NCBI GenBank assembly: GCA_028485475.2
Contig: CP144143.1
Coordinates: 1,302,001 to 1,366,000 of the forward strand
From: Chitinophagaceae bacterium C216
GTDB lineage: Bacteria; Bacteroidota; Bacteroidia; Chitinophagales; Chitinophagaceae
Length of the DNA stretch: 64,000 nt
Direction: 5' to 3'
In this document: positions 1 to 64,000 of the stretch, one piece after another
Position numbering within the stretch: the stretch's first letter is position 1
Layout: every line of letters begins with the position of its first letter
Translations under genes and position numbers: made by a program
The notes under the pieces: generated by a model
The model's database searches: none
The model's input: the letters and a program-made list of their open reading frames with translations, nothing else
What the model was told of the DNA's origin: nothing

Positions 1-1661
1 TCGACTCTATTCCGGACGGATTCTATGTAGGTGTATCTAATAATTATCGTAGACCATCCATATTACCTATGGTTTGGCAGGGTGATACGGCTGTTTTAGG
101 TTCTGGGGTTTCGTTGTACCACAAGTTTAAACAGCTTGGCTTTACCTATATTGATTCTGTAACCTCACCCATCCCATATATTTTTATTTATCAGAAAGGT
201 AATCCCGTACCGCTGACGCAGGCTATAGGTGGTACTGGTGTCTTACAAGCTTCGGCTACAGTATCGGTTAATGGCGTGCAGGGATCGATGACCTCTCCCA
301 TCTTCTCCCAAGCTGCTTCCTGGAATAAACTGCTGTGGGATGGGTATAGTAAAGAAACTCCTACTTCGGATAAGGCCACTTTGTCGGTCATCGGTATAGA
401 TAAAAACGGAGGGGAGACGGTGTTGATGCAAAATATTCCGGTGGCTCAGAAAGAGGTAGACATCTCTTCTATTAACGCGAATACTTACCCCGGATTAAAA
501 ATTGCAATAAATACCGAGGATCCCGAGGACAGAACACCTTATCAGTTAAAATACTGGAGGCTTTATGCAACTCCTGTGGCCGAAGGTGCTGTAGCGCCCA
601 ATCTGTACTTCTCCGCTAAAGATACATTAGAGGCCGGAGAACCATTACAATTAGGGCTCGCATTCAAGAACATTAGTACAAGCCATTTTGATAGTATTGC
701 TGTAAAACTTACTGTGAGAGATCAGAATAATATCGAACGTGTTATCCCTGTACCTAAAGTAAGGCCATTAGTGGCAGGCGATACGTTACAGGTAAATATT
801 CCCATAGATACACGTTCCTTTGTAGGTAATAATTTAGTGTTCTTAGAACTGAATCCTGAAGGCAATGACCATCAACCCGAGCAATATCAGTTTAATAACT
901 TCATAAATCACAGTTTCTTTGTACGTAGCGATACCATCAATCCTTATTTGGATGTTACATTTGATGGTATACATATACTTAACCGAGACATCGTATCGAG
1001 CAAACCCGATATATTGATGAAGCTTACTGATGATGCGAAGTACTTATTGTTGGATAATCCGGAGTTGATAAAAGTGCAATTGAAGTTCCCTAACGGGCTG
1101 CTTCGTGATTATCAGTTCGACAACGATACTCTTATCTTTACGCCTCCATCGCCCAATGATGCGAAGAACATGGCTATAATTAACTTTAAACCGCATCTGT
1201 TGGAAGATGGAGAGTATGAGTTAATTGTGAGTGCTAAGGACCAAAGTGGTAATTATGCAGGTGTTCTTAATTACAGAGTAGCATTTCAGGTGATCAATAA
1301 GCCCATGATCTCCAATTTGCTGAACTATCCTAATCCCTTTACGACTTCAACAGCCTTTGTCTTTACATTGACGGGCTCAGAGGTTCCGCAGAATATTCGT
1401 ATTCAAATCCTGACGATTACAGGCAAGATTGTACGCGAGATTACCAAAGAGGAATTGGGGCCTTTACGCATCGGTAGAAATATCACCGAGTTTAAGTGGG
1501 ATGGAACTGATCAGTATGGTCAGAAATTGGCAAACGGCGTGTATTTATATCGAGTGTTAACCAATCATCATGGTAAATCTTTGGACAAGTATAAAGCGAA
1601 CGGAGATAATACCGATAAATACTTTAACAAAGGATATGGTAAGATGGTCCTGATTCGATAG
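1..1661 (+). CDS. PorU2-like type IX secretion protein, C-terminal part (5' truncated)
   Basis: The reading frame is open from the first bases of the window (frame of base 3), so the gene begins upstream and the Met at 69 is internal. About 552 residues are visible. The middle part alternates beta-rich Ig-like segments of the kind that precede the C-terminal domain in large gingipain-like (C25) T9SS proteins. The end has the T9SS C-terminal-domain motif LNYPNPF (near 1319-1339), then WDGTDQYGQKLANGVYLYRV and a final KMVLIR. In the family this domain directs export through the outer membrane and sorting to the surface. The PorU2 assignment is from the style of the C-terminal half only; the catalytic domain is outside the window. 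It converges on the RiPP operon with a 5-bp gap and is probably unrelated to it. Confidence 0.7.
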   Translation, partial: DSIPDGFYVGVSNNYRRPSILPMVWQGDTAVLGSGVSLYHKFKQLGFTYIDSVTSPIPYIFIYQKGNPVPLTQAIGGTGVLQASATVSVNGVQGSMTSPIFSQAASWNKLLWDGYSKETPTSDKATLSVIGIDKNGGETVLMQNIPVAQKEVDISSINANTYPGLKIAINTEDPEDRTPYQLKYWRLYATPVAEGAVAPNLYFSAKDTLEAGEPLQLGLAFKNISTSHFDSIAVKLTVRDQNNIERVIPVPKVRPLVAGDTLQVNIPIDTRSFVGNNLVFLELNPEGNDHQPEQYQFNNFINHSFFVRSDTINPYLDVTFDGIHILNRDIVSSKPDILMKLTDDAKYLLLDNPELIKVQLKFPNGLLRDYQFDNDTLIFTPPSPNDAKNMAIINFKPHLLEDGEYELIVSAKDQSGNYAGVLNYRVAFQVINKPMISNLLNYPNPFTTSTAFVFTLTGSEVPQNIRIQILTITGKIVREITKEELGPLRIGRNITEFKWDGTDQYGQKLANGVYLYRVLTNHHGKSLDKYKANGDNTDKYFNKGYGKMVLIR

Positions 1662-1666
1662 CAACC

Positions 1667-2824
1667 TTAGATGTAGCGTTTGAGGTGTTGCAGTAATCTT
1701 ATAGGACGAGAAAGTACATACATCCATTTGGGTTGTTGCTGAGCATTGGTTGTGTCGTTATAATTAGGCGTGAGTATGTATTTTACCACCGCTTTTACGA
1801 GTTTTATTTTTTCAAATAAGCCGGATCGTAACCGATACGCTACTTTAATGATGGCGCTTAAGGGTACGCGACCGGCTTCTTTCTTTTTAAGCAACCATTG
1901 AATAATTTGCTCTCCCTGCTGTGTTATAAAACGCGTGTCAGGATAAGCAGGATATTCTGTAGCCTGAACACTAAAAAGTTTTTCGATTATATAGGCATTC
2001 AGACTGTAATAACCGCTTAATAGCTGCGGAAGGCGGTAACAGGTGCTTTGCTTACATTTCTGGGTGAGAAGAGCTATATCTATCATGCACCGGAGCGTGG
2101 GATAACGGTCAACCAGACCGTGATTGACAGTAAGTAAAGGGAGATACTCGCACAAGGAGAGGTCTTTTCCTACTTGCCATGATGGGCCGAATAGATCGTT
2201 AAAGGAAATGTTAGTAGCCAGGTAGGAACCTACCGGTTTATAATGAAATTCATACAAGAAAAAACCTTCTGGGCTGTCATCATAGCAAATCACATCTTTC
2301 TGATGCTTCAGGTACTTCTCTTCAGAGTCTTCGAATAATGTTGCTCCTTCTACTTTGTAGCCGGCAGTCTTGAGCATTGCAACTAGGCGGGGAATATCTT
2401 CTTCGTTTACGATAAAATCAATATCACTGAATTCACGAAGCGAAAGATGATTGTATAGTTGTTGTGATAAATGGATGCCTTTATATACCTGAATAGGTAT
2501 TTGATGTTGTTGCATTAATGCGACCAACTGATGGGCTTTTTGTTGACAACGAAAAGCGCGAACACTATGGTTCAAATATGCCTGTTTGAGTTGCTCTTTG
2601 AACTTGAGGTCTAAACTTTGAAGAGGAAGGGTTGTTTCGTATACGATATATCTTATCCGGTGTACTTTGGCAAGATGGTACACTTCATCCCAATCGAGGG
2701 TATGGGCATGAACGAACTGCTCCAATGCCGACAGATCTTCAGTTTTTAGAAATACCCTGCAGCATAGCATTAACATTGCTATCTCATTACCATATTTTTT
2801 TTGTATGTCACTGATGGCAATCAT
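1667..2824 (-). CDS. Nucleotidyltransferase-family protein of the lasso peptide operon
   Basis: This 385-residue protein resembles the uncharacterised nucleotidyltransferase family PF14907. It has a VYKG motif at 113-116, then R130 and the metal-binding DIDFIV motif with D134 and D136. It is the last gene of the RiPP operon and overlaps the ABC transporter gene by 4 nt (ATGA), which implies translational coupling. Homologues occur in paeninodin-type lasso clusters beside an HPr-kinase-like gene. As I recall, in pseudomycoidin-type clusters this family acts on the phosphorylated C-terminal serine, adding a sugar or extra phosphate. That role here is inference. The gene ends 5 bp from the convergent T9SS gene. 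Confidence 0.8.
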   Translation of the reverse strand: MIAISDIQKKYGNEIAMLMLCCRVFLKTEDLSALEQFVHAHTLDWDEVYHLAKVHRIRYIVYETTLPLQSLDLKFKEQLKQAYLNHSVRAFRCQQKAHQLVALMQQHQIPIQVYKGIHLSQQLYNHLSLREFSDIDFIVNEEDIPRLVAMLKTAGYKVEGATLFEDSEEKYLKHQKDVICYDDSPEGFFLYEFHYKPVGSYLATNISFNDLFGPSWQVGKDLSLCEYLPLLTVNHGLVDRYPTLRCMIDIALLTQKCKQSTCYRLPQLLSGYYSLNAYIIEKLFSVQATEYPAYPDTRFITQQGEQIIQWLLKKKEAGRVPLSAIIKVAYRLRSGLFEKIKLVKAVVKYILTPNYNDTTNAQQQPKWMYVLSRPIRLLQHLKRYI

Positions 2825-4605
2825 AATTGCTGCATGTTATAAAGCCGGGTAAATGCTCCGTTTTTATTAACGAGCTCATCAAATGTACCTTCTTCAATAA
2901 TACGACCTTCATCCATCACATAGAGATAATCTGCAATTTTCAGATTATATAAACGATGTGTGATAAGGATAACCATCTTATCTTTTGCCAGATTTTTTAT
3001 CTGCGTAAAAATCTCAAACTCTGCCTGAGCATCCAATGCACTGGTGGGTTCATCCAGTACGATTAATGAAGCATCATCTCTGTAAAAAACACGGGCCAGT
3101 GCCAGCTTTTGCCATTGTCCTCCGCTTAATTGTTCGCTCTCATGGAATGTGCGTCCCATGCGTGTCTGATAGCCTTTTGATAATTTACTGATGAATTTAT
3201 CAGCCCCGGATAATACGGCAGCGTTCTTTACATCGTCGATTGTCTTTTGTGTAGCTGAAGCACCTAAAACAATGTTTTCTTCTACTGTAAAGAAATATTT
3301 TTCGAAATCTTGGAATAAAAATACCGTATGTTGTCGGTAGGAAGGGATATCAATATCTTGGAGTTCGGTATTGCCAAAGTGTATAGTGCCCGATTTCTGT
3401 TCGTAAAGTCGGGCTAGAATTTTGATCAAGGTAGATTTTCCAGAACCATTTTCTCCTACAATAGCGATGATTTGTCCCTTGTTACAAGTGAGGGAAACGT
3501 TTTGCAACACTTCTCTACCATCAGGCGTATAACGGAAACTTATATTACTTACAGAGAGATTATTATCGGTAGAGGGGAAGGGTAATGTGTGATGGTTGTT
3601 GTTTATGATTTTAATATCTAGGAAGGCGAACAAGTCCTGTAAGAAAATACGTTGTTGTAAGATCTGAACAACGGATTGTAAAAAATTTTTGGAATTGTTC
3701 TGTAAACTTTGAAACCCTTGTATGTAAATCACAAATAGGCCGAGTGTTATAGCACCAGCTACAGCTTCTTTAGCAAGTAATGCAAAGATTATAGCCATGG
3801 CCACAATCTCTGCTGATTCAGCAATAAGGCTGTAACGTGTAAGGCGTTTGTGGAGTTGTTGTTTTTGTAAGCGGATATAGTGGCGAATATTGATAAACTT
3901 CTCAATGAAAAACTTACCAAAGTTGAAAACACGTACTTCTTTTGCAGGGCTTACTCCCGTTAAGGTGTAATGCAGATAATTAGCTTCTCTTTCTAGGGGC
4001 GCAAGTTTTCTTTCTTGCTGCATAGTGGCAATGCCAAAATACCATTTAATAATGGCCAAGGGTAGCGAAAAAGCAATAAATAAAATAGCAAAATAGGATT
4101 GCACACTAATAAATAAAAGCAAGAGGAACAAAAGCGCAAATCCCGATGTAATAAAGGTGTTGTAGCTGGTCAAAAGCATACTTGCTCGATATAGAGATTG
4201 TTGTTGTGCTAGATGCAGGCTATCATGATAATCGGGATTTTCATAATAATTATAATCTACTTGTACAGCTTTATCAAGAACCTTTTGCGACAAGAAATCT
4301 GTGAGTTTTAATTGAAAAATTGTGGAGACATAAGTAGCGCATTGTTGGGTGACAGCAAGTAACAGTTGCGCTCCAAGGAATAATATAATTGCGGGTAGTA
4401 TTTCGGAAAAGGGAAGCTTGGCGGTAACTTTTTCTACTAATGTTTTTATAAAATATAATGATATCACAGGTAAAAAAGCCTGCAGTATATGCAATGCAAA
4501 ACTGAGTATTGCAAGACGTTTACTGGCTTGCCATAGCAGTAATAAAGAGCGTTGAATATTTTTTTTCAGCTCTTTAAGGTTAAAGTTTTTATAAGTAATG
4601 GTCAT
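2821..4605 (-). CDS. Lasso peptide ABC exporter (LarD/McjD type), fused TMD-NBD
   Basis: A 594-residue half-transporter expected to work as a homodimer in the inner membrane. Residues 1-330 hold the hydrophobic transmembrane domain (clear segments near 35-55, 70-90, 153-190, 260-300). Residues 350-594 are the ATPase domain: Walker A GENGSGKST (384-392), Q-loop Q432, signature LSGGQ (493-497), Walker B LIVLDEP (514-520) and H-loop H550. It overlaps the upstream transglutaminase-like gene and the downstream nucleotidyltransferase gene by 4 nt each. In lasso clusters this protein exports the mature peptide and gives self-immunity. There is no N-terminal C39 peptidase domain, as expected when a separate B2 protein removes the leader. 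Confidence 0.93.
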   Translation of the reverse strand: MTITYKNFNLKELKKNIQRSLLLLWQASKRLAILSFALHILQAFLPVISLYFIKTLVEKVTAKLPFSEILPAIILFLGAQLLLAVTQQCATYVSTIFQLKLTDFLSQKVLDKAVQVDYNYYENPDYHDSLHLAQQQSLYRASMLLTSYNTFITSGFALLFLLLLFISVQSYFAILFIAFSLPLAIIKWYFGIATMQQERKLAPLEREANYLHYTLTGVSPAKEVRVFNFGKFFIEKFINIRHYIRLQKQQLHKRLTRYSLIAESAEIVAMAIIFALLAKEAVAGAITLGLFVIYIQGFQSLQNNSKNFLQSVVQILQQRIFLQDLFAFLDIKIINNNHHTLPFPSTDNNLSVSNISFRYTPDGREVLQNVSLTCNKGQIIAIVGENGSGKSTLIKILARLYEQKSGTIHFGNTELQDIDIPSYRQHTVFLFQDFEKYFFTVEENIVLGASATQKTIDDVKNAAVLSGADKFISKLSKGYQTRMGRTFHESEQLSGGQWQKLALARVFYRDDASLIVLDEPTSALDAQAEFEIFTQIKNLAKDKMVILITHRLYNLKIADYLYVMDEGRIIEEGTFDELVNKNGAFTRLYNMQQL

Positions 4606-5069
4606 CTGTTTTTGTAGATACTTTGTATGATGTACTCCTCAGGATTACAAAAACCTGTAATCATTCTTCCTCCTGCCATGGTCCAGGCATGGGCCTGTAT
4701 TTCATTTTTTGCTATGTCTTTTTTAAAACCTATGAATATTAGATAAGGAATATTATAAAGATTGCATAATAACTTAGCTTGATATGCCTGATGCCTGCAT
4801 ACATTTTTCCAGGGAATATATTTGGAGACGATATGGATGGCTTTGGCGATATCATTGATTTTTGTATGGGTTTTTTCATCAGCAGCAATGGACGATGATA
4901 CGGTATTTTTCGCACTATTTTCAGTCAAAGCTAATCTTTCTCCGAATCGGGCATATCGATTGAAAAAGGCAAAAAGAAAACCGGTATACAGCGAAAAAAC
5001 AAATGTCTGTAATATCATTATTTTCAACTGAGGCCTTAATCTCGCAAATGTTTTTATTTTATTTATCAT
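4602..5069 (-). CDS. Lasso peptide leader peptidase B2 (transglutaminase-like)
   Basis: A 155-residue protein with the layout of lasso B2 proteins. A hydrophobic segment near residues 17-37 is followed by a transglutaminase-like cysteine protease fold with catalytic C91 (in KNVCRHQA) and H127 (in AHAW). The Asp of the usual triad is not obvious; the usual strand after the His is present as GGRMITGF. The family cuts the leader from the precursor in an ATP-dependent way together with the PqqD-like B1 protein. It overlaps B1 by 4 nt and the ABC transporter by 4 nt. Stretch 48-70 (many Ser, Thr, Lys) between the membrane segment and the fold looks like a linker. Confidence 0.9.
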   Translation of the reverse strand: MINKIKTFARLRPQLKIMILQTFVFSLYTGFLFAFFNRYARFGERLALTENSAKNTVSSSIAADEKTHTKINDIAKAIHIVSKYIPWKNVCRHQAYQAKLLCNLYNIPYLIFIGFKKDIAKNEIQAHAWTMAGGRMITGFCNPEEYIIQSIYKNR

Positions 5070-5329
5070 GCCTCCACTACCAGCTTTTTTTCTATAAAAG
5101 TGCGGATGATATTATGCACTGCTTGGGAACACTCTTCTGTCGATATATCGTACTCGGCTTCCAGTTGCTGGATGATGTCCTCGACCGGAGTATTGTTTTC
5201 AATACCTTTCAGGATTTTATAAGAAGTCTCGTTGAGCGAAAAATATTCGTTTGTAGCACTGTTAAAGGCTACACCTTCTTCACCCAGCTGGGTTACTAAA
5301 ACATCTTTGGCATTGAATTGATAACTCAT
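5066..5329 (-). CDS. Lasso peptide B1, PqqD-like leader recognition protein
   Basis: An 87-residue PqqD-family protein, the discrete RiPP recognition element of split-B lasso systems. It shows the typical order: a strand ending in LGEEGVAFNSATNEYFSLNE, a helix TSYKILKGIEN, then a C-terminal helical part beginning DIIQQLEAEY. In this family the protein binds the precursor leader through a YxxPxL-like motif and delivers it to the B2 protease and the cyclase. The precursor found at 7388-7495 carries WxxPxV at the matching place. It lies 57 nt after the asparagine-synthetase-like gene and overlaps B2 by 4 nt. Confidence 0.92.
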   Translation of the reverse strand: MSYQFNAKDVLVTQLGEEGVAFNSATNEYFSLNETSYKILKGIENNTPVEDIIQQLEAEYDISTEECSQAVHNIIRTFIEKKLVVEA

Positions 5330-5386
5330 AGATACAAAAATATTAAATGAGTAACGGGTTTTAAAATAATTGTTTTCGGGTTCGTA

Positions 5387-7279
5387 TTAATCAAAATGCA
5401 TCTGTAGAAATAAACCAAAATGTATCGCCTTCAGGAGGCACTGTATTTGAAAGGGGGACGTATAGGGCTGGGCCAAATAGGTTTGCCACGCTGCCGAAAG
5501 CTTTTGCACATCAATACAAGAGGTTGCGGCAGCACTTTTTGAGAGCAATGCTATAGCCTCAGTGATCTCGTGCTGCTGAGCTTTTACACGATATAGGATA
5601 TCTGAACTTTGTAATCCCTTTTTCTTTTCAAAGAGTACGCTGTCCGGTATCCGCCCTTTCATCATGCGTTTTACCAGCATGCGATTGTTGTGATGCTCGT
5701 CAAAAAAGGCTTCATTGGGTAGGCTGAAAAAGAATTCCATCACATCTTGGTCTGCACAAGGGTCGCGCATTTCCACTCCGTAAAAATGATTGTGTGCTGC
5801 TCCGAACAAACTGCGTATTTGGTAAAGTGATACGAACTGTTCTTTAAGTTCGTTAATGTCTTTTATGTTAAGCTGAAAGCTTTTTTGATTTGTCTGAATG
5901 TCCTCCAGTATCTGATATTTTTGCAGTAGCTGCTCATTGGCAAATATCATTGTAACATAATCAGCAAGGTCATTATGAGCGCGTTTGCGCTTTTCAAAAT
6001 ATTGAGGATATAGTGTTTTTACTATGGGCTTGGCTATATGAGATTTCAGGTATCTGAAAGGATGTTGCAGTACCTGTTTCCATTGTAAAGGTAATAATTG
6101 AGGACGTCCTTTGAAAGAAATACTGCCGTTTCCCCCCTCACCAGTTAATAGAACGCCAAAGCCTTTTTGTGAAGCTGTGCGAAAAATATCCTGTATCCAA
6201 TATGCATTAAAGGCTCCATGAATAGGAGCATCGTATATTTTTAACACATCTATCATTCCTTGCAGAATGCTGTAATTGGCGGAATTCAACAATATCGGGT
6301 TGATATTACCGGCTGCTTTTACTGTTTCCAGGATAAGAGGCGTTTCATCCAGTATTTGTTTCTCTGCTATATCGATACCTTGTAACTCTTTCTGAAAAAG
6401 AGGCACATGACTGAAGGTGGTAAGAGGTATGTTTTTTTGCTGGAGTAAGCGTGCTGCAATGTAACTTACTGCCGAGCTATCCAGTCCTCCACTAAGCATG
6501 GAGGCTATCGGTTTGGGACTCTTTAATCTTACAGCTACTGCATGAGAAAAAATGTCATACATCTCCTCTGCATAGTCCTGTTTATTCTTGTATATCCTAA
6601 TTGAAGTATACTGTGGGTACCAATACCTGTTTAGGGTAACTTTACCATCTTTTTTTAAAGTTAACGTATGAGCAAGGGGAATTGTGTGAATGCCTTTAAA
6701 GAATGTTTGGTGATTCGCTTCCAAGTGATCCCATAGGGTGAGCATCCGCAACCAATACTCTTCGTTCAGTTGCTTTTGATAGGAGGGGAGTGTCAGCAAG
6801 TTTTTAAGGGATGAGCTGAAATAAAACCCCGTAGCATCCTGATAGTAATACAGCGCTGTATAGCCCATCGGATCTCTGGCTATAAATAGTTCTTGTGTTT
6901 CATAGTTCCACACAGCAAAACTCCAATCACCTCTTAGTTCATTTACACAGTCTTTTCCCCATTTGAGGAAGGACTGCCACATAAGGTATTCAGAGGTATA
7001 GCCATCGGATATCTCAATTCCCAATTTTCGACATAAGGCTGGGCTATTGTCTATTCTGCCCTGTGCTGTAAATAGAAAAGTAGCATTCAAAAAAATAGAT
7101 GCTTCTTGCGAATCTGTAGTATGCGGCAGTGTTCGAATATGCCCTACTCCGGTATTATTATGAATGCGCTGATTATATGCTCCCTGTGACAGTACTGCCA
7201 AAGTTGTGCACATCCGCTCAAGTGTGTTTGCAACGGATTTACCAGGTTCAAATAACCAACATCCGAAGATCAGACTCAT
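5387..7279 (-). CDS. Lasso peptide cyclase, asparagine-synthetase-like (LarC/McjC type)
   Basis: A 630-residue protein with an N-terminal Ntn-type glutaminase-like domain (1-210) and a C-terminal asparagine synthetase domain with the PP-loop SGGLDSS at 263-269. Family role: it adenylates an Asp or Glu side chain of the core so that the free N-terminal amine can close a macrolactam ring. The N-terminus reads MSLIFGCW, so the Cys2 nucleophile of true glutamine-dependent asparagine synthetases is missing. This fits a cyclase that uses a peptide amine and not ammonia from glutamine. It is preceded by the precursor gene and a strong terminator hairpin, and followed by B1. An ordinary asparagine synthetase is unlikely in this setting. 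Confidence 0.92.
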   Translation of the reverse strand: MSLIFGCWLFEPGKSVANTLERMCTTLAVLSQGAYNQRIHNNTGVGHIRTLPHTTDSQEASIFLNATFLFTAQGRIDNSPALCRKLGIEISDGYTSEYLMWQSFLKWGKDCVNELRGDWSFAVWNYETQELFIARDPMGYTALYYYQDATGFYFSSSLKNLLTLPSYQKQLNEEYWLRMLTLWDHLEANHQTFFKGIHTIPLAHTLTLKKDGKVTLNRYWYPQYTSIRIYKNKQDYAEEMYDIFSHAVAVRLKSPKPIASMLSGGLDSSAVSYIAARLLQQKNIPLTTFSHVPLFQKELQGIDIAEKQILDETPLILETVKAAGNINPILLNSANYSILQGMIDVLKIYDAPIHGAFNAYWIQDIFRTASQKGFGVLLTGEGGNGSISFKGRPQLLPLQWKQVLQHPFRYLKSHIAKPIVKTLYPQYFEKRKRAHNDLADYVTMIFANEQLLQKYQILEDIQTNQKSFQLNIKDINELKEQFVSLYQIRSLFGAAHNHFYGVEMRDPCADQDVMEFFFSLPNEAFFDEHHNNRMLVKRMMKGRIPDSVLFEKKKGLQSSDILYRVKAQQHEITEAIALLSKSAAATSCIDVQKLSAAWQTYLAQPYTSPFQIQCLLKAIHFGLFLQMHFD

Positions 7280-7315
7280 GACTGGGATTAAAATAAATAT
7301 CGGTATGGTAATGGC

Positions 7316-7341
7316 AAAAAAAAAGCAGAGAAATTCTCTGC
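7316..7341 (-). terminator. Intrinsic terminator between precursor and cyclase genes
   Basis: The plus strand holds the perfect inverted repeat GCAGAGAAATTCTCTGC (7325-7341), preceded by nine A (7316-7324). Read on the minus strand this is a hairpin followed by nine T. It lies 46 nt after the precursor stop and 37 nt before the cyclase start, where partial termination would yield more precursor mRNA than enzyme mRNA, a common RiPP operon layout. Confidence 0.85.
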
Positions 7342-7387
7342 TAATAAGTTTTTATTATAAGCTACAACCTCAAGCTTTCAACTGTTC

Positions 7388-7495
7388 TTAGCTAGTTAAT
7401 TCTTCTAAACTGGCAGCATCACCTCCTGCACTTCCACCGGCATTGATTTCAAGCTCTGTAACTTCTGGTAAAATCCATTGTTTTTTAGTTTCCAT
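7388..7495 (-). CDS. Lasso-type RiPP precursor peptide (35 aa)
   Basis: A short gene with ATG at 7495 and TAA at 7388-7390. The leader METKKQWILPEVTELEIN contains W7-x-x-P10-x-V12, a match to the YxxPxL leader motif read by PqqD-like B1 proteins. The remainder, from Ala19, reads AGGSAGGDAASLEELTS and ends in Ser35. The only Asp is D26; counting from A19 gives an 8-residue ring (A1-D8), from G20 a 7-residue ring, from N18 a 9-residue ring. Paeninodin, from memory, also starts its core with Ala and ends in a Ser that its HPr-like kinase phosphorylates. Odd points: no Thr at leader position -2 for any of these cuts, no aromatic or basic residue in the tail to plug a lasso, and a very Gly/Ala-rich acidic core. 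Translation initiates in an A/T-rich context without Shine-Dalgarno. Confidence 0.82.
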   Translation of the reverse strand: METKKQWILPEVTELEINAGGSAGGDAASLEELTS

Positions 7496-7577
7496 AATAC
7501 TTTTTGATTTAATGATTAATACTTTTTGTTAATAACAAAGGATAATAGGTTTGTGTTTCTATTGAGCCGCAAGATAA

Positions 7578-8501
7578 CTAATTATCATTATTATTCAAAA
7601 TATTCTTTATAATTTGTGGTAATGTATCAAAAGTGTCGTGATTTAATGGTCTGGTAATTAATAAGTTGGGTACTGTTTGTAGTATCTGGCTAATTAATAA
7701 AAACTGCTGTTTATGCATTTGAAAGGCAGGAATCCAATGTCGTCGGTATACATTGTCGGCCAATGCTTTAAAGGCATCTGTGCTTTTAATTTTCAGTGTT
7801 TGAATTTGCGGATAGGCGTCTTTCTGCATAAAAATAATACGTTCTACTTCTGCCGGGGTATCTGCAAATTGGCTATGGAACAAAAAGCCATATTTATCTT
7901 TTTCTCCATCATATATAATTTGTTTTTCATCAATATTGAGCATCTTTTGTTTGTCCAATGCATTCTCCCATAACCTTATCATAGGATAAGATGCCTGTGC
8001 ATAGCATTTACCGTCTTTTACGAAAAGAATGGCGGTATCATCGGTGAATGGTGCAAATCCTAATTCCTGTAGTTTTACTGCGAGCGTGGATTTTCCAGTA
8101 CCTGAGGGAGCTGCAAATAGCACTACTTTGCCAGGCTGTGTAAAAACGCCCGATACATGAAAAGGAATCAAATTGCGTTGCAATAACATTGCTGCCAAGC
8201 AATTGGAGTAGAAGTAGAGTAAATATCTGCTATAATCGTAATGGATGGGTTCGATAATGATGTTTTCCCCTTTAGATATGTAGAACTTTATTTTTTTCGG
8301 CAATGTGAAGATCATTTCTTCGGCATTGCAATAGGTGAAATAATCGGCCTGGATACCGGGAGTTTTCAGTGTTTGAGGCACCTTACCTAGTTTAACCGTT
8401 ACAGGACGTTCTGGGGATATATTTTTATTTAATGGCAATAACGCAGGTAGTTCAATATCGGAGAGCACGGGAATACCAAATGCCAGATAACGATAGGTCA
8501 T
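7578..8501 (-). CDS. HPr-kinase/phosphorylase-like peptide kinase of the lasso operon
   Basis: With the start at 8501 the protein is 307 residues and begins MTYRYLAFGIPVLSDIELP, the usual beginning of RiPP-cluster HPr-kinase-like proteins. It has a kinase core with FHVSG (H115), Walker A APSGTGKST (131-139) and D154/D155. The frame stays open up to 8696, but that stretch overlaps the upstream gene and contains the -7 box at 8547-8554, so the long form is rejected. In paeninodin-type clusters this family phosphorylates the side chain of the precursor's C-terminal Ser, and the precursor here ends in Ser. It is the first gene of the operon, 82 nt before the precursor start. A true HPr kinase of the phosphotransferase system is unlikely: no HPr gene is nearby and the protein lacks the classic N-terminal domain. 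Confidence 0.88.
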   Translation of the reverse strand: MTYRYLAFGIPVLSDIELPALLPLNKNISPERPVTVKLGKVPQTLKTPGIQADYFTYCNAEEMIFTLPKKIKFYISKGENIIIEPIHYDYSRYLLYFYSNCLAAMLLQRNLIPFHVSGVFTQPGKVVLFAAPSGTGKSTLAVKLQELGFAPFTDDTAILFVKDGKCYAQASYPMIRLWENALDKQKMLNIDEKQIIYDGEKDKYGFLFHSQFADTPAEVERIIFMQKDAYPQIQTLKIKSTDAFKALADNVYRRHWIPAFQMHKQQFLLISQILQTVPNLLITRPLNHDTFDTLPQIIKNILNNNDN

Positions 8502-8546
8502 GAAGGTTAATAAATGTTTTTGAGCCTGTAAAAATTTGGATAGCCA

Positions 8547-8554
8547 CAAATGTA
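8547..8554 (-). promoter_or_regulatory. Putative promoter -7 box of the RiPP operon
   Basis: On the minus strand the sequence is TACATTTG, a full match to the Bacteroidota -7 consensus TAnnTTTG. It lies about 45 nt upstream of the kinase ATG at 8501. The -33 element is weak (a T-rich stretch about 14 nt further upstream). It suggests the operon has its own promoter separate from the gluconolactonase-like gene. Confidence 0.5.
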
Positions 8555-8593
8555 CACTATTCGATAGTAAAACCGTGTATTCGGGGATGGGGT

Positions 8594-9499
8594 TTACTGT
8601 CCTTTTACATTCATTTTTAGTATATAAATGCTGTTGCTCGCGGTAATGAATAATATGTCTTTGTTTTTGCCGGCAAAACAAATATTGGCTGTCCATTTTT
8701 CCGGTACCGGAATGTGTGCGATTCTAACACCGTGGGGGTTATACACTGTTACGCCCCGTCCTGCCAGATATAGGTTGCCTTTTTCATCCAATGTAATGCC
8801 GTCGGCACCTTGCGGAGCAAAGAGGTGTTTATTGCCCAGGCTTCCATCGGGTCGGATGTCAAATCGGTATATTTTGTGGCCATCGATATCTGCAACAAAC
8901 AGATACTTGCCATCAGCGGAGCCTACAATACCATTGGGTTTGACCAGCTCATCCGTTACCCCAATAGGTTTTGTGGCGCCTTTGGGGAGGTAATAGACCT
9001 TTTGTTCTTTTATTTCAGGTTCGGTACGCGACCAATAATTGCGCTGATAGTAGGGGTCGGTAAAGTAGATACCTCCTTTTTTATCAATCCATAAATCGTT
9101 TGGTCCATTCAATTTTTTTCCATTCATGCTACTTACTAAAACCTTCACCTCACCGTCGGGGGCAATCGCCCACAATTCATTGTTTTCATCCGCGCAGGCG
9201 ATGATGTTTCCTGCAGCGTCAATAGCCAGTCCATTAGCTCGGCCGGCATTATCCTTAAATACTTTAAGCGCATTTTTTTCAACGTCGTAGTACCATATAC
9301 GGTTATTCGGCTGGTCGGTAAAATAAACATTCCCATATTGGTCGGCTACGGGACCTTCCGTAAAGCTAAACTCATTACTTATGCGCTGGAGTGTTGCTCC
9401 TGATTTTATAATACCAAGTGAGTCAAACACAACTTGTTGTGCGAAAAGCATATGTCCTATGCTCAGCAATATCATTAAAATTACAGCTCTCATAACCAT
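8594..9499 (-). CDS. SMP-30/gluconolactonase/LRE family protein, secreted
   Basis: A 301-residue protein with a signal peptide (MRAVILMILLSIGHMLFAQ; the second Met at 9493 is an equally good start). The mature part is a six-bladed beta-propeller of the SMP-30 type, with repeats such as EGPVADQYGNVYFTD, NGLAIDAAGN, GPNDLWIDKKGGIYFTDP and KPNGIVGSADGKYLFV. These carry the metal-binding Glu, Asn and Asp positions of lactonases. It is expected to act in the periplasm on a sugar lactone; the substrate cannot be read. It is upstream of and codirectional with the RiPP operon (92-nt gap), so read-through is possible, but I do not count it as part of that pathway. Confidence 0.85.
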   Translation of the reverse strand: MVMRAVILMILLSIGHMLFAQQVVFDSLGIIKSGATLQRISNEFSFTEGPVADQYGNVYFTDQPNNRIWYYDVEKNALKVFKDNAGRANGLAIDAAGNIIACADENNELWAIAPDGEVKVLVSSMNGKKLNGPNDLWIDKKGGIYFTDPYYQRNYWSRTEPEIKEQKVYYLPKGATKPIGVTDELVKPNGIVGSADGKYLFVADIDGHKIYRFDIRPDGSLGNKHLFAPQGADGITLDEKGNLYLAGRGVTVYNPHGVRIAHIPVPEKWTANICFAGKNKDILFITASNSIYILKMNVKGQ

Positions 9500-9572
9500 G
9501 AAATTACAAAATCTAGGGTAGTATAGCCTATAGCCGTGTAAATTTGTGGGAACGCCATAGGTTATAATTTTT

Positions 9573-9602
9573 TTTGCAATTATACAAATCTCCTTACCTT
9601 TG
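9573..9602 (+). promoter_or_regulatory. rplKAJL operon promoter
   Basis: A TTTG -33 element (9573-9576), an 18-bp spacer and the -7 box TACCTTTG (9595-9602) match the Bacteroidota housekeeping promoter pattern TTTG-N17-23-TAnnTTTG. The predicted start leaves a leader of about 160 nt before rplK. Confidence 0.8.
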
Positions 9603-9768
9603 CACCCCCAATTAGTTCTTTCAAATGCGACTATTGCCCGGCAGGCTTAAGTTCTGTTGATAATAATGGTCGAAAACCCGTTAAGGGATGAAAGGGCCCG
9701 ATAGGAATATCGGAATTGGGAGTGGCGCCTATTAACGTCACGTTTGAACCAATTAAAAATTGTAAGAC
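9603..9768 (+). promoter_or_regulatory. Structured 5' leader of the rplKAJL mRNA
   Basis: No reading frame of note. It contains a hairpin CCGATA-GGAA-TATCGG (9698-9713) capped by a GNRA-type tetraloop and a smaller CCC...GGG hairpin at 9677-9687 followed by GATGAA. In other bacteria the L11-L1 operon leader binds ribosomal protein L1 for feedback control. This leader is a candidate for that role here, but I could not align it to a known L1 site. Confidence 0.45.
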
Positions 9769-10212
9769 ATGGCAAAAGAAATCAGCGGCTTCGTAAAGCT
9801 GCAATGTAAAGGTGGACAGGCAAATCCCGCACCTCCGATTGGTCCGGCGCTAGGTTCCAAGGGTATCAACATCATGGAATTCTGCAAGCAGTTCAATGCG
9901 CGCACTCAGGACAAAATGGGAAAAGTTCTTCCCGTAGTAATCACAGTTTATTCGGACAAAAGCTTTGACTTCGTAATCAAAACTCCTCCTGCAGTAGTGC
10001 AGTTGATGGAGGCGGCTAAGATTCAAAAGGGTTCTAAAGAAAGCAATCGTACTAAGGTTGGTAAAGTGACCTGGGAGCAGATTGAGGCTATTGCAAAAGA
10101 CAAAATGCCTGATATGAACTGCTTCACAGTAGAAAGCGCCATGAAAATGGTAGCTGGTACTGCACGCAGTATGGGCTTGACAGTTGAGGGTAAAGCTCCT
10201 TGGGAAAATTAA
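9769..10212 (+). CDS. rplK: 50S ribosomal protein L11
   Basis: A 147-residue protein with the L11 hallmarks: [20 protein letters not shown] in the N-terminal domain and [13 protein letters not shown] leading into the RNA-binding C-terminal domain, with conserved TVEGTARSMG-like text near the end ([15 protein letters not shown]). L11 binds the GTPase-associated region of 23S rRNA. It is first in the rplK-rplA-rplJ-rplL operon. The usual upstream partners secE and nusG are absent; the gene has its own promoter and leader. Confidence 0.97.
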
Positions 10213-10241
10213 TCCATTAAAGAACCTTTAAAAGAATTACA

Positions 10242-10934
10242 ATGGCTATAACTAAAAAAAGAAAAATTGCGAACGCCAAAGTAGATGCCAATAAAACCTA
10301 TACACTGAACGAAGCATCTGCTCTGGTTAAAGAAGTAAATATTGCTAAGTTCGATGCTTCTGTAGATTTACACGTGCGCCTGGGAGTGGATCCTAAGAAG
10401 GCTGATCAGGCCATTCGTGGTACGGTTACATTGCCTCACGGAACCGGTAAAACAAAACGCGTATTAGTGCTTTGCACTCCAGATAAAGAAGCAGCTGCTA
10501 AAGAAGCCGGCGCTGATCATGTAGGATTGGATGAATATATCCAAAAAATCGAAGGCGGCTGGACTGATATAGATGTAATTATTGCTACTCCGGCGGTAAT
10601 GCCTAAAATTGGTAAACTGGGTAAAATATTAGGTCCTCGTAACCTGATGCCTAACCCTAAAACAGGTACCGTTACCAATGATGTGGCTGCTGCGGTAAAC
10701 GAAGTGAAAGGGGGTAAAATTGCATTCAAAGTGGATAAAGCAGGTATTGTACACGCTTCTATTGGTCGTGTTAGTTTCCCTCCGGAAAAAATTGCTGAAA
10801 ACGGAATGGAACTCATCAATGCACTGATTAAAGCTAAGCCTGCTACCGCAAAAGGAACTTACCTGAAGAGTGTAAGCATGGCCAGCACCATGAGTCCGGG
10901 TATTCCTTTGGATGTTAAAAGCTTTACTCATTAA
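10242..10934 (+). CDS. rplA: 50S ribosomal protein L1
   Basis: A 230-residue protein of normal family length with the L1 signature region around [28 protein letters not shown] (shown in parts: [20 protein letters not shown]). L1 binds the L1 stalk of 23S rRNA and in many bacteria represses its own operon. It starts 29 nt after rplK. Confidence 0.97.
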
Positions 10935-10980
10935 TGGTTGAATTCCCCCAAAAATTTTAAATCAGTCAAATCGTAATAAA

Positions 10981-11535
10981 ATGACTAAAGAACAAAAAAA
11001 CCAGATAATTGAAGTATTGAAAGGTAAATTCTCTCAATACGACAATTTCTATATAACCGATACAGAATCGCTTACCGTAGAACAGGTAAATAAACTGCGC
11101 CGAGCTTGTTTCGACAAGAATGTCGAAATGAAAGTGGCTAAAAATACACTTATCAGAAAAGCATTAGAGTCTCTCGATGCAGAAAAATACTCGGGCGTAT
11201 ACGATGCCCTGCATAATGTAACAGCGCTGATGTTCTCCGAGAATCCGAAAGAACCGGCTGTTATCTTAAGCTCGTTCCGTAATGAAACCAAAGGCGAAAA
11301 GCCTCAGCTGAAACTGGCCTTCATTAACGGCGAATTATATGCAGGCGATAATAATCTGAAAGCATTAACTCAGATTAAGACTAAGAACGAACTTATCGGC
11401 GAAGTTATTACCCTGTTGCTTTCTCCGATTCAGCGTGTTATTGGAGCTTTGCAGAACAAGCCTGAAGGTGAAGTGGCAGCTGCACCGGCTGCTGACGCAG
11501 CTCCTGCAGCAGAAGATACACCTGCAGCTGAATAA
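10981..11535 (+). CDS. rplJ: 50S ribosomal protein L10
   Basis: A 184-residue L10 protein with the N-terminal rRNA-binding domain (LRRACFDKNVEMKVAKNTLI) and a C-terminal helix that anchors L7/L12 dimers. The tail is Ala/Pro/Glu rich (EVAAAPAADAAPAAED), a common extension in Bacteroidota. It lies 46 nt after rplA and is followed by a 140-nt intergenic region before rplL. Confidence 0.96.
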   Translation: MTKEQKNQIIEVLKGKFSQYDNFYITDTESLTVEQVNKLRRACFDKNVEMKVAKNTLIRKALESLDAEKYSGVYDALHNVTALMFSENPKEPAVILSSFRNETKGEKPQLKLAFINGELYAGDNNLKALTQIKTKNELIGEVITLLLSPIQRVIGALQNKPEGEVAAAPAADAAPAAEDTPAAE

Positions 11536-11675
11536 CTTGTTTTTGAGATTCCTACTGGAATATAAACACTCATTTTCCCCAAGTGAGTTGTAAATAAATT
11601 GGGGCCGAAACAATTTTTTTAAACCCGCCGTCGGACTCCGCAAGGGGAATGAAGACGGTAAAAATTAGAAACAAA
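11536..11675 (+). promoter_or_regulatory. rplJ-rplL intercistronic region with weak hairpins
   Basis: It contains CCCCAA (11577-11582) pairing with TTGGGG (11599-11604), then a T-run at 11613-11620, and a second stem CCGTC/GACGG near 11629-11659. The first hairpin plus the T-run could be a partial attenuator or processing site that tunes the L10:L12 ratio; the distance from stem to T-run is long for a classic terminator. Confidence 0.3.
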
Positions 11676-12050
11676 ATGGCAGACATTAAATCATTAGCAG
11701 AAAGCCTGGTAGGTTTAACTGTAAAAGAAGTACAAGAACTGGCAGATCTTTTAAAAAATGAATACGGTATCGAACCTGCTGCTGCAGCAGTAGTAGTTTC
11801 TGGCGACGCTGGTGGTGGCGCTGGCGCAGCAGAAGAAAAGACTGCGTTCGATGTAATTCTGAAAAACGGAGGGGCTTCTAAACTGAATGTTGTTAAGATT
11901 GTTAAAGATCTTACAGGTTTAGGTCTGAAAGAAGCTAAAGAATTAGTAGACGGTGCTCCGAAACCAGTTAAAGAAGGTGTTTCTAAAGCTGAAGCTGAGG
12001 ATATCGCAGCTAAATTAAAAGAAGCTGGTGCGGAAGTAGAAATAGCTTAA
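11676..12050 (+). CDS. rplL: 50S ribosomal protein L7/L12
   Basis: Starting at the ATG at 11676 ([14 protein letters not shown]) the protein is 124 residues, the normal size; an in-frame ATG at 11649 would add nine residues not seen in the family. N-terminal dimerisation domain, Ala/Gly-rich hinge (about residues 38-53), and a C-terminal factor-binding domain with KTAFDVIL and [20 protein letters not shown]. It forms the ribosomal stalk that recruits translation GTPases. It is the last gene before a strong terminator. Confidence 0.97.
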
Positions 12051-12070
12051 TGGAATTGTCCTAATCGATA

Positions 12071-12108
12071 AAAAATCCTCTGCTGATTATTCAGCAGGGG
12101 ATTTTTTT
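12071..12108 (+). terminator. Terminator after rplL
   Basis: Stem AATCCTCTGCTGA (about 12074-12086) pairs with TCAGCAGGGGATT (12091-12103) across a TTAT loop, with one T-G wobble, and ends in seven T. It closes the rplKAJL transcript and separates it from rpoBC. Confidence 0.9.
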
Positions 12109-12124
12109 GAGAATACCAAAATAA

Positions 12125-12156
12125 TTTGTTAATTCTAATATGGATCATTATCTTTG
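12125..12156 (+). promoter_or_regulatory. Strong Bacteroidota-type promoter downstream of rplL
   Basis: TTTG (12125-12128), a 20-bp spacer and TATCTTTG (12149-12156) match the consensus fully. The next gene begins only at 12708, so this promoter either gives a leader of about 545 nt or drives a non-coding transcript. Confidence 0.65.
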
Positions 12157-12707
12157 TTGGTGAAACAGATTTGTATTTCAGGATTCTGTAGCCCTTATCT
12201 CATGCCTAGCATGAGAAATCATGTTCATTGAAGCATTAAGTCAGATGATAATAATCAAATAAGACCATTTAGTATGAGTGTTTGCTGTATGCGTTCAGTG
12301 AGAATGACCTCTAAACCTTAATGACTCTTAACCTAACTCAATAGATTGGATATGTATTCCTCAACTACGTATTTGAAACTTATTCGTATTACTTAATCGG
12401 TTTATAGAATTATTGAAAAGTAAAGTGGCTGAAAACTTTATTATTTATTACATCGGCTATCAGTTAAAAGTTTTTTCTATGAACTGCTTTACATGAATCT
12501 GTATTAGTTTCTAGCCGTGTAGTATGATTAGACAGCAATTAAAATAATAAATAGGATAGAATTGTAATCCTTAAACTCTAAATAATTTAGCCCTTAAGGT
12601 GGGTTGTGTTACCCCCTTTGTTTTGAATTACTTTTCTAAAAAAAAATCCGCGACTGCATTTGCACATATTGACTTCCTAACTAATAAGCTCTAAAACAAT
12701 TTTAATT
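12157..12707 (+). other. 550-nt stretch without a gene
   Basis: No convincing reading frame on either strand. It contains a perfect hairpin CTCATGC-CTA-GCATGAG (12199-12215) about 40 nt after the predicted transcription start, then A/T-rich sequence with no terminator. It may be a long untranslated leader of the 12708 gene, a small RNA, or decayed sequence. Confidence 0.4.
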
Positions 12708-14912
12708 ATGAATAAGCATTTACGACTTAACCTATCAAGCTCTAACACCGTTTATCAGAGCAGGAGAAGATTGCCTGCACTCATCAGTTTCATAGTGGCA
12801 GTATTATGCATTACTAGCATAGCTTTTGCTGCAATACCAGATGAATACAAGAATCAGTATCTACATGTCGCTTCTAATACGGGTCCTTTTGGAAATGATC
12901 TATCAGTTAGAACCTCTCTACTGGGGTTTAATGATGCGAGTCATGTAATTAATGGAAATCCCAACTCCGCTGCAACTTTGGGTCTTGGGGGATTATTAGG
13001 TGCATGGATTGAAGTAGAGTATGACGACGTGTTTCCGGCTGGTACTGAGGTGAGTTTTATAACTAGCGCAGGCTTGCTGAATGTATCACTTTTTGGCGGA
13101 CTTGAACTTACCACCTATAATGGCAATACTCAGGTGTCTCAAAAGAGTGGTAGAAGTCTTCTGGGTATTTCATTACTCGGTGGTAAGGATAAAATAGGCT
13201 TGGTATCTGAAGGGGCTTTTAATCGGGTAAGACTCACTGTTAATGGGGTAAATCTAAGTGTACTAACTTCAATCTTAGGCGCAGGTGCTACGGTGAGCGT
13301 GTATTATGCAGAGGTGATGGTGCCTAAAGCTGGTGTATTTAATCCCAACGAATGTAATGCCGAAGTACGTATTAATCAAACTGATTTTCCCGCTGTAGCT
13401 AATTATACTAGTCCGGCCCTTTTGGATGGGATTGCCAATGCCGATGCGGTTAATCTTATCAATTCAATGTCAAATGTAGCAAACGTAGTATCGTCAGATG
13501 TTGATGATTATGCTAGTTTATCTCCGTTAAACGTTACCGTGTTAGGAGATACTTATCTTTCTGTGAAGTTATTAGCAGGGACTATTCCTAATAATACCTA
13601 TGCCGGCTTTGAAATCTCTAATACAATTGGGCTGTTGTCTAATTTGAATTTACTAGGGGGGATAACAATTCAAGCATATAATAACGGTACGTTAGTGCAA
13701 GAGGAGGGGAGCTTTAACTTGTTATCGGGTACTGTTATTGGAGCGGAAACGGAAAGACATACCGTGGGTATGTTAGTCACCAATGGGGAATATAATGAAT
13801 TACGATTGAAGTTTGGAAATGCAGTGCTTTCTGCTCTGGCCACTTTAGGCGAAACACGTATCTATGGAGTTGTAGTAAAACAATTTTGCCCGCCTAGTGG
13901 ATCACTGAATGGTACAGTAATTTTAGCCAATGGACATCCTTCCACCAATGGAATGGGCATAACTGTAAATTCTCGGAATGCAGGTTTGGCAAATATTGCT
14001 TTAGTGGGTAATGAGTCCATTGGTGCTACCATGGGTAAATTGATCGATAACTTATTTGATAACTTTGTAAAAATAAGCAGCCTACTGGGTGCTCAGTTAG
14101 CAAATGGCGCCACCCTCTCTGCTGCTACTCCTGGATACACATTTAATCAACCCGCTAAGTTGGCTGGATTTATCATCAAAAGGTCTAATCCGCTGCTTGA
14201 TTTAGTATTAATGAAAGGAGTGAAGATCAAAACTTACAATAATGGGCAATTACAAGAAGAGGCTAGTGTGGACAATAATTTGCTGAAGCTTAATGTTCTC
14301 AACTTAATTAATATTGGGGATTTCCCACCGGATGCTGAAGCTGTGTATATGACAACAAGTCTGCCATTCAACGAAATTAGAATGGAGGTAGATGATCTGG
14401 CGGGCGTAGGCGACGAATTGCAGGTATTTGCAGCCTTTGCAAATGCTGATGAGCCACCAGCGCTCCCTGTAACGTTTGGGGATGTACACGCTACATTGGA
14501 AAACAACAACCTCTTTATTAAATGGGCAACCCTCAAGGAAACCAACAATGCAGAGTTTATTGTGGAAGCTTCTACTGATGGTAAAAATTGGACTCAGATT
14601 GGCAAACTCAACACAAAAGCTAATGGTGGAAATTCAGATATTACCCTAGAATACACCTTTACTAAAGGGCTGGGAGGATTAGTCTTAGGAGGATTTGGTA
14701 TTATGGCTCTTTTAAGCATGCCATTCTTCAGAAACCGTTTTATAAGAGGTGGTTTGCTGGTAGCATTCTTGATTTTAGTAGGTGTATCATGCAGCAAGAA
14801 CAAAGATTATATCAGCAACCCCGATGTGAGTGACTTGTACATACGGATCGCACAGGTAGATAAAAATGGGGATGTTACCTACTCTAAAGTAGTAAAAGTG
14901 ATAAAGAAATAA
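12708..14912 (+). CDS. Exported repeat protein with split FN3-like/membrane-hairpin/CSK C-terminal module
   Basis: A 734-residue protein of unknown function. An N-terminal signal region with basic SRRR and a hydrophobic core ends near AFA (39-41). Three related repeats of about 190 residues follow; each has I/L-x-[TA]YN-[GN] (near 136, 323, 511) and a later [FY]N-x-[VIL]R motif (near 171, 362, 553). Residues 586-734 form a module: strand motif PVTFGDVHA, then TLKETNNAEFIVEASTDGKN as in FN3-like domains next to T9SS tails. A hydrophobic hairpin (about 654-694, with a RNRFIR turn) follows and ends in VSC695SK, and the domain resumes with IRIAQVDKNGDVTYSKVV. The SCSK text looks like a lipoprotein box but is internal. 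The same 149-residue module ends the next gene. Surface or envelope location is inferred. Confidence 0.75.
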   Translation: MNKHLRLNLSSSNTVYQSRRRLPALISFIVAVLCITSIAFAAIPDEYKNQYLHVASNTGPFGNDLSVRTSLLGFNDASHVINGNPNSAATLGLGGLLGAWIEVEYDDVFPAGTEVSFITSAGLLNVSLFGGLELTTYNGNTQVSQKSGRSLLGISLLGGKDKIGLVSEGAFNRVRLTVNGVNLSVLTSILGAGATVSVYYAEVMVPKAGVFNPNECNAEVRINQTDFPAVANYTSPALLDGIANADAVNLINSMSNVANVVSSDVDDYASLSPLNVTVLGDTYLSVKLLAGTIPNNTYAGFEISNTIGLLSNLNLLGGITIQAYNNGTLVQEEGSFNLLSGTVIGAETERHTVGMLVTNGEYNELRLKFGNAVLSALATLGETRIYGVVVKQFCPPSGSLNGTVILANGHPSTNGMGITVNSRNAGLANIALVGNESIGATMGKLIDNLFDNFVKISSLLGAQLANGATLSAATPGYTFNQPAKLAGFIIKRSNPLLDLVLMKGVKIKTYNNGQLQEEASVDNNLLKLNVLNLINIGDFPPDAEAVYMTTSLPFNEIRMEVDDLAGVGDELQVFAAFANADEPPALPVTFGDVHATLENNNLFIKWATLKETNNAEFIVEASTDGKNWTQIGKLNTKANGGNSDITLEYTFTKGLGGLVLGGFGIMALLSMPFFRNRFIRGGLLVAFLILVGVSCSKNKDYISNPDVSDLYIRIAQVDKNGDVTYSKVVKVIKK

Positions 14913-14933
14913 ACCTAACCTAAAGTGGTATCT

Positions 14934-14961
14934 AAAGCCGTCCGAAAGGGCGGCTTTTTTT
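14934..14961 (+). terminator. Terminator after the 12708-14912 gene
   Basis: AAAGCCGTCC pairs with GGGCGGCTTT around a GAAA loop (one T-G wobble) and is followed by a run of T. A clear intrinsic terminator, so the next gene needs its own promoter. Confidence 0.9.
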
Positions 14962-14989
14962 ATATTGTATAAATTATCTTCATTTCATA

Positions 14990-15020
14990 TTTGATTTATT
15001 GTATACATATTGTAATTTAG
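14990..15020 (+). promoter_or_regulatory. Putative promoter of the 15042 gene
   Basis: TTTG (14990-14993), a 19-bp spacer, and TAATTTAG (15013-15020), which matches TAnnTTTG at 7 of 8 positions. It sits 21 nt before the start codon and just after the preceding terminator. Confidence 0.5.
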
Positions 15021-15041
15021 TAGTGCCAAAATCTGTTACCT

Positions 15042-16073
15042 ATGAAATACATAATTACTTTATTGTTTTTTGCCATTTCTCATCCTGTTTTTGCCCAGTA
15101 CACTTTTTTCGAAGAAAATATGGGTGGCACTTCTGTAGGAGCATCCATTTTGTCAGCAAACAGTTATACAGGTTATCTTAATTATGGAGCAGTGGCTTAT
15201 GCAGCATCTTCAGGTAGTAGTACTGCTTCAATAAGAAGTAACAGCAGTAGTTCATCAGGTTATTCCACAGCATCGGGTGGCAACTTTCTATTTCTAAGCG
15301 GCAATAACAGCTCCTTTTTCACAATTCAGAACATCTCCATCTTAGGAGCTACAAATGTGCGCGTAGCATTCGGGGTTAGCAAAACCAGTACAGCGAGCGA
15401 TGGAAGCACCTTAACGGTGCAAGTAAGTGTTGATGGGTCGGGGGCTATAAGTTTTTCGCCTTCATTACCGACTGGAGCTGGTACTACGCAATGGTATTAT
15501 ATCGTTTCTTCCGTATCTATTCCCTCCGGTTCATCTCTCAGTATTAGTTTTTACAATACTAGTGGACCCGAAAACTCTGTAAGTTACCGTATTGATGATA
15601 TAGCTGTACTTTCTGATACGCCCATGCCTGTTGTTTTCGGGGATATTGCTGCTTTATTGGATGGTGAAAACCTGTATGCTAGCTGGACCACTTTACAGGA
15701 GATTAATAACGATTATTTTGAAGTGCAACTGTCGGATGATGGTAAGCATTTTTCAACTATTGCTACTTTAAAGTCGAAAGATGGAAACTCCGATAGGCCT
15801 CAGCATTATGAAGTGATGGCGCCATTAAAACAATGGAAGGGCCTGATGGTATTGCCCGCTCTCCTATTAAGTTTGTGCTGGGGTTCTCGAAGAAGCGCGC
15901 TTGCCAAGATGCTTACAGTTATATTGATGGGAGGATTATTGGGGGCAACTGCATGTAGTAAGGACAGCTCCGCAATTGACAGTGTTATTGATGGTAAGCT
16001 CTTTCTGCGCATCAAGCAGGTGGATGTTGACGGAAAATACGAGTACAGCAAAACCATACAGGTGATCCGTTAG
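15042..16073 (+). CDS. Exported protein with jelly-roll-like domain and the same split FN3/CSK module
   Basis: A 343-residue protein. A signal peptide (MKYIITLLFFAISHPVFAQ) is followed by a Ser/Gly-rich beta domain (about 20-190) ending in VSYRIDDIAVLSD, the style of jelly-roll 'choice-of-anchor' domains on exported Bacteroidota proteins. Residues 195-343 repeat the 149-residue module of the upstream gene: PVVFGDIAALL, TTLQEINNDYFEVQLSDDGK, hydrophobic segment about 267-281, a SRRSALAK turn, second hydrophobic segment, TAC305SKDSS, and FLRIKQVDVDGKYEYSKTI at the end. The first half has no similarity to the upstream protein, so the C-terminal module is the shared part and probably sets location or processing. 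Function unknown. Confidence 0.75.
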   Translation: MKYIITLLFFAISHPVFAQYTFFEENMGGTSVGASILSANSYTGYLNYGAVAYAASSGSSTASIRSNSSSSSGYSTASGGNFLFLSGNNSSFFTIQNISILGATNVRVAFGVSKTSTASDGSTLTVQVSVDGSGAISFSPSLPTGAGTTQWYYIVSSVSIPSGSSLSISFYNTSGPENSVSYRIDDIAVLSDTPMPVVFGDIAALLDGENLYASWTTLQEINNDYFEVQLSDDGKHFSTIATLKSKDGNSDRPQHYEVMAPLKQWKGLMVLPALLLSLCWGSRRSALAKMLTVILMGGLLGATACSKDSSAIDSVIDGKLFLRIKQVDVDGKYEYSKTIQVIR

Positions 16074-16103
16074 TGCAAATAGGGAAATGCCTGGTACAGC
16101 GGC

Positions 16104-17060
16104 TTATTCGGTTTTGATATAATGCTTGATTTTGTCAAAGACATCATTAGGCTGTACCAGGCTTTTTATTGCTTCTATGTCGTTAATACTACCATTTTCT
16201 TTGCGGTATTTTAGAATCTGATAGGCCGTTTGTGAATTGATATAGGGGTGATTGTTTAATTCATCGTAGGTTGCCGTATTAACGTTAATTTTCTGCACCA
16301 TTTCGGCATTTACTTGCAAATGAGGTTTGATCTTATTGAAAACTGAATCGGCCAGCCCATATGTTTCTCCTATCTGCTCTATACTATAAAAACCACCTAA
16401 TTTATTCCTGAAGTTAATGATGCGTGTTGCTAGCTTGTCGCCGATGCCGTATAGGGATTTAAAGGTTTCTCGGTCGGCACTATTGATTTCAATAAGCGTG
16501 GGACGCGACTTTACCACATCTTCCATATATGTGCTGCGTAATGGCAAAGAAGAACTGGGGGCACTAGTGGGTGGGGTAATGACAATATAAGGCAGTAATC
16601 GTTCATATTCCTCCTGCTTGAGCCCGTAAATCTTTTGTAAATCCTCAGCTTTTTTGAACTTGCCTCCTTTATTACGGTAGTTGACTAAAATCTGTATGGT
16701 CTTTTCGCGTAAGCCTAGCCTGCGTAAATCCTCTACTTCTGCCGTATTAGGATCAAAGACGAAAAGTGGGGTATTAGGAGTAGGTTGGGAAAAATTTTCG
16801 GATTGAATATACTGATATTTATTCTTATCTTCACTATTCGTTTTTGATGGGTTAGACATGGGCTTCTGCTGCAATGCGTTAGCTGCCATCAACCAAGCTG
16901 TATCAGCTGAAGTGGTTATATCGGTATACCTTCTATGACTGGTGGTGATGTAAGGTAATATGATAACGCAGCAGATGGCTAAAAGTAGAACAAGGATGGC
17001 AATTCTTTCTTTTTTTGAGAATGTAAGGTGTTTATTTACAAAGGTTGAGCGCATTTTCAT
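16104..17060 (-). CDS. ComEA-like helix-hairpin-helix protein, membrane anchored
   Basis: A 318-residue protein with one N-terminal membrane segment (about 20-38, AILVLLLAICCVIILPYI) and several helix-hairpin-helix units: VEDLRRLGLREKTIQILVNY, INSADRETFKSLYGIGDKLA, and INVNTATYDELNNHPYINSQ. ComEA proteins bind DNA at the envelope during natural transformation. This Bacteroidota form is longer than typical ComEA, with three to four HhH repeats, so DNA binding is likely and a competence role is inference. It lies on the opposite strand between the two exported-protein genes and rpoB. Confidence 0.8.
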   Translation of the reverse strand: MKMRSTFVNKHLTFSKKERIAILVLLLAICCVIILPYITTSHRRYTDITTSADTAWLMAANALQQKPMSNPSKTNSEDKNKYQYIQSENFSQPTPNTPLFVFDPNTAEVEDLRRLGLREKTIQILVNYRNKGGKFKKAEDLQKIYGLKQEEYERLLPYIVITPPTSAPSSSLPLRSTYMEDVVKSRPTLIEINSADRETFKSLYGIGDKLATRIINFRNKLGGFYSIEQIGETYGLADSVFNKIKPHLQVNAEMVQKINVNTATYDELNNHPYINSQTAYQILKYRKENGSINDIEAIKSLVQPNDVFDKIKHYIKTE

Positions 17061-17159
17061 AGGTTTTTTAACAAATATACAAATAAACTTATATGATGTA
17101 TTATGTTAAAAATTGGCAGAATTATTGCGGATAAGTTTTTTCTTTACCGGATATTCCCC

Positions 17160-17167
17160 TAACTTTG
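17160..17167 (+). promoter_or_regulatory. rpoBC promoter -7 box
   Basis: TAACTTTG matches TAnnTTTG. A T-rich -33 region (TTTTT at 17136-17140, 19-bp spacer) is present but lacks the G of TTTG. It gives an rpoB leader of about 135 nt. Confidence 0.65.
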
Positions 17168-17230
17168 CAATCCTTTTATTTTGGCCAATAAAATTTTGAC
17201 TTTACGAAATGTGTTCAAGTAATTGAATTT

Positions 17231-17268
17231 CAATAGGATTTCTTTTAGCAATAAAAGTGATCCTATTG
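17231..17268 (+). promoter_or_regulatory. Long stem-loop in the rpoB leader
   Basis: CAATAGGAT (17231-17239) pairs perfectly with ATCCTATTG (17260-17268); inside it CTTTTA pairs with TAAAAG around a GCAA (GNRA) loop, with a 2x2 internal loop TT/TG between the stems. No T-run follows, so it is not a terminator. A feedback or stability element for rpoB mRNA is possible. Confidence 0.5.
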
Positions 17269-17308
17269 GCATTTCTACAGGTCAATCATTAAAACCGGTT
17301 TAATATTT

Positions 17309-20300
17309 ATGTCTGCTACAAGCGTACAATCGAGAATTGATTTCGGAAAAATCAAACATTTAGCTGAAACACCTGATTTGCTCGAAGTTCAAATCCAATC
17401 TTTTAAAGAATTTTTTCAATTAGAAACTACTCCAGATAAGCGTAAGAATGAAGGGTTGTTCCGTGTGTTCAAGGATAACTTTCCGATTACCGATACCAGG
17501 AACATCTTCGTGCTGGAATTTCTGGATTACTTCATCGATCCGCCCCGTTACACCATCGAAGAGTGTATGGAGCGTGGATTAACTTATGCGGTTCCTCTGA
17601 AGGCTAAACTACGTTTGAGCTGTAATGACGAGGAGCACGTGGACTTCCAGACTATTGTTCAGGATGTATTCTTAGGTAATATTCCATATATGACCCCCCG
17701 CGGTACCTTTGTGATCAACGGTGCTGAGCGTGTGGTGGTTTCTCAGTTGCATCGTTCTCCCGGTGTATTCTTTGGTCAGTCTGTACACCCTAACGGTACT
17801 AAAATATATTCAGCTCGTGTGATTCCGTTTAAAGGAGCATGGATGGAGTTCGCTACCGATATTAATAACGTGATGTATGCTTACATCGATCGTAAAAAGA
17901 AATTCCCGGTAACGACTTTATTACGTGCTATCGGTTACGAAACCGATAAGGATATTTTGGAGCTGTTTGGTATGGCTGATGAAGTTCCCGGAGATAAAAA
18001 ATCGCTTCAAGCACATATCGGTAAACGCCTAGCCGCTCGTGTACTACGTACTTGGGTTGAGGACTTCGTGGATGAGGATACCGGAGAGGTGGTATCTATC
18101 GAGCGTAACGAAATTGTAATGGAGCGCGATACAGTATTGGATGAAGAAGCTATCGAAACCATTGTAGATATGGGAATCGATACTGTATTTGTACAAAGAG
18201 AAGATGTGGGCGGTGATTATGCCATCATTTATAACACTTTAAACAAAGATACTTCGAACAGCGAGCTGGAAGCGGTTCAGTTTATCTATCGTCAATTGAG
18301 AGGTGCTGACGCTCCGGATAACGAAACTGCTCGCGGTATTATTGATAAATTGTTCTTTAGCGACAAGCGTTACGACTTAGGCGAAGTAGGTCGTTATAAA
18401 ATTAACCGTAAACTGGGAATCGACGTATCGCTTGAGCAAAAAACACTTACTAAAGAAGATATTATCGAAATCATCAAATATCTGGTACGCCTTACCAATG
18501 GTAAAGCGGAGATTGATGATATCGACCACTTAAGTAACCGTCGTGTGCGTACCGTAGGAGAGCAGTTGTATGCTCAGTTTGGTGTAGGGTTGGCTCGTAT
18601 GGCCCGTACCATCCGCGAAAGAATGAATGTACGTGACAACGAGGTGTTCACTCCTGTGGATCTGATCAATGCCAGAACACTTTCTTCTGTGATTAACTCT
18701 TTCTTCGGAACATCACAGTTGTCTCAGTTCTTGGATCAGACCAACCCATTATCCGAAATTACCCACAAACGCCGTATCTCAGCTTTGGGTCCAGGTGGTT
18801 TAAGCCGTGAGCGTGCAGGCTTCGAGGTGCGTGACGTACACTACTCACACTACGGTCGTTTGTGTACCATTGAAACTCCTGAAGGACCCAACATCGGTTT
18901 GATTTCTACACTTTGCGTTCATGCTAAGATTAACGAAATGGGCTTCATCGAAACCCCCTATCGTAAGGTAGAGAACGGAAAGGTAGATATGAAGGAGCTG
19001 AAATACTTGAGTGCTGAAGAAGAAGATACCGCTAAGATCGCACAGGCCAATGCGCCAATCGATGACAACGGTAATTTCATCAACGATAGAGTAGAAAGTA
19101 GAGAAACAGGAGATTTCCCTGTCCTGGATAAAAGCGAGGTGGAATACATGGATGTGGCTCCGAACCAAATTGTGGGTCTGAGCGCCTCCTTAATTCCGTT
19201 CCTTGAGCACGACGATGCCAACCGTGCACTGATGGGATCCAACATGCAGCGTCAAGCTGTTCCATTATTGCGCCCAGATGTACCTATTGTGGGTACCGGA
19301 TTGGAAAGCAAGGCGGCACGTGATGCTAGAATCCAAATTCATGCAGAAGGTGACGGTGTAGTAGAATATGTGGATGCTAACGAAATTCATGTGCGTTACG
19401 AAAGAGATGTCACCCAAAAACTGGTAAGCTTCGAAGAAGATCTGAAAGTATACAAGCTCACCAAGTTTATTAAAACCAACCAAGAAACCTGTATCAACCT
19501 AGTGCCTGCTGTGAAGAAAGGACAAAAAGTAAAAGCGGGTGACTTCCTTACTGAAGGTTATGCAACTCGCGACGGAGAGCTGGCATTGGGTAAAAACCTC
19601 AAAGTGGCCTTCATGCCATGGAAAGGATACAACTTCGAGGATGCGATTGTGATTAGTGAGCGTGTGGTAAAAGAAGATCTCTTTACTTCTATCCACATTT
19701 CGGAATATGAGCTCGAAGTACGCGATACTAAGTTAGGAGAAGAAGAGCTGACAGCCGACATTCCTAACGTTTCTGAAGAAGCGACTAAAGACCTGGACGA
19801 AAACGGTATTATCCGTATAGGTGCGCAAATTAAAGAAGGTGATATCCTAATCGGTAAAATTACTCCTAAAGGAGAGAGCGATCCTACACCTGAAGAAAAA
19901 CTGTTGCGCGCTATCTTTGGAGATAAAGCAGGAGATGCCAAAGACGCCTCGCTGAAAGCTCCAAACGGAGTAGAAGGTGTGGTAATTGGCAAAAAGCTGT
20001 TCCAGCGTGCTAAGAAAGATAAAAATGCTAAGGCCCGTGAAAAAGCGGCCATGGAAAAGCTGGAAAAAGTACACGAGAAGAATGTTCAGGATCTGCAAAA
20101 CATCTTGCTAGATAAACTGGGCACTTTACTGGAAAATCAGGTTTCTGCCGGAGTGAAAAACAACTTCGACGAAATCGTGATTGGTAAAGGCGTGAAGTTT
20201 ACTTCTAAAAACCTAGCTTCTATTGACTATACCAATGTGAACCCGCTAGGATGGACTAATGATGAAGTGATTAATGAGCAGGTGAACACATTGCTGCACA

Positions 20301-21112
20301 ACTACAATATTAAGTATAACGAAGAGCTGGGTCGTTACAAGAGAGAGAAATTCAATATTTCTATCGGTGACGAGTTACCTGCCGGTGTGTTGAAATTGGC
20401 TAAAGTATATCTGGCCGTAAAACGTAAACTGAAGGTGGGTGATAAGATGGCGGGCCGTCACGGTAACAAGGGTATCGTAGCCAAAATCGTTCGTGAGGAA
20501 GATATGCCGTTCTTGGAAGACGGAACACCGGTAGATATCGTACTGAATCCGCTGGGGGTACCTTCTCGTATGAACCTCGGACAGATTTACGAAACCGTAC
20601 TGGGTTGGGCCGGTCAGAAACTAGGCGTAAAATTCGCAACACCGATTTTTGACGGTGCTGAGCCTCACGAAATCGAGGAGTACTGCGAAAAAGCAGGTAT
20701 TCCGAAATTCGGTCACACTTATTTGTATGATGGTGAAACCGGCGAACGCTTCCACCAGAAAGCAACCGTGGGTGTTATCTATATGATTAAACTGCACCAC
20801 ATGGTGGATGATAAGATGCACGCCCGTTCTATAGGACCATACAGCTTGATTACACAACAACCGTTGGGTGGTAAAGCACAGTTCGGTGGTCAGCGTTTCG
20901 GGGAAATGGAAGTGTGGGCATTGGAAGCTTACGGTGCATCCAACATCCTGCAAGAGTTGTTGACCATTAAGTCCGATGATATTGTGGGTCGCGCTAAGAC
21001 ATACGAAAGTATTGTGAAAGGTGAGAATATACCTCGCGCCGGAGTTCCTGAGTCGTTCAATGTATTAGTGCATGAACTGAGAGGATTGGGATTAGACTTA
21101 ACTTTTGAATAA
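17309..21112 (+). CDS. rpoB: DNA-directed RNA polymerase subunit beta
   Basis: A 1267-residue full-length beta subunit. Recognisable blocks include the rifampicin region with [20 protein letters not shown] and [13 protein letters not shown], then [55 protein letters not shown], and a C-terminal [18 protein letters not shown]. The rifampicin-site residues I can see look wild type (S/Q, D and H present in order). It is transcribed from its own promoter 140 nt upstream, not from rplKAJL as in most bacteria, and lies 93 nt before rpoC. Confidence 0.98.
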
Positions 21113-21120
21113 TCGCATTA

Positions 21121-21143
21121 TTCCCTGAACCACCTTCAGGGAA
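21121..21143 (+). repeat. Intercistronic hairpin between rpoB and rpoC
   Basis: Perfect 9-bp inverted repeat TTCCCTGAA (21121-21129) and TTCAGGGAA (21135-21143) with a 5-nt loop and no T-run. Likely an mRNA processing or stability hairpin rather than a terminator. Confidence 0.6.
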
Positions 21144-21205
21144 TACCTCATTCGGAACTTAGGAATCAATATCAAATTAAAAATTCTAAATTAGAAATAA
21201 ATCTA

Positions 21206-24200
21206 ATGGCTACTAAAAAAGACAATCGTCCAAAAGCATCGTTTTCAAGAATTACAATTAGCTTAGCCTCTCCCGACTCTATTCTGGAAAGAAGCTATGG
21301 CGAAGTGTTAAAGCCTGAAACGATCAACTATCGTACTTATAAGCCGGAGCGCGATGGTCTATTCTGCGAAAGAATCTTTGGTCCGGTAAAGGACTACGAA
21401 TGTGCTTGTGGTAAGTACAAACGTATACGCTATAAAGGAATTGTGTGCGACAGATGTGGTGTAGAAGTAACCGAGAAGAAAGTACGCCGTGAGCGTATGG
21501 GGCACATTAAATTGGTGGTGCCTGTAGTACACATCTGGTATTTTAAATCACTCCCTAACAAAATCGGTTACCTGCTGGGAATGAGCTCCAAAAAACTGGA
21601 GAGCATTATTTACTACGAACGCTATGTAGTAATTCAGCCGGGAGTACGAGCCGATAAGGGACAAAACTATGGCGACCTCTTAACAGAAGAGGAATATCTG
21701 GATATACTGGATGCTTTGCCCAAAGACAACCAGTATTTACCTGATGATGATCCTCAAAAGTTCATCGCCAAAATGGGTGCAGAAGCCATTCACGATTTGC
21801 TGCAGAGAATAGACTTAGACCAACTGTCTTTCGATCTGCGCAATGCTGCTGCCACCGAAACATCACAACAACGTAAGGCCGACGCATTGAAACGCTTAAG
21901 TGTAGTAGAGGCCTTCCGCGATGCTAACTCCAGAATTACCAACCGTCCTGAATGGATGGTGATGCAATACATCCCCGTAATTCCACCGGAGCTACGTCCG
22001 CTGGTTCCACTGGATGGTGGTCGTTTTGCCTCTTCAGACCTGAACGATCTATATCGTCGGGTAATTATTCGTAACAACCGTCTGAAACGTCTCATTGAAA
22101 TCAAAGCTCCTGAAGTGATTCTGCGTAACGAAAAGCGTATGCTTCAGGAAGCGATCGATTCTCTGTTCGATAACAGCCGTAAATCCAATGCCGTAAAAGC
22201 AGAAGGTGGTCGTGCGCTGAAATCGCTTTCCGATGTGCTGAAAGGTAAACAAGGACGTTTCCGTCAGAACCTGCTGGGTAAACGTGTTGACTACTCAGGT
22301 CGTTCGGTAATCGTTGTAGGTCCCGAATTAAAAATTCACGAATGTGGTCTGCCAAAAGATATGGCGGCCGAGCTGTTCAAGCCGTTTATCATTCGTAAAC
22401 TGATAGAAAGAGGTATTGTAAAAACCGTAAAATCGGCAAGAAAGCTGGTAGATAAAAAAGAAGCGGTAGTTTGGGATATCCTCGAAAATATTTTGAAAGG
22501 ACATCCGGTTCTGCTCAACCGTGCCCCAACACTGCACCGTTTGTCGATCCAGGCGTTCCAGCCTAAATTGATTGAGGGTAAAGCTATTCAGCTGCACCCG
22601 CTGGTAACCGCCGCGTTTAACGCCGACTTCGATGGTGACCAGATGGCGGTGCACGTACCGCTAAGCAATGCGGCTATCCTAGAAGCACAGCTGCTGATGC
22701 TGGCTTCTCACAATATTCTTAACCCTCAGAACGGTACTCCTATCACACTACCTTCTCAGGACATGGTACTTGGTCTGTATTATCTGACTAAGGGTAAAAA
22801 ATCTACCGATACTGAGATTGTGCGTGGAGAGGGTAAAGTGTTCTATTCCGCCGAAGAAGTAATTATCGCATATAACGAAAAGCGCGTAGATCTTCACGCT
22901 TGGATTAAGGTAAGAGCTAAAGTAAGAAAAGAAAACGGAGAGCTGAAGACCCAATTGATTGAAACCACAGTAGGTCGTGTGATCTTCAACCAGTTCGTAC
23001 CTGAAGAAGTAGGTTTTGTAAATGCGCTATTGACTAAAAAGAACCTGCGTGAAATCATTGGTGATATTATCGAAATTACCAATGTTCCCAAAACGGCGAA
23101 ATTCCTTGACGATATTAAGCAGTTAGGTTTCCGCACAGCGTTCGAAGGTGGTCTGTCGTTCAGCATCAACGACCTGATTGTTCCTGAAATTAAGCAAGAG
23201 TTGCTCGAAAATGCAAAAAGTGAAGTAGATGAAGTGTGGGATAACTATAACATGGGCTTGATCACCAACAACGAACGTTATAACCAGATAGTAGATATCT
23301 GGAGCCGTGTGGATACCCGCCTTACAGAAACACTGATTCGTGAACTGGCATCAGACAGACAAGGTTTCAACTCCGTATACATGATGCTGGATTCAGGAGC
23401 TCGTGGTTCTAAGCAGCAGATTAAACAGCTAGCCGGTATGAGGGGACTCATGGCTAAGCCTAGAAAATCTGGTTCTACCGGTTCAGAAATTATCGAAAAC
23501 CCAATTCTGTCAAACTTTAAGGGTGGACTGAACGTATTGGATTACTTCATTTCTACACACGGTGCTCGTAAAGGTCTTGCGGATACAGCGTTGAAGACAG
23601 CTGATGCGGGTTATCTGACTCGTCGTCTGGTAGACGTAGCACAAGATGTGGTAATCACAGAAGAAGATTGTGGTACACTGCGTGGTATCAGCATCTCAGC
23701 TCTGAAAGACAATGAGGATATTATAGAACCATTAGCAGATAGAATTGAGGGCCGTACCTCATTGCATGATGTATATCATCCTCTAACTGATGAGCTGATC
23801 ATTGAAGCTGGTAAGGAAATTTCTCCTGCCATTGCCAAGAAGATTGAAGATGTCGGTATTGAGTCTATTGAAATCCGTTCTGTACTGACTTGTGAAAGTA
23901 AACGCGGATGTTGTGTGAAGTGTTACGGTAAGAACCTGGCTTCTGGTTATCTAGCTCAAAAAGGTGATGCAGTGGGTATCATTGCTGCTCAATCCATCGG
24001 TGAGCCTGGTACTCAGCTTACACTTCGTACCTTCCACGTGGGTGGTGTGGCCGGTTCTGCATCTGTAGAATCTACATTAACGGCTAAGTTCGATGGTGTG
24101 ATCCAGTTCGACGGGGTACGTTCTGTAATAACTACTAATGCTGAAGGAGAGGAAGTGAAAGTGGTGATTGGTCGTACCGGTGAAGTACGTATCATCGATA

Positions 24201-25498
24201 CTAAGAACGATAGACTGCTCATCACCAATAACATTCCTTACGGTTCTACCCTTATGGTGAAAGATGGGCAGAAGGTGAGCAAAGGCGATGTGATTTGCTC
24301 TTGGGACCCCTACAATAACGTAATCATTGCTGAGGTAGATGGTGTACTGAAATTTGAAAACGTTATTGAAGGTGTTACATACCGTGAGGAAGCGGATGAA
24401 CAAACTGGACACCGCGAAAAAGTGGTTATCGAAACCAGAGATAAAACTAAGATTCCTTCAATTATCATAGAAGGTAAGACTTCCAAATCTTACAACTTGC
24501 CTACCGGTAGCCATATCATGCTCGAAGAGGGCGAAGAAGTGAAAGCCGGTAAAGTGTTGGTAAAAATACCTCGTATCTTAGGAAAGGTAAAAGATATCAC
24601 CGGAGGTCTGCCGCGCGTAACTGAGCTGTTTGAAGCTCGTAACCCAAGCAACCCTGCTGTAGTTTCTGAAATTGATGGTGTGGTAACAATGGGTTCTGTA
24701 AAACGTGGTAACCGTGAAATTATCGTTGAAGCTAAGGACGGCGTAACCAGAAAATATCTGGTTCCGTTGACCAGACAAATCCTAGCTCAAGATGGCGATT
24801 TCGTTAAAGCCGGTACTCCGTTAAGTGATGGTCAAGTTTCGCCTCAGGATATTTTATCCATCCAAGGTCCATTTGCGGTACAGCAATATGTGGTGAACGA
24901 AATTCAGGAGGTATACCGCTTACAGGGTGTGAAGATCAACGATAAACACATTGAGGTGATTGTGCGTCAGATGATGCGTAAGGTAAGCATCGTAGATCCG
25001 GGTGATACTCGCTTCCTCGAGGATGATTTGGTAGATAAATTCGAATTCATTGAAGAGAACGATTATATCTTCGACAAAAAGGTGGTAACAGATCCGGGAG
25101 ATTCTACTAAGCTGCGTGCAGGACAAATCGTAAGCCTGCGCGAGTTAAGAGAAGAAAACTCACTGTTGCGCCGTGCAGATAAGAAACTGGTAGAGTATAG
25201 GGATGCAAGACCTGCTACTTCAGCGCCTACCTTGTTAGGTATTACTAAGGCTTCTCTGGGAGTACAAAGCTGGATCTCTGCAGCTTCGTTCCAAGAAACT
25301 ACCAAAGTGCTTTCTGCTGCAGCTATTCAAGGTAAGGCCGATGAAATGCTGGGCTTGAAAGAAAATGTGATTACCGGTCACCATATCCCTGCAGGTACAG
25401 GATTGCGTGAGTTTGAGAATATGATTGTGGGCAGCAAAGAGGAATACGAGTTGTTACAAACAACCCGTGAAGCCATGTCTTTTGACGAAGAAGAGTAA
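21206..25498 (+). CDS. rpoC: DNA-directed RNA polymerase subunit beta'
   Basis: A 1430-residue full-length beta' subunit. The N-terminal zinc site has [20 protein letters not shown], the active-site metal motif [12 protein letters not shown] is coded near 22619-22654, and the second zinc site reads [13 protein letters not shown]. Trigger-loop and bridge-helix blocks ([39 protein letters not shown]) are intact. It is cotranscribed with rpoB and ends at a strong terminator. Confidence 0.98.
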
Positions 25499-25521
25499 TC
25501 GTGTTACTCAGAAAATTATAC

Positions 25522-25552
25522 AAGGAGCAATCGATAAGGTTGCTCCTTTTTT
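25522..25552 (+). terminator. Terminator after rpoC
   Basis: AAGGAGCAA (25522-25530) pairs perfectly with TTGCTCCTT (25540-25548), followed by further T residues. Confidence 0.9.
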
Positions 25553-25713
25553 ATTATTTGTAGTGTTATATAATCATAACATTATAAAAGCAACCCTATT
25601 GCTTGGGTTCAAGTATTGGCGACGGATTCCGTTAACCCTTTCCTAAGAAACGGCTTTATATTCGTTTTTTTTAGGATTGATCCTTATATTGCAACTTTAA
25701 AATCTATATAACT

Positions 25714-26322
25714 ATGAAGCAAGCCTTATTGGTGGTAAATGCGTTTTTGCTGGTTGCAGTTTCCTACTTACTGTATAAGGATTTTACAAGGAAAGATACC
25801 GTTCCAAGTGCTGCTGCAGCCCAAGCAATCGATAAGGACTCGCTCGCAAACAAGCGTATTTTGTTTGCTTATATTAATCCAGATTCCATACAGAATCAAT
25901 ATATACTGGCAAAAGAAGTTTCCAAAGAGTTTGAAAGAAAAAGTGAAGCGCTGAATAATGAAATCAGCAAAATGGAGCGCGCATATAAAGAGAAGTTGGA
26001 AAAATATCAAGAGAAAGCTCCTACCATGACGGAGGAAGAAATGAATGCCGCCAGACAGGATATGGAGGTAACCCAAAGACAAATGGTTGAACGGAAACAG
26101 GCACTGGAAGAGGAGTTTGGCCAGTGGATAGCATCCAGAAATGTAAGTGTACGCAAAAAAATACAGGAATTTTTAAAGAAGTATAATGCCAACGGCATGT
26201 ATACTTTTATCTTCTCGCACGAAAATTTCTTTTATTATAGCGACCCCGCTTATGATATTACAAAGGAAGTTATAAAGGGACTCAACGAAGAATATAAAAC
26301 AGCTTCGAAAAAAGAAAAATAA
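25714..26322 (+). CDS. OmpH/Skp-like periplasmic protein
   Basis: A 202-residue protein. The N-terminal hydrophobic segment (QALLVVNAFLLVAVSYLLY) acts as a signal or anchor, then the charged helical arms typical of Skp/OmpH: SKEFERKSEALNNEISKMER, YKEKLEKYQEKAPTMTEEEM, ending in a short beta part with YTFIFSHENFFYYSDPAYDI that matches the OmpH end. Family members are trimeric chaperones for outer-membrane proteins. The uncleaved-looking N-terminus suggests a membrane-anchored version. It follows rpoC after a terminator and converges on mtaB with a 12-bp gap. Confidence 0.8.
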   Translation: MKQALLVVNAFLLVAVSYLLYKDFTRKDTVPSAAAAQAIDKDSLANKRILFAYINPDSIQNQYILAKEVSKEFERKSEALNNEISKMERAYKEKLEKYQEKAPTMTEEEMNAARQDMEVTQRQMVERKQALEEEFGQWIASRNVSVRKKIQEFLKKYNANGMYTFIFSHENFFYYSDPAYDITKEVIKGLNEEYKTASKKEK

Positions 26323-26334
26323 GACCCTTTGTAA

Positions 26335-27624
26335 TTATAAGGTCCACTCTACGATTTGGTTGGCCCATTCCTCTTTAAAAGGAGCGGTAACTCGGATGTA
26401 GTTATCGGTATAACCTTCCATCATACCATTTTTATTATGGTGTTCGAATAACACTTTGCGTGTTTGTCCGGCGTGTTGCGCCTCGAAATACTGCGATTTC
26501 ATATAGGACAAATTGCGCAATATCTTATTTCGCTCGTGACGAACATGCATAGGTACTACCGGTTTCTGCGTGAGGGCGTGTGTATTATCTCGTTCAGAAT
26601 AAGTAAATACATGCAAATAGGTAATATCCAGTTCGTGAAGGAAATTATAAGTTTCTTGGAAGTCTTCATCGGCTTCTCCCGGAAAACCTACAATGACATC
26701 CACACCAATAGCACAATGTGGCATAAATTGCTTAATAAGCCCTACACGTTCTGCATATAATTCGCGTCTATATCGACGACGCATCATTCCCAGAACCTTG
26801 TTACTACCGCTTTGCAAAGGAATGTGAAAATGCGGCATAAACCTACGACTGTTAGCCACAAACTCTATAATCTCGTTGGTAAGCAGATTGGGTTCGATAG
26901 ACGAAATACGATAACGTTCAATTCCTTCAACTCTATCCAGTTCCTGAATTAGTTTATAAAAATTTTCTTCACGCTGGTTGAGTCCTATTGGACCATTACC
27001 ATCAGGGCCTTTTCCGAAATCTCCTAAGTTAATACCCGTAAGTACAATTTCCTTGACTCCGCTAGCTGCCAGCGCTTCGGCATTTTTAACCACATTGGCA
27101 ATACTATCACTACGACTCTTTCCACGAGCCATGGGTATAGTACAGAAAGAGCAGTTATAATCGCATCCATCTTGTACTTTTAAAAAAGTGCGCGTGCGGT
27201 CGTTGATAGAGTAGGAGGCATTAAAGCCGGTGACATCTTCAATATCGCAACTGCATATCTTAGCCGAGTCGCCTTTGGATATTTCTCTGAGATGTTTAAC
27301 AATATTAAATTTTTCCGCGGCTCCCAATACAAGGTCTACTCCCGGAATTTCAGCAATTTCTTTAGGTTTTAATTGTGCGTAGCAACCCGTGATAACGATA
27401 ATGCTTGCTGGCGCTTTACGCTGAATACGGCGTACCAATTGCCGACATTCCTTGTCTGCATTTTCCGTCACCGAGCAGGTATTAATTACGTATATGTCGG
27501 CAGCATCCGTAAATTCACGTTTCTCAAACCCCTCATTTTCCATCAAGCGGGACAACGAGGAAGTCTCAGAGTAGTTTAATTTACAGCCTAATGTGTGAAA
27601 AGCTACAGTTTTCGCGCCTTGCAT
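26335..27624 (-). CDS. mtaB: tRNA t6A37 methylthiotransferase MtaB
   Basis: A 429-residue radical SAM methylthiotransferase. The N-terminal UPF0004 domain has the cluster cysteines C14 (TLGCKLN), C50 and C81; the radical SAM motif is C154-DYN-C158-SF-C161; the C-terminal part is a TRAM-like region. The sequence GCKLNYSETS and the three-Cys pattern favour MtaB (ms2t6A37 of tRNA) over MiaB or RimO. It is transcribed from a predicted promoter only 8 nt upstream and is divergent from the acyltransferase gene. Confidence 0.93.
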   Translation of the reverse strand: MQGAKTVAFHTLGCKLNYSETSSLSRLMENEGFEKREFTDAADIYVINTCSVTENADKECRQLVRRIQRKAPASIIVITGCYAQLKPKEIAEIPGVDLVLGAAEKFNIVKHLREISKGDSAKICSCDIEDVTGFNASYSINDRTRTFLKVQDGCDYNCSFCTIPMARGKSRSDSIANVVKNAEALAASGVKEIVLTGINLGDFGKGPDGNGPIGLNQREENFYKLIQELDRVEGIERYRISSIEPNLLTNEIIEFVANSRRFMPHFHIPLQSGSNKVLGMMRRRYRRELYAERVGLIKQFMPHCAIGVDVIVGFPGEADEDFQETYNFLHELDITYLHVFTYSERDNTHALTQKPVVPMHVRHERNKILRNLSYMKSQYFEAQHAGQTRKVLFEHHNKNGMMEGYTDNYIRVTAPFKEEWANQIVEWTL

Positions 27625-27631
27625 AAGTCTG

Positions 27632-27639
27632 CAAAGGTA
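27632..27639 (-). promoter_or_regulatory. mtaB promoter -7 box, near-leaderless
   Basis: On the minus strand TACCTTTG, a perfect TAnnTTTG, ends 7 nt before the mtaB ATG. Transcription should begin within a few bases of the start codon, giving an almost leaderless mRNA. Confidence 0.6.
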
Positions 27640-27762
27640 CTTCTTTTATCGGGATTTTACGCGGTTTAGCGTTCCGGGTAGCTAACGGTAAATTCTCGAC
27701 ACCACGGGGCTTATGAATGCGTATTTTGGAGGGGAGGTAGACCATTCTATCAACTTTCCTGC

Positions 27763-27770
27763 TACATTTG
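27763..27770 (+). promoter_or_regulatory. Acyltransferase promoter -7 box, near-leaderless
   Basis: TACATTTG matches TAnnTTTG and ends 9 nt before the ATG at 27780. This also argues against the in-frame TTG at 27768 as the start, because that codon lies inside the box. Confidence 0.55.
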
Positions 27771-27779
27771 TTACAGAAT

Positions 27780-28520
27780 ATGAAGTTTTTACGATTTCTT
27801 TTCACTTTATATGCCGCCATCATTTTTGTTGTATTGATGCTGCTAATTTTTCCCTTGGTGGTGATAGCAAGCCTTTGGGGGCGTATCAAGGGAGGGAATA
27901 TGATTTACAGGCTTTGTACATTTTGGGCCGATGTGTGGTTTGCCTTGGTATGTATACGTGTCAAGAAAATATACCAACCAGGCTATCGCAAAACGCCAAG
28001 GAGTATTATTGTGGCTAACCATATTTCCTACATGGATATTCCTATGTTGGTGAAGGTATTTCGGGAGCCGGTGCGTCCACTAGGAAAAATTGAAATGACT
28101 AAAGTGCCCATTTTTGGATTTATTTATAAGAATGCCATCGTAACGGTAGATAGAAGTGATGCGGCACATCGTGCTGCCAGTCTGAAAATTTTGCGTTCTA
28201 TTTTAAATAAAGGGATATCCATATTCGTATTCCCCGAGGGAACTTTCAATGAAACTCATCAACCATTAAAAGAATTTTACAACGGAGCATTCAAGCTAGC
28301 TGTAGAAACACAAACTCCTATACAACCGGTACTTTTTTTAGATACTTTTGATAGAATGCATTATAGCAGCGTGTTCTCTTTAAACCCGGGCATTAGTCGA
28401 GTTGTTTTTCTGGATACCGTTTCTGTTGCCAATAAAAGTATGCATACAGTAAAAGAAGAAGTATTTTTAGCAATGGAACAAGCCTTGAGAGAATATCGTG
28501 CAACATGGATTAAGGGTTAA
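27780..28520 (+). CDS. 1-acyl-sn-glycerol-3-phosphate acyltransferase (PlsC-like)
   Basis: A 246-residue protein starting MKFLRFLFTLYAAIIF. It has two N-terminal membrane segments, then the acyltransferase motif HISYMD (HX4D), the second block FVFPEGTFN, and substrate-binding text IQPVLFLDT. It makes phosphatidic acid from lysophosphatidic acid at the inner membrane, or acylates another lysolipid; the family cannot be split further by eye. It lies 29 bp before priA and may be cotranscribed with it. Confidence 0.88.
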   Translation: MKFLRFLFTLYAAIIFVVLMLLIFPLVVIASLWGRIKGGNMIYRLCTFWADVWFALVCIRVKKIYQPGYRKTPRSIIVANHISYMDIPMLVKVFREPVRPLGKIEMTKVPIFGFIYKNAIVTVDRSDAAHRAASLKILRSILNKGISIFVFPEGTFNETHQPLKEFYNGAFKLAVETQTPIQPVLFLDTFDRMHYSSVFSLNPGISRVVFLDTVSVANKSMHTVKEEVFLAMEQALREYRATWIKG

Positions 28521-28549
28521 GTGAGCTCATTTTGGACTAAACAGATGGA

Positions 28550-31042
28550 TTGGAAGTGGCGTCAATAAAAAATATCGATAATACTACTCTTTATGCCGAG
28601 GTGATCATACCATTGGCCTTGCCCCTGAATTATACTTGGGTGGTGCCCCAGCGTTTTCAAGAGACGGTACAGCCGGGATGCCGGGTAGAAGTGAATTTGG
28701 GAAAGAATAAAAGATATGCGGGCGTAGTAAAACGTGTGCATCATGAGCCACCGGATTTTGTGGAAACCAAAGAAGTGTTGAATGTGCTGGACGCGCAACC
28801 TGTTGTGTATGAGCAGCAATTACGCTTGTGGGAGTGGATGGCGCGCTATTACATGTGTACCGAAGGAGAAGTAATGGCTGCAGCACTACCTGCGCATTTC
28901 AAATTGTCTAGCGAAACAATTCTGGTATTTAATGAAGAAGCAGGTGATGATTTTACCAATTTGGATACAGAAGAATATCTGGTTGCAGAAGCATTGCACA
29001 TCCGAAGAGAATTAAGACTACCCGAAGTACAGCAGATATTGGATGCTACGCATGTGTATCCTGTCATTAATCGCTTGATACAAAAAAGGATTTGCTACGT
29101 TTGGGAAGCATTAAAAGAAACCTACAACCCCAAGAAAGAAACATATATTGCATTGCATCCCGATTATGATTCTGAAGCTGCATTAGAGCGTTTGTTGAAT
29201 GAGGATAAGCGGTTACAGCGTGCTGAAAAGCAAATGCAGTTATTACTAGCCTATTTGCATTTTCAAAGAACCGAAGGCGAGATTACCAAAGCTGAATTAC
29301 TGAAAAAGGCTGGGGCCACTGATGCGCACTTAAAAGGATTAATTGAGAAAGGGATATTAATTGCAGAAAAAAGAACAGTTGATCGAATTAAAGGTGCTGC
29401 TAAACAGATCGAAGTAAATTTTGAACTTTCATCGGCCCAAGAGAATGCATTGCAAGAAATTAGCGATGTGTTTACATCAAAGAATATTTGTTTACTACAC
29501 GGTGTAACCTCCAGCGGTAAAACGGAAATTTACATCAGATTGATCGAGCGGTATCTGAAAGCGGGTCGACAGATATTATATATGTTGCCCGAGATAGCTT
29601 TGACGGCCCAGACTATTAGAAGATTAGAAAAACATTTTGGAGGACATATTGGAGTATATCATTCTAAGTTTTCTCAAAACGAGCGCATTGAAATATGGAA
29701 TAAAGTGAAGGACGGGCGAGTTAAAGTGGTATTAGGAGCCCGTTCGGCCTTGTTCTTGCCATTTGATGATTTGGGACTTATTATCTGCGATGAAGAACAC
29801 GATACTTCTTATAAGCAAATGGAGCCTGCTCCCCGCTATCATGCACGGGATACTGCTATTTATATGGCTTCTTTGTATGAGGATTGTAAAGTGCTGCTCG
29901 GTAGTGCTACACCTTCGTTAGAGTCTTATTACAATGCTACTGCAGGTAAATATGGATTGGTGAAGCTGATGCAACGTTATGGCGATATTGCTATGCCCGA
30001 AATCGAGATGATAGATACACGGCGTTATCGATCGGCCAATGATGCAGAGAATATTCTTACACAGCCTTTGCGCGAGGCTATTCAAGCTGCACTGAATGAT
30101 CAAAAACAGGTAATTCTGTTTCAAAATCGAAGAGGATATACGCCATATCAGCGGTGTAGCACTTGTGGCTGGGTGCCTCAGTGTAGGCATTGCGACGTAT
30201 CACTCACGTATCATAAGTTCTATAATAAGCTTGTTTGTCATTATTGCGGAACCAGTTATCCGCCTGTTATTACCTGTGCGCGTTGTGGAAACCACGATTT
30301 TATTCAAAAGCAATTTGGAACGGAAAAAATTGAAGAAGCATTAAAAGAATTTTTTCCTGATGCACGTACAGCAAGAATGGATATTGATTCGGTAAAAGGA
30401 AAAAATGCCCATCATCAGCTGATTCAGGATTTCGAGCAGCATAAAATTGATATTCTGGTAGGTACGCAAATGGTAGTAAAGGGACTGGATTTTGAAAACG
30501 TAAGTCTGGTGGGCATTCTCGACGCAGATGGGATTCTATCCTTTGCCGATTTTAGAGTGAATGAACGGGCGTATCAGTTAATGGAGCAGGTGAGTGGAAG
30601 AGCAGGCAGAAAGCATGGTAAAGGTAAAGTACTGATTCAAACTTCGCAAATGCAACATCCTGTATTGTTGCAGGTAAAGCAGCACGATTATACAGGATTG
30701 TATGAAAATGAAATAAGCAAAAGAGAGCAGTTTTTTTATCCTCCCTTCTCCCGCATCATTAAACTCACTTTTAAGAATAAGCAGAAGGAGGTGGTGCGCG
30801 ACGCCGCACAGTTATTTGCCGGTGCGTTGTCCAGTAAATATGGAAAGTATCTTACAGGGCCTGCAGAGCCAATTGTCAATAAAGTGCGTAATCAGTATTT
30901 AATGGAGTTGTTATTAAAGTTGCCACGGAGTGCTAAGGTACTCGAACAATGTAAAAAAGATATTTTATATCAGGTGGCAGTCCTCCATCAGGAAAAAAGA
31001 TATAAATCTGTTATTGTAATACCCGATGTGGACGGCGTATGA
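28550..31042 (+). CDS. priA: Primosomal replication restart helicase PriA
   Basis: An 830-residue PriA. Order: 3' DNA-binding domain from residue about 14 (YAEVIIPLALPLNYTW), winged helix, helicase core with Walker A GVTSSGKT (318-325) and DEEH (about 410), and zinc sites C-x2-C repeated in CSTCGWVPQCRHC and CHYCGTSYPPVITCARCG. It restarts stalled replication forks. There is no in-frame ATG between the upstream stop (28538) and the conserved start of the protein, so translation must begin at TTG 28550 or GTG 28556. Confidence 0.95.
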   Translation: MEVASIKNIDNTTLYAEVIIPLALPLNYTWVVPQRFQETVQPGCRVEVNLGKNKRYAGVVKRVHHEPPDFVETKEVLNVLDAQPVVYEQQLRLWEWMARYYMCTEGEVMAAALPAHFKLSSETILVFNEEAGDDFTNLDTEEYLVAEALHIRRELRLPEVQQILDATHVYPVINRLIQKRICYVWEALKETYNPKKETYIALHPDYDSEAALERLLNEDKRLQRAEKQMQLLLAYLHFQRTEGEITKAELLKKAGATDAHLKGLIEKGILIAEKRTVDRIKGAAKQIEVNFELSSAQENALQEISDVFTSKNICLLHGVTSSGKTEIYIRLIERYLKAGRQILYMLPEIALTAQTIRRLEKHFGGHIGVYHSKFSQNERIEIWNKVKDGRVKVVLGARSALFLPFDDLGLIICDEEHDTSYKQMEPAPRYHARDTAIYMASLYEDCKVLLGSATPSLESYYNATAGKYGLVKLMQRYGDIAMPEIEMIDTRRYRSANDAENILTQPLREAIQAALNDQKQVILFQNRRGYTPYQRCSTCGWVPQCRHCDVSLTYHKFYNKLVCHYCGTSYPPVITCARCGNHDFIQKQFGTEKIEEALKEFFPDARTARMDIDSVKGKNAHHQLIQDFEQHKIDILVGTQMVVKGLDFENVSLVGILDADGILSFADFRVNERAYQLMEQVSGRAGRKHGKGKVLIQTSQMQHPVLLQVKQHDYTGLYENEISKREQFFYPPFSRIIKLTFKNKQKEVVRDAAQLFAGALSSKYGKYLTGPAEPIVNKVRNQYLMELLLKLPRSAKVLEQCKKDILYQVAVLHQEKRYKSVIVIPDVDGV

Positions 31043-31060
31043 TATACCGCACACATCGGG
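31022..31060. repeat. Inverted repeat across the priA stop
   Basis: CCCGATGTG (31022-31030) and CACATCGGG (31052-31060) form a 9-bp stem around the priA stop codon, with partial pairing inside. There is no T-run, but the place between two convergent genes suggests a transcription end or mRNA 3' end structure. Confidence 0.5.
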
Positions 31061-31072
31061 ATATATCACAGA

Positions 31073-32524
31073 TTACTTAGGTTGTTCTACAATTTTAGTG
31101 GTATCAACGCTCCAATTGTCGGTTCTAAACGGCGCTACAGGAAGTCCCTCTTTACTGAAAATATTGGATATAGATGTATTGCTGAATGAAAATCTTACTG
31201 CCTCAGGTTGTTTCACGTTTTTACTGGAAACAATTAATCTATCTTTTTCAATTTTCACATCCGCAGGATGAAATACTTTGTCAGAACCTGCGATATAAAA
31301 TTCTGTGGCAGTTTTACCATTACTCAGTTTAAACCCATTAGGTGCATTATCGAAAAACAGGTGCGCTTTATCTCCTTTTATATCCATTCGGGTAAACATA
31401 GGGCTTTTGTAGATGCCCACTTGCTGGCCATAAGTTTCGGCTAATGCGTATGCGGCCAATCTCTTTGCAACGTCTATTTTATTGCTGGGATGTATATCTT
31501 TTACATTCTCTACTAAATCCGTAATAACAACCATTCCTGTATTAGGTGTACTAAGGGCTTTTGTTTGCTGCTCTCTTACCAAATTACCTACATTATGATT
31601 GCCGTATGTGTAGGGGGCTATTTGTACATAATAGAAAGGAAATTCCTTATTCCACGCAGCTCTCCAACTTTTAATCATAGACGAGAAAAGCTGGCTATAG
31701 GTAAAGGGCATGGTGGTATTGCTTTCTCCCTGGTACCAGATGGCCCCTGCAATGGAAAACTGGGTAAGTGGATATATCATGGCATTATATGCGTAGCCAG
31801 GTAGGGTGGGCCACCATGGCGTAGTACCTAACATTTTCGCTGCTTGAAGTAATGTTTCATTGTTATTAATAATTTCTGCAGGTGTCCATGCCTCTGCCGG
31901 AGTGCCACCCCAACTGGAATTGATAACACCGATAGGCACATTGAGTTTTTGTTGCAGTTCTTTTGCGAAGAAGTAGCCTACAGCGCTAAATCCTTTTAAA
32001 GATTCAGGGCCGCATATTTTCCAGCTCCCTTCCAGATCATCTTGAGGATAAGGAGAGGTAGTTTTAGTTACATGAAACAGCCGGATATTGTCGTTGTGGC
32101 TTACGGGTAGCTCATCTAAAATTTGTTTTAACTTCTGGTGACTACTCCACTCCATATTGGACTGCCCGGAACAAACCCACACCTCACCAATCATGATGTT
32201 TTCTAAAACAATGGTGTTGTCCCCTTTTAATGTAATGCTGTAAGGGCCGCCCGCAGCCGGTGTCTGTAATTTAATCTTCCATCTTGCATTTCCGTCGGCT
32301 ACAACTGAGTCAGTGTGATTGTTCCAAGAAGTGGTAACATATATTTTCTCAGCAGCGTTAGCCCAACCCCATAAGTAAGCTTCGCTTTTCTGCTGCAGCA
32401 CCATATTGCTGCCAATTATATGCGGCAATCGTATGTGGGCATATGAAGAAAAATGAAATGCTAAAATTGTCAGAAAACTAATAAGACATGCGAGGACTTT
32501 TTTGTTGAATGGTAAGCAATTCAT
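31073..32524 (-). CDS. Sialate O-acetylesterase family protein
   Basis: A 483-residue SGNH hydrolase with signal peptide (about 1-29). The catalytic Ser is S119 in CSGQSNMEW; the substrate-binding blocks GVINSSWGGTPAEAW and IWYQGESNTT are present, and the His block reads DIHPSNK. It removes O-acetyl groups from sialic acids or other acetylated glycans in the periplasm. No other sialic acid or polysaccharide-utilisation gene (SusC/D) is nearby, so its substrate is open. It ends 30 bp from the convergent priA gene. Confidence 0.88.
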   Translation of the reverse strand: MNCLPFNKKVLACLISFLTILAFHFSSYAHIRLPHIIGSNMVLQQKSEAYLWGWANAAEKIYVTTSWNNHTDSVVADGNARWKIKLQTPAAGGPYSITLKGDNTIVLENIMIGEVWVCSGQSNMEWSSHQKLKQILDELPVSHNDNIRLFHVTKTTSPYPQDDLEGSWKICGPESLKGFSAVGYFFAKELQQKLNVPIGVINSSWGGTPAEAWTPAEIINNNETLLQAAKMLGTTPWWPTLPGYAYNAMIYPLTQFSIAGAIWYQGESNTTMPFTYSQLFSSMIKSWRAAWNKEFPFYYVQIAPYTYGNHNVGNLVREQQTKALSTPNTGMVVITDLVENVKDIHPSNKIDVAKRLAAYALAETYGQQVGIYKSPMFTRMDIKGDKAHLFFDNAPNGFKLSNGKTATEFYIAGSDKVFHPADVKIEKDRLIVSSKNVKQPEAVRFSFSNTSISNIFSKEGLPVAPFRTDNWSVDTTKIVEQPK

Positions 32525-32541
32525 TGTTGAATGATTTTTTA

Positions 32542-32793
32542 TTATGTGGATAAATGAGGATTGAAATTAATGAGTTTCTGAGTTTGAAGAAGATTTTTTG
32601 AAAGCTTATTGAGAACGATTTTATTACTGCTTATTTCAGCAGTTGCACTAATCAATAAATATTTGTGTGATTGACAATAATAGTGGCCAAGAAAGAGTAT
32701 GTCGTTTACTCCTATCCGTTTTCTATGAGCATTGTTCAATTGTATGGGTGTTAATCTTTGTTTGCATTGCGTAAGTATTTTATGAGGTAACTT
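32542..32793 (-). pseudogene. Possible remnant of a LytTR-type DNA-binding domain
   Basis: An open frame without ATG on the minus strand reads KRIGVNDILFL and, after a gap, ATAEISSNKIVLNKLSKNL, spaced like the start of LytTR domains (conserved NDILYLE strand then a helix). It has a stop upstream and no plausible full gene. It may be a decayed regulator or chance. The rest of the 32525-32974 interval shows nothing else apart from the promoter at 32938. Confidence 0.2.
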
Positions 32794-32937
32794 TTATTTG
32801 AGAATAATAAAACTGCAAATAGTTATGGAAAGGATAAATAAACACCATGGTATCAGTGTTATCGTTAAGAAATTATAAATGATTTTTCAGAGTAATCATC
32901 AATTCCATGAATTTGGGATTTAAGCGAATCGTTTCTA

Positions 32938-32969
32938 TTTGACCCCCTAGCCAATATTTATTATTTTAG
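32938..32969 (+). promoter_or_regulatory. Putative promoter of the MmcQ/YjbR gene
   Basis: TTTG (32938-32941), a 20-bp spacer and TATTTTAG (32962-32969; 7 of 8 matches to TAnnTTTG), ending 5 nt before the ATG. Confidence 0.5.
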
Positions 32970-32974
32970 TTACG

Positions 32975-33310
32975 ATGGATATAGAAACTATACGCTACTA
33001 TTGTTTAAGCAAACCTGATGTAGCGGAAACAATGCCATTCGGTCCCGATACGCTAGTGTACAAAGTCAATGGCAAAATTTTTTTGCTGATGGGAATGGAT
33101 AACGTCCCACTCTCATTTAATGTAAAATGCGATCCTGATGTTGCGATAGAATTAAGAGAACGTTACCCATGTGTAATGCCGGGGTATCATATGAACAAGA
33201 AACATTGGAATACCATCATCGTTGATGGTTCCGTTTCTTTTAAGCAACTTAAGGAGTGGATCGATCATTCCTACGATCTCGTAGTAGGGAAAAAGAAACG
33301 AAGCAATTAA
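32975..33310 (+). CDS. MmcQ/YjbR family protein
   Basis: A 111-residue protein of the MmcQ/YjbR family. Typical blocks: RYYCLSKPDVAETMPFGPDT, VYKVNGKIFLLMG, NVKCDPDVAIELRERYP and PGYHMNKKHWNTI. The fold is a double-wing DNA-binding-like domain (CyaY-like); the function is not established. It converges on cysM and overlaps its end by 4 nt. Confidence 0.9.
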   Translation: MDIETIRYYCLSKPDVAETMPFGPDTLVYKVNGKIFLLMGMDNVPLSFNVKCDPDVAIELRERYPCVMPGYHMNKKHWNTIIVDGSVSFKQLKEWIDHSYDLVVGKKKRSN

Positions 33311-34188
33311 TCGAATAGATCAGAAGACAAATAACGATCGCCTCTGTCGCAGATGATACATACAATCACTCCCGATTCCAGTTCCTTAGAGAGTTCTAGG
33401 GCTGCATGAACCGCACCTCCGCTACTCATGCCGGCAAACACTGCTTCTTCTCGGGCCAATCTTTTCGCCATTATTCTCGCGTCTTGCTCATCCACTTCTA
33501 TGATACGATCTACACGGCTGCGATCAAATATTTTGGGCAAATAAGCTTCAGGCCATTTTCGTATTCCTGGAATATTGGAATTGTCTGTAGGCTGACAACC
33601 TACGATTTGAATATTACTATTCACTTCTTTCAGATACTGGCTTACTCCCATGATGGTTCCGGTAGTTCCCATGGAGGAAACAAAATGGGTGATTTGATGG
33701 TTGGTATCTCGCCAGATTTCTGGTCCGGTTGTTTTATAGTGCATTCCCGGATTATCAGGGTTGCCAAACTGATTCAGCATTAGATAATCCCCTTGCGCAG
33801 CTTTTTCACGTGCATAATCGATAGAGCCTTCCATCCCTTTATCTTTGGGAGTTAAAGTAACGGTAGCTCCAAAGGCACGCATCGTCAGCACCCGTTCTCT
33901 TGTTGCGTTTTCGGGCATTACCAGTTCTATTTCAACTCCAAACAAGTTCGCTATCATTGCTAGGGCAATACCTGTATTACCGCTGGTAGCTTCAATGAGC
34001 TTCATGCCCGGTTTTAACTCGCCACGATCAAGAGCGCCCTTAATCATGCCATAAGCTGCACGGTCCTTCACGCTGCCCCCGGGATTATTACCCTCCAGTT
34101 TGGCATATATTTTTACATTTTTATTTACGGATATCTTATTTAATTCTACTAGTGGTGTATTGCCTATTTGTTCTAAAATTCCGGACAT
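33307..34188 (-). CDS. cysM: Cysteine synthase (CysM/CysK type)
   Basis: A 293-residue PLP enzyme that makes cysteine from O-acetylserine and sulfide (or thiosulfate for CysM). PLP lysine K41 lies in GGSVKDRAA; the substrate loop ATSGNTGIALA and the phosphate-binding GTTGTIMGV are present. The short length and LEGNNPGGSVKDR favour CysM over CysK. A clear -7 box sits upstream. No other sulfur-assimilation gene is near. Confidence 0.9.
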   Translation of the reverse strand: MSGILEQIGNTPLVELNKISVNKNVKIYAKLEGNNPGGSVKDRAAYGMIKGALDRGELKPGMKLIEATSGNTGIALAMIANLFGVEIELVMPENATRERVLTMRAFGATVTLTPKDKGMEGSIDYAREKAAQGDYLMLNQFGNPDNPGMHYKTTGPEIWRDTNHQITHFVSSMGTTGTIMGVSQYLKEVNSNIQIVGCQPTDNSNIPGIRKWPEAYLPKIFDRSRVDRIIEVDEQDARIMAKRLAREEAVFAGMSSGGAVHAALELSKELESGVIVCIICDRGDRYLSSDLFD

Positions 34189-34216
34189 TGTCTATGAATA
34201 TTTTATTATAATCGTC

Positions 34217-34224
34217 CAAAGATA
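34217..34224 (-). promoter_or_regulatory. cysM promoter -7 box
   Basis: On the minus strand TATCTTTG, a full match to TAnnTTTG, 28 nt before the cysM ATG. No clear -33 TTTG. Confidence 0.5.
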
Positions 34225-34289
34225 AGTATGTTGTTTTTAACAGATTGTCGAAAAGCAACAAGCATTAAAAAGTTTATATATTTACAACA

Positions 34290-35699
34290 ATGAGCGTATT
34301 GCAAAAAACAATAACACTTGATCTTGCCGAATCGTTCAAAAAAATTGTAGGAGAGGCGTATTTTTTTACCGATGAAGCAACTTTACAGGATTATTCGAAG
34401 GATGCAACTGAAACGCTGCAATTTAGTCCCCAAGCGGTTTTGAAACCTGCAACTGCAGATGAAATTAGCGCCATTTTAAAAATTTGTAATCAGTATAAAA
34501 TTCCTGTAACACCGCGTGGTGGCGGCACAGGGCTTTCCGGTGGGGCGCTTCCGTATCTGGGCGGTATTGTTATTTCTACGGAGCGTTTGAATAAAATACT
34601 TCATATCGATGAGCGCAATTTGCAGGTCACTACCGAGCCGGGTGTCATTACCGAGGTATTACAAAGAGAAGTAGCGGCTCGAGGGCTGTTTTATCCACCC
34701 GATCCTTCGAGCAAAGGTTCGTGCTTTATCGGGGGCAATATTGCCGAAAACAGCGGTGGTCCGCGCGCTGTAAAATATGGTGTAGTAAAGGACTACGTGC
34801 TGAATCTGGAAGTAGTATTGCCTACAGGTGAGATCATTTGGACCGGTGCCAATGTATTGAAGAATGTAACAGGGTATAATCTTACTCAACTCATTATTGG
34901 AAGCGAAGGTACTTTAGGCATCGTTACCAAAATTGTTTTGAAATTGATACCACTGCCTAAGTATGATATACTGATGCTGGCACCTTTTAATGATTTGGAT
35001 AAAGCATGTGAAGCAGTAAGTGTTATCTTTAGAGCTGGATGTACACCCAGTGCATTGGAACTGATGGAGATTGATGCCCTAACTATTGTAAGCCAGATGG
35101 TGGGTACTCATGCGGCCCCTGTAAACAGCAGTATTGCCGCACATTTACTTATTGAGTTGGACGGAAATAACAAAGATGTGTTGGTGGGAGAAATGGAGCA
35201 AATAGCTGCCTTAATGGAGCAACATGGAGCGGGCGATTTACTTTTGGCCGAGGATGCGCAACAAAAAGAGGAACTTTGGAAGCTTCGCCGCCGCATGGCT
35301 GAATATGTAAAGATGTGTGGCTATACGATTGAAGAGGACGTAGTAGTGCCACGTGCAGAATTGTCCCGTTTAATTAAAGTATTGAAAGAAATGGGGCATA
35401 AGCATCAGTTTAAATCTGTAGCCTATGGGCATGCCGGTGATGGGAATTTGCATATCCGTATTAAAAAGGATTCGGTAGCGGATAGCTATAAAAACCCCGA
35501 AATGCAGCTGATACTGCGCGAATTGTTTCAGCAGATAAAAGCTCTGGGGGGCACGATCACAGGCGAACACGGTGTTGGATTGATCCAAAAAGGATTTATG
35601 GATATTATGTTTGAAGAGCGCACATTACAAATCATGCGCGATATCAAGCGGGCTTTTGATCCCAATAATATCTTGAACCCGGGAAAGATTTTTGATTAA
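34290..35699 (+). CDS. FAD-binding oxidase, GlcD/D-lactate dehydrogenase family
   Basis: A 469-residue flavoprotein of the glycolate oxidase GlcD/D-2-hydroxyacid dehydrogenase family. FAD-binding PCMH block: TPRGGGTGLSGGALP, then GNIAENSGGPRAVKYG and IGSEGTLGIVTKI. The C-terminal domain has YGHAGDGNLHIRI and GEHGVGL metal and substrate motifs. It oxidises glycolate, D-lactate or a similar 2-hydroxyacid. There are no GlcE or GlcF partner genes beside it, which favours a single-subunit D-lactate dehydrogenase-like enzyme. Confidence 0.88.
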   Translation: MSVLQKTITLDLAESFKKIVGEAYFFTDEATLQDYSKDATETLQFSPQAVLKPATADEISAILKICNQYKIPVTPRGGGTGLSGGALPYLGGIVISTERLNKILHIDERNLQVTTEPGVITEVLQREVAARGLFYPPDPSSKGSCFIGGNIAENSGGPRAVKYGVVKDYVLNLEVVLPTGEIIWTGANVLKNVTGYNLTQLIIGSEGTLGIVTKIVLKLIPLPKYDILMLAPFNDLDKACEAVSVIFRAGCTPSALELMEIDALTIVSQMVGTHAAPVNSSIAAHLLIELDGNNKDVLVGEMEQIAALMEQHGAGDLLLAEDAQQKEELWKLRRRMAEYVKMCGYTIEEDVVVPRAELSRLIKVLKEMGHKHQFKSVAYGHAGDGNLHIRIKKDSVADSYKNPEMQLILRELFQQIKALGGTITGEHGVGLIQKGFMDIMFEERTLQIMRDIKRAFDPNNILNPGKIFD

Positions 35700-35777
35700 T
35701 ATGTAATTATTTGAAACTTTTGTTTTCATGAGTGCTAGCTAAAAAATATATCCTAATTTTACCTCATCGAAAATTGA

Positions 35778-36461
35778 ATGCTAATGAAGACTTGTCGTTT
35801 TGCGATTATATTGACTGTGTTTGTAGTTACTGCTTTAAACGCATTTGCTCAACAGGAAAGAAAAGAGCGTGCTAGTGATAATTCAGTACCGGAAGAAAAA
35901 GGATTTAAAAAGCATCACTTATTTACCGGAGGTGGTGTAACCGCATCTTTTTATACCGGTGGTACCGTATTAGGATTGAGTCCTGTTTTGGGTTATAAAT
36001 TCAATGATTATGTAGATGGTGGCGTTCTGCTCCATTATGTTTATCATGGAGCCAGAGATTGGCGCGAGATAAATGATAAGTTTAGAAGACATGTATATGG
36101 TCCGGGTATTTTTACAAGAGTGTATCCTGTACCATTTATTTTTGTACAAGGACAGTTAGAGCATAATTTTATTGCAGAGAATTACACTGCAAAGCCCGGT
36201 AGTGCTTATTATGCCAGCGGTAAATTTAGAGCCAATGCTACATCTCTTTTATTAGGAGGAGGCCTTTCTACAGGACGTCTGAAGGGTGGTACTACGTTCT
36301 TCTATTTGTCTGTACTGGCCGATGTATTGAAAAATAGAAATAGTCCTTATGTAGATGTAGATTATTATGGAACGCCCAATGAAAAGGTAAGGATTGTTCC
36401 AGTGATTCGTGCCGGTGTGAATGTAGGATTGTTCCAAGGACGTTATGGTGTGTATGACTAG
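35778..36461 (+). CDS. Outer-membrane beta-barrel-like protein
   Basis: A 227-residue protein; the second Met (35784) gives the cleaner signal peptide (MKTCRFAIILTVFVVTALNA followed by FAQ). The mature part has alternating strands (GGGVTASFYTGGTVLGLSPV, GYKFNDYVDGGVLLHYVYHG, FIFVQGQLEHNFI) that fit a small outer-membrane barrel. No family name or function can be read. It stands alone, between the GlcD-like gene and the DUF6728 gene. Confidence 0.7.
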   Translation: MLMKTCRFAIILTVFVVTALNAFAQQERKERASDNSVPEEKGFKKHHLFTGGGVTASFYTGGTVLGLSPVLGYKFNDYVDGGVLLHYVYHGARDWREINDKFRRHVYGPGIFTRVYPVPFIFVQGQLEHNFIAENYTAKPGSAYYASGKFRANATSLLLGGGLSTGRLKGGTTFFYLSVLADVLKNRNSPYVDVDYYGTPNEKVRIVPVIRAGVNVGLFQGRYGVYD

Positions 36462-36534
36462 GTGATAACTATTCTTTTATTTTCGGCTTTATTCAATATT
36501 AAACTTTCATTAGTATAAATCTGTTATCAAACTA

Positions 36535-36699
36535 ATGGGTGTTTTAAAGCAACTGGCAGAATACTTATACCTTCGTAAGAAGGATCCCAATCGGCCGAAG
36601 AGCTCATGGGTAAAGTATATGCACGGGATTAACCGTATCAGCCTTTTTCTGTTTATTATTTGTTTGATTATCTTGGCAATAAAACTATTGCGCAGCTAA
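36535..36699 (+). CDS. DUF6728 family small membrane protein (54 aa)
   Basis: ATG at 36535, TAA at 36697-36699. The peptide starts MGVLKQLAEYLYLRKKDPNR and continues with a conserved MHGINRIS block and one membrane helix (LFLFIICLIILAIKLL). This pattern (KKDPNRP...MHGINKIS...TM) is what I know of DUF6728 proteins in Bacteroidota; function unknown. Its last 15 bases overlap the end of the convergent lpxB gene. Confidence 0.75.
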   Translation: MGVLKQLAEYLYLRKKDPNRPKSSWVKYMHGINRISLFLFIICLIILAIKLLRS

Positions 36700-37830
36700 T
36701 TCGCTGATAATGGCCGCTGCGTTTTCCGAGGCGATACTATTGGTGGTGAGTAAAGCCCTTAACCGGCTGTAATCTTCTTGAATCTGTTTTTGCTTTGTCT
36801 CATCGTGTAGCAACAAATGCAATTCTTTGATAAGATTAGGGACATTCATATCCCTCTGAATCAGCTCTTTCACCACTTCCTTGTTCATAATCAGGTTTAC
36901 CAACGAAATATATTGGATGCTAATCACACGTTTGGCAATCTGATAGCTGATTTCAGAACCTTTATAACATACTACTTCTGGAACACCAAACAGGGCTGTC
37001 TCTAGGGTAGCCGTTCCGGAGGTGACCAAAGCAGCTTTTGACTGCATCAGGAGGTCGTAAGTACGGTTCTGCACTAAACTTATATTAGGGTAGGGGGCAG
37101 TAAAGGTATCGTAAAACGAAGTGTCGAGCGAGGGGGCTTGCGCTACAACAAATTGATAGTCCGGAAAAGTTTTGCTTACCTCCAGCATTACCGGCAACTT
37201 TTTTTCTATCTCCTGTTTGCGGCTTCCCGGAAGAAGTGCAACGATGGGCTTTTGATTAACTTCTCCTTGGCGGTTGCGGATAATCAGGTCTGTGCCTGCT
37301 TGTTGTTTTTTAGTAACTTCTTCAATAAGGGGATGCCCCACATAAGTTACATCCCAGTTCCATTTATGGAGATAGTACTCTTTTTCAAAAGGAAGGATGA
37401 CAAGCATTTTGTCGATACATTGCTTCATCATCTTTACGCGATTTTCTTTCCATGCCCACACCTGCGGAGAAATGTAGTAAACCACCTTTAGGTTTTGTTG
37501 TTTAGCCCATTTGGCAATGCGAAGATTAAAGCCCGGATAATCGATAAGCACCAGTACATCTGGTTTGAATGATAGAATATCCTGCTTGCATTGTTTGAGA
37601 TTTCGGAGTATTGTACGAAGGTTTTTTACTACTTCAATAAAACCCATAAAGGCTAGGTCTCTATAATGTTTAACCAGCTCCATGCCGGCCTGCTGCATTT
37701 TATCGCCACCCCAGCCCCGTATTTGGGCATGAGGTTCGATTTTTTTGAGTGCAGCAACTAGGTTGCCTCCATGCAAATCTCCCGAAGCCTCTCCGGCAAT
37801 AATGTAATATCTGCGATATCCGGTATTCAA
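36685..37830 (-). CDS. lpxB: Lipid-A-disaccharide synthase
   Basis: A 381-residue LpxB, glycosyltransferase that joins UDP-2,3-diacylglucosamine to lipid X in lipid A synthesis at the inner membrane. Motifs: YYIIAGEASGDLHGGNL, YISPQVWAWKENRV, and ALLPGSRKQEI. No in-frame ATG lies upstream of the conserved YYIIAGEASGD, so the start is TTG at 37830. It follows surE after 21 nt and is probably cotranscribed with it. Confidence 0.94.
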   Translation of the reverse strand: MNTGYRRYYIIAGEASGDLHGGNLVAALKKIEPHAQIRGWGGDKMQQAGMELVKHYRDLAFMGFIEVVKNLRTILRNLKQCKQDILSFKPDVLVLIDYPGFNLRIAKWAKQQNLKVVYYISPQVWAWKENRVKMMKQCIDKMLVILPFEKEYYLHKWNWDVTYVGHPLIEEVTKKQQAGTDLIIRNRQGEVNQKPIVALLPGSRKQEIEKKLPVMLEVSKTFPDYQFVVAQAPSLDTSFYDTFTAPYPNISLVQNRTYDLLMQSKAALVTSGTATLETALFGVPEVVCYKGSEISYQIAKRVISIQYISLVNLIMNKEVVKELIQRDMNVPNLIKELHLLLHDETKQKQIQEDYSRLRALLTTNSIASENAAAIISELAAQ

Positions 37831-37851
37831 TGCTTTATCTTTTATGATTTC

Positions 37852-38694
37852 CTATTCTGATTTTCGCATGCTGCGTTTAACAATTTTCTTTACGGGCTCT
37901 TTTCCCTTGCGCGTAGTAGTATCTTTCCATTGTTTTTCCAGTCGTTTCTTCAAAGTGTAATTAGTAAGGTCAAACTGTACCGGAACGATGCTTACATAAT
38001 TATTTGCAAGTGCCCATACATCGCTATCACGTGCATTGTCAAAATTGAGAAACTCTCCCGTGAGCCAATAATACTTTCTGCCTCCAGGATCTTTTCTTTC
38101 TATAAATTTCTCCTGGTATTTTGCATAAGCCTGCTTGCATATTTTATATCCTTTGATATCGGATAAGGGAAGATCGGGTATGTTTACATTCAACAGCATA
38201 TGCTTAGTGGTTCTTTCCTTCAACATTTTTTCGGTAATGAGCCGTGCATAATGTTGTGCTGCTGAAAAATCGGCGTGATGATCGTAGCTCATCAGCGAAA
38301 ACCCTACCGCAGGGATGCTTTCAATAGCAGCTTCCATAGCTGCAGACATGGTACCCGAATAAATTACATTTATGCTGTGGTTCGGTCCATGATTAATACC
38401 ACTCAAACATAAATCGGGTTTACGATGCAGTACTTTGTCTACTGCAAGTTTAACACAGTCTACCGGCGTACCTGAACAGGCGTATGCTTCTACTCCCTCA
38501 AATGTATCCACTTTATCCAATCGTATAGGATGCCCTATCGTAATGGCATGTCCCATTCCCGACTGCGGTTTATCAGGGGCTACAATTACTATTTTCCCAA
38601 ACTCCTTTACAGCTTCGTATAATGCCCTGATACCGGGAGCGGAAATGCCATCATCATTGGTAATGAGGATAACTGGTTTGTTTTTCTTTGCCAT
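37852..38694 (-). CDS. surE: 5'/3'-nucleotidase SurE
   Basis: A 280-residue SurE beginning MAKKNKPVILITNDDGISAP at the ATG 38694; the open frame reaches 38703 only through a TTG. Metal motif NDDG, then APDKPQSGMGHAIT, CSGTPVDCVKLA and INHGPN are all intact. It hydrolyses nucleoside monophosphates and is linked to stationary-phase survival. It has a basic C-terminal tail (KKIVKRSMRKSE). It sits upstream of lpxB in the same operon. Confidence 0.94.
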   Translation of the reverse strand: MAKKNKPVILITNDDGISAPGIRALYEAVKEFGKIVIVAPDKPQSGMGHAITIGHPIRLDKVDTFEGVEAYACSGTPVDCVKLAVDKVLHRKPDLCLSGINHGPNHSINVIYSGTMSAAMEAAIESIPAVGFSLMSYDHHADFSAAQHYARLITEKMLKERTTKHMLLNVNIPDLPLSDIKGYKICKQAYAKYQEKFIERKDPGGRKYYWLTGEFLNFDNARDSDVWALANNYVSIVPVQFDLTNYTLKKRLEKQWKDTTTRKGKEPVKKIVKRSMRKSE

Positions 38695-38887
38695 AGAAAG
38701 CAAATTTATGATATTGTGCTCTTACATGAGGATTTAACGGAAGTACATCATAAATGATTGCGATATGCTGATTTTGTGCAAATCTTAATGTTTTTATAAA
38801 ATGACTAGGACAGTCATCCTTTCTTTTTCCCTCTCCGTCTAAAGTGTAGAAGATGAATTCAGATTATTCACTTTAAAACTTAAGGCC

Positions 38888-39343
38888 ATGAAAAAGTATA
38901 TTATCGTTTCGTTTATGCTTGCTGGAATCTTAATGATGCAAAATGCTACTGCGCAATTAAGCATCAATATTAATATTGGTAACCAGCCGGCATGGGGGCC
39001 TGTAGGATACAACTATGTGCGTTATTATTATCTCCCAGAAATTAATGTGTACTACGATGTGGATGCGAAAATGTTTATTTATCCTTCGGGTCGTAAATGG
39101 GTTACTGCCCGCTATCTGCCTCGTAACTATGGCCATATAGATTTATACAAAACCTATAAGGTTGTGATAAACCGCAATTATCCTCCTTATCGTGACAATC
39201 GTGCTGATATCGCTAAGTATAGCAGATATAAAAATATCAGAAATCAAGTGGTGATTCGTGATAGCAGGGATAGAAGATATTTAGAAAGCAACAATCGTAC
39301 GCATGAGGATCGAATCATTGCCAGAAACAGAGCCAGAAGATAG
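38888..39343 (+). CDS. Secreted small basic protein, unknown function
   Basis: A 151-residue protein with signal peptide (MKKYIIVSFMLAGILMMQNA followed by TAQ). The mature part is rich in Tyr, Arg and Asn: YVRYYYLPEINVYYDVDAKM, FIYPSGRKWVTARYLP, YKTYKVVINRNYPPYRDNR, with a strongly basic C-terminus (RNRARR). Similar short exported proteins are common in Bacteroidota; I know of no function. An imperfect palindrome ATGACT-AGGAC-AGTCAT lies upstream (38801-38817). Confidence 0.75.
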   Translation: MKKYIIVSFMLAGILMMQNATAQLSININIGNQPAWGPVGYNYVRYYYLPEINVYYDVDAKMFIYPSGRKWVTARYLPRNYGHIDLYKTYKVVINRNYPPYRDNRADIAKYSRYKNIRNQVVIRDSRDRRYLESNNRTHEDRIIARNRARR

Positions 39344-39365
39344 GTATATTAATACACCATTGTAG

Positions 39366-39388
39366 AAACCGCCTTGTGGCGGTTTTTC
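39366..39388 (+). terminator. Terminator after the 38888 gene
   Basis: AAACCGCC-TTGT-GGCGGTTT followed by TTC TTT; an 8-bp perfect stem and T-rich tail. Confidence 0.88.
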
Positions 39389-39505
39389 TTTTTTTATATA
39401 AAAAAGATGCATGAAAATAGCCAAATGTGCTTTCAGACTTGCTATGTGCAAGCGTTTGCGCAGAATGTTTACATTCTTTTAAAACATTTAAATTAAAAGT
39501 AATTG

Positions 39506-39513
39506 TAACTTTG
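39506..39513 (+). promoter_or_regulatory. Promoter -7 box of the HxlR-type regulator
   Basis: TAACTTTG matches TAnnTTTG, about 52 nt before the ATG. The -33 element is not clear. Confidence 0.5.
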
Positions 39514-39564
39514 GTCTTTGCAAGGGAAAAGTTTAATTAACGATACAAAAATTTTAGAACGGTT

Positions 39565-39999
39565 ATGAAAGATGTTATGAAAAGATCGGAGTGCCCCATA
39601 AGCAATTGTCTGGATTTTGTAGGGGATAAATGGTCTCTGCTAATTATCAGAGATATTGCGCTGGATGGTAAAACTACCTTTGGCGAATTTATTGAGTCAG
39701 GAGAAGGTATTGCAACAAATATCCTGTCTTCCCGCCTGAAACAACTGGAGGCTGAAGGATTTATTGCAAAGTATCCTCTGGAAGGTAAAAACCGTACCGG
39801 CTACTATCTTACCAAAAAAGGCATTGAATTGGTACCCATTATTGCCGAAATGTATTTGTGGGGTTTGAAGCATGGTGGTTCGAATACCAGAAAGAAGTTT
39901 GCTTCTGCTTTAAAAAGAGACAAAGAATCGGCTATACAGGAGCTTACAGAAGAGTTGCTGAAGAATGCAAAAGCGCTTCAGAAACGTTCTAAGAAATAA
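39565..39999 (+). CDS. HxlR-family winged-helix transcriptional regulator
   Basis: A 144-residue regulator. The HxlR signature is present: RSECPISNCLDFVGDKWSLL (Cys near residues 9 and 14), then FGEFIESGEGIATNILSSRL in the recognition helix and YYLTKKGIELVPI in the wing. Family members often sense redox or aldehyde stress through the N-terminal Cys. It is followed by a large hairpin shared with the convergent AraC gene. Its target may be an adjacent gene but none is divergent from it. Confidence 0.88.
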   Translation: MKDVMKRSECPISNCLDFVGDKWSLLIIRDIALDGKTTFGEFIESGEGIATNILSSRLKQLEAEGFIAKYPLEGKNRTGYYLTKKGIELVPIIAEMYLWGLKHGGSNTRKKFASALKRDKESAIQELTEELLKNAKALQKRSKK

Positions 40000-40020
40000 T
40001 CTCTAAGATAGTATTTGTGG

Positions 40021-40066
40021 AAACTGAGCTGTCCCACCTTGTTATCATAAGCAGGACAGCTCAGTT
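40021..40066. terminator. Large inverted repeat between convergent regulators
   Basis: AAACTGAGCTGTCC (40021-40034) pairs perfectly over 14 bp with GGACAGCTCAGTTT (40053-40066) around an 18-nt loop. On the plus strand GTTTCTTT follows. It contains the stop codon of the AraC gene and probably ends transcription from the HxlR gene. Confidence 0.7.
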
Positions 40067-40933
40067 TGTTTCTTTAAGAAAACTGGTCCTGTAGTGCGAT
40101 GGTGTGGTGCCGGTTTTTTGCAGAAAAAGTCTGCTGAAATAGGCCGGATCGTCATAACCCAGTTCGTATCCTATCTCTTTGGCTGTAAGATCTGTGTGCA
40201 CCAGGAGCCGCTTGGCTTCCAGCAGGATTCTGTTTTTGATGATCTCGTTAGGTTGAGGAAGATTCAGCTTTTTGAATTTATGTGTAAGTGTTTTGGGAGC
40301 CATAAATAACATGGCTGCATAATCGGCAACATTGTGCTTTTCTTTATAATGCTTTTCTACCAGCAACGTAAATTTCCGAAAGAACTCTACATCGGTGGGC
40401 TGCTTGGAAAGTGTCTCATGTAAGTGTTGTTGTTTCCATAATCGGGCAGCCTTTATAAATAATTGTTTCAGATACGTACGTAGCATTTCTTCCTGAGAAG
40501 ATTGTTGTTGTTCCAGTTCATAGAGCATATCCTCGAAAATAGCGCTGTAATAAGGCTGGTCTTCGGAAGGGAGTTGCACGAAGGGGATATTATGAATGTT
40601 GTTAAATAGTATGCCATCGCAAGCTACTTCGTGGTCGTGAATCTGGATACAATAGAAATCCCGATTGTAAAAGATAAGATATCCCTGTTCTCGAGTAGAT
40701 TTGTTGATATACAAATATTGATCTGTATTTACAAAAAATAGCGATGCTCGGCTTATTTTGTAAGAGGAGAGGTCAATCTGCAATGAATAACCTTTAGGAA
40801 TATACAATACTCTGATAAATTGTTTATACGTTCCATTATTAATTTCCTCTATAGTTGTTTCATCGAGCTTAATTATTCCCAGTGTTTTTAGGTCGCTTTT
40901 AAAAAGAGGGATTGAATGCATGGGTGTTATCAT
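40061..40933 (-). CDS. AraC-family transcriptional regulator
   Basis: A 290-residue protein. N-terminal cupin-like sensor half (1-170) and a C-terminal AraC DNA-binding pair of helix-turn-helix units: VADYAAMLFMAPKTLTHKFK and the second with LTAKEIGYELGYDDPAYFSR and LFLQKTGTTPSHYR. The ligand cannot be read. The OsmC-type gene lies upstream on the same strand, about 195 bp away, and is a possible partner. Confidence 0.9.
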   Translation of the reverse strand: MITPMHSIPLFKSDLKTLGIIKLDETTIEEINNGTYKQFIRVLYIPKGYSLQIDLSSYKISRASLFFVNTDQYLYINKSTREQGYLIFYNRDFYCIQIHDHEVACDGILFNNIHNIPFVQLPSEDQPYYSAIFEDMLYELEQQQSSQEEMLRTYLKQLFIKAARLWKQQHLHETLSKQPTDVEFFRKFTLLVEKHYKEKHNVADYAAMLFMAPKTLTHKFKKLNLPQPNEIIKNRILLEAKRLLVHTDLTAKEIGYELGYDDPAYFSRLFLQKTGTTPSHYRTSFLKETN

Positions 40934-41127
40934 TTGTTATCATATATATGTTAAAAATTATATACAATGAGGTCAAAAGTAGGGGTATTTGACTCTTTAT
41001 CATGATATTTTCCCAACAAAACTCCTTTGTTGTATTTTTTTCCTTTGCGGGCATAAAAAAGTTGTAATCCAAGTTACAAAAAAACAGGGATTACAACGTA
41101 TATATAGAGAGTATGGATATTGCCTAA

Positions 41128-41547
41128 TTAAGGAGCTGCGATAAGTTGAGCCTGTAGGGTAATCTCCAGATTATAGGCTTTACTTACTGGGCAGTTTGCC
41201 TTGGCATCAGCAGCTATTTGCTGAAACTGTTCGTCGGTGATACCGGGTATCCTAGCTTGAACACTTAATGCAGATCTGGTAATAGCTCCATTCTCTAAAG
41301 AGACAACCGCTTCTGTTACAAGCTCCTCCGGGGTGAAGCCCGCAGCAGTCAGGTCTGCACTAAGTTTCATGGTAAAACATCCTGCATGGGCTGCAGCCAT
41401 TAATTCTTCGGGATTGGTTCCTGGTTTATTCTCAAAACGAGACACAAAGGAATACGGAGTTTGATTAAGCGTTTGGCTTTGTGTACTAAGTATTCCTTTT
41501 CCTTCTTTGATAGTGCCGTTCCATACGGCTGTAGCTGAACGATTCAT
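41128..41547 (-). CDS. OsmC-family peroxide reductase
   Basis: A 139-residue OsmC subfamily protein. Both redox Cys blocks are visible: [15 protein letters not shown] (C near 56) and [13 protein letters not shown] (C near 122), with the Arg at position 3 of [11 protein letters not shown]. These proteins reduce organic hydroperoxides. The Ala-His-Ala-Gly-Cys text and length fit OsmC rather than Ohr. Regulation by the nearby AraC or HxlR protein is possible but not shown. Confidence 0.9.
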
Positions 41548-41875
41548 AATAGTGCTTTTGAAGGTTAAGAGTGTTTATTAAGATTAATAGTACAAAGATG
41601 GTACCTTAAAAGCCGCGAGGGAATGGATAAAGGTGGATGACTATTGTACTTTTTTCCTTTGCATCAATCATTCAAGTTCGGCGCGCATCCAAATAAGTAT
41701 TCTAATAAGTGCTTTCATAATGAAGGGAATGTTATGTTTAGGCATAAAAAACCATATATATTATTTCTTATAATATAGTTGGGTATCATAAAAAATGCCA
41801 TTGCAATTATTTGTATTTCAATATCTTATGTAGTATTCTGAAAATTTTAGCTTCCTATTATTCTAACAAGATTGG
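41548..41875. other. Gap upstream of OsmC without a gene
   Basis: A/T-rich sequence with no credible reading frame. A near-match to a -7 box on the minus strand (CATCTTTG at about 41591-41598) could serve OsmC. Nothing else supported. Confidence 0.4.
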
Positions 41876-41907
41876 TTTGTAGTAGGCTTTAAGTCGAAGT
41901 ATTTTTG
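41876..41907 (+). promoter_or_regulatory. Promoter upstream of the 33-codon peptide gene
   Basis: TTTG (41876-41879), a 20-bp spacer and TATTTTTG (41900-41907), a full match to TTTG/TAnnTTTG. The transcript would carry a leader of about 165 nt before 42078, with a palindrome TGCAGCTGCA near 41934-41943. Confidence 0.65.
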
Positions 41908-42077
41908 TGTCAGAAATACATAATTCACATACACTGCAGCTGCATTGTAAAATTGGAATTAAAAAATACGATTACCCTGAAAACTTTCGCTTGCACGTTT
42001 TGTTTGCCCCCGACGATGCTGACCATGTAGATGAATAAAAATATTTGTTAACTATTAAAAATAAAAAAGGAGGCAAT

Positions 42078-42179
42078 ATGAAAGCGATTTTATCAAAAGC
42101 AAAAAGTATAGCCTACATTCTGGGAGTAGTATTTGCGAACACTTTGACATCTCAGCCCATGTACGGAAGCAGCAAATAA
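42078..42179 (+). CDS. 33-residue hydrophobic/secreted peptide with strong Shine-Dalgarno
   Basis: ATG at 42078, TAA at 42177-42179. The start is preceded by AAAAAAGGAGGCAAT: a perfect AGGAGG at ideal spacing, rare in a phylum that mostly does not use Shine-Dalgarno. The peptide begins MKAILSKAKSIAYILGVVFA and ends SQPMYGSSK. The basic N-terminus plus hydrophobic core looks like a signal peptide or a single membrane helix with a short polar tail. A consensus promoter lies upstream, and the gene precedes by 71 nt the secreted protein at 42251. Unknown function; a leader peptide, a small membrane protein or an exported peptide are all possible. Confidence 0.55.
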   Translation: MKAILSKAKSIAYILGVVFANTLTSQPMYGSSK

Positions 42180-42250
42180 TTCTAAACCATTTGCACTTCC
42201 TTTTCACTTATTCGGTAAAAATATTTATCACACTATAAAAATTATTAATT

Positions 42251-42658
42251 ATGAAAACAGTATTTACCAACACTAAAGCCTTAATTCTGGCATTAGTTAC
42301 CCTTTTTGCCGCTTCTCTTGCAGTTCCTGCATTTGCAAACAATGAAGAAACTGTAGCAAAAGCTGAAGTTAGTTACATTGGCAATCTGAATGATTTACCG
42401 GTGTATCGTCTTTCTTTAACCAATCCAAGCAATGAAGTGCTTTTCGTTACAGTTAGCGATAACTACGGTAATATTCTGTATAACGAAAAATTAAGTGGTA
42501 CTAGCATTGTAAGAAACTATCAATTTGATACAGATATCTATAGCGAATATAACTTTAACTTTACCATTTCCAATGTTAAAGGGAAAGTGGTAGGCGTATA
42601 TAATGTAAACAAGCGCAATAAAGTAATTGACGAGATTGCAGTAAATAAAGTAAAATAA
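42251..42658 (+). CDS. Small secreted protein, paralogue A of a tandem pair
   Basis: A 135-residue protein with signal peptide (about 1-29, cut near AFA). The mature part reads VSYIGNLNDLPVYRLSLTNP, then FVTVSDNYGNILYNEKLSG, SIVRNYQFDTD and a C-terminal VYNVNKRNKVIDEIAVNKVK. This looks like one small beta-sandwich. The same pattern is found at 43100-43510. No known function. It is followed by a strong terminator; the 33-codon peptide gene upstream shares its transcript. Confidence 0.75.
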   Translation: MKTVFTNTKALILALVTLFAASLAVPAFANNEETVAKAEVSYIGNLNDLPVYRLSLTNPSNEVLFVTVSDNYGNILYNEKLSGTSIVRNYQFDTDIYSEYNFNFTISNVKGKVVGVYNVNKRNKVIDEIAVNKVK

Positions 42659-42683
42659 TCGGGTACAATCGTTTTGGATGGAT

Positions 42684-42712
42684 AAAAGCCCTGCTGAATA
42701 GCAGGGCTTTTT
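42684..42712 (+). terminator. Terminator after paralogue A
   Basis: AAAAGCCCTGCT-GAAT-AGCAGGGCTTTT, a perfect 12-bp stem with a T-run. Confidence 0.92.
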
Positions 42713-43099
42713 AAGTTTCGTATAGGATAAAAAATTTTGGATATCATAAAACAGAATATTGTATCTTATTGATTATGATATAGTTATAATTTCTATTGTC
42801 TTTTTAGACTTCTTTATTCAACGCCATAATCGTCTTTATCCCTATAGTTTTAGCTTATACCTTTGCGGTCAATTAAATGAGTTGATAAAAGTTAATATTC
42901 CGTTGGAAATGAAAATATGATGATTCAGAAACGGAATATACGCGAGCAACCAGAAGCTGTTTTTTGTGTGCATTTGATCCATCAAAGCTAAGAATTAGCA
43001 GTAGTGATATGTTTTTCTAAACAGCATCATAGCTTAATAGCATAGCTAATTATTGGTTTATACTATAAATGAATTGTAAAAATTTTAAACCCTTATTTT
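42713..43099 (+). promoter_or_regulatory. Promoter and long leader of paralogue B
   Basis: TTTA (42835-42838), a 19-bp spacer and TACCTTTG (42858-42865) form a good promoter. The remaining 235 nt to the ATG at 43100 have no reading frame, so this gene has a long untranslated leader like its neighbour. Confidence 0.55.
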
Positions 43100-43510
43100 A
43101 TGAAGAAGTATTTTTCTAAGAGTAAATTTATTGCTCTTTTAGCCATTACCCTCGTCACCACTACTGTTGCTGCTTCGGTATTTACCGTAAAGCTGAAAAA
43201 TGACACCACACCTGATTTGGAGTATGTTGGTGATGTTAATAATCTGCCTGTTTATCGTTTGTCTTTAAAGAACAAAACAAATGATAGGTACTTCGTATCT
43301 GTAACTGATAAAGAAGGCAACGTGATCTACTGTCAGGAAGTAGAGGGCGCTAATATTGTGCGTAACTATCAATTCAACAGCCAAGAGCATAGCGATGAGT
43401 ACGAGCTTACACTTACTGTAACTGATTTGAAAGGTAAAACTGTGGCTTCGTACGATATTTCAAAAAGCAACAAAGTGGTAAGTGAGGTTTCTGTAAATGA
43501 AGTGAAGTAA
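43100..43510 (+). CDS. Small secreted protein, paralogue B of a tandem pair
   Basis: A 136-residue protein with an N-terminal hydrophobic segment (FIALLAITLVTTTVAASVF). It matches paralogue A along its length: LEYVGDVNNLPVYRLSLKNK against SYIGNLNDLPVYRLSLTNP, then FVSVTDKEGNVIYCQEVEG, NIVRNYQFNS and SKSNKVVSEVSVNEVK. By eye about 40 percent of the mature residues agree. It has one Cys (in VIYCQEV) that paralogue A lacks. Each copy has its own promoter and terminator, so they were duplicated with their control regions or gained separate control later. Confidence 0.75.
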   Translation: MKKYFSKSKFIALLAITLVTTTVAASVFTVKLKNDTTPDLEYVGDVNNLPVYRLSLKNKTNDRYFVSVTDKEGNVIYCQEVEGANIVRNYQFNSQEHSDEYELTLTVTDLKGKTVASYDISKSNKVVSEVSVNEVK

Positions 43511-43532
43511 TTGTTGTTAGATTGTATTAAAA

Positions 43533-43563
43533 AAATAACCCCGGAACTCCGGGGTTATTTTTT
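43533..43563. terminator. Bidirectional terminator
   Basis: AATAACCCCGG-AACT-CCGGGGTTATT, a perfect stem with A-run on one side and T-run on the other. It serves paralogue B (plus) and the alpha-oxoamine synthase gene (minus). Confidence 0.92.
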
Positions 43564-43580
43564 GTAGTTATGTAAAGTAT

Positions 43581-44840
43581 TTATTTTTTCTCAGCCATAT
43601 CTGGAATAGCATTGGTCTTGTAAGCTCCGGCATCCAGTTTTTCTTTAGCCGCAGTAAATGCTTCCAGTGTGATACGTATATCTTCATCGGTATGAACAGC
43701 CGTAGGAATAAGACGGTAAATGATATGACCTTTCGGAATTACGGGGTATACCACAATCGAACAGAAGATTCTGTAATTTTCTCTTAAGTCCATTATCATT
43801 GCTGTGGCTTCTTCTACACCACCTTTCATATAAACTGGCGTTACAACAGAATCTGTTTTACCGATATCAAAACCTCTTTCTTTCAGCCCATTTTGCAATT
43901 TTAGCGCATTTTCCCACAGCTTATCCTTTAGTTCTGGACGGGTTCTCAGCAGTTCCAGTCTTTTCAGGTTGCCGATTACTAGCGGCATGGGAAGACTTTT
44001 TGCGAAAATTTGGCTACGGATATTATAACGGATATAGTCGATGATTTTTCTTTCGCCTGCTACAAAAGCCCCAATAGAAGCCATTGACTTAGCGAAAGTA
44101 GAGAAGTAAAGGTCGATTAAATGTTGTACTCCCTGTTCTTCTCCTGCTCCGGCACCGGTTTTTCCCAACGTTCCAAATCCATGCGCATCATCCACCAGCA
44201 GTCGGAAATTATATTTACTTTTTAGATTAGCTATTTCTTTTAACTTGCCCTGATCACCGGCCATGCCGAAAACGCCTTCGGTAATGACGAGGATACCGCC
44301 CTGACCTTGTTTTTCTACATATGCAGTGGCGCGCTGCATTTGTTTTTCAAAATCTTCAAGATTGTTGTGTTTGAACACAAAGCGATGACCTGCGTGAAGC
44401 CTTAGTCCGTCAATGATACAGGCATGGCACTCGGCATCATAAACAATTACATCGTGGCGGCTACACAATACATCGATAATACTTACCATTCCTTGGTAGC
44501 CGTAGTTGAGCAGTACCGCATCTTCCTTACTCACAAAGGCAGCCAGTTCTGCCTCCAGTTGTTCATGATAGTTGGTATTACCACTCATCATCCGAGCTCC
44601 CATTGGAGAAGCCAGCCCAAATTGTTGAGCACCTTCAGCATCTGCTTTTCTTACTTCCGGATGATTGGCCAGTCCCAAATAATTATTTAAGCTCCAAACA
44701 ATAACATCTTTACCTCTGAATTTCATACGGCTTCCAATTTCGCCTTCGAGCTTGGGAAACGCGAAATAGCCATGAGCTCTTTCTCTATACTGACCAATCG
44801 GGCCGTAGTTTTTCAGAAGTCTATCAAAAATATCCGCCAT
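43581..44840 (-). CDS. Alpha-oxoamine synthase family PLP enzyme (KBL/AONS/SPT type)
   Basis: A 419-residue enzyme starting MADIFDRLLKNYGPIGQYRE at 44840. The frame stays open to 44885, but the -7 box TATATTTG on the minus strand (44870-44877) lies inside that extension, so the longer form is rejected. Motifs: WSLNNYLGLANHPEVR, MGARMMSGNTNYHEQLE, DDAHGFGTLG, and the PLP lysine in TFAKSMAS. The family condenses an amino acid with an acyl-CoA. Candidates are serine palmitoyltransferase for sphingolipids (common in Bacteroidota), glycine C-acetyltransferase, or BioF. Absence of biotin genes nearby speaks a little against BioF; no firm choice by eye. Confidence 0.85.
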   Translation of the reverse strand: MADIFDRLLKNYGPIGQYRERAHGYFAFPKLEGEIGSRMKFRGKDVIVWSLNNYLGLANHPEVRKADAEGAQQFGLASPMGARMMSGNTNYHEQLEAELAAFVSKEDAVLLNYGYQGMVSIIDVLCSRHDVIVYDAECHACIIDGLRLHAGHRFVFKHNNLEDFEKQMQRATAYVEKQGQGGILVITEGVFGMAGDQGKLKEIANLKSKYNFRLLVDDAHGFGTLGKTGAGAGEEQGVQHLIDLYFSTFAKSMASIGAFVAGERKIIDYIRYNIRSQIFAKSLPMPLVIGNLKRLELLRTRPELKDKLWENALKLQNGLKERGFDIGKTDSVVTPVYMKGGVEEATAMIMDLRENYRIFCSIVVYPVIPKGHIIYRLIPTAVHTDEDIRITLEAFTAAKEKLDAGAYKTNAIPDMAEKK

Positions 44841-44869
44841 ATTATTTATTGGTTTGAATAAAAATTGCG

Positions 44870-44877
44870 CAAATATA
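44870..44877 (-). promoter_or_regulatory. Promoter -7 box of the alpha-oxoamine synthase gene
   Basis: On the minus strand TATATTTG, a full TAnnTTTG match, about 30 nt before the ATG at 44840. It decides the start choice for that gene. Confidence 0.5.
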
Positions 44878-45012
44878 AGAACCATTGGCCAAAGCGCAGT
44901 CAGAACTTTTGACGCTGGTGATGTTTTCCAATCTGCTATAAGTTGATATACAGATATTTATACTATCCTTGTGTTTATTATAACTAACACAAATCAAGAA
45001 TTCGGACCATAG

Positions 45013-47424
45013 TTACTCTTTATTTTTCTTTTTGAAGATTTTATTAAACAGTCCTTTTTTCTTTTTAGGCTCTTCAGGAGCACCAATGGGCTTGTCTTGA
45101 GTTACTTTCTTGGAGGTGTCCTTAGGTTGTTGTTTGGATTTTGGATCCTCAGGTAATGGAGCCGATTCTGGACCGATATACTCTTCCAGGTTCTGCATGT
45201 AATCTTCCTCTGTACCTACTCCGATATCTTTACCTTCGGCAGAGGGTTCAGGGTTAATATCAGTTACGTATAAGGATGGATCGGCACTTACGGCATCATT
45301 GCTTAAGCTGGGTGGTTCAATAAAGCGATCCTCCTTGCTAATGCCCAAATCTTTGTTGGCATATACCTTTTTAAAGAAATACTCCCATATGGGGCGTGCT
45401 GCTTGCCCTCCGAAACCACCCGCACCTTCATTTCTGATAAATCGGTCGTCACTACCCACCCATACGCCGGCGAGCAGTTGCGGTACAAAACCTATAAACC
45501 AAGCATCACTATTATCGTTGGTAGTTCCCGTTTTACCGGCCATTTCTGCGGCTCCTAGGCGGGCACGCAATCCGGCAGCGGTTCCTACATCTACCACTCC
45601 TTGCATCATACGTGTCATGATGTATGCAGCGGCTTCGCTAATAACCTCTCTACGGTTTGCGCTGTAATCCAATCGTTTTATTACATTGCCGTTGCGGTCC
45701 TCAATGCGGCTAATAAAGTAGGGTTTGGTGGAAAAGCCCCGTCCGGCAAATATGGAATATGCCCACATCATTTCAAACAATGAAAGCTCGCAAGAGCCCA
45801 GGGCAATGGATGGGAAGGGTTTCACCTCTGTGGGGAGCCCTATTTTCTGTAGGAAATCTACGAATTTTGCCGGGCCTACCTGTTTCATGATATAGGCGGT
45901 GGCACAGTTGCGTGACCAAGTAAGTGCAGAGGCCATACTCATCGTACGACCGGTACAGCTAGCAGAAGTGGCCGGCACCAGCTGACCCTTTCCAAAACTT
46001 TGTTGTACATCCTCTACAGGTGTATCGGGAGAAAAATTGAGCTCATCCACTGCTTCACTATACAGCAGCGGTTTGATGGTAGATCCTACTTGTCTCTTAG
46101 TGTTGAGGTTGACGTGGTCGTATTTGAAAGTTTTAAAGTCGATACCTCCTACCCAGGCTTTTACTTCACCGGTGATAGGATCCATAGCCATGAAACCAGC
46201 TTGCGTAAATAGCCGATGGTATTTAATAGAGTCGTATGGCGTCATGACCGTGTCTTTGGAACGGGCTGCGTTCCACGCAAAAACCTTCATAGGGGTTTTT
46301 ACAAAAAAGGTGGCTCTAATTTCTTTATCGCTCAGACCGTCCTCGGCTAGATTACGCCATCTTTCGCTATTTTTCATAGCCGCTTCCAAAACGTGTTCAT
46401 ATTTTTTCCATACCGAACCGTTTTTTATAAAGCCTTGGTTGATAACATTGCGATATAGTTTGGGAGCCTGTTGCGCTACTGCTTCCTCGGCATAGAGCTG
46501 CATAACGGGATTGATGGTTGTGTAGATTTTCAAGCCATCATTGTATATGTTATACGGAGTGCCGTCGGGTTTGGTGATATCCTTTAATATTTTCTTTACT
46601 TCTTCACGTAATATTTCTCTAAAGTAAGGCGCATAACCCAGGTCTTCTGTAGGTTTCTTATAATTCAATTTAATAGGCTGCGCCGATAAACTGATTGCCT
46701 GATCGGCAGTGATATTGCCATTTTCAGCCATGCGCGACAGTACCAGGTTTCTCCGGTCCATGGCCGCTTTGGGATTGCGACGCGGATTGTAGATGCCGGG
46801 GCCGTTGATACTTCCTACCAGTAGCGCAGCTTCTTCTATGGTGAGTTGACTAGGTTCTTTTTGAAAAAAAGTTCTAGAAGCATTTCTGATACCGAATACG
46901 TTATCCGGGAAAGGAACGGCATTGAGATAAAGCGTCAATATTTCTTCTTTGGTGAAATTTCTTTCCAGCTTAACAGCAATGATCCATTCTTTTAGTTTCT
47001 GGAGAATTCTTAAAAATGGATTGCTGGCGCGCTTATTAAAAAGTGCCAAAGCCAGTTGTTGGGTAATAGTACTACCACCACCGGCAGAGCCTCCGTAAAT
47101 AATAGCCCGCATCGTGCCTTTTATATCTATACCGGCGTGATCATAGAATCTTTTGTCTTCTGTGGCTACTAATGCGTTTATAACATGCGGGGATATGTCT
47201 TTGTATTTTACGATACTTCTGTTTCCTGAAGGGAGATAAAATTTCCCCATAAGGGTTCCATCGCTTGCATACACTTCTGACGCTTGTGCAATGGTGGGGT
47301 TTTCGAGCTCAGCCATAGAGGGCATTTTTCCTAGTAGGCCAAAATTGGCCATTAGTATAATTGCAATAAAAGCACCCCATCCCAAAAAAAACAATCGCCA
47401 AAAATATTTTACCGTTTTCTTCAT
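45013..47424 (-). CDS. Class A penicillin-binding protein (PBP1A-like)
   Basis: An 803-residue bifunctional peptidoglycan synthase. N-terminal membrane helix (11-32), glycosyltransferase 51 domain with the catalytic Glu in ATED (E89) and GGSTITQQLA (117-126), then the transpeptidase domain with S448-TIK, SRN (504-506) and KTGTT. The C-terminal tail is a long Lys/Pro-rich stretch (DPKSKQQPKDTSKK, EEPKKKKGLFNKIFKKKNKE), probably disordered and cytosol-excluded, common in Bacteroidota PBP1A. It builds and cross-links glycan strands at the inner membrane. Confidence 0.94.
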   Translation of the reverse strand: MKKTVKYFWRLFFLGWGAFIAIILMANFGLLGKMPSMAELENPTIAQASEVYASDGTLMGKFYLPSGNRSIVKYKDISPHVINALVATEDKRFYDHAGIDIKGTMRAIIYGGSAGGGSTITQQLALALFNKRASNPFLRILQKLKEWIIAVKLERNFTKEEILTLYLNAVPFPDNVFGIRNASRTFFQKEPSQLTIEEAALLVGSINGPGIYNPRRNPKAAMDRRNLVLSRMAENGNITADQAISLSAQPIKLNYKKPTEDLGYAPYFREILREEVKKILKDITKPDGTPYNIYNDGLKIYTTINPVMQLYAEEAVAQQAPKLYRNVINQGFIKNGSVWKKYEHVLEAAMKNSERWRNLAEDGLSDKEIRATFFVKTPMKVFAWNAARSKDTVMTPYDSIKYHRLFTQAGFMAMDPITGEVKAWVGGIDFKTFKYDHVNLNTKRQVGSTIKPLLYSEAVDELNFSPDTPVEDVQQSFGKGQLVPATSASCTGRTMSMASALTWSRNCATAYIMKQVGPAKFVDFLQKIGLPTEVKPFPSIALGSCELSLFEMMWAYSIFAGRGFSTKPYFISRIEDRNGNVIKRLDYSANRREVISEAAAYIMTRMMQGVVDVGTAAGLRARLGAAEMAGKTGTTNDNSDAWFIGFVPQLLAGVWVGSDDRFIRNEGAGGFGGQAARPIWEYFFKKVYANKDLGISKEDRFIEPPSLSNDAVSADPSLYVTDINPEPSAEGKDIGVGTEEDYMQNLEEYIGPESAPLPEDPKSKQQPKDTSKKVTQDKPIGAPEEPKKKKGLFNKIFKKKNKE

Positions 47425-47613
47425 TCAATCATATTTTATATTCAATGTGGTAGTATGTATGTTAATACCGACCACAGACTAACAAAATTGCAGTAAAACT
47501 ACATTTTAAAGCAATTATTTATTTCTTAAAATTAAGAATAGACCGGCGTAATGTTATTGAAAAAGTAAATATTTCACTGGATTCGAGTAGTTTTATTCCA
47601 AAATAATCGCTTC

Positions 47614-47835
47614 GTGGAACCTAAAAAAGTCTCCCCTTGGTTAAGATATCTGGGACTGACAGCACAGTTACTGGTATTAATAGGCCTATCATTGTATGCC
47701 GGTATAAAACTTGACGAAAAACTTAGTGTAAGTCCGTTATTTACACTAATCTTACCTTTGCTGATATTAGCCTCAACATTTTATAAACTGATTAAAGAAA
47801 CTTCAAAAAAGAATAAAGATGGAGCAAACAAGTAG
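47614..47835 (+). CDS. AtpZ/AtpI-family small membrane protein
   Basis: A 73-residue protein starting at GTG 47614. Two membrane helices (about 12-28 and 39-58) with the AtpZ/AtpI pattern SPWLRYLGLTAQLLVLIGLS and LYAGIKLDEKL. AtpI/AtpZ proteins help assemble or supply ions to the F-type ATP synthase and usually precede atpB. It overlaps the next gene by 17 nt. Confidence 0.8.
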   Translation: MEPKKVSPWLRYLGLTAQLLVLIGLSLYAGIKLDEKLSVSPLFTLILPLLILASTFYKLIKETSKKNKDGANK

Positions 47836-48226
47836 AAAATTGAACCCGGTAAAGCTGATGATTCTGGTATTTGTATTACTGACTGCGTTTTTTCTTGTTT
47901 GCAAGGATATACTGTTACAATCGGGTGTGGACCCTTATGTAATGGTGGCCGGAAATCTTATTCTTTTTATAGTAGGTCTTTTTACTATAATAAGCGGACT
48001 GAAGGCTATTCGTAATCCCAACCCTCATGTTTTTGTAAGAGTGTATTATGCGGGATTTATCATCCGTCTTTTCGTTTGTGCCCTTGCAGCATTTATTTAT
48101 ATTTATTTGAGTAAAGATGGGGTGAGTAAACCTTCGCTATTTGCTTGTTTGGGTATATATGTTTTGTATTCGTTTATCGAAGTTTTTTCTTTAAAAAAAG
48201 CGCTGAGAGAAAATAGTAATGGCTAA
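47819..48226 (+). CDS. Four-helix membrane protein (second AtpI-like gene)
   Basis: A 135-residue protein with four predicted membrane helices (about 13-27, 40-60, 76-95, 107-121). In Bacteroidota a protein of this kind commonly lies between atpZ and atpB; its role is not established. Here the ATP synthase genes do not follow; an SprT-like protease gene does, with an 8-nt overlap. Confidence 0.65.
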   Translation: MEQTSRKLNPVKLMILVFVLLTAFFLVCKDILLQSGVDPYVMVAGNLILFIVGLFTIISGLKAIRNPNPHVFVRVYYAGFIIRLFVCALAAFIYIYLSKDGVSKPSLFACLGIYVLYSFIEVFSLKKALRENSNG

Positions 48227-48839
48227 AAAGGAAGTGCCTCTGCATCATTTGGCACAGTATCTACCCGATAACACTTACGAATCTGTAATCGCTTATTTGA
48301 ATTTTTATAAGGTACATCTTACCATAGCAAGAAGCCGTAAATCGGTTCTGGGCGATTATCGGCATAAATGGGGTTCTGCGAATCACCGCATTAGTGTTAA
48401 CGGCAATCTGAATAGATATGCTTTTTTGATAACCTTACTTCACGAGCTGGCACATCTCATTACCTTTGAGCAGTACGGTAATCGGGTGCAGGCGCATGGT
48501 AAGGAATGGAAAAATATTTATGCCCGGCTTCTGGCGCAGTTTATCGAGAAAAAAATTTTCCCTGCGGATATCGAATACGAATTGCTCAAAAGTCTACGTA
48601 ATCCTGGAGCCTCTAGTTGTGCTGAAGAAGACCTGCAGCGTGTACTTTACGATTATAATGAAAGAAAAGACGGTTATACGCTACTGGAACGGCTTCCGGC
48701 AGGTGCGTTATTCCAGATATATGATGGCCGTGTATTTCAGAAGGGGAAAAAACGTACCAAGCGCTATAATTGTGTAGAAATAGCCACTAATAAAGTGTAT
48801 TTGTTTAGCGGTGTGTACGAGGTACTTCCCGTCCGATAA
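48219..48839 (+). CDS. SprT-like zinc metalloprotease domain protein
   Basis: A 206-residue protein with the zinc-binding motif HELAH (H75, E76, H79) inside LITLLHELAHLITFEQYGNR and a third ligand H in QAHGKEWKNIYARLL, as in SprT/Spartan domains. Spartan proteases cut DNA-protein crosslinks; the bacterial proteins are little studied. The C-terminal part (about 130-206) has a Cys (ASSCAEED) and strand-rich text but no clear zinc ribbon. It overlaps the upstream membrane protein gene by 8 nt, so all three genes appear to be one transcript. Confidence 0.85.
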   Translation: MAKKEVPLHHLAQYLPDNTYESVIAYLNFYKVHLTIARSRKSVLGDYRHKWGSANHRISVNGNLNRYAFLITLLHELAHLITFEQYGNRVQAHGKEWKNIYARLLAQFIEKKIFPADIEYELLKSLRNPGASSCAEEDLQRVLYDYNERKDGYTLLERLPAGALFQIYDGRVFQKGKKRTKRYNCVEIATNKVYLFSGVYEVLPVR

Positions 48840-48848
48840 ACAGATCAG

Positions 48849-49958
48849 TTATAAAATGGCAAGAAAACTATCACTAATATATCTAGCAACTTCTTTAAGA
48901 TTATTTGTTGCTTCATAAACAGCCAGCTGTCTGTCAGCCCCTGTGCCTTGTTCCAAAATGCGGTGTACATATTCTACACGATGGCGGCTTCCCAGATGAT
49001 TCAAAACCGGATCTATAAAGTCGAGCAATTCGTAAATCAAAGCACGGGTATTTACTTCCTCTTCCTTGCCAAAATCAATCAGTCTGCCATCCAATCCATA
49101 GCGGCTGGCGCGCCATTTGTTTTCGTTAATCAATGCACGCGAATACTGAATAAAGTTCAGGTTTTTGCTACGCAACATGTAGATACGGGCGCATATGGCC
49201 TGAAACAATGCTGCAATGGCAATGGTTTCATCCACTGTCATGGGAATATCGCATATTCGGAATTCCACTGTATTGAAGAAGGGGTGCACCCTTAGGTCCC
49301 ACCAGATTTTTTTGGCGTTATCAATACAGTTCGTTTTGATCAGCATCTTAACGTAATTGTCATATGCTTCTATGCTTTCAAAAGCATCAGGAATTCCGGT
49401 GCGCGGGAATTTATCAAAGACTTTAGTGCGAAAGGATTTGTATCCGGTGAGGCGGCCTTCCCAAAACGGAGAATTGGTGCTGAGTGCAAAGATGTGTGGC
49501 AAAAAATAGCGAGTAGAATTGGCAATATGGTTGGCCAACTCACGGCTTTCCATGCCCACATGTACGTGAAGTCCGAAAATTAGATTGCTTCTTGCCGCTT
49601 CTTGTAGCTCGGCGATGATTTCATTATAACGTTGATGATCAGTAATAAGCTGGCTTTGCCAGTGGCTAAACGGATGCGTGCCGGAAGCACCCAGTTTGAA
49701 CGACAGCCCTTCGGCTATGTCACTAATCGTTTTGCGCAGCAACGCTACATCTTTATAGGCTTCGTCAATATCCTGGCAAATGTCAGTACCCACCTCTACT
49801 ACAGCCTGGTGCATTTCGGCCTTTACCTTATCCTTGATACTTTTCTGACCTTCTTGCACAATTTTCTGGTCATGGCTTTTAAGCTCATATGTTTCAGGGT
49901 CGAGCACCATGTACTCCTCTTCGATCCCTAAAGTGAAAGCTTTATAATTTAACACCAT
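48849..49958 (-). CDS. YbdK-like carboxylate-amine ligase (GCS2 family)
   Basis: A 369-residue protein starting MVLNYKAFTLGIEEEYMVLD; the frame upstream to 49997 is outside the conserved start. GCS2-family blocks: GIEEEYMVLD, GTHPFSHWQ, FGLHVHVGMESRE, LSTNSPFWEG, WWDLRVHPFFNTVEFRICD. The family joins glutamate (or another acid) to an amine such as cysteine by ATP. It lies upstream of nothing on its own strand, and next to an ATP-grasp gene on the same strand 97 bp away. The pair plus the esterase across the divergent gap form a recurring group in Bacteroidota, possibly for a small peptide-like product. Confidence 0.88.
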   Translation of the reverse strand: MVLNYKAFTLGIEEEYMVLDPETYELKSHDQKIVQEGQKSIKDKVKAEMHQAVVEVGTDICQDIDEAYKDVALLRKTISDIAEGLSFKLGASGTHPFSHWQSQLITDHQRYNEIIAELQEAARSNLIFGLHVHVGMESRELANHIANSTRYFLPHIFALSTNSPFWEGRLTGYKSFRTKVFDKFPRTGIPDAFESIEAYDNYVKMLIKTNCIDNAKKIWWDLRVHPFFNTVEFRICDIPMTVDETIAIAALFQAICARIYMLRSKNLNFIQYSRALINENKWRASRYGLDGRLIDFGKEEEVNTRALIYELLDFIDPVLNHLGSRHRVEYVHRILEQGTGADRQLAVYEATNNLKEVARYISDSFLAIL

Positions 49959-50054
49959 ATTCGTTGCGATACTAAATGTAAAAAAATACAACTGCAAGAT
50001 ATTACGCCTTTTGCATATAGCATCAGGGCGAAATCTTTTGCTGATAAAGCAGGC

Positions 50055-50993
50055 TTATTTTCCTGCACTATCTCTTACGAATGCTCCCCAGCTGAGATGG
50101 TTTACTCCGTCATTCGCTAATGCTTTTTCAATGGCATAGTTGGCAGCAGTTTCCACCACCCATTCAAAGTTTTCTGCTCCTACGCTAGCAATATCAGCAT
50201 CAGGAGCCGGATTGCAGAAATCAATCGCATAAGGCACCCCATTGCGAACGGCCAATTCCACCGTGTTGAAATCATACCCTAAATAGTGGTTTATTTTTAA
50301 AACAATATCCGTCATTTCCTGTAATCTTTTCGGCGAGGGAGTAAAGCTAGCCTGATAGCGTAGGTGATGCGGATTGCGGGGTTCATATGGCATGATGCGC
50401 ACGTATTTTCTTCCGATACAATAGCAGCGGTAGTATTCCTCAAAAACAATTTCTTCCTGAAGAAGCATTACCAACTGTTCAGTTTCTTTATGTTTTTCAA
50501 AAAACTCCTCGATGCTATTGAGTTTGTACACATGTTTCCAACCTCCACCTGCAAAAGGTTTCATATAGGCTGGAAACCCTATCTCTTTAAAGATGCTTTC
50601 CCAGTCCAACGGATAGGCCAAATTGGTGAATGATTCGCTTGAGGTATCATCAGGCATTTCGTAAGAAGGGATAATAGCTGTTTTGGGTACCGGAACTCCA
50701 ATCTGTGTCATGAGGCAGTTATTGAAATATTTATCATCTGCACTCCACCAAAAAGGATTATTGATAACGGCAGTTCCCGTCAATGCGGCGTTTTTCAACC
50801 AGGTTCGATAGAAGGGTACGTCCTGCGAGATACGGTCAATGATTACTGCATAACCGCTTGCTACTCCTTGTATGGCTTTATCGATGCGTACCGGTTCGGC
50901 GATAATGCCTTCAACGTTTTTACTGTTTACACGATCTATAAATGCTTGCGGAAAAGATCGTTCTTTGCCATAAAGGATACCGATTTTTTTCAT
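50055..50993 (-). CDS. ATP-grasp domain protein
   Basis: A 312-residue ATP-grasp fold protein. N-terminal pre-ATP-grasp lobe (MKKIGILYGKERSFPQAFID), then the grasp with AYMKPFAGGGWKHVY as the phosphate loop, LLQEEIVFEEYYRCYCIG, and a metal site near NTVELAVRNGVPYAIDFCNP. Family enzymes ligate carboxylates to amines with ATP. The substrate is unknown. It is codirectional with the YbdK-like gene and divergent from the esterase gene. Confidence 0.85.
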   Translation of the reverse strand: MKKIGILYGKERSFPQAFIDRVNSKNVEGIIAEPVRIDKAIQGVASGYAVIIDRISQDVPFYRTWLKNAALTGTAVINNPFWWSADDKYFNNCLMTQIGVPVPKTAIIPSYEMPDDTSSESFTNLAYPLDWESIFKEIGFPAYMKPFAGGGWKHVYKLNSIEEFFEKHKETEQLVMLLQEEIVFEEYYRCYCIGRKYVRIMPYEPRNPHHLRYQASFTPSPKRLQEMTDIVLKINHYLGYDFNTVELAVRNGVPYAIDFCNPAPDADIASVGAENFEWVVETAANYAIEKALANDGVNHLSWGAFVRDSAGK

Positions 50994-51142
50994 ATTGCTT
51001 GGTTTGTATTTTAATGTTATGGTAGTAACGTACTTTTACGGAGGCGTAGATGTCTCTATCAAATATATTTTTTTATATCTTATAAACAAAATTGTTTATA
51101 AGATTGATTCATGCTACTTTTAGCGCTAATTTGGGAGGTTAC

Positions 51143-51952
51143 ATGAAAACGGCTACAGATGCAATTTTGACTATTGAAACCGTGATGCTGAAGTCCCGAA
51201 ATCTGAAAAGGGATGTGGAGTTGCGCTTTTATTTTCCTAACATTATCACCGATTGGTCAGCATTGCCACTCTTACTAATAAATGACGGACAAGACTTGCC
51301 CGTTATGCAGTTTGATGAGATGCTAAAACAATTGTACGAACAGGGCTCGATACATCCGTTGATTGTTATAGGCATTACGGCAGGGAAGGAGCGTACCATG
51401 GAGTATGGCGTGGCGGGTGTTGTAGATTACAAGGGACGCGGCGCTAAAGCCGATTTATATAGCGCTTTTGTTTTAAAAGAATTATTGCCTTATACCAAAA
51501 AGCGCTTTAAGGTAAGCGCGTTTAAAGAACTATCATTTGCGGGATTTTCTTTGGGTGGTTTGACTGCATTGGATATTGTATGGAATCATCCAGATGTTTT
51601 TTCAAAAGTGGGTGTATTTTCGGGATCATTATGGTGGCGTAGTGTAGATCAGGACGATCCGTCTTATGAGGATGATAAACACCGCATCATGCAACAGGTG
51701 ATCCGCAATGGACATTTTGCTCCCGGACTAAAATTTTTCTTCCAGTGCGGAAAACTGGATGAAAGCGGCGATAGAAATAACAATGGTATCATCGACTCTA
51801 TTGATGATACATTAGATCACATTAAAGAGTTATTGGCAAAAGGCTATCGTGCGGAAGATATCTCTTATCTGGAACTAGACGATGGAAAACACGATGTTCC
51901 TACCTGGGGGAAAGCTATGCCTGTATTTTTAAAATGGGGATGGGGAAAATAA
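51143..51952 (+). CDS. Esterase (enterochelin esterase-like, alpha/beta hydrolase)
   Basis: A 269-residue protein starting MKTATDAILTIETVM. The ATG at 51143 is preceded by GGGAGG at 8 nt; the longer frame to 51092 begins with TTG. The alpha/beta hydrolase core shows LLLINDGQDLP, the nucleophile elbow FAGFSLGGLTALD and a His near KHDVPTWGKAM. Family members hydrolyse esters, as in Fes or ferri-siderophore esterases. It faces the YbdK/ATP-grasp genes across a shared promoter region. Whether it acts on their product is inference. Confidence 0.82.
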   Translation: MKTATDAILTIETVMLKSRNLKRDVELRFYFPNIITDWSALPLLLINDGQDLPVMQFDEMLKQLYEQGSIHPLIVIGITAGKERTMEYGVAGVVDYKGRGAKADLYSAFVLKELLPYTKKRFKVSAFKELSFAGFSLGGLTALDIVWNHPDVFSKVGVFSGSLWWRSVDQDDPSYEDDKHRIMQQVIRNGHFAPGLKFFFQCGKLDESGDRNNNGIIDSIDDTLDHIKELLAKGYRAEDISYLELDDGKHDVPTWGKAMPVFLKWGWGK

Positions 51953-52015
51953 GTCGTATATTGGTGCGTTTATAAAATAGGAAGCATTAATTTTTTCATT
52001 ACAGAATGCAGTATT

Positions 52016-54055
52016 ATGCCCAATGCACTAATCAATGAAACCAGCCCTTATCTGTTACAACATGCACATAATCCGGTAAATTGGTATCCCTGGGGTGAAG
52101 AAGCTTTGCGTAAAGCTAAAGAGGAGGACAAGCCCATTCTCGTGAGTATAGGTTATGCAGCCTGTCATTGGTGTCATGTGATGGAGCGTGAAAGTTTTGA
52201 AGATCCTGAAACGGCTGCCATCATGAACGAGTTTTTTGTAAATATTAAAATAGATAGAGAAGAACGCCCCGATCTGGATCATATTTATATGGATGCGGTG
52301 CAGGTGATGACGGGGAGTGGCGGCTGGCCCTTGAATGTTTTTTTGACTCCCGATAAAAAACCTTTTTATGGAGGTACTTATTATCCTCCCATTCCGATGG
52401 TGAATCGTCCTTCGTGGAAGCAGGTATTGCATGCAGTAGCAGAAGCATTCCAGCATAAACGTAAGGAAATAGAAGAGCAGGCAGAAGGGCTTACTTCGCA
52501 TTTAATGAGCTCGAACAATTTTGGTATTAATACACCACACAATGATTTTTCGATAGAACAAATCGATGCCGCTTGCGAAAATCTTTTAAAGCAGGGTGAT
52601 AAGCAATGGGGCGGCTTTGGAGCAGCGCCAAAATTTCCACAGACATTTGCTATACAATTTCTATTGAAGTATGGACTACTGGAGCAAAAAAGAAGACCGG
52701 AGATGGCTAAGGCTGCGCACGAGCATGCTTTCCTGAGCCTGAATAAAATGATTGAGGGAGGCATTTATGATCAAATTGGTGGTGGTTTTGCCCGGTATGC
52801 AACCGATAAGGAGTGGTTAGTGCCTCATTTTGAAAAGATGTTGTATGATAATGCACTGTTGGTTACAACGCTGAGTGAAGCTTATCGCATCACAGGTTGG
52901 GAACAATACAAGACAGTTATTCAGCAAACGCTGGAGTTTGTAGAAAGAGAAATGTTGCATCCCTCTTATGGTTTTTATGCTGCGCTAGATGCCGACAGTG
53001 AAGGAGAAGAAGGAAAGTTTTATGTATGGACGTTGGAGGATGTAAAGCGTATACTAGGAACTGATGCGGATATCTATTGTGAATTTTATGATATCACTGC
53101 GGAGGGTAATTGGGAGCACCGTAATATATTAAGAATAAAAACACCATTGGCAGTATTTGCTGCAGAAAAGAAAATAGATGTTGCAACATTGAAAAACTTA
53201 TTGAAGCGTTGCAATAAAAGAATGTTGGAGGCTAGAGCTTTGCGCATAAGGCCTGCTTTGGATGATAAAATCATATTAGGTTGGAATGCATTGATGAATG
53301 CTGCTTACAGTCATGCCTACGCGGCTACAGGCATCGATGCTTATAGGCAAACGGCCATTCGTAATATGCAGTTTCTACTGGAAAATTTTGCCGATGCCGA
53401 TGGTGTACTGATGCATGTATGGAAGAATAATGAGGCTAAGTTTCCTGCCTTTTTGGATGATTATGCTTATCTCATTCAGGCTTTATTGCAATTGTATAAG
53501 GTGACTGCCCATCCACAGTGGTTGCAACGAGCCAAAAAGCTCTGCGAAAAGGTGCTTCAAAATTTTGTAGAGCCGAGTGGATATTTTTACTACACACCGC
53601 AACAACAGCAAGATGTCATTATTCGAAAAAAAGAAGTATACGATGGTGCTACTCCCAGCGGCAACGCAGTTATGGCATTAAACTTATTGGAATTGGGTAT
53701 GCTGTTCGACAAGCGGGATTGGGTGCAGCAGGCACAGCAAATGATTACCGGTGTAAGTACTCTTGCCGTGAAGTATCCAACTTCTTTTGGAATGTGGTTG
53801 ATGGGATATTATCAGCTCATCAAAGGAACTAAAGAAATAGTGCTATGTGGAGCGTACGAGCGAGACTTAAGTACTTTATTGCAACAGCCATTGCCTTTTA
53901 ATATTATTATGGCTACACACGAAGAGGATGAGCAGTATCCATTGTTAAAAGGAAAGGTTGTAGGAAATCCTCTTGCTATTTACTTGTGTGAAAATTATGC
54001 TTGTAAGCAACCCGTATTTGATATTGAAAGTTTATTACAACAGTTAAATGATTGA
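52016..54055 (+). CDS. DUF255 thioredoxin-domain protein (YyaL/SSP411 family)
   Basis: A 679-residue protein. N-terminal DUF255 with the Trx-like motif [13 protein letters not shown] (Cys-x2-Cys at about 46-49), [19 protein letters not shown] and YGGTYYPP; the rest is an (alpha/alpha)6 barrel like that of N-acylglucosamine epimerases, with [14 protein letters not shown]. Activity is not established. It is 63 bp after the esterase gene and runs on to the DUF1543 gene with a short overlap or 1-nt gap depending on the start. Confidence 0.9.
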
Positions 54056-54056
54056 T

Positions 54057-54614
54057 ATGGCGTACAAGTTATTCTACTTACTGTTGGGATGTACACCTCC
54101 TGGAAGACATACAGAGCAGCATGATGTTTTCTTTTGTATCGGAACATCACTAAAGGATATTGTACCCGATATTCAGGCTTTTTGGCCCGATGCAGGCAAA
54201 ATACATATAGACTGTTGGCGAGAAGTAACTACTGTTGACGGTTATAGTATTACAGTTGCAGAAAGACAAGTCCACCATACCAAATCACAACATCTTTTCT
54301 TCATTAATTTGGGAGGATATTTACCAAACTCATTTGAAGAACATCATTATAAGTTGCTCACCATTGCTACTGATATGTCGGAAGCCATTCGCAACGCAAA
54401 GCAAACCGAATTTTACCGCGATTACAATACTGAGGATAGAAGCGGCGTGAGTCATGTGGATAATAAGTATGGTGTGGACGTGGATGAAATTCTCAATGTA
54501 GAAGATATTCTTCCTTCACAACAGAAAGAGAGATTTGCGCTTATTATCGAACCGGCTGCCACTAAAAAGGAAGATGAACTGCACATCGGGTATTTAAAAT
54601 TAGATAAGATTTAA
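54057..54614 (+). CDS. DUF1543 domain protein
   Basis: A 185-residue protein starting MAYKLFYLLLGCTPPGRHTE at 54057 (the ATG at 54048 adds three residues and overlaps the upstream gene). Two DUF1543-type halves: LLGCTPPGRHTEQHDVFFCIG, then FINLGGYLPNSFEEHHYKLL. Function unknown; the signature is cytosolic. It overlaps the convergent uvrC gene by 4 nt. Confidence 0.85.
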   Translation: MAYKLFYLLLGCTPPGRHTEQHDVFFCIGTSLKDIVPDIQAFWPDAGKIHIDCWREVTTVDGYSITVAERQVHHTKSQHLFFINLGGYLPNSFEEHHYKLLTIATDMSEAIRNAKQTEFYRDYNTEDRSGVSHVDNKYGVDVDEILNVEDILPSQQKERFALIIEPAATKKEDELHIGYLKLDKI

Positions 54615-56431
54615 TCTTTTTGTGGTTCTTTATCTGTATGGAAATAATTCCATACGATTTGTGCTTTGGCTTTGCCGATTACAGGGGCCAGTTCCTCCAC
54701 ACCCTTCTGGCTAACATTTTTAACTGACCTGAATGTTTTAAGCAACATATCCGCAGTATTTTTGCCGATGCCGTTGATGCTCTCCAGCTCGTTTTTGAAA
54801 GTGCCTTTGCTGCGTTTGGCTCTGTGAAATGTCACCCCAAAGCGATGCACTTGGTCGCGAATAAATCTTATGAATTTGAGGCTGGGACTACTATACGGCA
54901 ATTTCAAAGATTCTTGGTCGCCGGGGAAAAATATTTCTTCTTCATTCTTGGCAAGGCCTATGAGGGTGATTTTTCCATGCAATTCCAGCTCTTCAATTGC
55001 TTCCATGGCTGCACCTAGCTGTCCTTTACCTCCATCGATGATGACCAGTTGGGGTAAGGGTTGTTGCTCTTCCTTCAGTCTTTTATAGCGGCGATACACG
55101 GCTTCTTTCATTGAAGCAAAGTCGTTAATCCCTTGTACGGTTTTTATATTGAAATGTCGGTAATCTTTTTTGCTAGGAACCCCGTTTTTGAAACACACCA
55201 TGGCACTTACGGGGTAGCTACCCTGAAAATTGGAATTGTCAAAACATTCAATATGTACCGGCAATTGTTGTAATTGCAAATCGGCCTGCAATTGTTCAAG
55301 TACTTTTACCTGATCTACATTGCGGTTAATTTTCAGGCGCTCTTTGTTTTTAAGTTCCTCAATGAAGTAGCCGGCATTTTTTTCCGATAGCTCAATCAGC
55401 TTTTTTCTGTCGCCGGCTTTGGGTACCACAATTTTTACATCCGATTCGGGATAATCAATAGGAATGGGTACCACAATTTCTTTGGCATCGCTATTAAAGG
55501 TGCTACGTAATCTTTCTATGGCATACACTAAAACTTCTTCAACAGGTTCGTCCAGATGCGTCTCTAGTTTGTTAGTATGCGTTTGTACAATCGTGCCATT
55601 GCGCACCATTAAAAAATTTACGTAAGCAATATCATCGTTTTTGATAATGCTGAAGACATCTTTGTCGCCACCTTTTAAGCCTGTGATGACCGTCTTTGCT
55701 TGGTAATAATCTTCGAGATACTCAATTTTCTTTTTTATTTGTTCTGCTTTCTCAAATTCCAGATTTGCTGCCAGAGCTTTCATTTCTTCTTTGAACTGCC
55801 TGATTACGGGAGCAAGGTTACCCTTGAGCAGATTTTTTACCTGACGGATATTAGCTTCATATTCTTCCTGAGATTGTAATCCCTCACATGGCCCCTTGCA
55901 ATTACCGATATGATATTCCAGACACACTTTGAATTTCTTTCGCTCTATATTCTTTGGGGTAAGATTAAGCGTGCAGGTTCGCAAGGGTATGGTTCGACGA
56001 ATGAATTCGAGTAGTTCCCTTACTTTAAAAACCGATGTATAAGGTCCCAAATATTCAGATCCGTCGTTCACCGGTTGTCTGGTGAGATACACCCTTGGAA
56101 AGGGCTCGTTTTTGATAACAATATAGGGATAACTTTTATCATCTTTTAAGCTGATATTATAACGGGGTTGAAATTCCTTAATGAGTGAGTTTTCAAGAAT
56201 AAAGGCATCCGATTCGCTATCAACAATAGTAAATTCAATTTTAGCAATGCGCTTTACCAGTTCATGAGTTTTATAGTTGGTGATGTTTTTGTTAAAATAA
56301 GAGCTCACCCGTTTGCGCAGGTTCTTGGCCTTCCCTACATAAATAATGGTGCCTGTGTTATCAAAGTATTTGTAAACGCCGGGCTGTGTGGGTATGGTCG
56401 GTGCTATTTTCGAAAATGCTTCCTGCGTCAT
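54611..56431 (-). CDS. uvrC: Excinuclease ABC subunit C
   Basis: A 606-residue UvrC. The N-terminal GIY-YIG nuclease (GVYKYFDNTGTIIYVGKAKN), UvrB-interacting UVR domain (ALAANLEFEKAEQIKKKIEY), RNase H-like second nuclease with CFDNSNFQGSYPVSAMVCF and VIDGGKGQLGAA, and the C-terminal helix-hairpin-helix (LESINGIGKNTADMLLKTF). It makes both cuts in nucleotide excision repair. A -7 box TAATTTTG lies 9-16 nt upstream on the minus strand (56440-56447). Confidence 0.97.
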   Translation of the reverse strand: MTQEAFSKIAPTIPTQPGVYKYFDNTGTIIYVGKAKNLRKRVSSYFNKNITNYKTHELVKRIAKIEFTIVDSESDAFILENSLIKEFQPRYNISLKDDKSYPYIVIKNEPFPRVYLTRQPVNDGSEYLGPYTSVFKVRELLEFIRRTIPLRTCTLNLTPKNIERKKFKVCLEYHIGNCKGPCEGLQSQEEYEANIRQVKNLLKGNLAPVIRQFKEEMKALAANLEFEKAEQIKKKIEYLEDYYQAKTVITGLKGGDKDVFSIIKNDDIAYVNFLMVRNGTIVQTHTNKLETHLDEPVEEVLVYAIERLRSTFNSDAKEIVVPIPIDYPESDVKIVVPKAGDRKKLIELSEKNAGYFIEELKNKERLKINRNVDQVKVLEQLQADLQLQQLPVHIECFDNSNFQGSYPVSAMVCFKNGVPSKKDYRHFNIKTVQGINDFASMKEAVYRRYKRLKEEQQPLPQLVIIDGGKGQLGAAMEAIEELELHGKITLIGLAKNEEEIFFPGDQESLKLPYSSPSLKFIRFIRDQVHRFGVTFHRAKRSKGTFKNELESINGIGKNTADMLLKTFRSVKNVSQKGVEELAPVIGKAKAQIVWNYFHTDKEPQKD

Positions 56432-56474
56432 AAGAATGGCAAAATTACAAACTATTATGGAGCTACTGTATAAA

Positions 56475-56508
56475 GAAAAATCTCACAAGGCCAATGCCTG
56501 TGAGATTT
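56475..56508 (-). terminator. Terminator after gpmI
   Basis: AAATCTCACA and TGTGAGATTT form a 10-bp stem with an inner GGC-CAAT-GCC extension. On the minus strand it is followed by TTTTTC, ending the gpmI transcript. Confidence 0.85.
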
Positions 56509-56534
56509 AACTTTAGTATAAACGATATTAATTA

Positions 56535-58085
56535 TTAGTAGTTGATGGTAGCGGGATCTACCAATACATCACCATTCATTTCTGCAGGTATGGTCAGTTT
56601 CATGAAGGTGAGAATAGTAGGAGCGATATCGCCTAATTTACCTTCCTTAATAGTTCCGCGCCATTGATTATCGATAATGAACAGAGGTACCGGATTCAGG
56701 GTGTGTGCTGTGTTAGGGCTGCCGTCTTCATTAATCATGTAGTCGGAATTACCATGATCGGCTGTGAGGAAGATGACATAGTCCTGTTTTAGTGCTTCGG
56801 TTACGATTTGCTCCACACATTTATCCACGGTTTCAACTGCTTTCACCGCCGCTTCGAAAACGCCTGTATGTCCCACCATATCTGCGTTAGCAAAGTTCAA
56901 ACAGATGAAATCGGCAGTCTGATTTTTAATTTCTTCTAGAATGGCTTCGGTCAGTTCGTAAGCACTCATTTCGGGCTTCAAGTCGTAGGTAGCTACCTTA
57001 GGAGAGGGTTTTAAGATTCTGGTTTCTCCTTCAAATGGTTGTTCACGGCCCCCGCTGAAGAAGAAGGTTACATGCGGATATTTTTCGGTTTCCGCAATGC
57101 GGATTTGTTTCAGGCCGTTAGCGGCAATCACTTCTCCCAAAGTATTGGTAATATCTTCATTTTTGAAGATAGTATGTACGCCCACGAATTTGTGGTCGTA
57201 TACTGTCATGGTGGTATAATCCAGATTCAGTTTTTTCATGCCGAACTCGTCATTATCGGCCTGGGTTAATACTTCGGTAATCTCGCGACAACGGTCTGTA
57301 CGGAAGTTGAAACACAGCACATGATCTCCGTCTTTAATTGTTGCAACAGGAGTATTGTCTGCATTTACGATGACAGTAGGAAGAATAAACTCGTCAGTAA
57401 TGTTTTCGTCGTAGCTACGCTTCACGGCTTCTACTGCGCTAGTAGCGGTAGGGCCATCACCTTTCACCAATACATCATATGCTTTTTTAACACGTTCCCA
57501 ACGTTTGTCGCGATCCATGGCATAATAACGCCCGCTCACAGAAGCGATTTTTCCAATACCTATTTTGTCGATATGGTTTTGTAGTTCTTCGATAAATTGT
57601 AAACCACTTTTGGGATCTGTGTCACGCCCGTCGGTAAAGGCATGCACATATACTTCGTTGAGTCCTGCTTCTTTGCTGATATCTAACAGCGCTTTTAGGT
57701 GATTGATGTGTGAGTGTACACCACCGTCGCTCACAAGTCCCATCAGGTGCAACGGTTTATTATTGGCTTTGGCTGTTTGCAGGGTACGTACCATTTCTGG
57801 ATTGTTAGCGAGTTCGCCGGTACGGATGGCCACATTGATGCGCTGCAGTTCTTGATAAACAATACGTCCGGCGCCCAGATTTAAATGTCCTACTTCTGAG
57901 TTCCCCATCTGTCCCTCAGGCAAACCTACCAGCTCGCCAAAAGTAGTAAGGGTAGTATTGGGATATTTGTTGTACAAAGAATTGGTAAAGGGAACATTTG
58001 CATTTTGAATTGCATCTGCATTTGCAACTTTTCCTAGTCCCCATCCGTCCATTATAATAAGGATCGCTTTCTTTTGTTTCGACAT
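56535..58085 (-). CDS. gpmI: 2,3-bisphosphoglycerate-independent phosphoglycerate mutase
   Basis: A 516-residue iPGM. Motifs: ILIIMDGWGLG at the start, the phosphoserine block MGNSEVGHLNLGAGRIVYQE, HAFTDGRDTDPKSG, VSGRYYAMDRDKRWERVKKA, and metal ligands in NFANADMVGHTGVF and LTADHGNSDYM. It interconverts 3- and 2-phosphoglycerate with two Mn ions. Full length and intact. Confidence 0.97.
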   Translation of the reverse strand: MSKQKKAILIIMDGWGLGKVANADAIQNANVPFTNSLYNKYPNTTLTTFGELVGLPEGQMGNSEVGHLNLGAGRIVYQELQRINVAIRTGELANNPEMVRTLQTAKANNKPLHLMGLVSDGGVHSHINHLKALLDISKEAGLNEVYVHAFTDGRDTDPKSGLQFIEELQNHIDKIGIGKIASVSGRYYAMDRDKRWERVKKAYDVLVKGDGPTATSAVEAVKRSYDENITDEFILPTVIVNADNTPVATIKDGDHVLCFNFRTDRCREITEVLTQADNDEFGMKKLNLDYTTMTVYDHKFVGVHTIFKNEDITNTLGEVIAANGLKQIRIAETEKYPHVTFFFSGGREQPFEGETRILKPSPKVATYDLKPEMSAYELTEAILEEIKNQTADFICLNFANADMVGHTGVFEAAVKAVETVDKCVEQIVTEALKQDYVIFLTADHGNSDYMINEDGSPNTAHTLNPVPLFIIDNQWRGTIKEGKLGDIAPTILTFMKLTIPAEMNGDVLVDPATINY

Positions 58086-58232
58086 TTCTTTAATTTGTTG
58101 ACTATCAGTAAATTAATATTTTTGATGCTCAAAAAATCCCGTAAAGGTAAAAAATGATATCGGAACAAAGAAAGATAGAAACTAGGTAATTTGGCATATT
58201 TTTGGTCAAGATGATATAAAATGATGCGTGAA

Positions 58233-58622
58233 ATGAAAAAGATATTGCATTTTCTATTTGTGGCTTCAACAATGTTCATTACTTCAACGGTATGCGCACA
58301 AAGTATTGATGGAGTGGTGGCTGGTTTAAAAAAAGGCGATGCAGTACAAGTAGTAAGTAATGCAAACGGTAATTTTTCTCTTGCTATACTGGATAAAAAA
58401 AATACGTATAGTAAAGATCAGGCTCAGCAAATCATTAAAGACTTTTTCGGTAAGAATTCGGTAAAAGGTTTCGATGTAAAGCATAAAGGTAGCTCTCCAA
58501 GCGGTCAGTACGCTATTGGTACGCTGGTTACTTCTGGAGGAAATTATAGAGTGAATATTTTTATGAAGAAAGAGGGTGGTCGGGAAGTAATTAAAGAGCT
58601 GCGTTTTCAGCTCATCGAATAA
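58233..58622 (+). CDS. DUF4783 family secreted protein
   Basis: A 129-residue protein from ATG 58233 (MKKILHFLFVASTMFITSTV, cut near CAQ); ATG 58221 adds four residues. The mature part (SIDGVVAGLKKGDAVQVVSN, YSKDQAQQIIKDFFGKN, GSSPSGQYAIGTLVTSGGNY) is the single NTF2-like domain of DUF4783, conserved in Bacteroidota. Function unknown; periplasmic. Preceded by a -7 box TATTTTTG (58197-58204). Confidence 0.85.
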   Translation: MKKILHFLFVASTMFITSTVCAQSIDGVVAGLKKGDAVQVVSNANGNFSLAILDKKNTYSKDQAQQIIKDFFGKNSVKGFDVKHKGSSPSGQYAIGTLVTSGGNYRVNIFMKKEGGREVIKELRFQLIE

Positions 58623-58641
58623 AGCGTTTTGAAAAATGTAT

Positions 58642-58668
58642 AAGGCCTCTCAATCGAGAGGCCTTTTT
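58642..58668 (+). terminator. Terminator after the DUF4783 gene
   Basis: AAGGCCTCTC-AATC-GAGAGGCCTT followed by TTT. Confidence 0.92.
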
Positions 58669-58759
58669 GTTAGCCGTAGGACAAAGGGGTAGGTGGCATA
58701 ATAGCTAAAGCCCTATATTTGTTAAGTACTGTGGTATTTGATGTAGGTGTGAGAGAACA

Positions 58760-59641
58760 ATGTTTTTAAAGTATAATCAGATGGATTTGCAGTTTCGGCA
58801 AAAATTGGAGCAGCTTGTAAAAGCAGCACTTGAAGAAGATATTGGTAACGGGGATCATTCCTCGCTTTCTTGCATTAGTGCTAATGAAAAGGGTAGGGCA
58901 GAATTGAAAATAAAGCAGGATGGTATTCTGGCAGGTGTAGAGGTGGCGCGTTTTATTTTTGAATATAGAGAACCTGGGTGTCAGTTTACTGCTTTTAAGA
59001 AAGACGGCGACAGTATGAAGGCTGGTGACAAGGCTTTTGAAATTGCGGCTCATGAGCATACCATTTTGGCTTGTGAGCGGCTGGTGCTCAATTGTATGCA
59101 GCGAATGAGTGGTATTGCTACCTTAACCCGCCAGTATGCTGACAAGTTACGGCCTTATAAAACAAAACTGCTGGATACGCGCAAAACCACTCCCAATTTC
59201 AGGTTGCTGGAAAAAGAAGCCGTGCGCATTGGTGGTGGTGTAAATCACCGTTTCGGTTTATACGATATGATAATGCTGAAGGATAATCATATTGACTATG
59301 CGGGAGGAATAGAAAAGGCCATCCACAGAGCGTATCAATATGTACAGGAGAATAATCTAAACATTAAAATAGAAGTAGAAACCCGAACGCTTGACGATGT
59401 AAAGAAAGTGCTGAAAGTGGGGGTGGGAAAGGTTTTTCGAGTGATGCTGGACAACTACACCCCTGCACAGATAACAGAAGCATTGAAGATTATTGATGGT
59501 GTTTTCGAAACCGAAGCTAGCGGAGGCATCAATTTAGATACGATTGAAAGCTATGCAGCAACCGGAGTAGACTATGTGAGCGTGGGCGGATTGATACATC
59601 AAGCGCGTAGTCTCGATTTGAGTTTAAAAGCCATTGTATAG
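58760..59641 (+). CDS. nadC: Nicotinate-nucleotide pyrophosphorylase (quinolinate phosphoribosyltransferase)
   Basis: A 293-residue NadC, which makes nicotinate mononucleotide from quinolinate and PRPP. Motifs: EEDIGNGDHSSLS, ERLVLNCMQRMSGIAT, KLLDTRKTTPNFRLLEKEAV, GGGVNHRFGLYDMIMLKDNH, IEVETRTLDD and EASGGINLDTIESYA. The second Met at 58781 is an alternative start. It heads a run of small codirectional genes to 60452. Confidence 0.95.
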   Translation: MFLKYNQMDLQFRQKLEQLVKAALEEDIGNGDHSSLSCISANEKGRAELKIKQDGILAGVEVARFIFEYREPGCQFTAFKKDGDSMKAGDKAFEIAAHEHTILACERLVLNCMQRMSGIATLTRQYADKLRPYKTKLLDTRKTTPNFRLLEKEAVRIGGGVNHRFGLYDMIMLKDNHIDYAGGIEKAIHRAYQYVQENNLNIKIEVETRTLDDVKKVLKVGVGKVFRVMLDNYTPAQITEALKIIDGVFETEASGGINLDTIESYAATGVDYVSVGGLIHQARSLDLSLKAIV

Positions 59642-59665
59642 CCGCTAAAACTAAAATCATAACGT

Positions 59666-60007
59666 ATGTCAAAGAAAAAATCAAATGGCCCTTTTGTATA
59701 TAGTACCGATCCCAACTTCCAATTTCAGGATGAACACGAAGAGGCAGAAACGTTACCTCCCAGTGCACAAAAACTGCGTATACAATTAGAAACCAAGCAT
59801 AGGGGGGGTAAAACAGCCAGTGTGATTAAAGGTTTTGTAGGTACGCAAGCTGATTTAGAAAGTCTGGCCAAAAAGCTAAAATCTTATTGCGGTACAGGCG
59901 GATCAGCAAAGGATGGTGAAATTATCATTCAGGGCGATCATCGCGATAAAATATTACAGTGGTTGCAACAACAGGGATATACCAACACTAAAAAGAGCGG
60001 CGGCTAA
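59666..60007 (+). CDS. SUI1/eIF1-like translation factor (YciH family)
   Basis: A 113-residue protein. C-terminal SUI1 fold: RGGKTASVIKGFVGTQADLE, LAKKLKSYCGTGGSAKDGEI and IQGDHRDKILQWLQQQGY. The N-terminal 30 residues are acidic and unstructured (FQDEHEEAETLPPS). Bacterial homologues can discriminate start codons; a physiological role is unclear. Lies 24 bp after nadC. Confidence 0.92.
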   Translation: MSKKKSNGPFVYSTDPNFQFQDEHEEAETLPPSAQKLRIQLETKHRGGKTASVIKGFVGTQADLESLAKKLKSYCGTGGSAKDGEIIIQGDHRDKILQWLQQQGYTNTKKSGG

Positions 60008-60065
60008 CACTGTATAATTTTTTCAGTTATTTGTTATTTCCGTATTTTTACTAAAACCCTTTCTC

Positions 60066-60452
60066 ATGAGCAACATGATTTCAGCCGGGATAATGGTAAA
60101 CGTGGAGGTATTCTATCAACCGGAGTATAGCAATCCTTTGCAAAGCGAATACATGTTTGCTTATCGTATCACTCTCGAAAATTATAATTCCTATCCTGTG
60201 CAGCTATTGCGTCGCAAGTGGCATATATTCGATAGCAACGGTTTGTATAGAGAGGTGGAAGGCGAAGGTGTTGTGGGAGTGCAGCCTGTATTGCATCCCG
60301 GTGAAAGCTATCAGTATATGAGTGGGTGTAACTTAAATACTGATATGGGCAAAATGAAGGGTTTTTATGAAATGGAAAATCTAGACACTAAAAAGAAATT
60401 TCAGGTAATCATTCCCGAATTTGAAATGATTGCGCCTGCTAAGGCCAACTAA
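60066..60452 (+). CDS. apaG: ApaG-family protein
   Basis: A 128-residue single-domain ApaG (FN3-like beta sandwich): GIMVNVEVFYQPEYSNPLQS, FAYRITLENYNSYPVQLLRR, WHIFDSNGLYREVEGEGVVG, VLHPGESYQYMSGCNL. Linked in some bacteria to Co2+/Mg2+ handling; the biochemical role is not known. Spaced 58 bp after the SUI1 gene. Confidence 0.92.
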   Translation: MSNMISAGIMVNVEVFYQPEYSNPLQSEYMFAYRITLENYNSYPVQLLRRKWHIFDSNGLYREVEGEGVVGVQPVLHPGESYQYMSGCNLNTDMGKMKGFYEMENLDTKKKFQVIIPEFEMIAPAKAN

Positions 60453-60514
60453 CTTCTATTGCTTCCTTGTTTCTTTTTCAACAGATTGTAAAAGGCAAAA
60501 AAGTTTTCATTTTT

Positions 60515-60553
60515 TTACTAAAAATATTAGTAATATTGTGCTAATTATTTTAG
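60515..60553 (+). promoter_or_regulatory. Tandem operator-like repeats upstream of the RNA ligase-like gene
   Basis: A perfect palindrome TTACTAA-N5-TTAGTAA (60515-60533) and, 23 bp further, CTAA-N5-TTAG (60541-60553). Both share CTAA-N5-TTAG with the same spacer, about two helical turns apart, ending 15 nt before the ATG at 60569. This looks like two sites for one dimeric repressor. Confidence 0.5.
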
Positions 60554-60568
60554 TAAAAACCAACTTTT

Positions 60569-61180
60569 ATGTCATCTCATACCCCCTACATACAGCCCTC
60601 TAATCCATACGAATATCTGCTGTTGATAGAACCTCGAGAGGATTTGGCAGATGATATTATGGCAATCAAAAAAGAATTTAGTGAGAAGTACCAAGCCCCC
60701 CAAGCGGTGAGTAGCAAACCGCATATTACATTGGTGAGCTTTACACAGTATATGGCTTTTGAAAGCCGCATCCGACAGCGGTTTCGGCAAATTGCAACCG
60801 AAAGGGCCCCCATGCTAATTGAGTTAGAGGGTTTTGGCTCTTTTCCTACTCACACTCTTTTCATTAAAGTAACAACAAGGACTACGGTACAAAATCTAGT
60901 AACAAAACTGAGAACACAGGTACAGTCGCTCCTCAAGCCGGATAAGGAGCATAAGCCTCATTTCATCATGGAACCTCATATTACCATAGCACGCAGGCTT
61001 AAACCTTGGCAATATGAGAAAAGTTGGAGCGAATATAATACACGCTCATTTTCAGCCAAGTTTATGGCAAATCATATGGTATTGCTACGCAAACAAGCAG
61101 ATGGAGAGAGGTTCACATTTGTGGAGCGATTTGAGTTTATGAATATGCCTGTAAGTGCCACGCAGGCGATGTTGTTTTAA
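60569..61180 (+). CDS. 2'-5' RNA ligase/LigT-like phosphodiesterase family protein
   Basis: A 203-residue 2H phosphoesterase-fold protein. The two His motifs are KPHITLVSFTQY and EPHITIARRLKP (H-x-T/S). The family ligates or cuts 2',5'-linked RNA or cyclic phosphates. It precedes the radical SAM gene by 29 bp and probably shares its transcript and operator. Confidence 0.85.
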   Translation: MSSHTPYIQPSNPYEYLLLIEPREDLADDIMAIKKEFSEKYQAPQAVSSKPHITLVSFTQYMAFESRIRQRFRQIATERAPMLIELEGFGSFPTHTLFIKVTTRTTVQNLVTKLRTQVQSLLKPDKEHKPHFIMEPHITIARRLKPWQYEKSWSEYNTRSFSAKFMANHMVLLRKQADGERFTFVERFEFMNMPVSATQAMLF

Positions 61181-61209
61181 TACATGTTGTTATTACGAAA
61201 ACAAGGACT

Positions 61210-62319
61210 ATGCAAAAGCAATTACAACAAGATCACTTTAAGGTGACTGCTATTAAAAAAGGCGAGGAACATACCTACCTGCAGGGACGAGGTGCACAGT
61301 TCAACACGCGCAATCGATTCTTAAAAAACGAGCAAGTGAGGGAGCATATAGAAGCAATTGATAGCTGGGAGGAAGAAAATATCGCTACTCAGTATATCGA
61401 GCAACAAGCGAAGACGATAGTGAATAAAGTGGAAAGTCCTGATGTGGGGATGTCGTACAGTATGAATGCGTATGCCGGATGTGAACATGGGTGTATCTAC
61501 TGTTATGCACGCAATGCGCATGAGTATTGGGGATATAGTGCAGGATTGGATTTTGAGCGAAAGATTATTGTTAAGATAAATGCGCCTCAATTGTTGCGCA
61601 AACAGCTCATGCATCCCAAATGGGAGGTAATGCCCATCATGTTAAGCGGCAATACCGATTGCTATCAACCTGCAGAGCGTAAGTATCGTTTGACGCGCGG
61701 ACTGCTGGAAGTGTGTAATGAGTTCAATCAGCCTGTAGGGATTCTAACTAAAAACTCAGCCATACTAAATGATAAAGATATTCTTCAAGAATTAGCCCGA
61801 AAGAACCTGGTGCGCGCCATGGTTTCTATCACATCTTTTAATGAAGAGCTCAGAAGGGTGATGGAGCCTAGAACGGCTACTGCTGTACAGCGTTTACGCG
61901 TGATTGAAGAGTTAAGTAAGGCAGGAGTAAGGATGGGTATTATGATGGGGCCTATGATTCCGGGGTTGAACGAACATGAAATGCAGCGTATTATGAAAGC
62001 GGCTGCTGATGCGGGCGCTACATTTACGGCCTATACATTTATAAGACTGAATGGTGCAATTAAATTTTTATTTCGCGACTGGCTTTATAAGAACTTTCCG
62101 GATCGAGCAGACAGAGTATGGCATCTAATAGAGCAAAGCCATGACGGTCAGGTGAATGACAGCCGCTGGGGTTTGCGTATGCGCGGTGAAGGAGCCATTG
62201 CAGAAATGGTTGCGCAACAATACGTCAAATATGGTAAAATGTATCATATGAATGAGGAGCGTATAGGATTGGATACAACCATTTTCAGAAGGCCTGGACA
62301 GCAGATGGCTTTATTTTAA
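61210..62319 (+). CDS. Radical SAM protein, PA0069/SplB-like family
   Basis: A 369-residue radical SAM protein. Cluster motif CEHGCIYCYARN (CX3CX2C), then HEYWGYSAGLDFERKI, MLSGNTDCYQPAERKYRLTR, and RAMVSITSFNEELRRVMEPR. Related to spore photoproduct lyase (SplB), but the PA0069 family has no assigned reaction. The N-terminus has GRGAQFNTRNRF as in that family. Linked to the 2H phosphoesterase gene, behind a tandem operator-like repeat. Confidence 0.88.
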   Translation: MQKQLQQDHFKVTAIKKGEEHTYLQGRGAQFNTRNRFLKNEQVREHIEAIDSWEEENIATQYIEQQAKTIVNKVESPDVGMSYSMNAYAGCEHGCIYCYARNAHEYWGYSAGLDFERKIIVKINAPQLLRKQLMHPKWEVMPIMLSGNTDCYQPAERKYRLTRGLLEVCNEFNQPVGILTKNSAILNDKDILQELARKNLVRAMVSITSFNEELRRVMEPRTATAVQRLRVIEELSKAGVRMGIMMGPMIPGLNEHEMQRIMKAAADAGATFTAYTFIRLNGAIKFLFRDWLYKNFPDRADRVWHLIEQSHDGQVNDSRWGLRMRGEGAIAEMVAQQYVKYGKMYHMNEERIGLDTTIFRRPGQQMALF

Positions 62320-62397
62320 GATAAGACATGGGACGGATGTTTAATCTCAATTAATAATTTTATATATTTATAGAATAGTTTCGGTATTGTGTGCTTC

Positions 62398-62413
62398 ATT
62401 CACAATTGTGAAT
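62398..62413. promoter_or_regulatory. Perfect 16-bp palindrome upstream of the YkuK-like gene
   Basis: ATTCACAATTGTGAAT is a perfect palindrome 54 bp before the ATG at 62468, in the otherwise empty stretch 62320-62467. It is a candidate operator. Confidence 0.45.
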
Positions 62414-62467
62414 AAAATTACTTGCTTTTTAGAAGGATAAATAATAACGTTGTGAAACACTAGTTCC

Positions 62468-62956
62468 ATGCAACATCATACAAAACAATGGAGGAAGTTG
62501 ACGGGCGAGTACCTAACCAACTATCTTGAGGATGAGGTGCTGGGCGTAATTCTTCGTGAAAAAGAGCAGGGGCACTCGCTAAAGGTTTGCATTGGCACAG
62601 ACAGTCAGGTAAAAGGCACGTTTACCGAATTTGCAACAGCCATTGTATTCATACGCAAGGGTAAGGGTGGTTTTATGTACCTTAATAATGAAACCACTCA
62701 AGAGAAAATGACCATTAAACAGCGTATGATGACAGAAGTATCCCGAAGTATCGAAGTGGCTTACCGTCTCTGTGATTTGTTCACCAGCCACAACATTGAC
62801 ATGGAGGTGCATGTGGATATCAACACTAACCCTATTTACAAGAGCAATGATGCATTGAAGGAGGCGATAGGGTATATTTCCGGTATGGGTTTCAATTTTA
62901 AAGTGAAACCTGAGGCTTTTGCCAGTTCCTGCTGTGCCAATAAAGTAGTACAGTAA
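62468..62956 (+). CDS. YkuK-family RNase H-like protein
   Basis: A 162-residue protein of the YkuK family (RNase H-like fold): LKVCIGTDSQVKG with the metal-binding Asp, FATAIVFIRKGKGGFMYL, and VHVDINTNPIYKSNDALKEA. Probable nuclease-like activity not established. It ends one base from the convergent DUF1015 gene. Confidence 0.85.
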   Translation: MQHHTKQWRKLTGEYLTNYLEDEVLGVILREKEQGHSLKVCIGTDSQVKGTFTEFATAIVFIRKGKGGFMYLNNETTQEKMTIKQRMMTEVSRSIEVAYRLCDLFTSHNIDMEVHVDINTNPIYKSNDALKEAIGYISGMGFNFKVKPEAFASSCCANKVVQ

Positions 62957-62957
62957 C

Positions 62958-64000
62958 TCACTCCAAGAGATGCGTTAATAGCCCGTCACGCAACTTAGGC
63001 TCGAACCATGTGCTCTTGGGCGGCATGATAAGGCCTGTATCGGCAATATTGAACAATTGCTGAATTGTTACCGGGTACAGGCTGAAGGATACTTGCATTT
63101 TGCCATCATTCACAAGCCTTTCTAGTTCCTTTAAGCCACGGATGCCACCGATAAAATCAATTCTTTTATCGGTACGGATATCTTTTAGGCCTAAATGCTT
63201 GTCCAAAATGTTTGCGGACAAAATGCTTACATCCAGCTGGCCTATCAGGTCTTCTGCATAAGTGCCGGGTCGTGCTGATAACCGGTACCAGCGCTTTTGG
63301 AGATACATGCCTATTTCATGAGGGCGTGTTGGACTTACAGCTTCGGTGCTTTCAGATACTTCAAAATCTTCTCGGATACGTGTAAGCAATTCAGTAGGCG
63401 TTAGCCCGTTTAAATCTGTAACCGCCCGATTGTAATCCATAATATGAAGATGGTTATCGGGAAAAATAACAGTAAGAAAGAATCGGGCGGATTCGTTATC
63501 CGGCAATACGTTGCTCACCTGCGTTGCGGAGGCTGCTCTGTGATGTCCATCTGCAATATAGGTGGCAGGAACTTTTTCCTTAAAAAGTGTAATGATATGT
63601 TGGATCGTACGCTCATCGTCAATTTTCCACACTGCGTGCGTGACGTTATCGGCAGCTGTGAAATGATATAGCGGTTCATGTCGTGTTTTCCAATCATGTA
63701 TTACTGCATCAACCTCCTGCACGCTTTTATAGGCCAGAAACACTTTACCGGTTTGTGCTCGCGTGATGGTGATATGGAGGATACGGTCATTTTCTTTTTC
63801 AGGGCGAGTAAGTTCATGTTTGTTGATGAGTCCGTTTTGATAATCCTCTATTGAGGATAAACAAGCCAAACCGGTCATGCTGCGCTCGTTCATCGTTAGT
63901 TCATAGATGTATAAGCAGGCTTGCGCCTCTTTAATCAGCGTGCCGTCAGTTATCATGCGCTGAAGGTTTTGTTTTGCTTTTTCATAAACTTTAGGGTCGT
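62958..64000 (-). CDS. DUF1015 family protein, N-terminus beyond the window
   Basis: The frame remains open through the window edge: upstream of the Met at 63956 the codons read DPKVYEKAKQNLQRM, which is the family's usual text before LIKEAQACLYIYEL, so that Met is internal. About 347 residues are seen out of roughly 400. Conserved blocks: TYIADGHHRAASATQVSNVL, FPDNHLHIMDYNRAVTDLNG and TDKRIDFIGG. Function unknown; in Bacteroidota it is often beside serine/phosphoglycerate genes, but the neighbour lies outside. Confidence 0.88.
   Translation of the reverse strand, partial: DPKVYEKAKQNLQRMITDGTLIKEAQACLYIYELTMNERSMTGLACLSSIEDYQNGLINKHELTRPEKENDRILHITITRAQTGKVFLAYKSVQEVDAVIHDWKTRHEPLYHFTAADNVTHAVWKIDDERTIQHIITLFKEKVPATYIADGHHRAASATQVSNVLPDNESARFFLTVIFPDNHLHIMDYNRAVTDLNGLTPTELLTRIREDFEVSESTEAVSPTRPHEIGMYLQKRWYRLSARPGTYAEDLIGQLDVSILSANILDKHLGLKDIRTDKRIDFIGGIRGLKELERLVNDGKMQVSFSLYPVTIQQLFNIADTGLIMPPKSTWFEPKLRDGLLTHLLE

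Follow-up and report, generated by a model that had tools for sequence, protein, structure and literature searches.

According to review descriptions of the psm operon of Bacillus pseudomycoides, pseudomycoidin is made by lasso enzymes together with an HPrK-like kinase and PsmN. The C-terminal Ser receives a phosphate from the kinase, and PsmN attaches one or two hexoses (PMC8498205, PMC9266682). It is also described that PsmN may be a nucleotidyltransferase and that the product may be glycosylated by a host enzyme (PMC9266682). Paeninodin operons combine a WxxPx[L/V] leader and a C-terminal Ser with a kinase, discrete B1 and B2 and an exporter. Paeninodins are described as restricted to Bacillota (PMC13381572). 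In the Bsf-type kinase operon of Bradymonas sediminis, the leader carries YxxPxL at -17 to -12, Ile(-2) is processed and BsfK phosphorylates core Ser3; Ile/Val(-2) is predicted elsewhere (PMC10368454). The same position is called an invariant Thr in PMC10885120. The linear polyphosphorylated peptides (LPP) of Bacillota use a kinase, an RRE, an NTP transferase and an MsbA-like exporter along with a signal peptidase, no cyclase, and a leader Y instead of W (PMC13381572). Bacteroidetes had been named by Tietz as an underexplored source of lasso peptides (PMC7533575).

We analysed a stretch of 64,000 nucleotides (the window), in which seven minus-strand genes lie at 1667-8501 in the order kinase (K), precursor (A), cyclase (C), B1, B2, ABC exporter (D) and nucleotidyltransferase (N). 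This layout had been proposed in an initial annotation and was borne out, with all frames intact and ATG-started. The three 4-nt overlaps were also found as described, between B1 and B2 (5066-5069), B2 and D (4602-4605) and D and N (2821-2824). The lasso enzymes, the HPrK-like kinase, the nucleotidyltransferase and the C-terminal Ser are common to this operon and psm. The operon differs from psm in its host phylum, in the absence of Thr(-2) and in a short core rich in Gly, Ala and Ser. With the paeninodins it shares the leader motif, the kinase, discrete B1 and B2, the exporter and the C-terminal Ser, and homologues occur in two relative loci, L001 and L002. L001 is an annotated paeninodin operon of Priestia, with no N in the stretch seen. 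L002 is an unannotated paeninodin-type operon with the same seven genes in the order N-C-A-K-B1-B2-D.

The kinase K (7578-8501, minus strand, 307 aa) is HPrK-like and is predicted to phosphorylate a precursor Ser. Its start at 8501 agreed with the N-termini of the relatives, and the frame was open to a further ATG at 8696. K was alignable with the kinases of L001 and L002 (E 2e-23 and 4e-26), and H115, G134, G136, K137 and S138 were invariant across both kinase alignments. D154 was Glu in L003 and D155 was Glu in both L039 copies; both were kept in the other aligned kinases. The set reported for lasso kinases is H148/K169/S170/D186/D187 in BsfK (PMC10368454). As judged by alignment, K carries this H-K-S-D-D set. 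The NCBIfam HprK-related A model gave 28 bits, under its cut-off of 200. The structure model of K (pLDDT 84) gave 130 Foldseek matches at E <=0.001, and the best 50 of these were all PEPCK (best E 3e-9), with HPrK not among them.

The nucleotidyltransferase N (1667-2824, minus strand, 385 aa) matched NTP_transf_5 (PF14907) with 102 bits over a cut-off of 31.2, and is predicted to add a group to phospho-Ser. The same family was found in N of L002, in two proteins of L005 and in one of L037. K115-G116 and D134-x-D136 were kept in all three aligned proteins. A structure model of N was set aside at pLDDT 40. N was likened to PsmN by the description of PsmN as a possible nucleotidyltransferase. Since kinase and nucleotidyltransferase together form the pseudomycoidin set, the product is likely phosphorylated and possibly glycosylated. 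A hexose, which the first reading had passed over, would be expected besides the +80 Da of phosphate, because the closest known set is that of pseudomycoidin.

 C (5387-7279, minus strand, 630 aa) is a predicted asparagine-synthetase-like macrolactam cyclase. It matched Asn_synthase with 96 bits, and its best NCBIfam model was the lasso cyclase NF033535 at 265 bits, below the cut-off of 525. Residue 2 was Ser and not Cys, which leaves no glutaminase nucleophile. Against four relatives, RDP..D and G-x-Q..D were invariant and the SGGLDS loop read SSGMDS in L003; identity to the annotated cyclase of L001 was 25-28%. B2 (4602-5069, minus strand, 155 aa) is a transglutaminase-like cysteine peptidase predicted to remove the leader. 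It gave 57.3 bits with the lasso-B2 model NF033537, over the cut-off of 33, and 57 bits with Transglut_core3, and its C91 and H127 were invariant in all four aligned sequences. D (2821-4605, minus strand, 594 aa), a predicted MsbA-like exporter, gave 110 bits with ABC_tran and 257 bits with the MsbA model, below the cut-off of 602. No C39 peptidase domain was present among the 25 of 35 Pfam matches listed.

B1 (5066-5329, minus strand, 87 aa) is a discrete, PqqD-like RRE predicted to bind a WxxPxV leader. It matched PqqD with 55 bits (cut-off 23.4), and its best PDB match was 9x90_B, a lasso B1 (E 1e-5), followed by TbiB1 and TfuB1 (E 0.02). By our own mapping onto the PbaB1 numbering of PMC13381572, the hydrophobic W-contacts L65, Y69 and V71 correspond to L56, Y60 and I62 of B1, and I44 corresponds to T35. 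All five residues corresponding to the second pocket of PbaB1 were hydrophobic. The leader motif W7-x-x-P10-x-V12 was present in A as WILPEV, which fits the [Y/W]xxPx[L/V/I/F/A] rule. The initial annotation had named it the expected ligand of B1. The motif, the B1 family and the PbaB1-like pocket spoke for this, but the lasso PqqD model gave 45.7 bits, below its cut-off of 80.

These results bear on whether the operon makes a linear phosphorylated peptide like the LPP family. The HprK-like kinase, RRE, NTP transferase and MsbA-like exporter are common to both (PMC13381572). However, the seven genes include one for a cyclase and one for a lasso B2, a signal peptidase was absent among the Pfam matches listed for the seven operon proteins, and the leader W stands against the Y of LPP. 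We regard a linear product as highly improbable. It had also been held that split B1/B2 plus such a cyclase defines lasso biosynthesis. The lasso-type operon and the expected phosphate were supported, but these genes alone do not prove a threaded product, and the lasso topology is inferred.

The precursor A (7388-7495, minus strand, 35 aa, METKKQWILPEVTELEINAGGSAGGDAASLEELTS) had been proposed as an unannotated 35-codon gene, and its similarity to the precursors of relatives exceeded chance. Among 566 small ORFs of the window (25-90 aa), A ranked first in similarity summed over the precursors of L001, L002 and L005, with 124 against 77 for the runner-up. None of 10,000 residue shuffles of A reached the summed score, and the single scores were reached by 1, 20 and 12. 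ORF length was rejected as evidence: it proves little because an ATG ORF of at least 35 codons arose in 240 of 2000 dinucleotide shuffles of the 298 nt between K and C. A matched no Pfam or NCBIfam model up to E 1, and this includes the paeninodin precursor model NF033524 (cut-off 27), which gave 57.7 for L001, 46.1 for L002 and 23.6 for L005.

A lacks the near-universal leader Thr(-2), which had been overlooked in the first reading. All 12 tabulated precursors from relatives carried the canonical Thr, placed 13–15 positions beyond the leader W/Y, in a sample that was chosen by leader similarity and so favours Thr-bearing precursors. L038, which nearly duplicates L037, was omitted from this table, and no precursor was found in three of 13 loci (L004, L035 and L040). 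In A, there was no Thr from W+9 to W+17, and W+13 to W+15 were G20, G21 and S22. A deletion of 2-3 residues might have taken Thr(-2), leaving a decayed precursor whose product is no longer made efficiently. Local alignments gap 2 or 3 residues exactly at E-T (L005) and K-T-M (L001), as such a deletion would, whereas the alignment of A with L002 was ungapped, all seven reading frames were intact, and Ile(-2) is processed in Bradymonas, with Ile/Val(-2) predicted elsewhere (PMC10368454). We consider decay improbable.

Because Thr(-2) is missing, the leader/core boundary of A is uncertain. Asp/Glu fell at core position 7-9 in seven registers of the register table, and no register satisfied all lasso rules. 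Two cuts share the first rank as equally tentative candidates, neither being favoured by more than about a third of our confidence. One gives GGSAGGDAASLEELTS, a 16-mer starting GGSAGGD with ring G1-D7 and Asn(-2). The other gives GGDAASLEELTS, a 12-mer starting GGDAASLE with ring G1-E8, Ser(-2) and a spacing of 15 like L037. AGGSAGGDAASLEELTS (ring A1-D8, Ile(-2)) and AGGDAASLEELTS (ring A1-E9, Gly(-2)) are less likely than these; the former is doubtful and the latter very doubtful, and a core outside the four is slightly less probable still. The spacing of 13 from W to -2 in L001 and L002 is absent from all four, and Ile(-2), as in Bsf, occurs in only one. Conservation lends the registers no support because no close relative was found. 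C-terminal Ser was shared by A (Ser35) and eight of the 12 tabulated precursors. By analogy with BsfK, K could act elsewhere, since one of the registers places Ser22 third in the core.

The core of A is rich in Gly, Ala and Ser, with an aromatic or basic plug absent, and two of the four ranked registers leave a tail of just 4 residues. Both features would suit an unthreaded macrolactam, in which a cyclase of the lasso type forms a branched-cyclic phosphopeptide. However, such enzyme sets are known for threaded products, and cores of comparable shortness with Asp8 are predicted for the kinase-bearing loci L034 (ISQGQNFDADGFS) and L039 (NAGPTFLDSGAFS). We consider an unthreaded product unlikely, though it is the strongest of the alternatives to a lasso peptide.

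A terminator-like hairpin with a T-run was located between A and C (7324-7342, minus strand). It consists of 8 bp and a 3-nt loop followed by the T-run (7342-7324), with -10.7 kcal/mol computed without a shuffle control; the scanned region held 13 terminator-like sites against a shuffle mean of 6.5. The hairpin probably lets the precursor transcript exceed the enzyme transcript. A Bacteroidota-type promoter was also sought. The best site before A had 2 mismatches, with 2 before C, 3 before K and 1 before B1. A promoter of A is not claimed because its count was no better than before C and the B1 site was better.

A genome scan by cyclase alone gave three stretches, none confirmed as relatives. 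A motif-steered scan gave eight distant relative loci from 11 matched stretches, none titled Bacteroidota; this absence proves little because the scan admitted only cyclases that carry a single motif variant. Among viral contigs, no relative was confirmed in 600, 151 and 8 stretches, and two further scans gave no match. In tblastn searches of plasmids with C, K, N and B2, every match fell below 60% identity. No characterised Bacteroidota lasso peptide appeared in the titles or abstract starts of the matches listed, which were without Tietz 2017 and Zyubko 2019. Separately, the RpoB gene at 17309-21112 of the window matched 9n9p_C with 2082 bits and 8dkc_C with 1922 bits, the others listed reaching at most 1289. 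We take 9n9p_C and 8dkc_C to be Bacteroidota RNA polymerases.

Based on the above results, we consider the likely product of the operon to be a lasso-class macrolactam peptide that is exported and bears pseudomycoidin-like tailoring, made by machinery of known kind. The pathway is grounded in the intact genes, homology, active-site residues and the non-randomness of the leader, and from these we infer its catalytic steps, threading, phospho-site and export. B1 would bind W7-P10-V12 of the leader, and K would phosphorylate the linear precursor, most likely on Ser35. B2, aided by B1, would then remove the leader. C would adenylate the Asp/Glu side chain and close it on the new N-terminus with the tail trapped. 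N may modify the phosphate with a hexose or a nucleotide-derived group, and D would export the finished peptide.

A more specific form of this pathway is speculative and rather doubtful. B1/B2 may have abandoned Thr(-2) and cut at Ser22-Ala23|Gly24, giving the 12-residue GGDAASLE-ELTS, in which the phosphate, along with any sugar, on Ser35 would be the stopper that holds the tail inside the ring. A mechanical stopper is suggested because the 12-residue core is without a bulky plug. The function of phosphorylation and glycosylation in lasso peptides is described as unclear (PMC13381572, PMC7533575). If true, the stopper would give both a structural purpose, and such a mini-lasso would have its neighbours in L034 and L039, whose predicted cores have 13 residues.

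The operon is a variant of a known lasso system, set apart by the missing Thr(-2) in its precursor, and A is a precursor overlooked by current NCBIfam models. With a full tailoring set, no Thr(-2) and a host apparently outside Bacillota, it offers a compact natural test of peptidase recognition.

The gene order proposed in the initial annotation was borne out. Seven intact genes, all starting with ATG, lay on the minus strand at 1667-8501, and coded for an HPrK-like kinase (K), a 35-codon precursor (A) with W7-x-x-P10-x-V12, a putative lasso-type macrolactam cyclase (C), a PqqD-like, probably leader-binding protein (B1), a predicted leader peptidase (B2), an ABC exporter (D) and a nucleotidyltransferase (N). 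The claimed 4-nt overlaps were also found at B1/B2, B2/D and D/N. An SMP-30/gluconolactonase-like gene (8594-9499) lay immediately 5' of K on the same strand, and its operon membership was without support. Elsewhere, 12050-17309 held three genes between rpoB and genes that we take to be rplKAJL-like. Two of them encoded proteins of 734 and 343 aa with no Pfam match at 1e-5, and the third, on the opposite strand, a helix-hairpin-helix protein.

Related loci were obtained from plasmid and genome searches. The plasmid search gave Priestia aryabhattai (L001), with an annotated paeninodin operon, and a Paenibacillus cellulosilyticus plasmid (L002) carrying the same seven genes as the window in the order N-C-A-K-B1-B2-D. 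This paeninodin-type operon with nucleotidyltransferase occupied 4830-12082 of L002, where the record's gene table was empty. The lasso kinase gene in the Priestia operon (L001:8617-9552) was annotated as 'aldolase'. The genome scan, narrow because it was steered to one cyclase motif, gave eight distant loci (27-31% identity) titled Chloroflexota, Caldilineaceae, Desulfuromonadaceae, Halomonas, Vreelandella, Riflebacteria, Sphingomonas and Deinococcales, and no Bacteroidota relative was found in it. Kinase homologues occurred in 10 of the 13 mapped loci, that of L041 being weak (E 5e-4). The Halomonas locus (L037:10065-16826) held four lasso-like precursor candidates, all with C-terminal Ser, and two kinase homologues.

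ORF length was rejected as evidence for the precursor, since shuffling the K-C gap by dinucleotides 2000 times gave an ORF at least as long in 240 cases. The candidate's local similarity scores against the precursors of L001, L002 and a third related locus, L005, added up to 124, versus 77 for the runner-up among 566 small ORFs in the window. The summed score was matched by none of 10,000 residue shuffles, and the three single scores by 1, 20 and 12 of 10,000. The candidate precursor stood out in its sequence, unlike in its length.

B2 scored above the cut-off of the NCBIfam lasso B2 model (57.3 bits, cut-off 33). The lasso cyclase and lasso PqqD chaperone models were the top NCBIfam models for C and B1, both scoring under the strict cut-off, and N matched PF14907 in Pfam. 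With Ser at residue 2, as in all five aligned proteins, C lacked a nucleophile for glutaminase activity, in keeping with an amine that is supplied by the peptide. The matches listed for the structure model predicted for K (pLDDT 84) were all PEPCK, and HPr kinase is related to this P-loop fold. Alignments with relatives indicated that K retained H115, G134, G136, K137, S138, D154 and D155, and the residues of this motif were those needed by published lasso kinases in the available part of PMC10368454. Among solved structures, B1 was closest to the lasso B1 chain 9x90_B (E 1e-5), followed by TbiB1 and TfuB1 (E 0.02). We took 9x90_B to be PbaB1 of PMC13381572, with which the residue numbers in the available text agreed, and on this assumption mapped that text's residue list through an ungapped B1/9x90_B alignment. 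Three of the four residues of the hydrophobic W-pocket were kept or similar (L56, Y60, I62), and the fourth, Ile, became T35. E66 was conserved, Gln79 corresponded to A70, and the second pocket mapped to F30, L32, I74, F78 and L83.

We tabulated 12 precursors from nine loci, chosen by leader similarity. All 12 had a Thr 13 (n=6), 14 (n=2) or 15 (n=4) residues past the leader W/Y, a count that is only descriptive because this selection favours a Thr. When that Thr was taken as Thr(-2), the canonical leader Thr two residues before the cut, Asp or Glu occurred at core 7, 8 or 9 in 10 of the 12, the exceptions being L037c, from the Halomonas locus, and L041. The window precursor had G20, G21 and S22 at W+13 to W+15 and no Thr from after T13 until T34. 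Judged by its sequence, the putative precursor is non-canonical. Pairwise alignment with it left a two-residue gap exactly at Thr for L005 (LEIN-ET-AGG) and a three-residue gap there for L001 (N-KTM-LGGS); the L002 alignment had no gaps.

An acid fell at core 7-9 in seven choices of leader/core boundary, four of which were ranked. Either the leader would be shortened, with a cut between A19 and G20 (Asn-2, ring of 7) or N18 and A19 (Ile-2, ring of 8), or the cut would be shifted to between A23 and G24 (ring of 8, with Ser-2 at a spacing of 15) or S22 and A23 (ring of 9, with Gly-2 at a spacing of 14). The A19/G20 boundary retained sequence similarity and a plausible tail, and A23/G24 retained the spacing and a hydroxyl at -2. 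For the Ile-2 alternative there is a documented precedent in Bradymonas, in the available part of PMC10368454. The kinase-associated precursor candidates of L034 (10031-10159, Chloroflexota MAG) and L039 (16844-17026, Riflebacteria MAG) had predicted 13-residue cores, ISQGQNFDADGFS and NAGPTFLDSGAFS, each of which has Asp8 and ends in Ser, so a short core for the window precursor was not absurd.

In the best-supported mechanism, each step of which was extrapolated from homologues that have been characterised (above all those of paeninodin, pseudomycoidin and Bsf, in the available parts of PMC8498205, PMC9266682 and PMC10368454), K would phosphorylate the precursor, guided by B1. B2 would cleave it, C would catalyse macrolactam closure, addition to the phosphate would depend on N, and D would export the product. 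K was placed ahead of B2 and C because the paeninodin kinase was inactive on the threaded peptide, according to the accessible text of PMC8498205. A terminator-like hairpin with a T-run lay 3' of A (7342-7324, minus strand). Of the 12 relatives' precursors, six had their downstream stretch folded, and strong hairpins followed all six (L001, L002, L005, L034, L037a and L037b; no shuffle control). These hairpins would fit more precursor being made than enzyme.

Lasso operons with a kinase and a nucleotidyltransferase have already been published, and the kind is known. No characterised Bacteroidota lasso peptide was described in the literature searched, which comprised titles and abstract starts and did not cover key papers. 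The new features are the predicted precursor without Thr(-2), its putative very short Gly/Ala/Ser core and the operon setting. Whereas paeninodins are confined to Bacillota in the available part of PMC13381572, the window operon apparently lies outside Bacillota.
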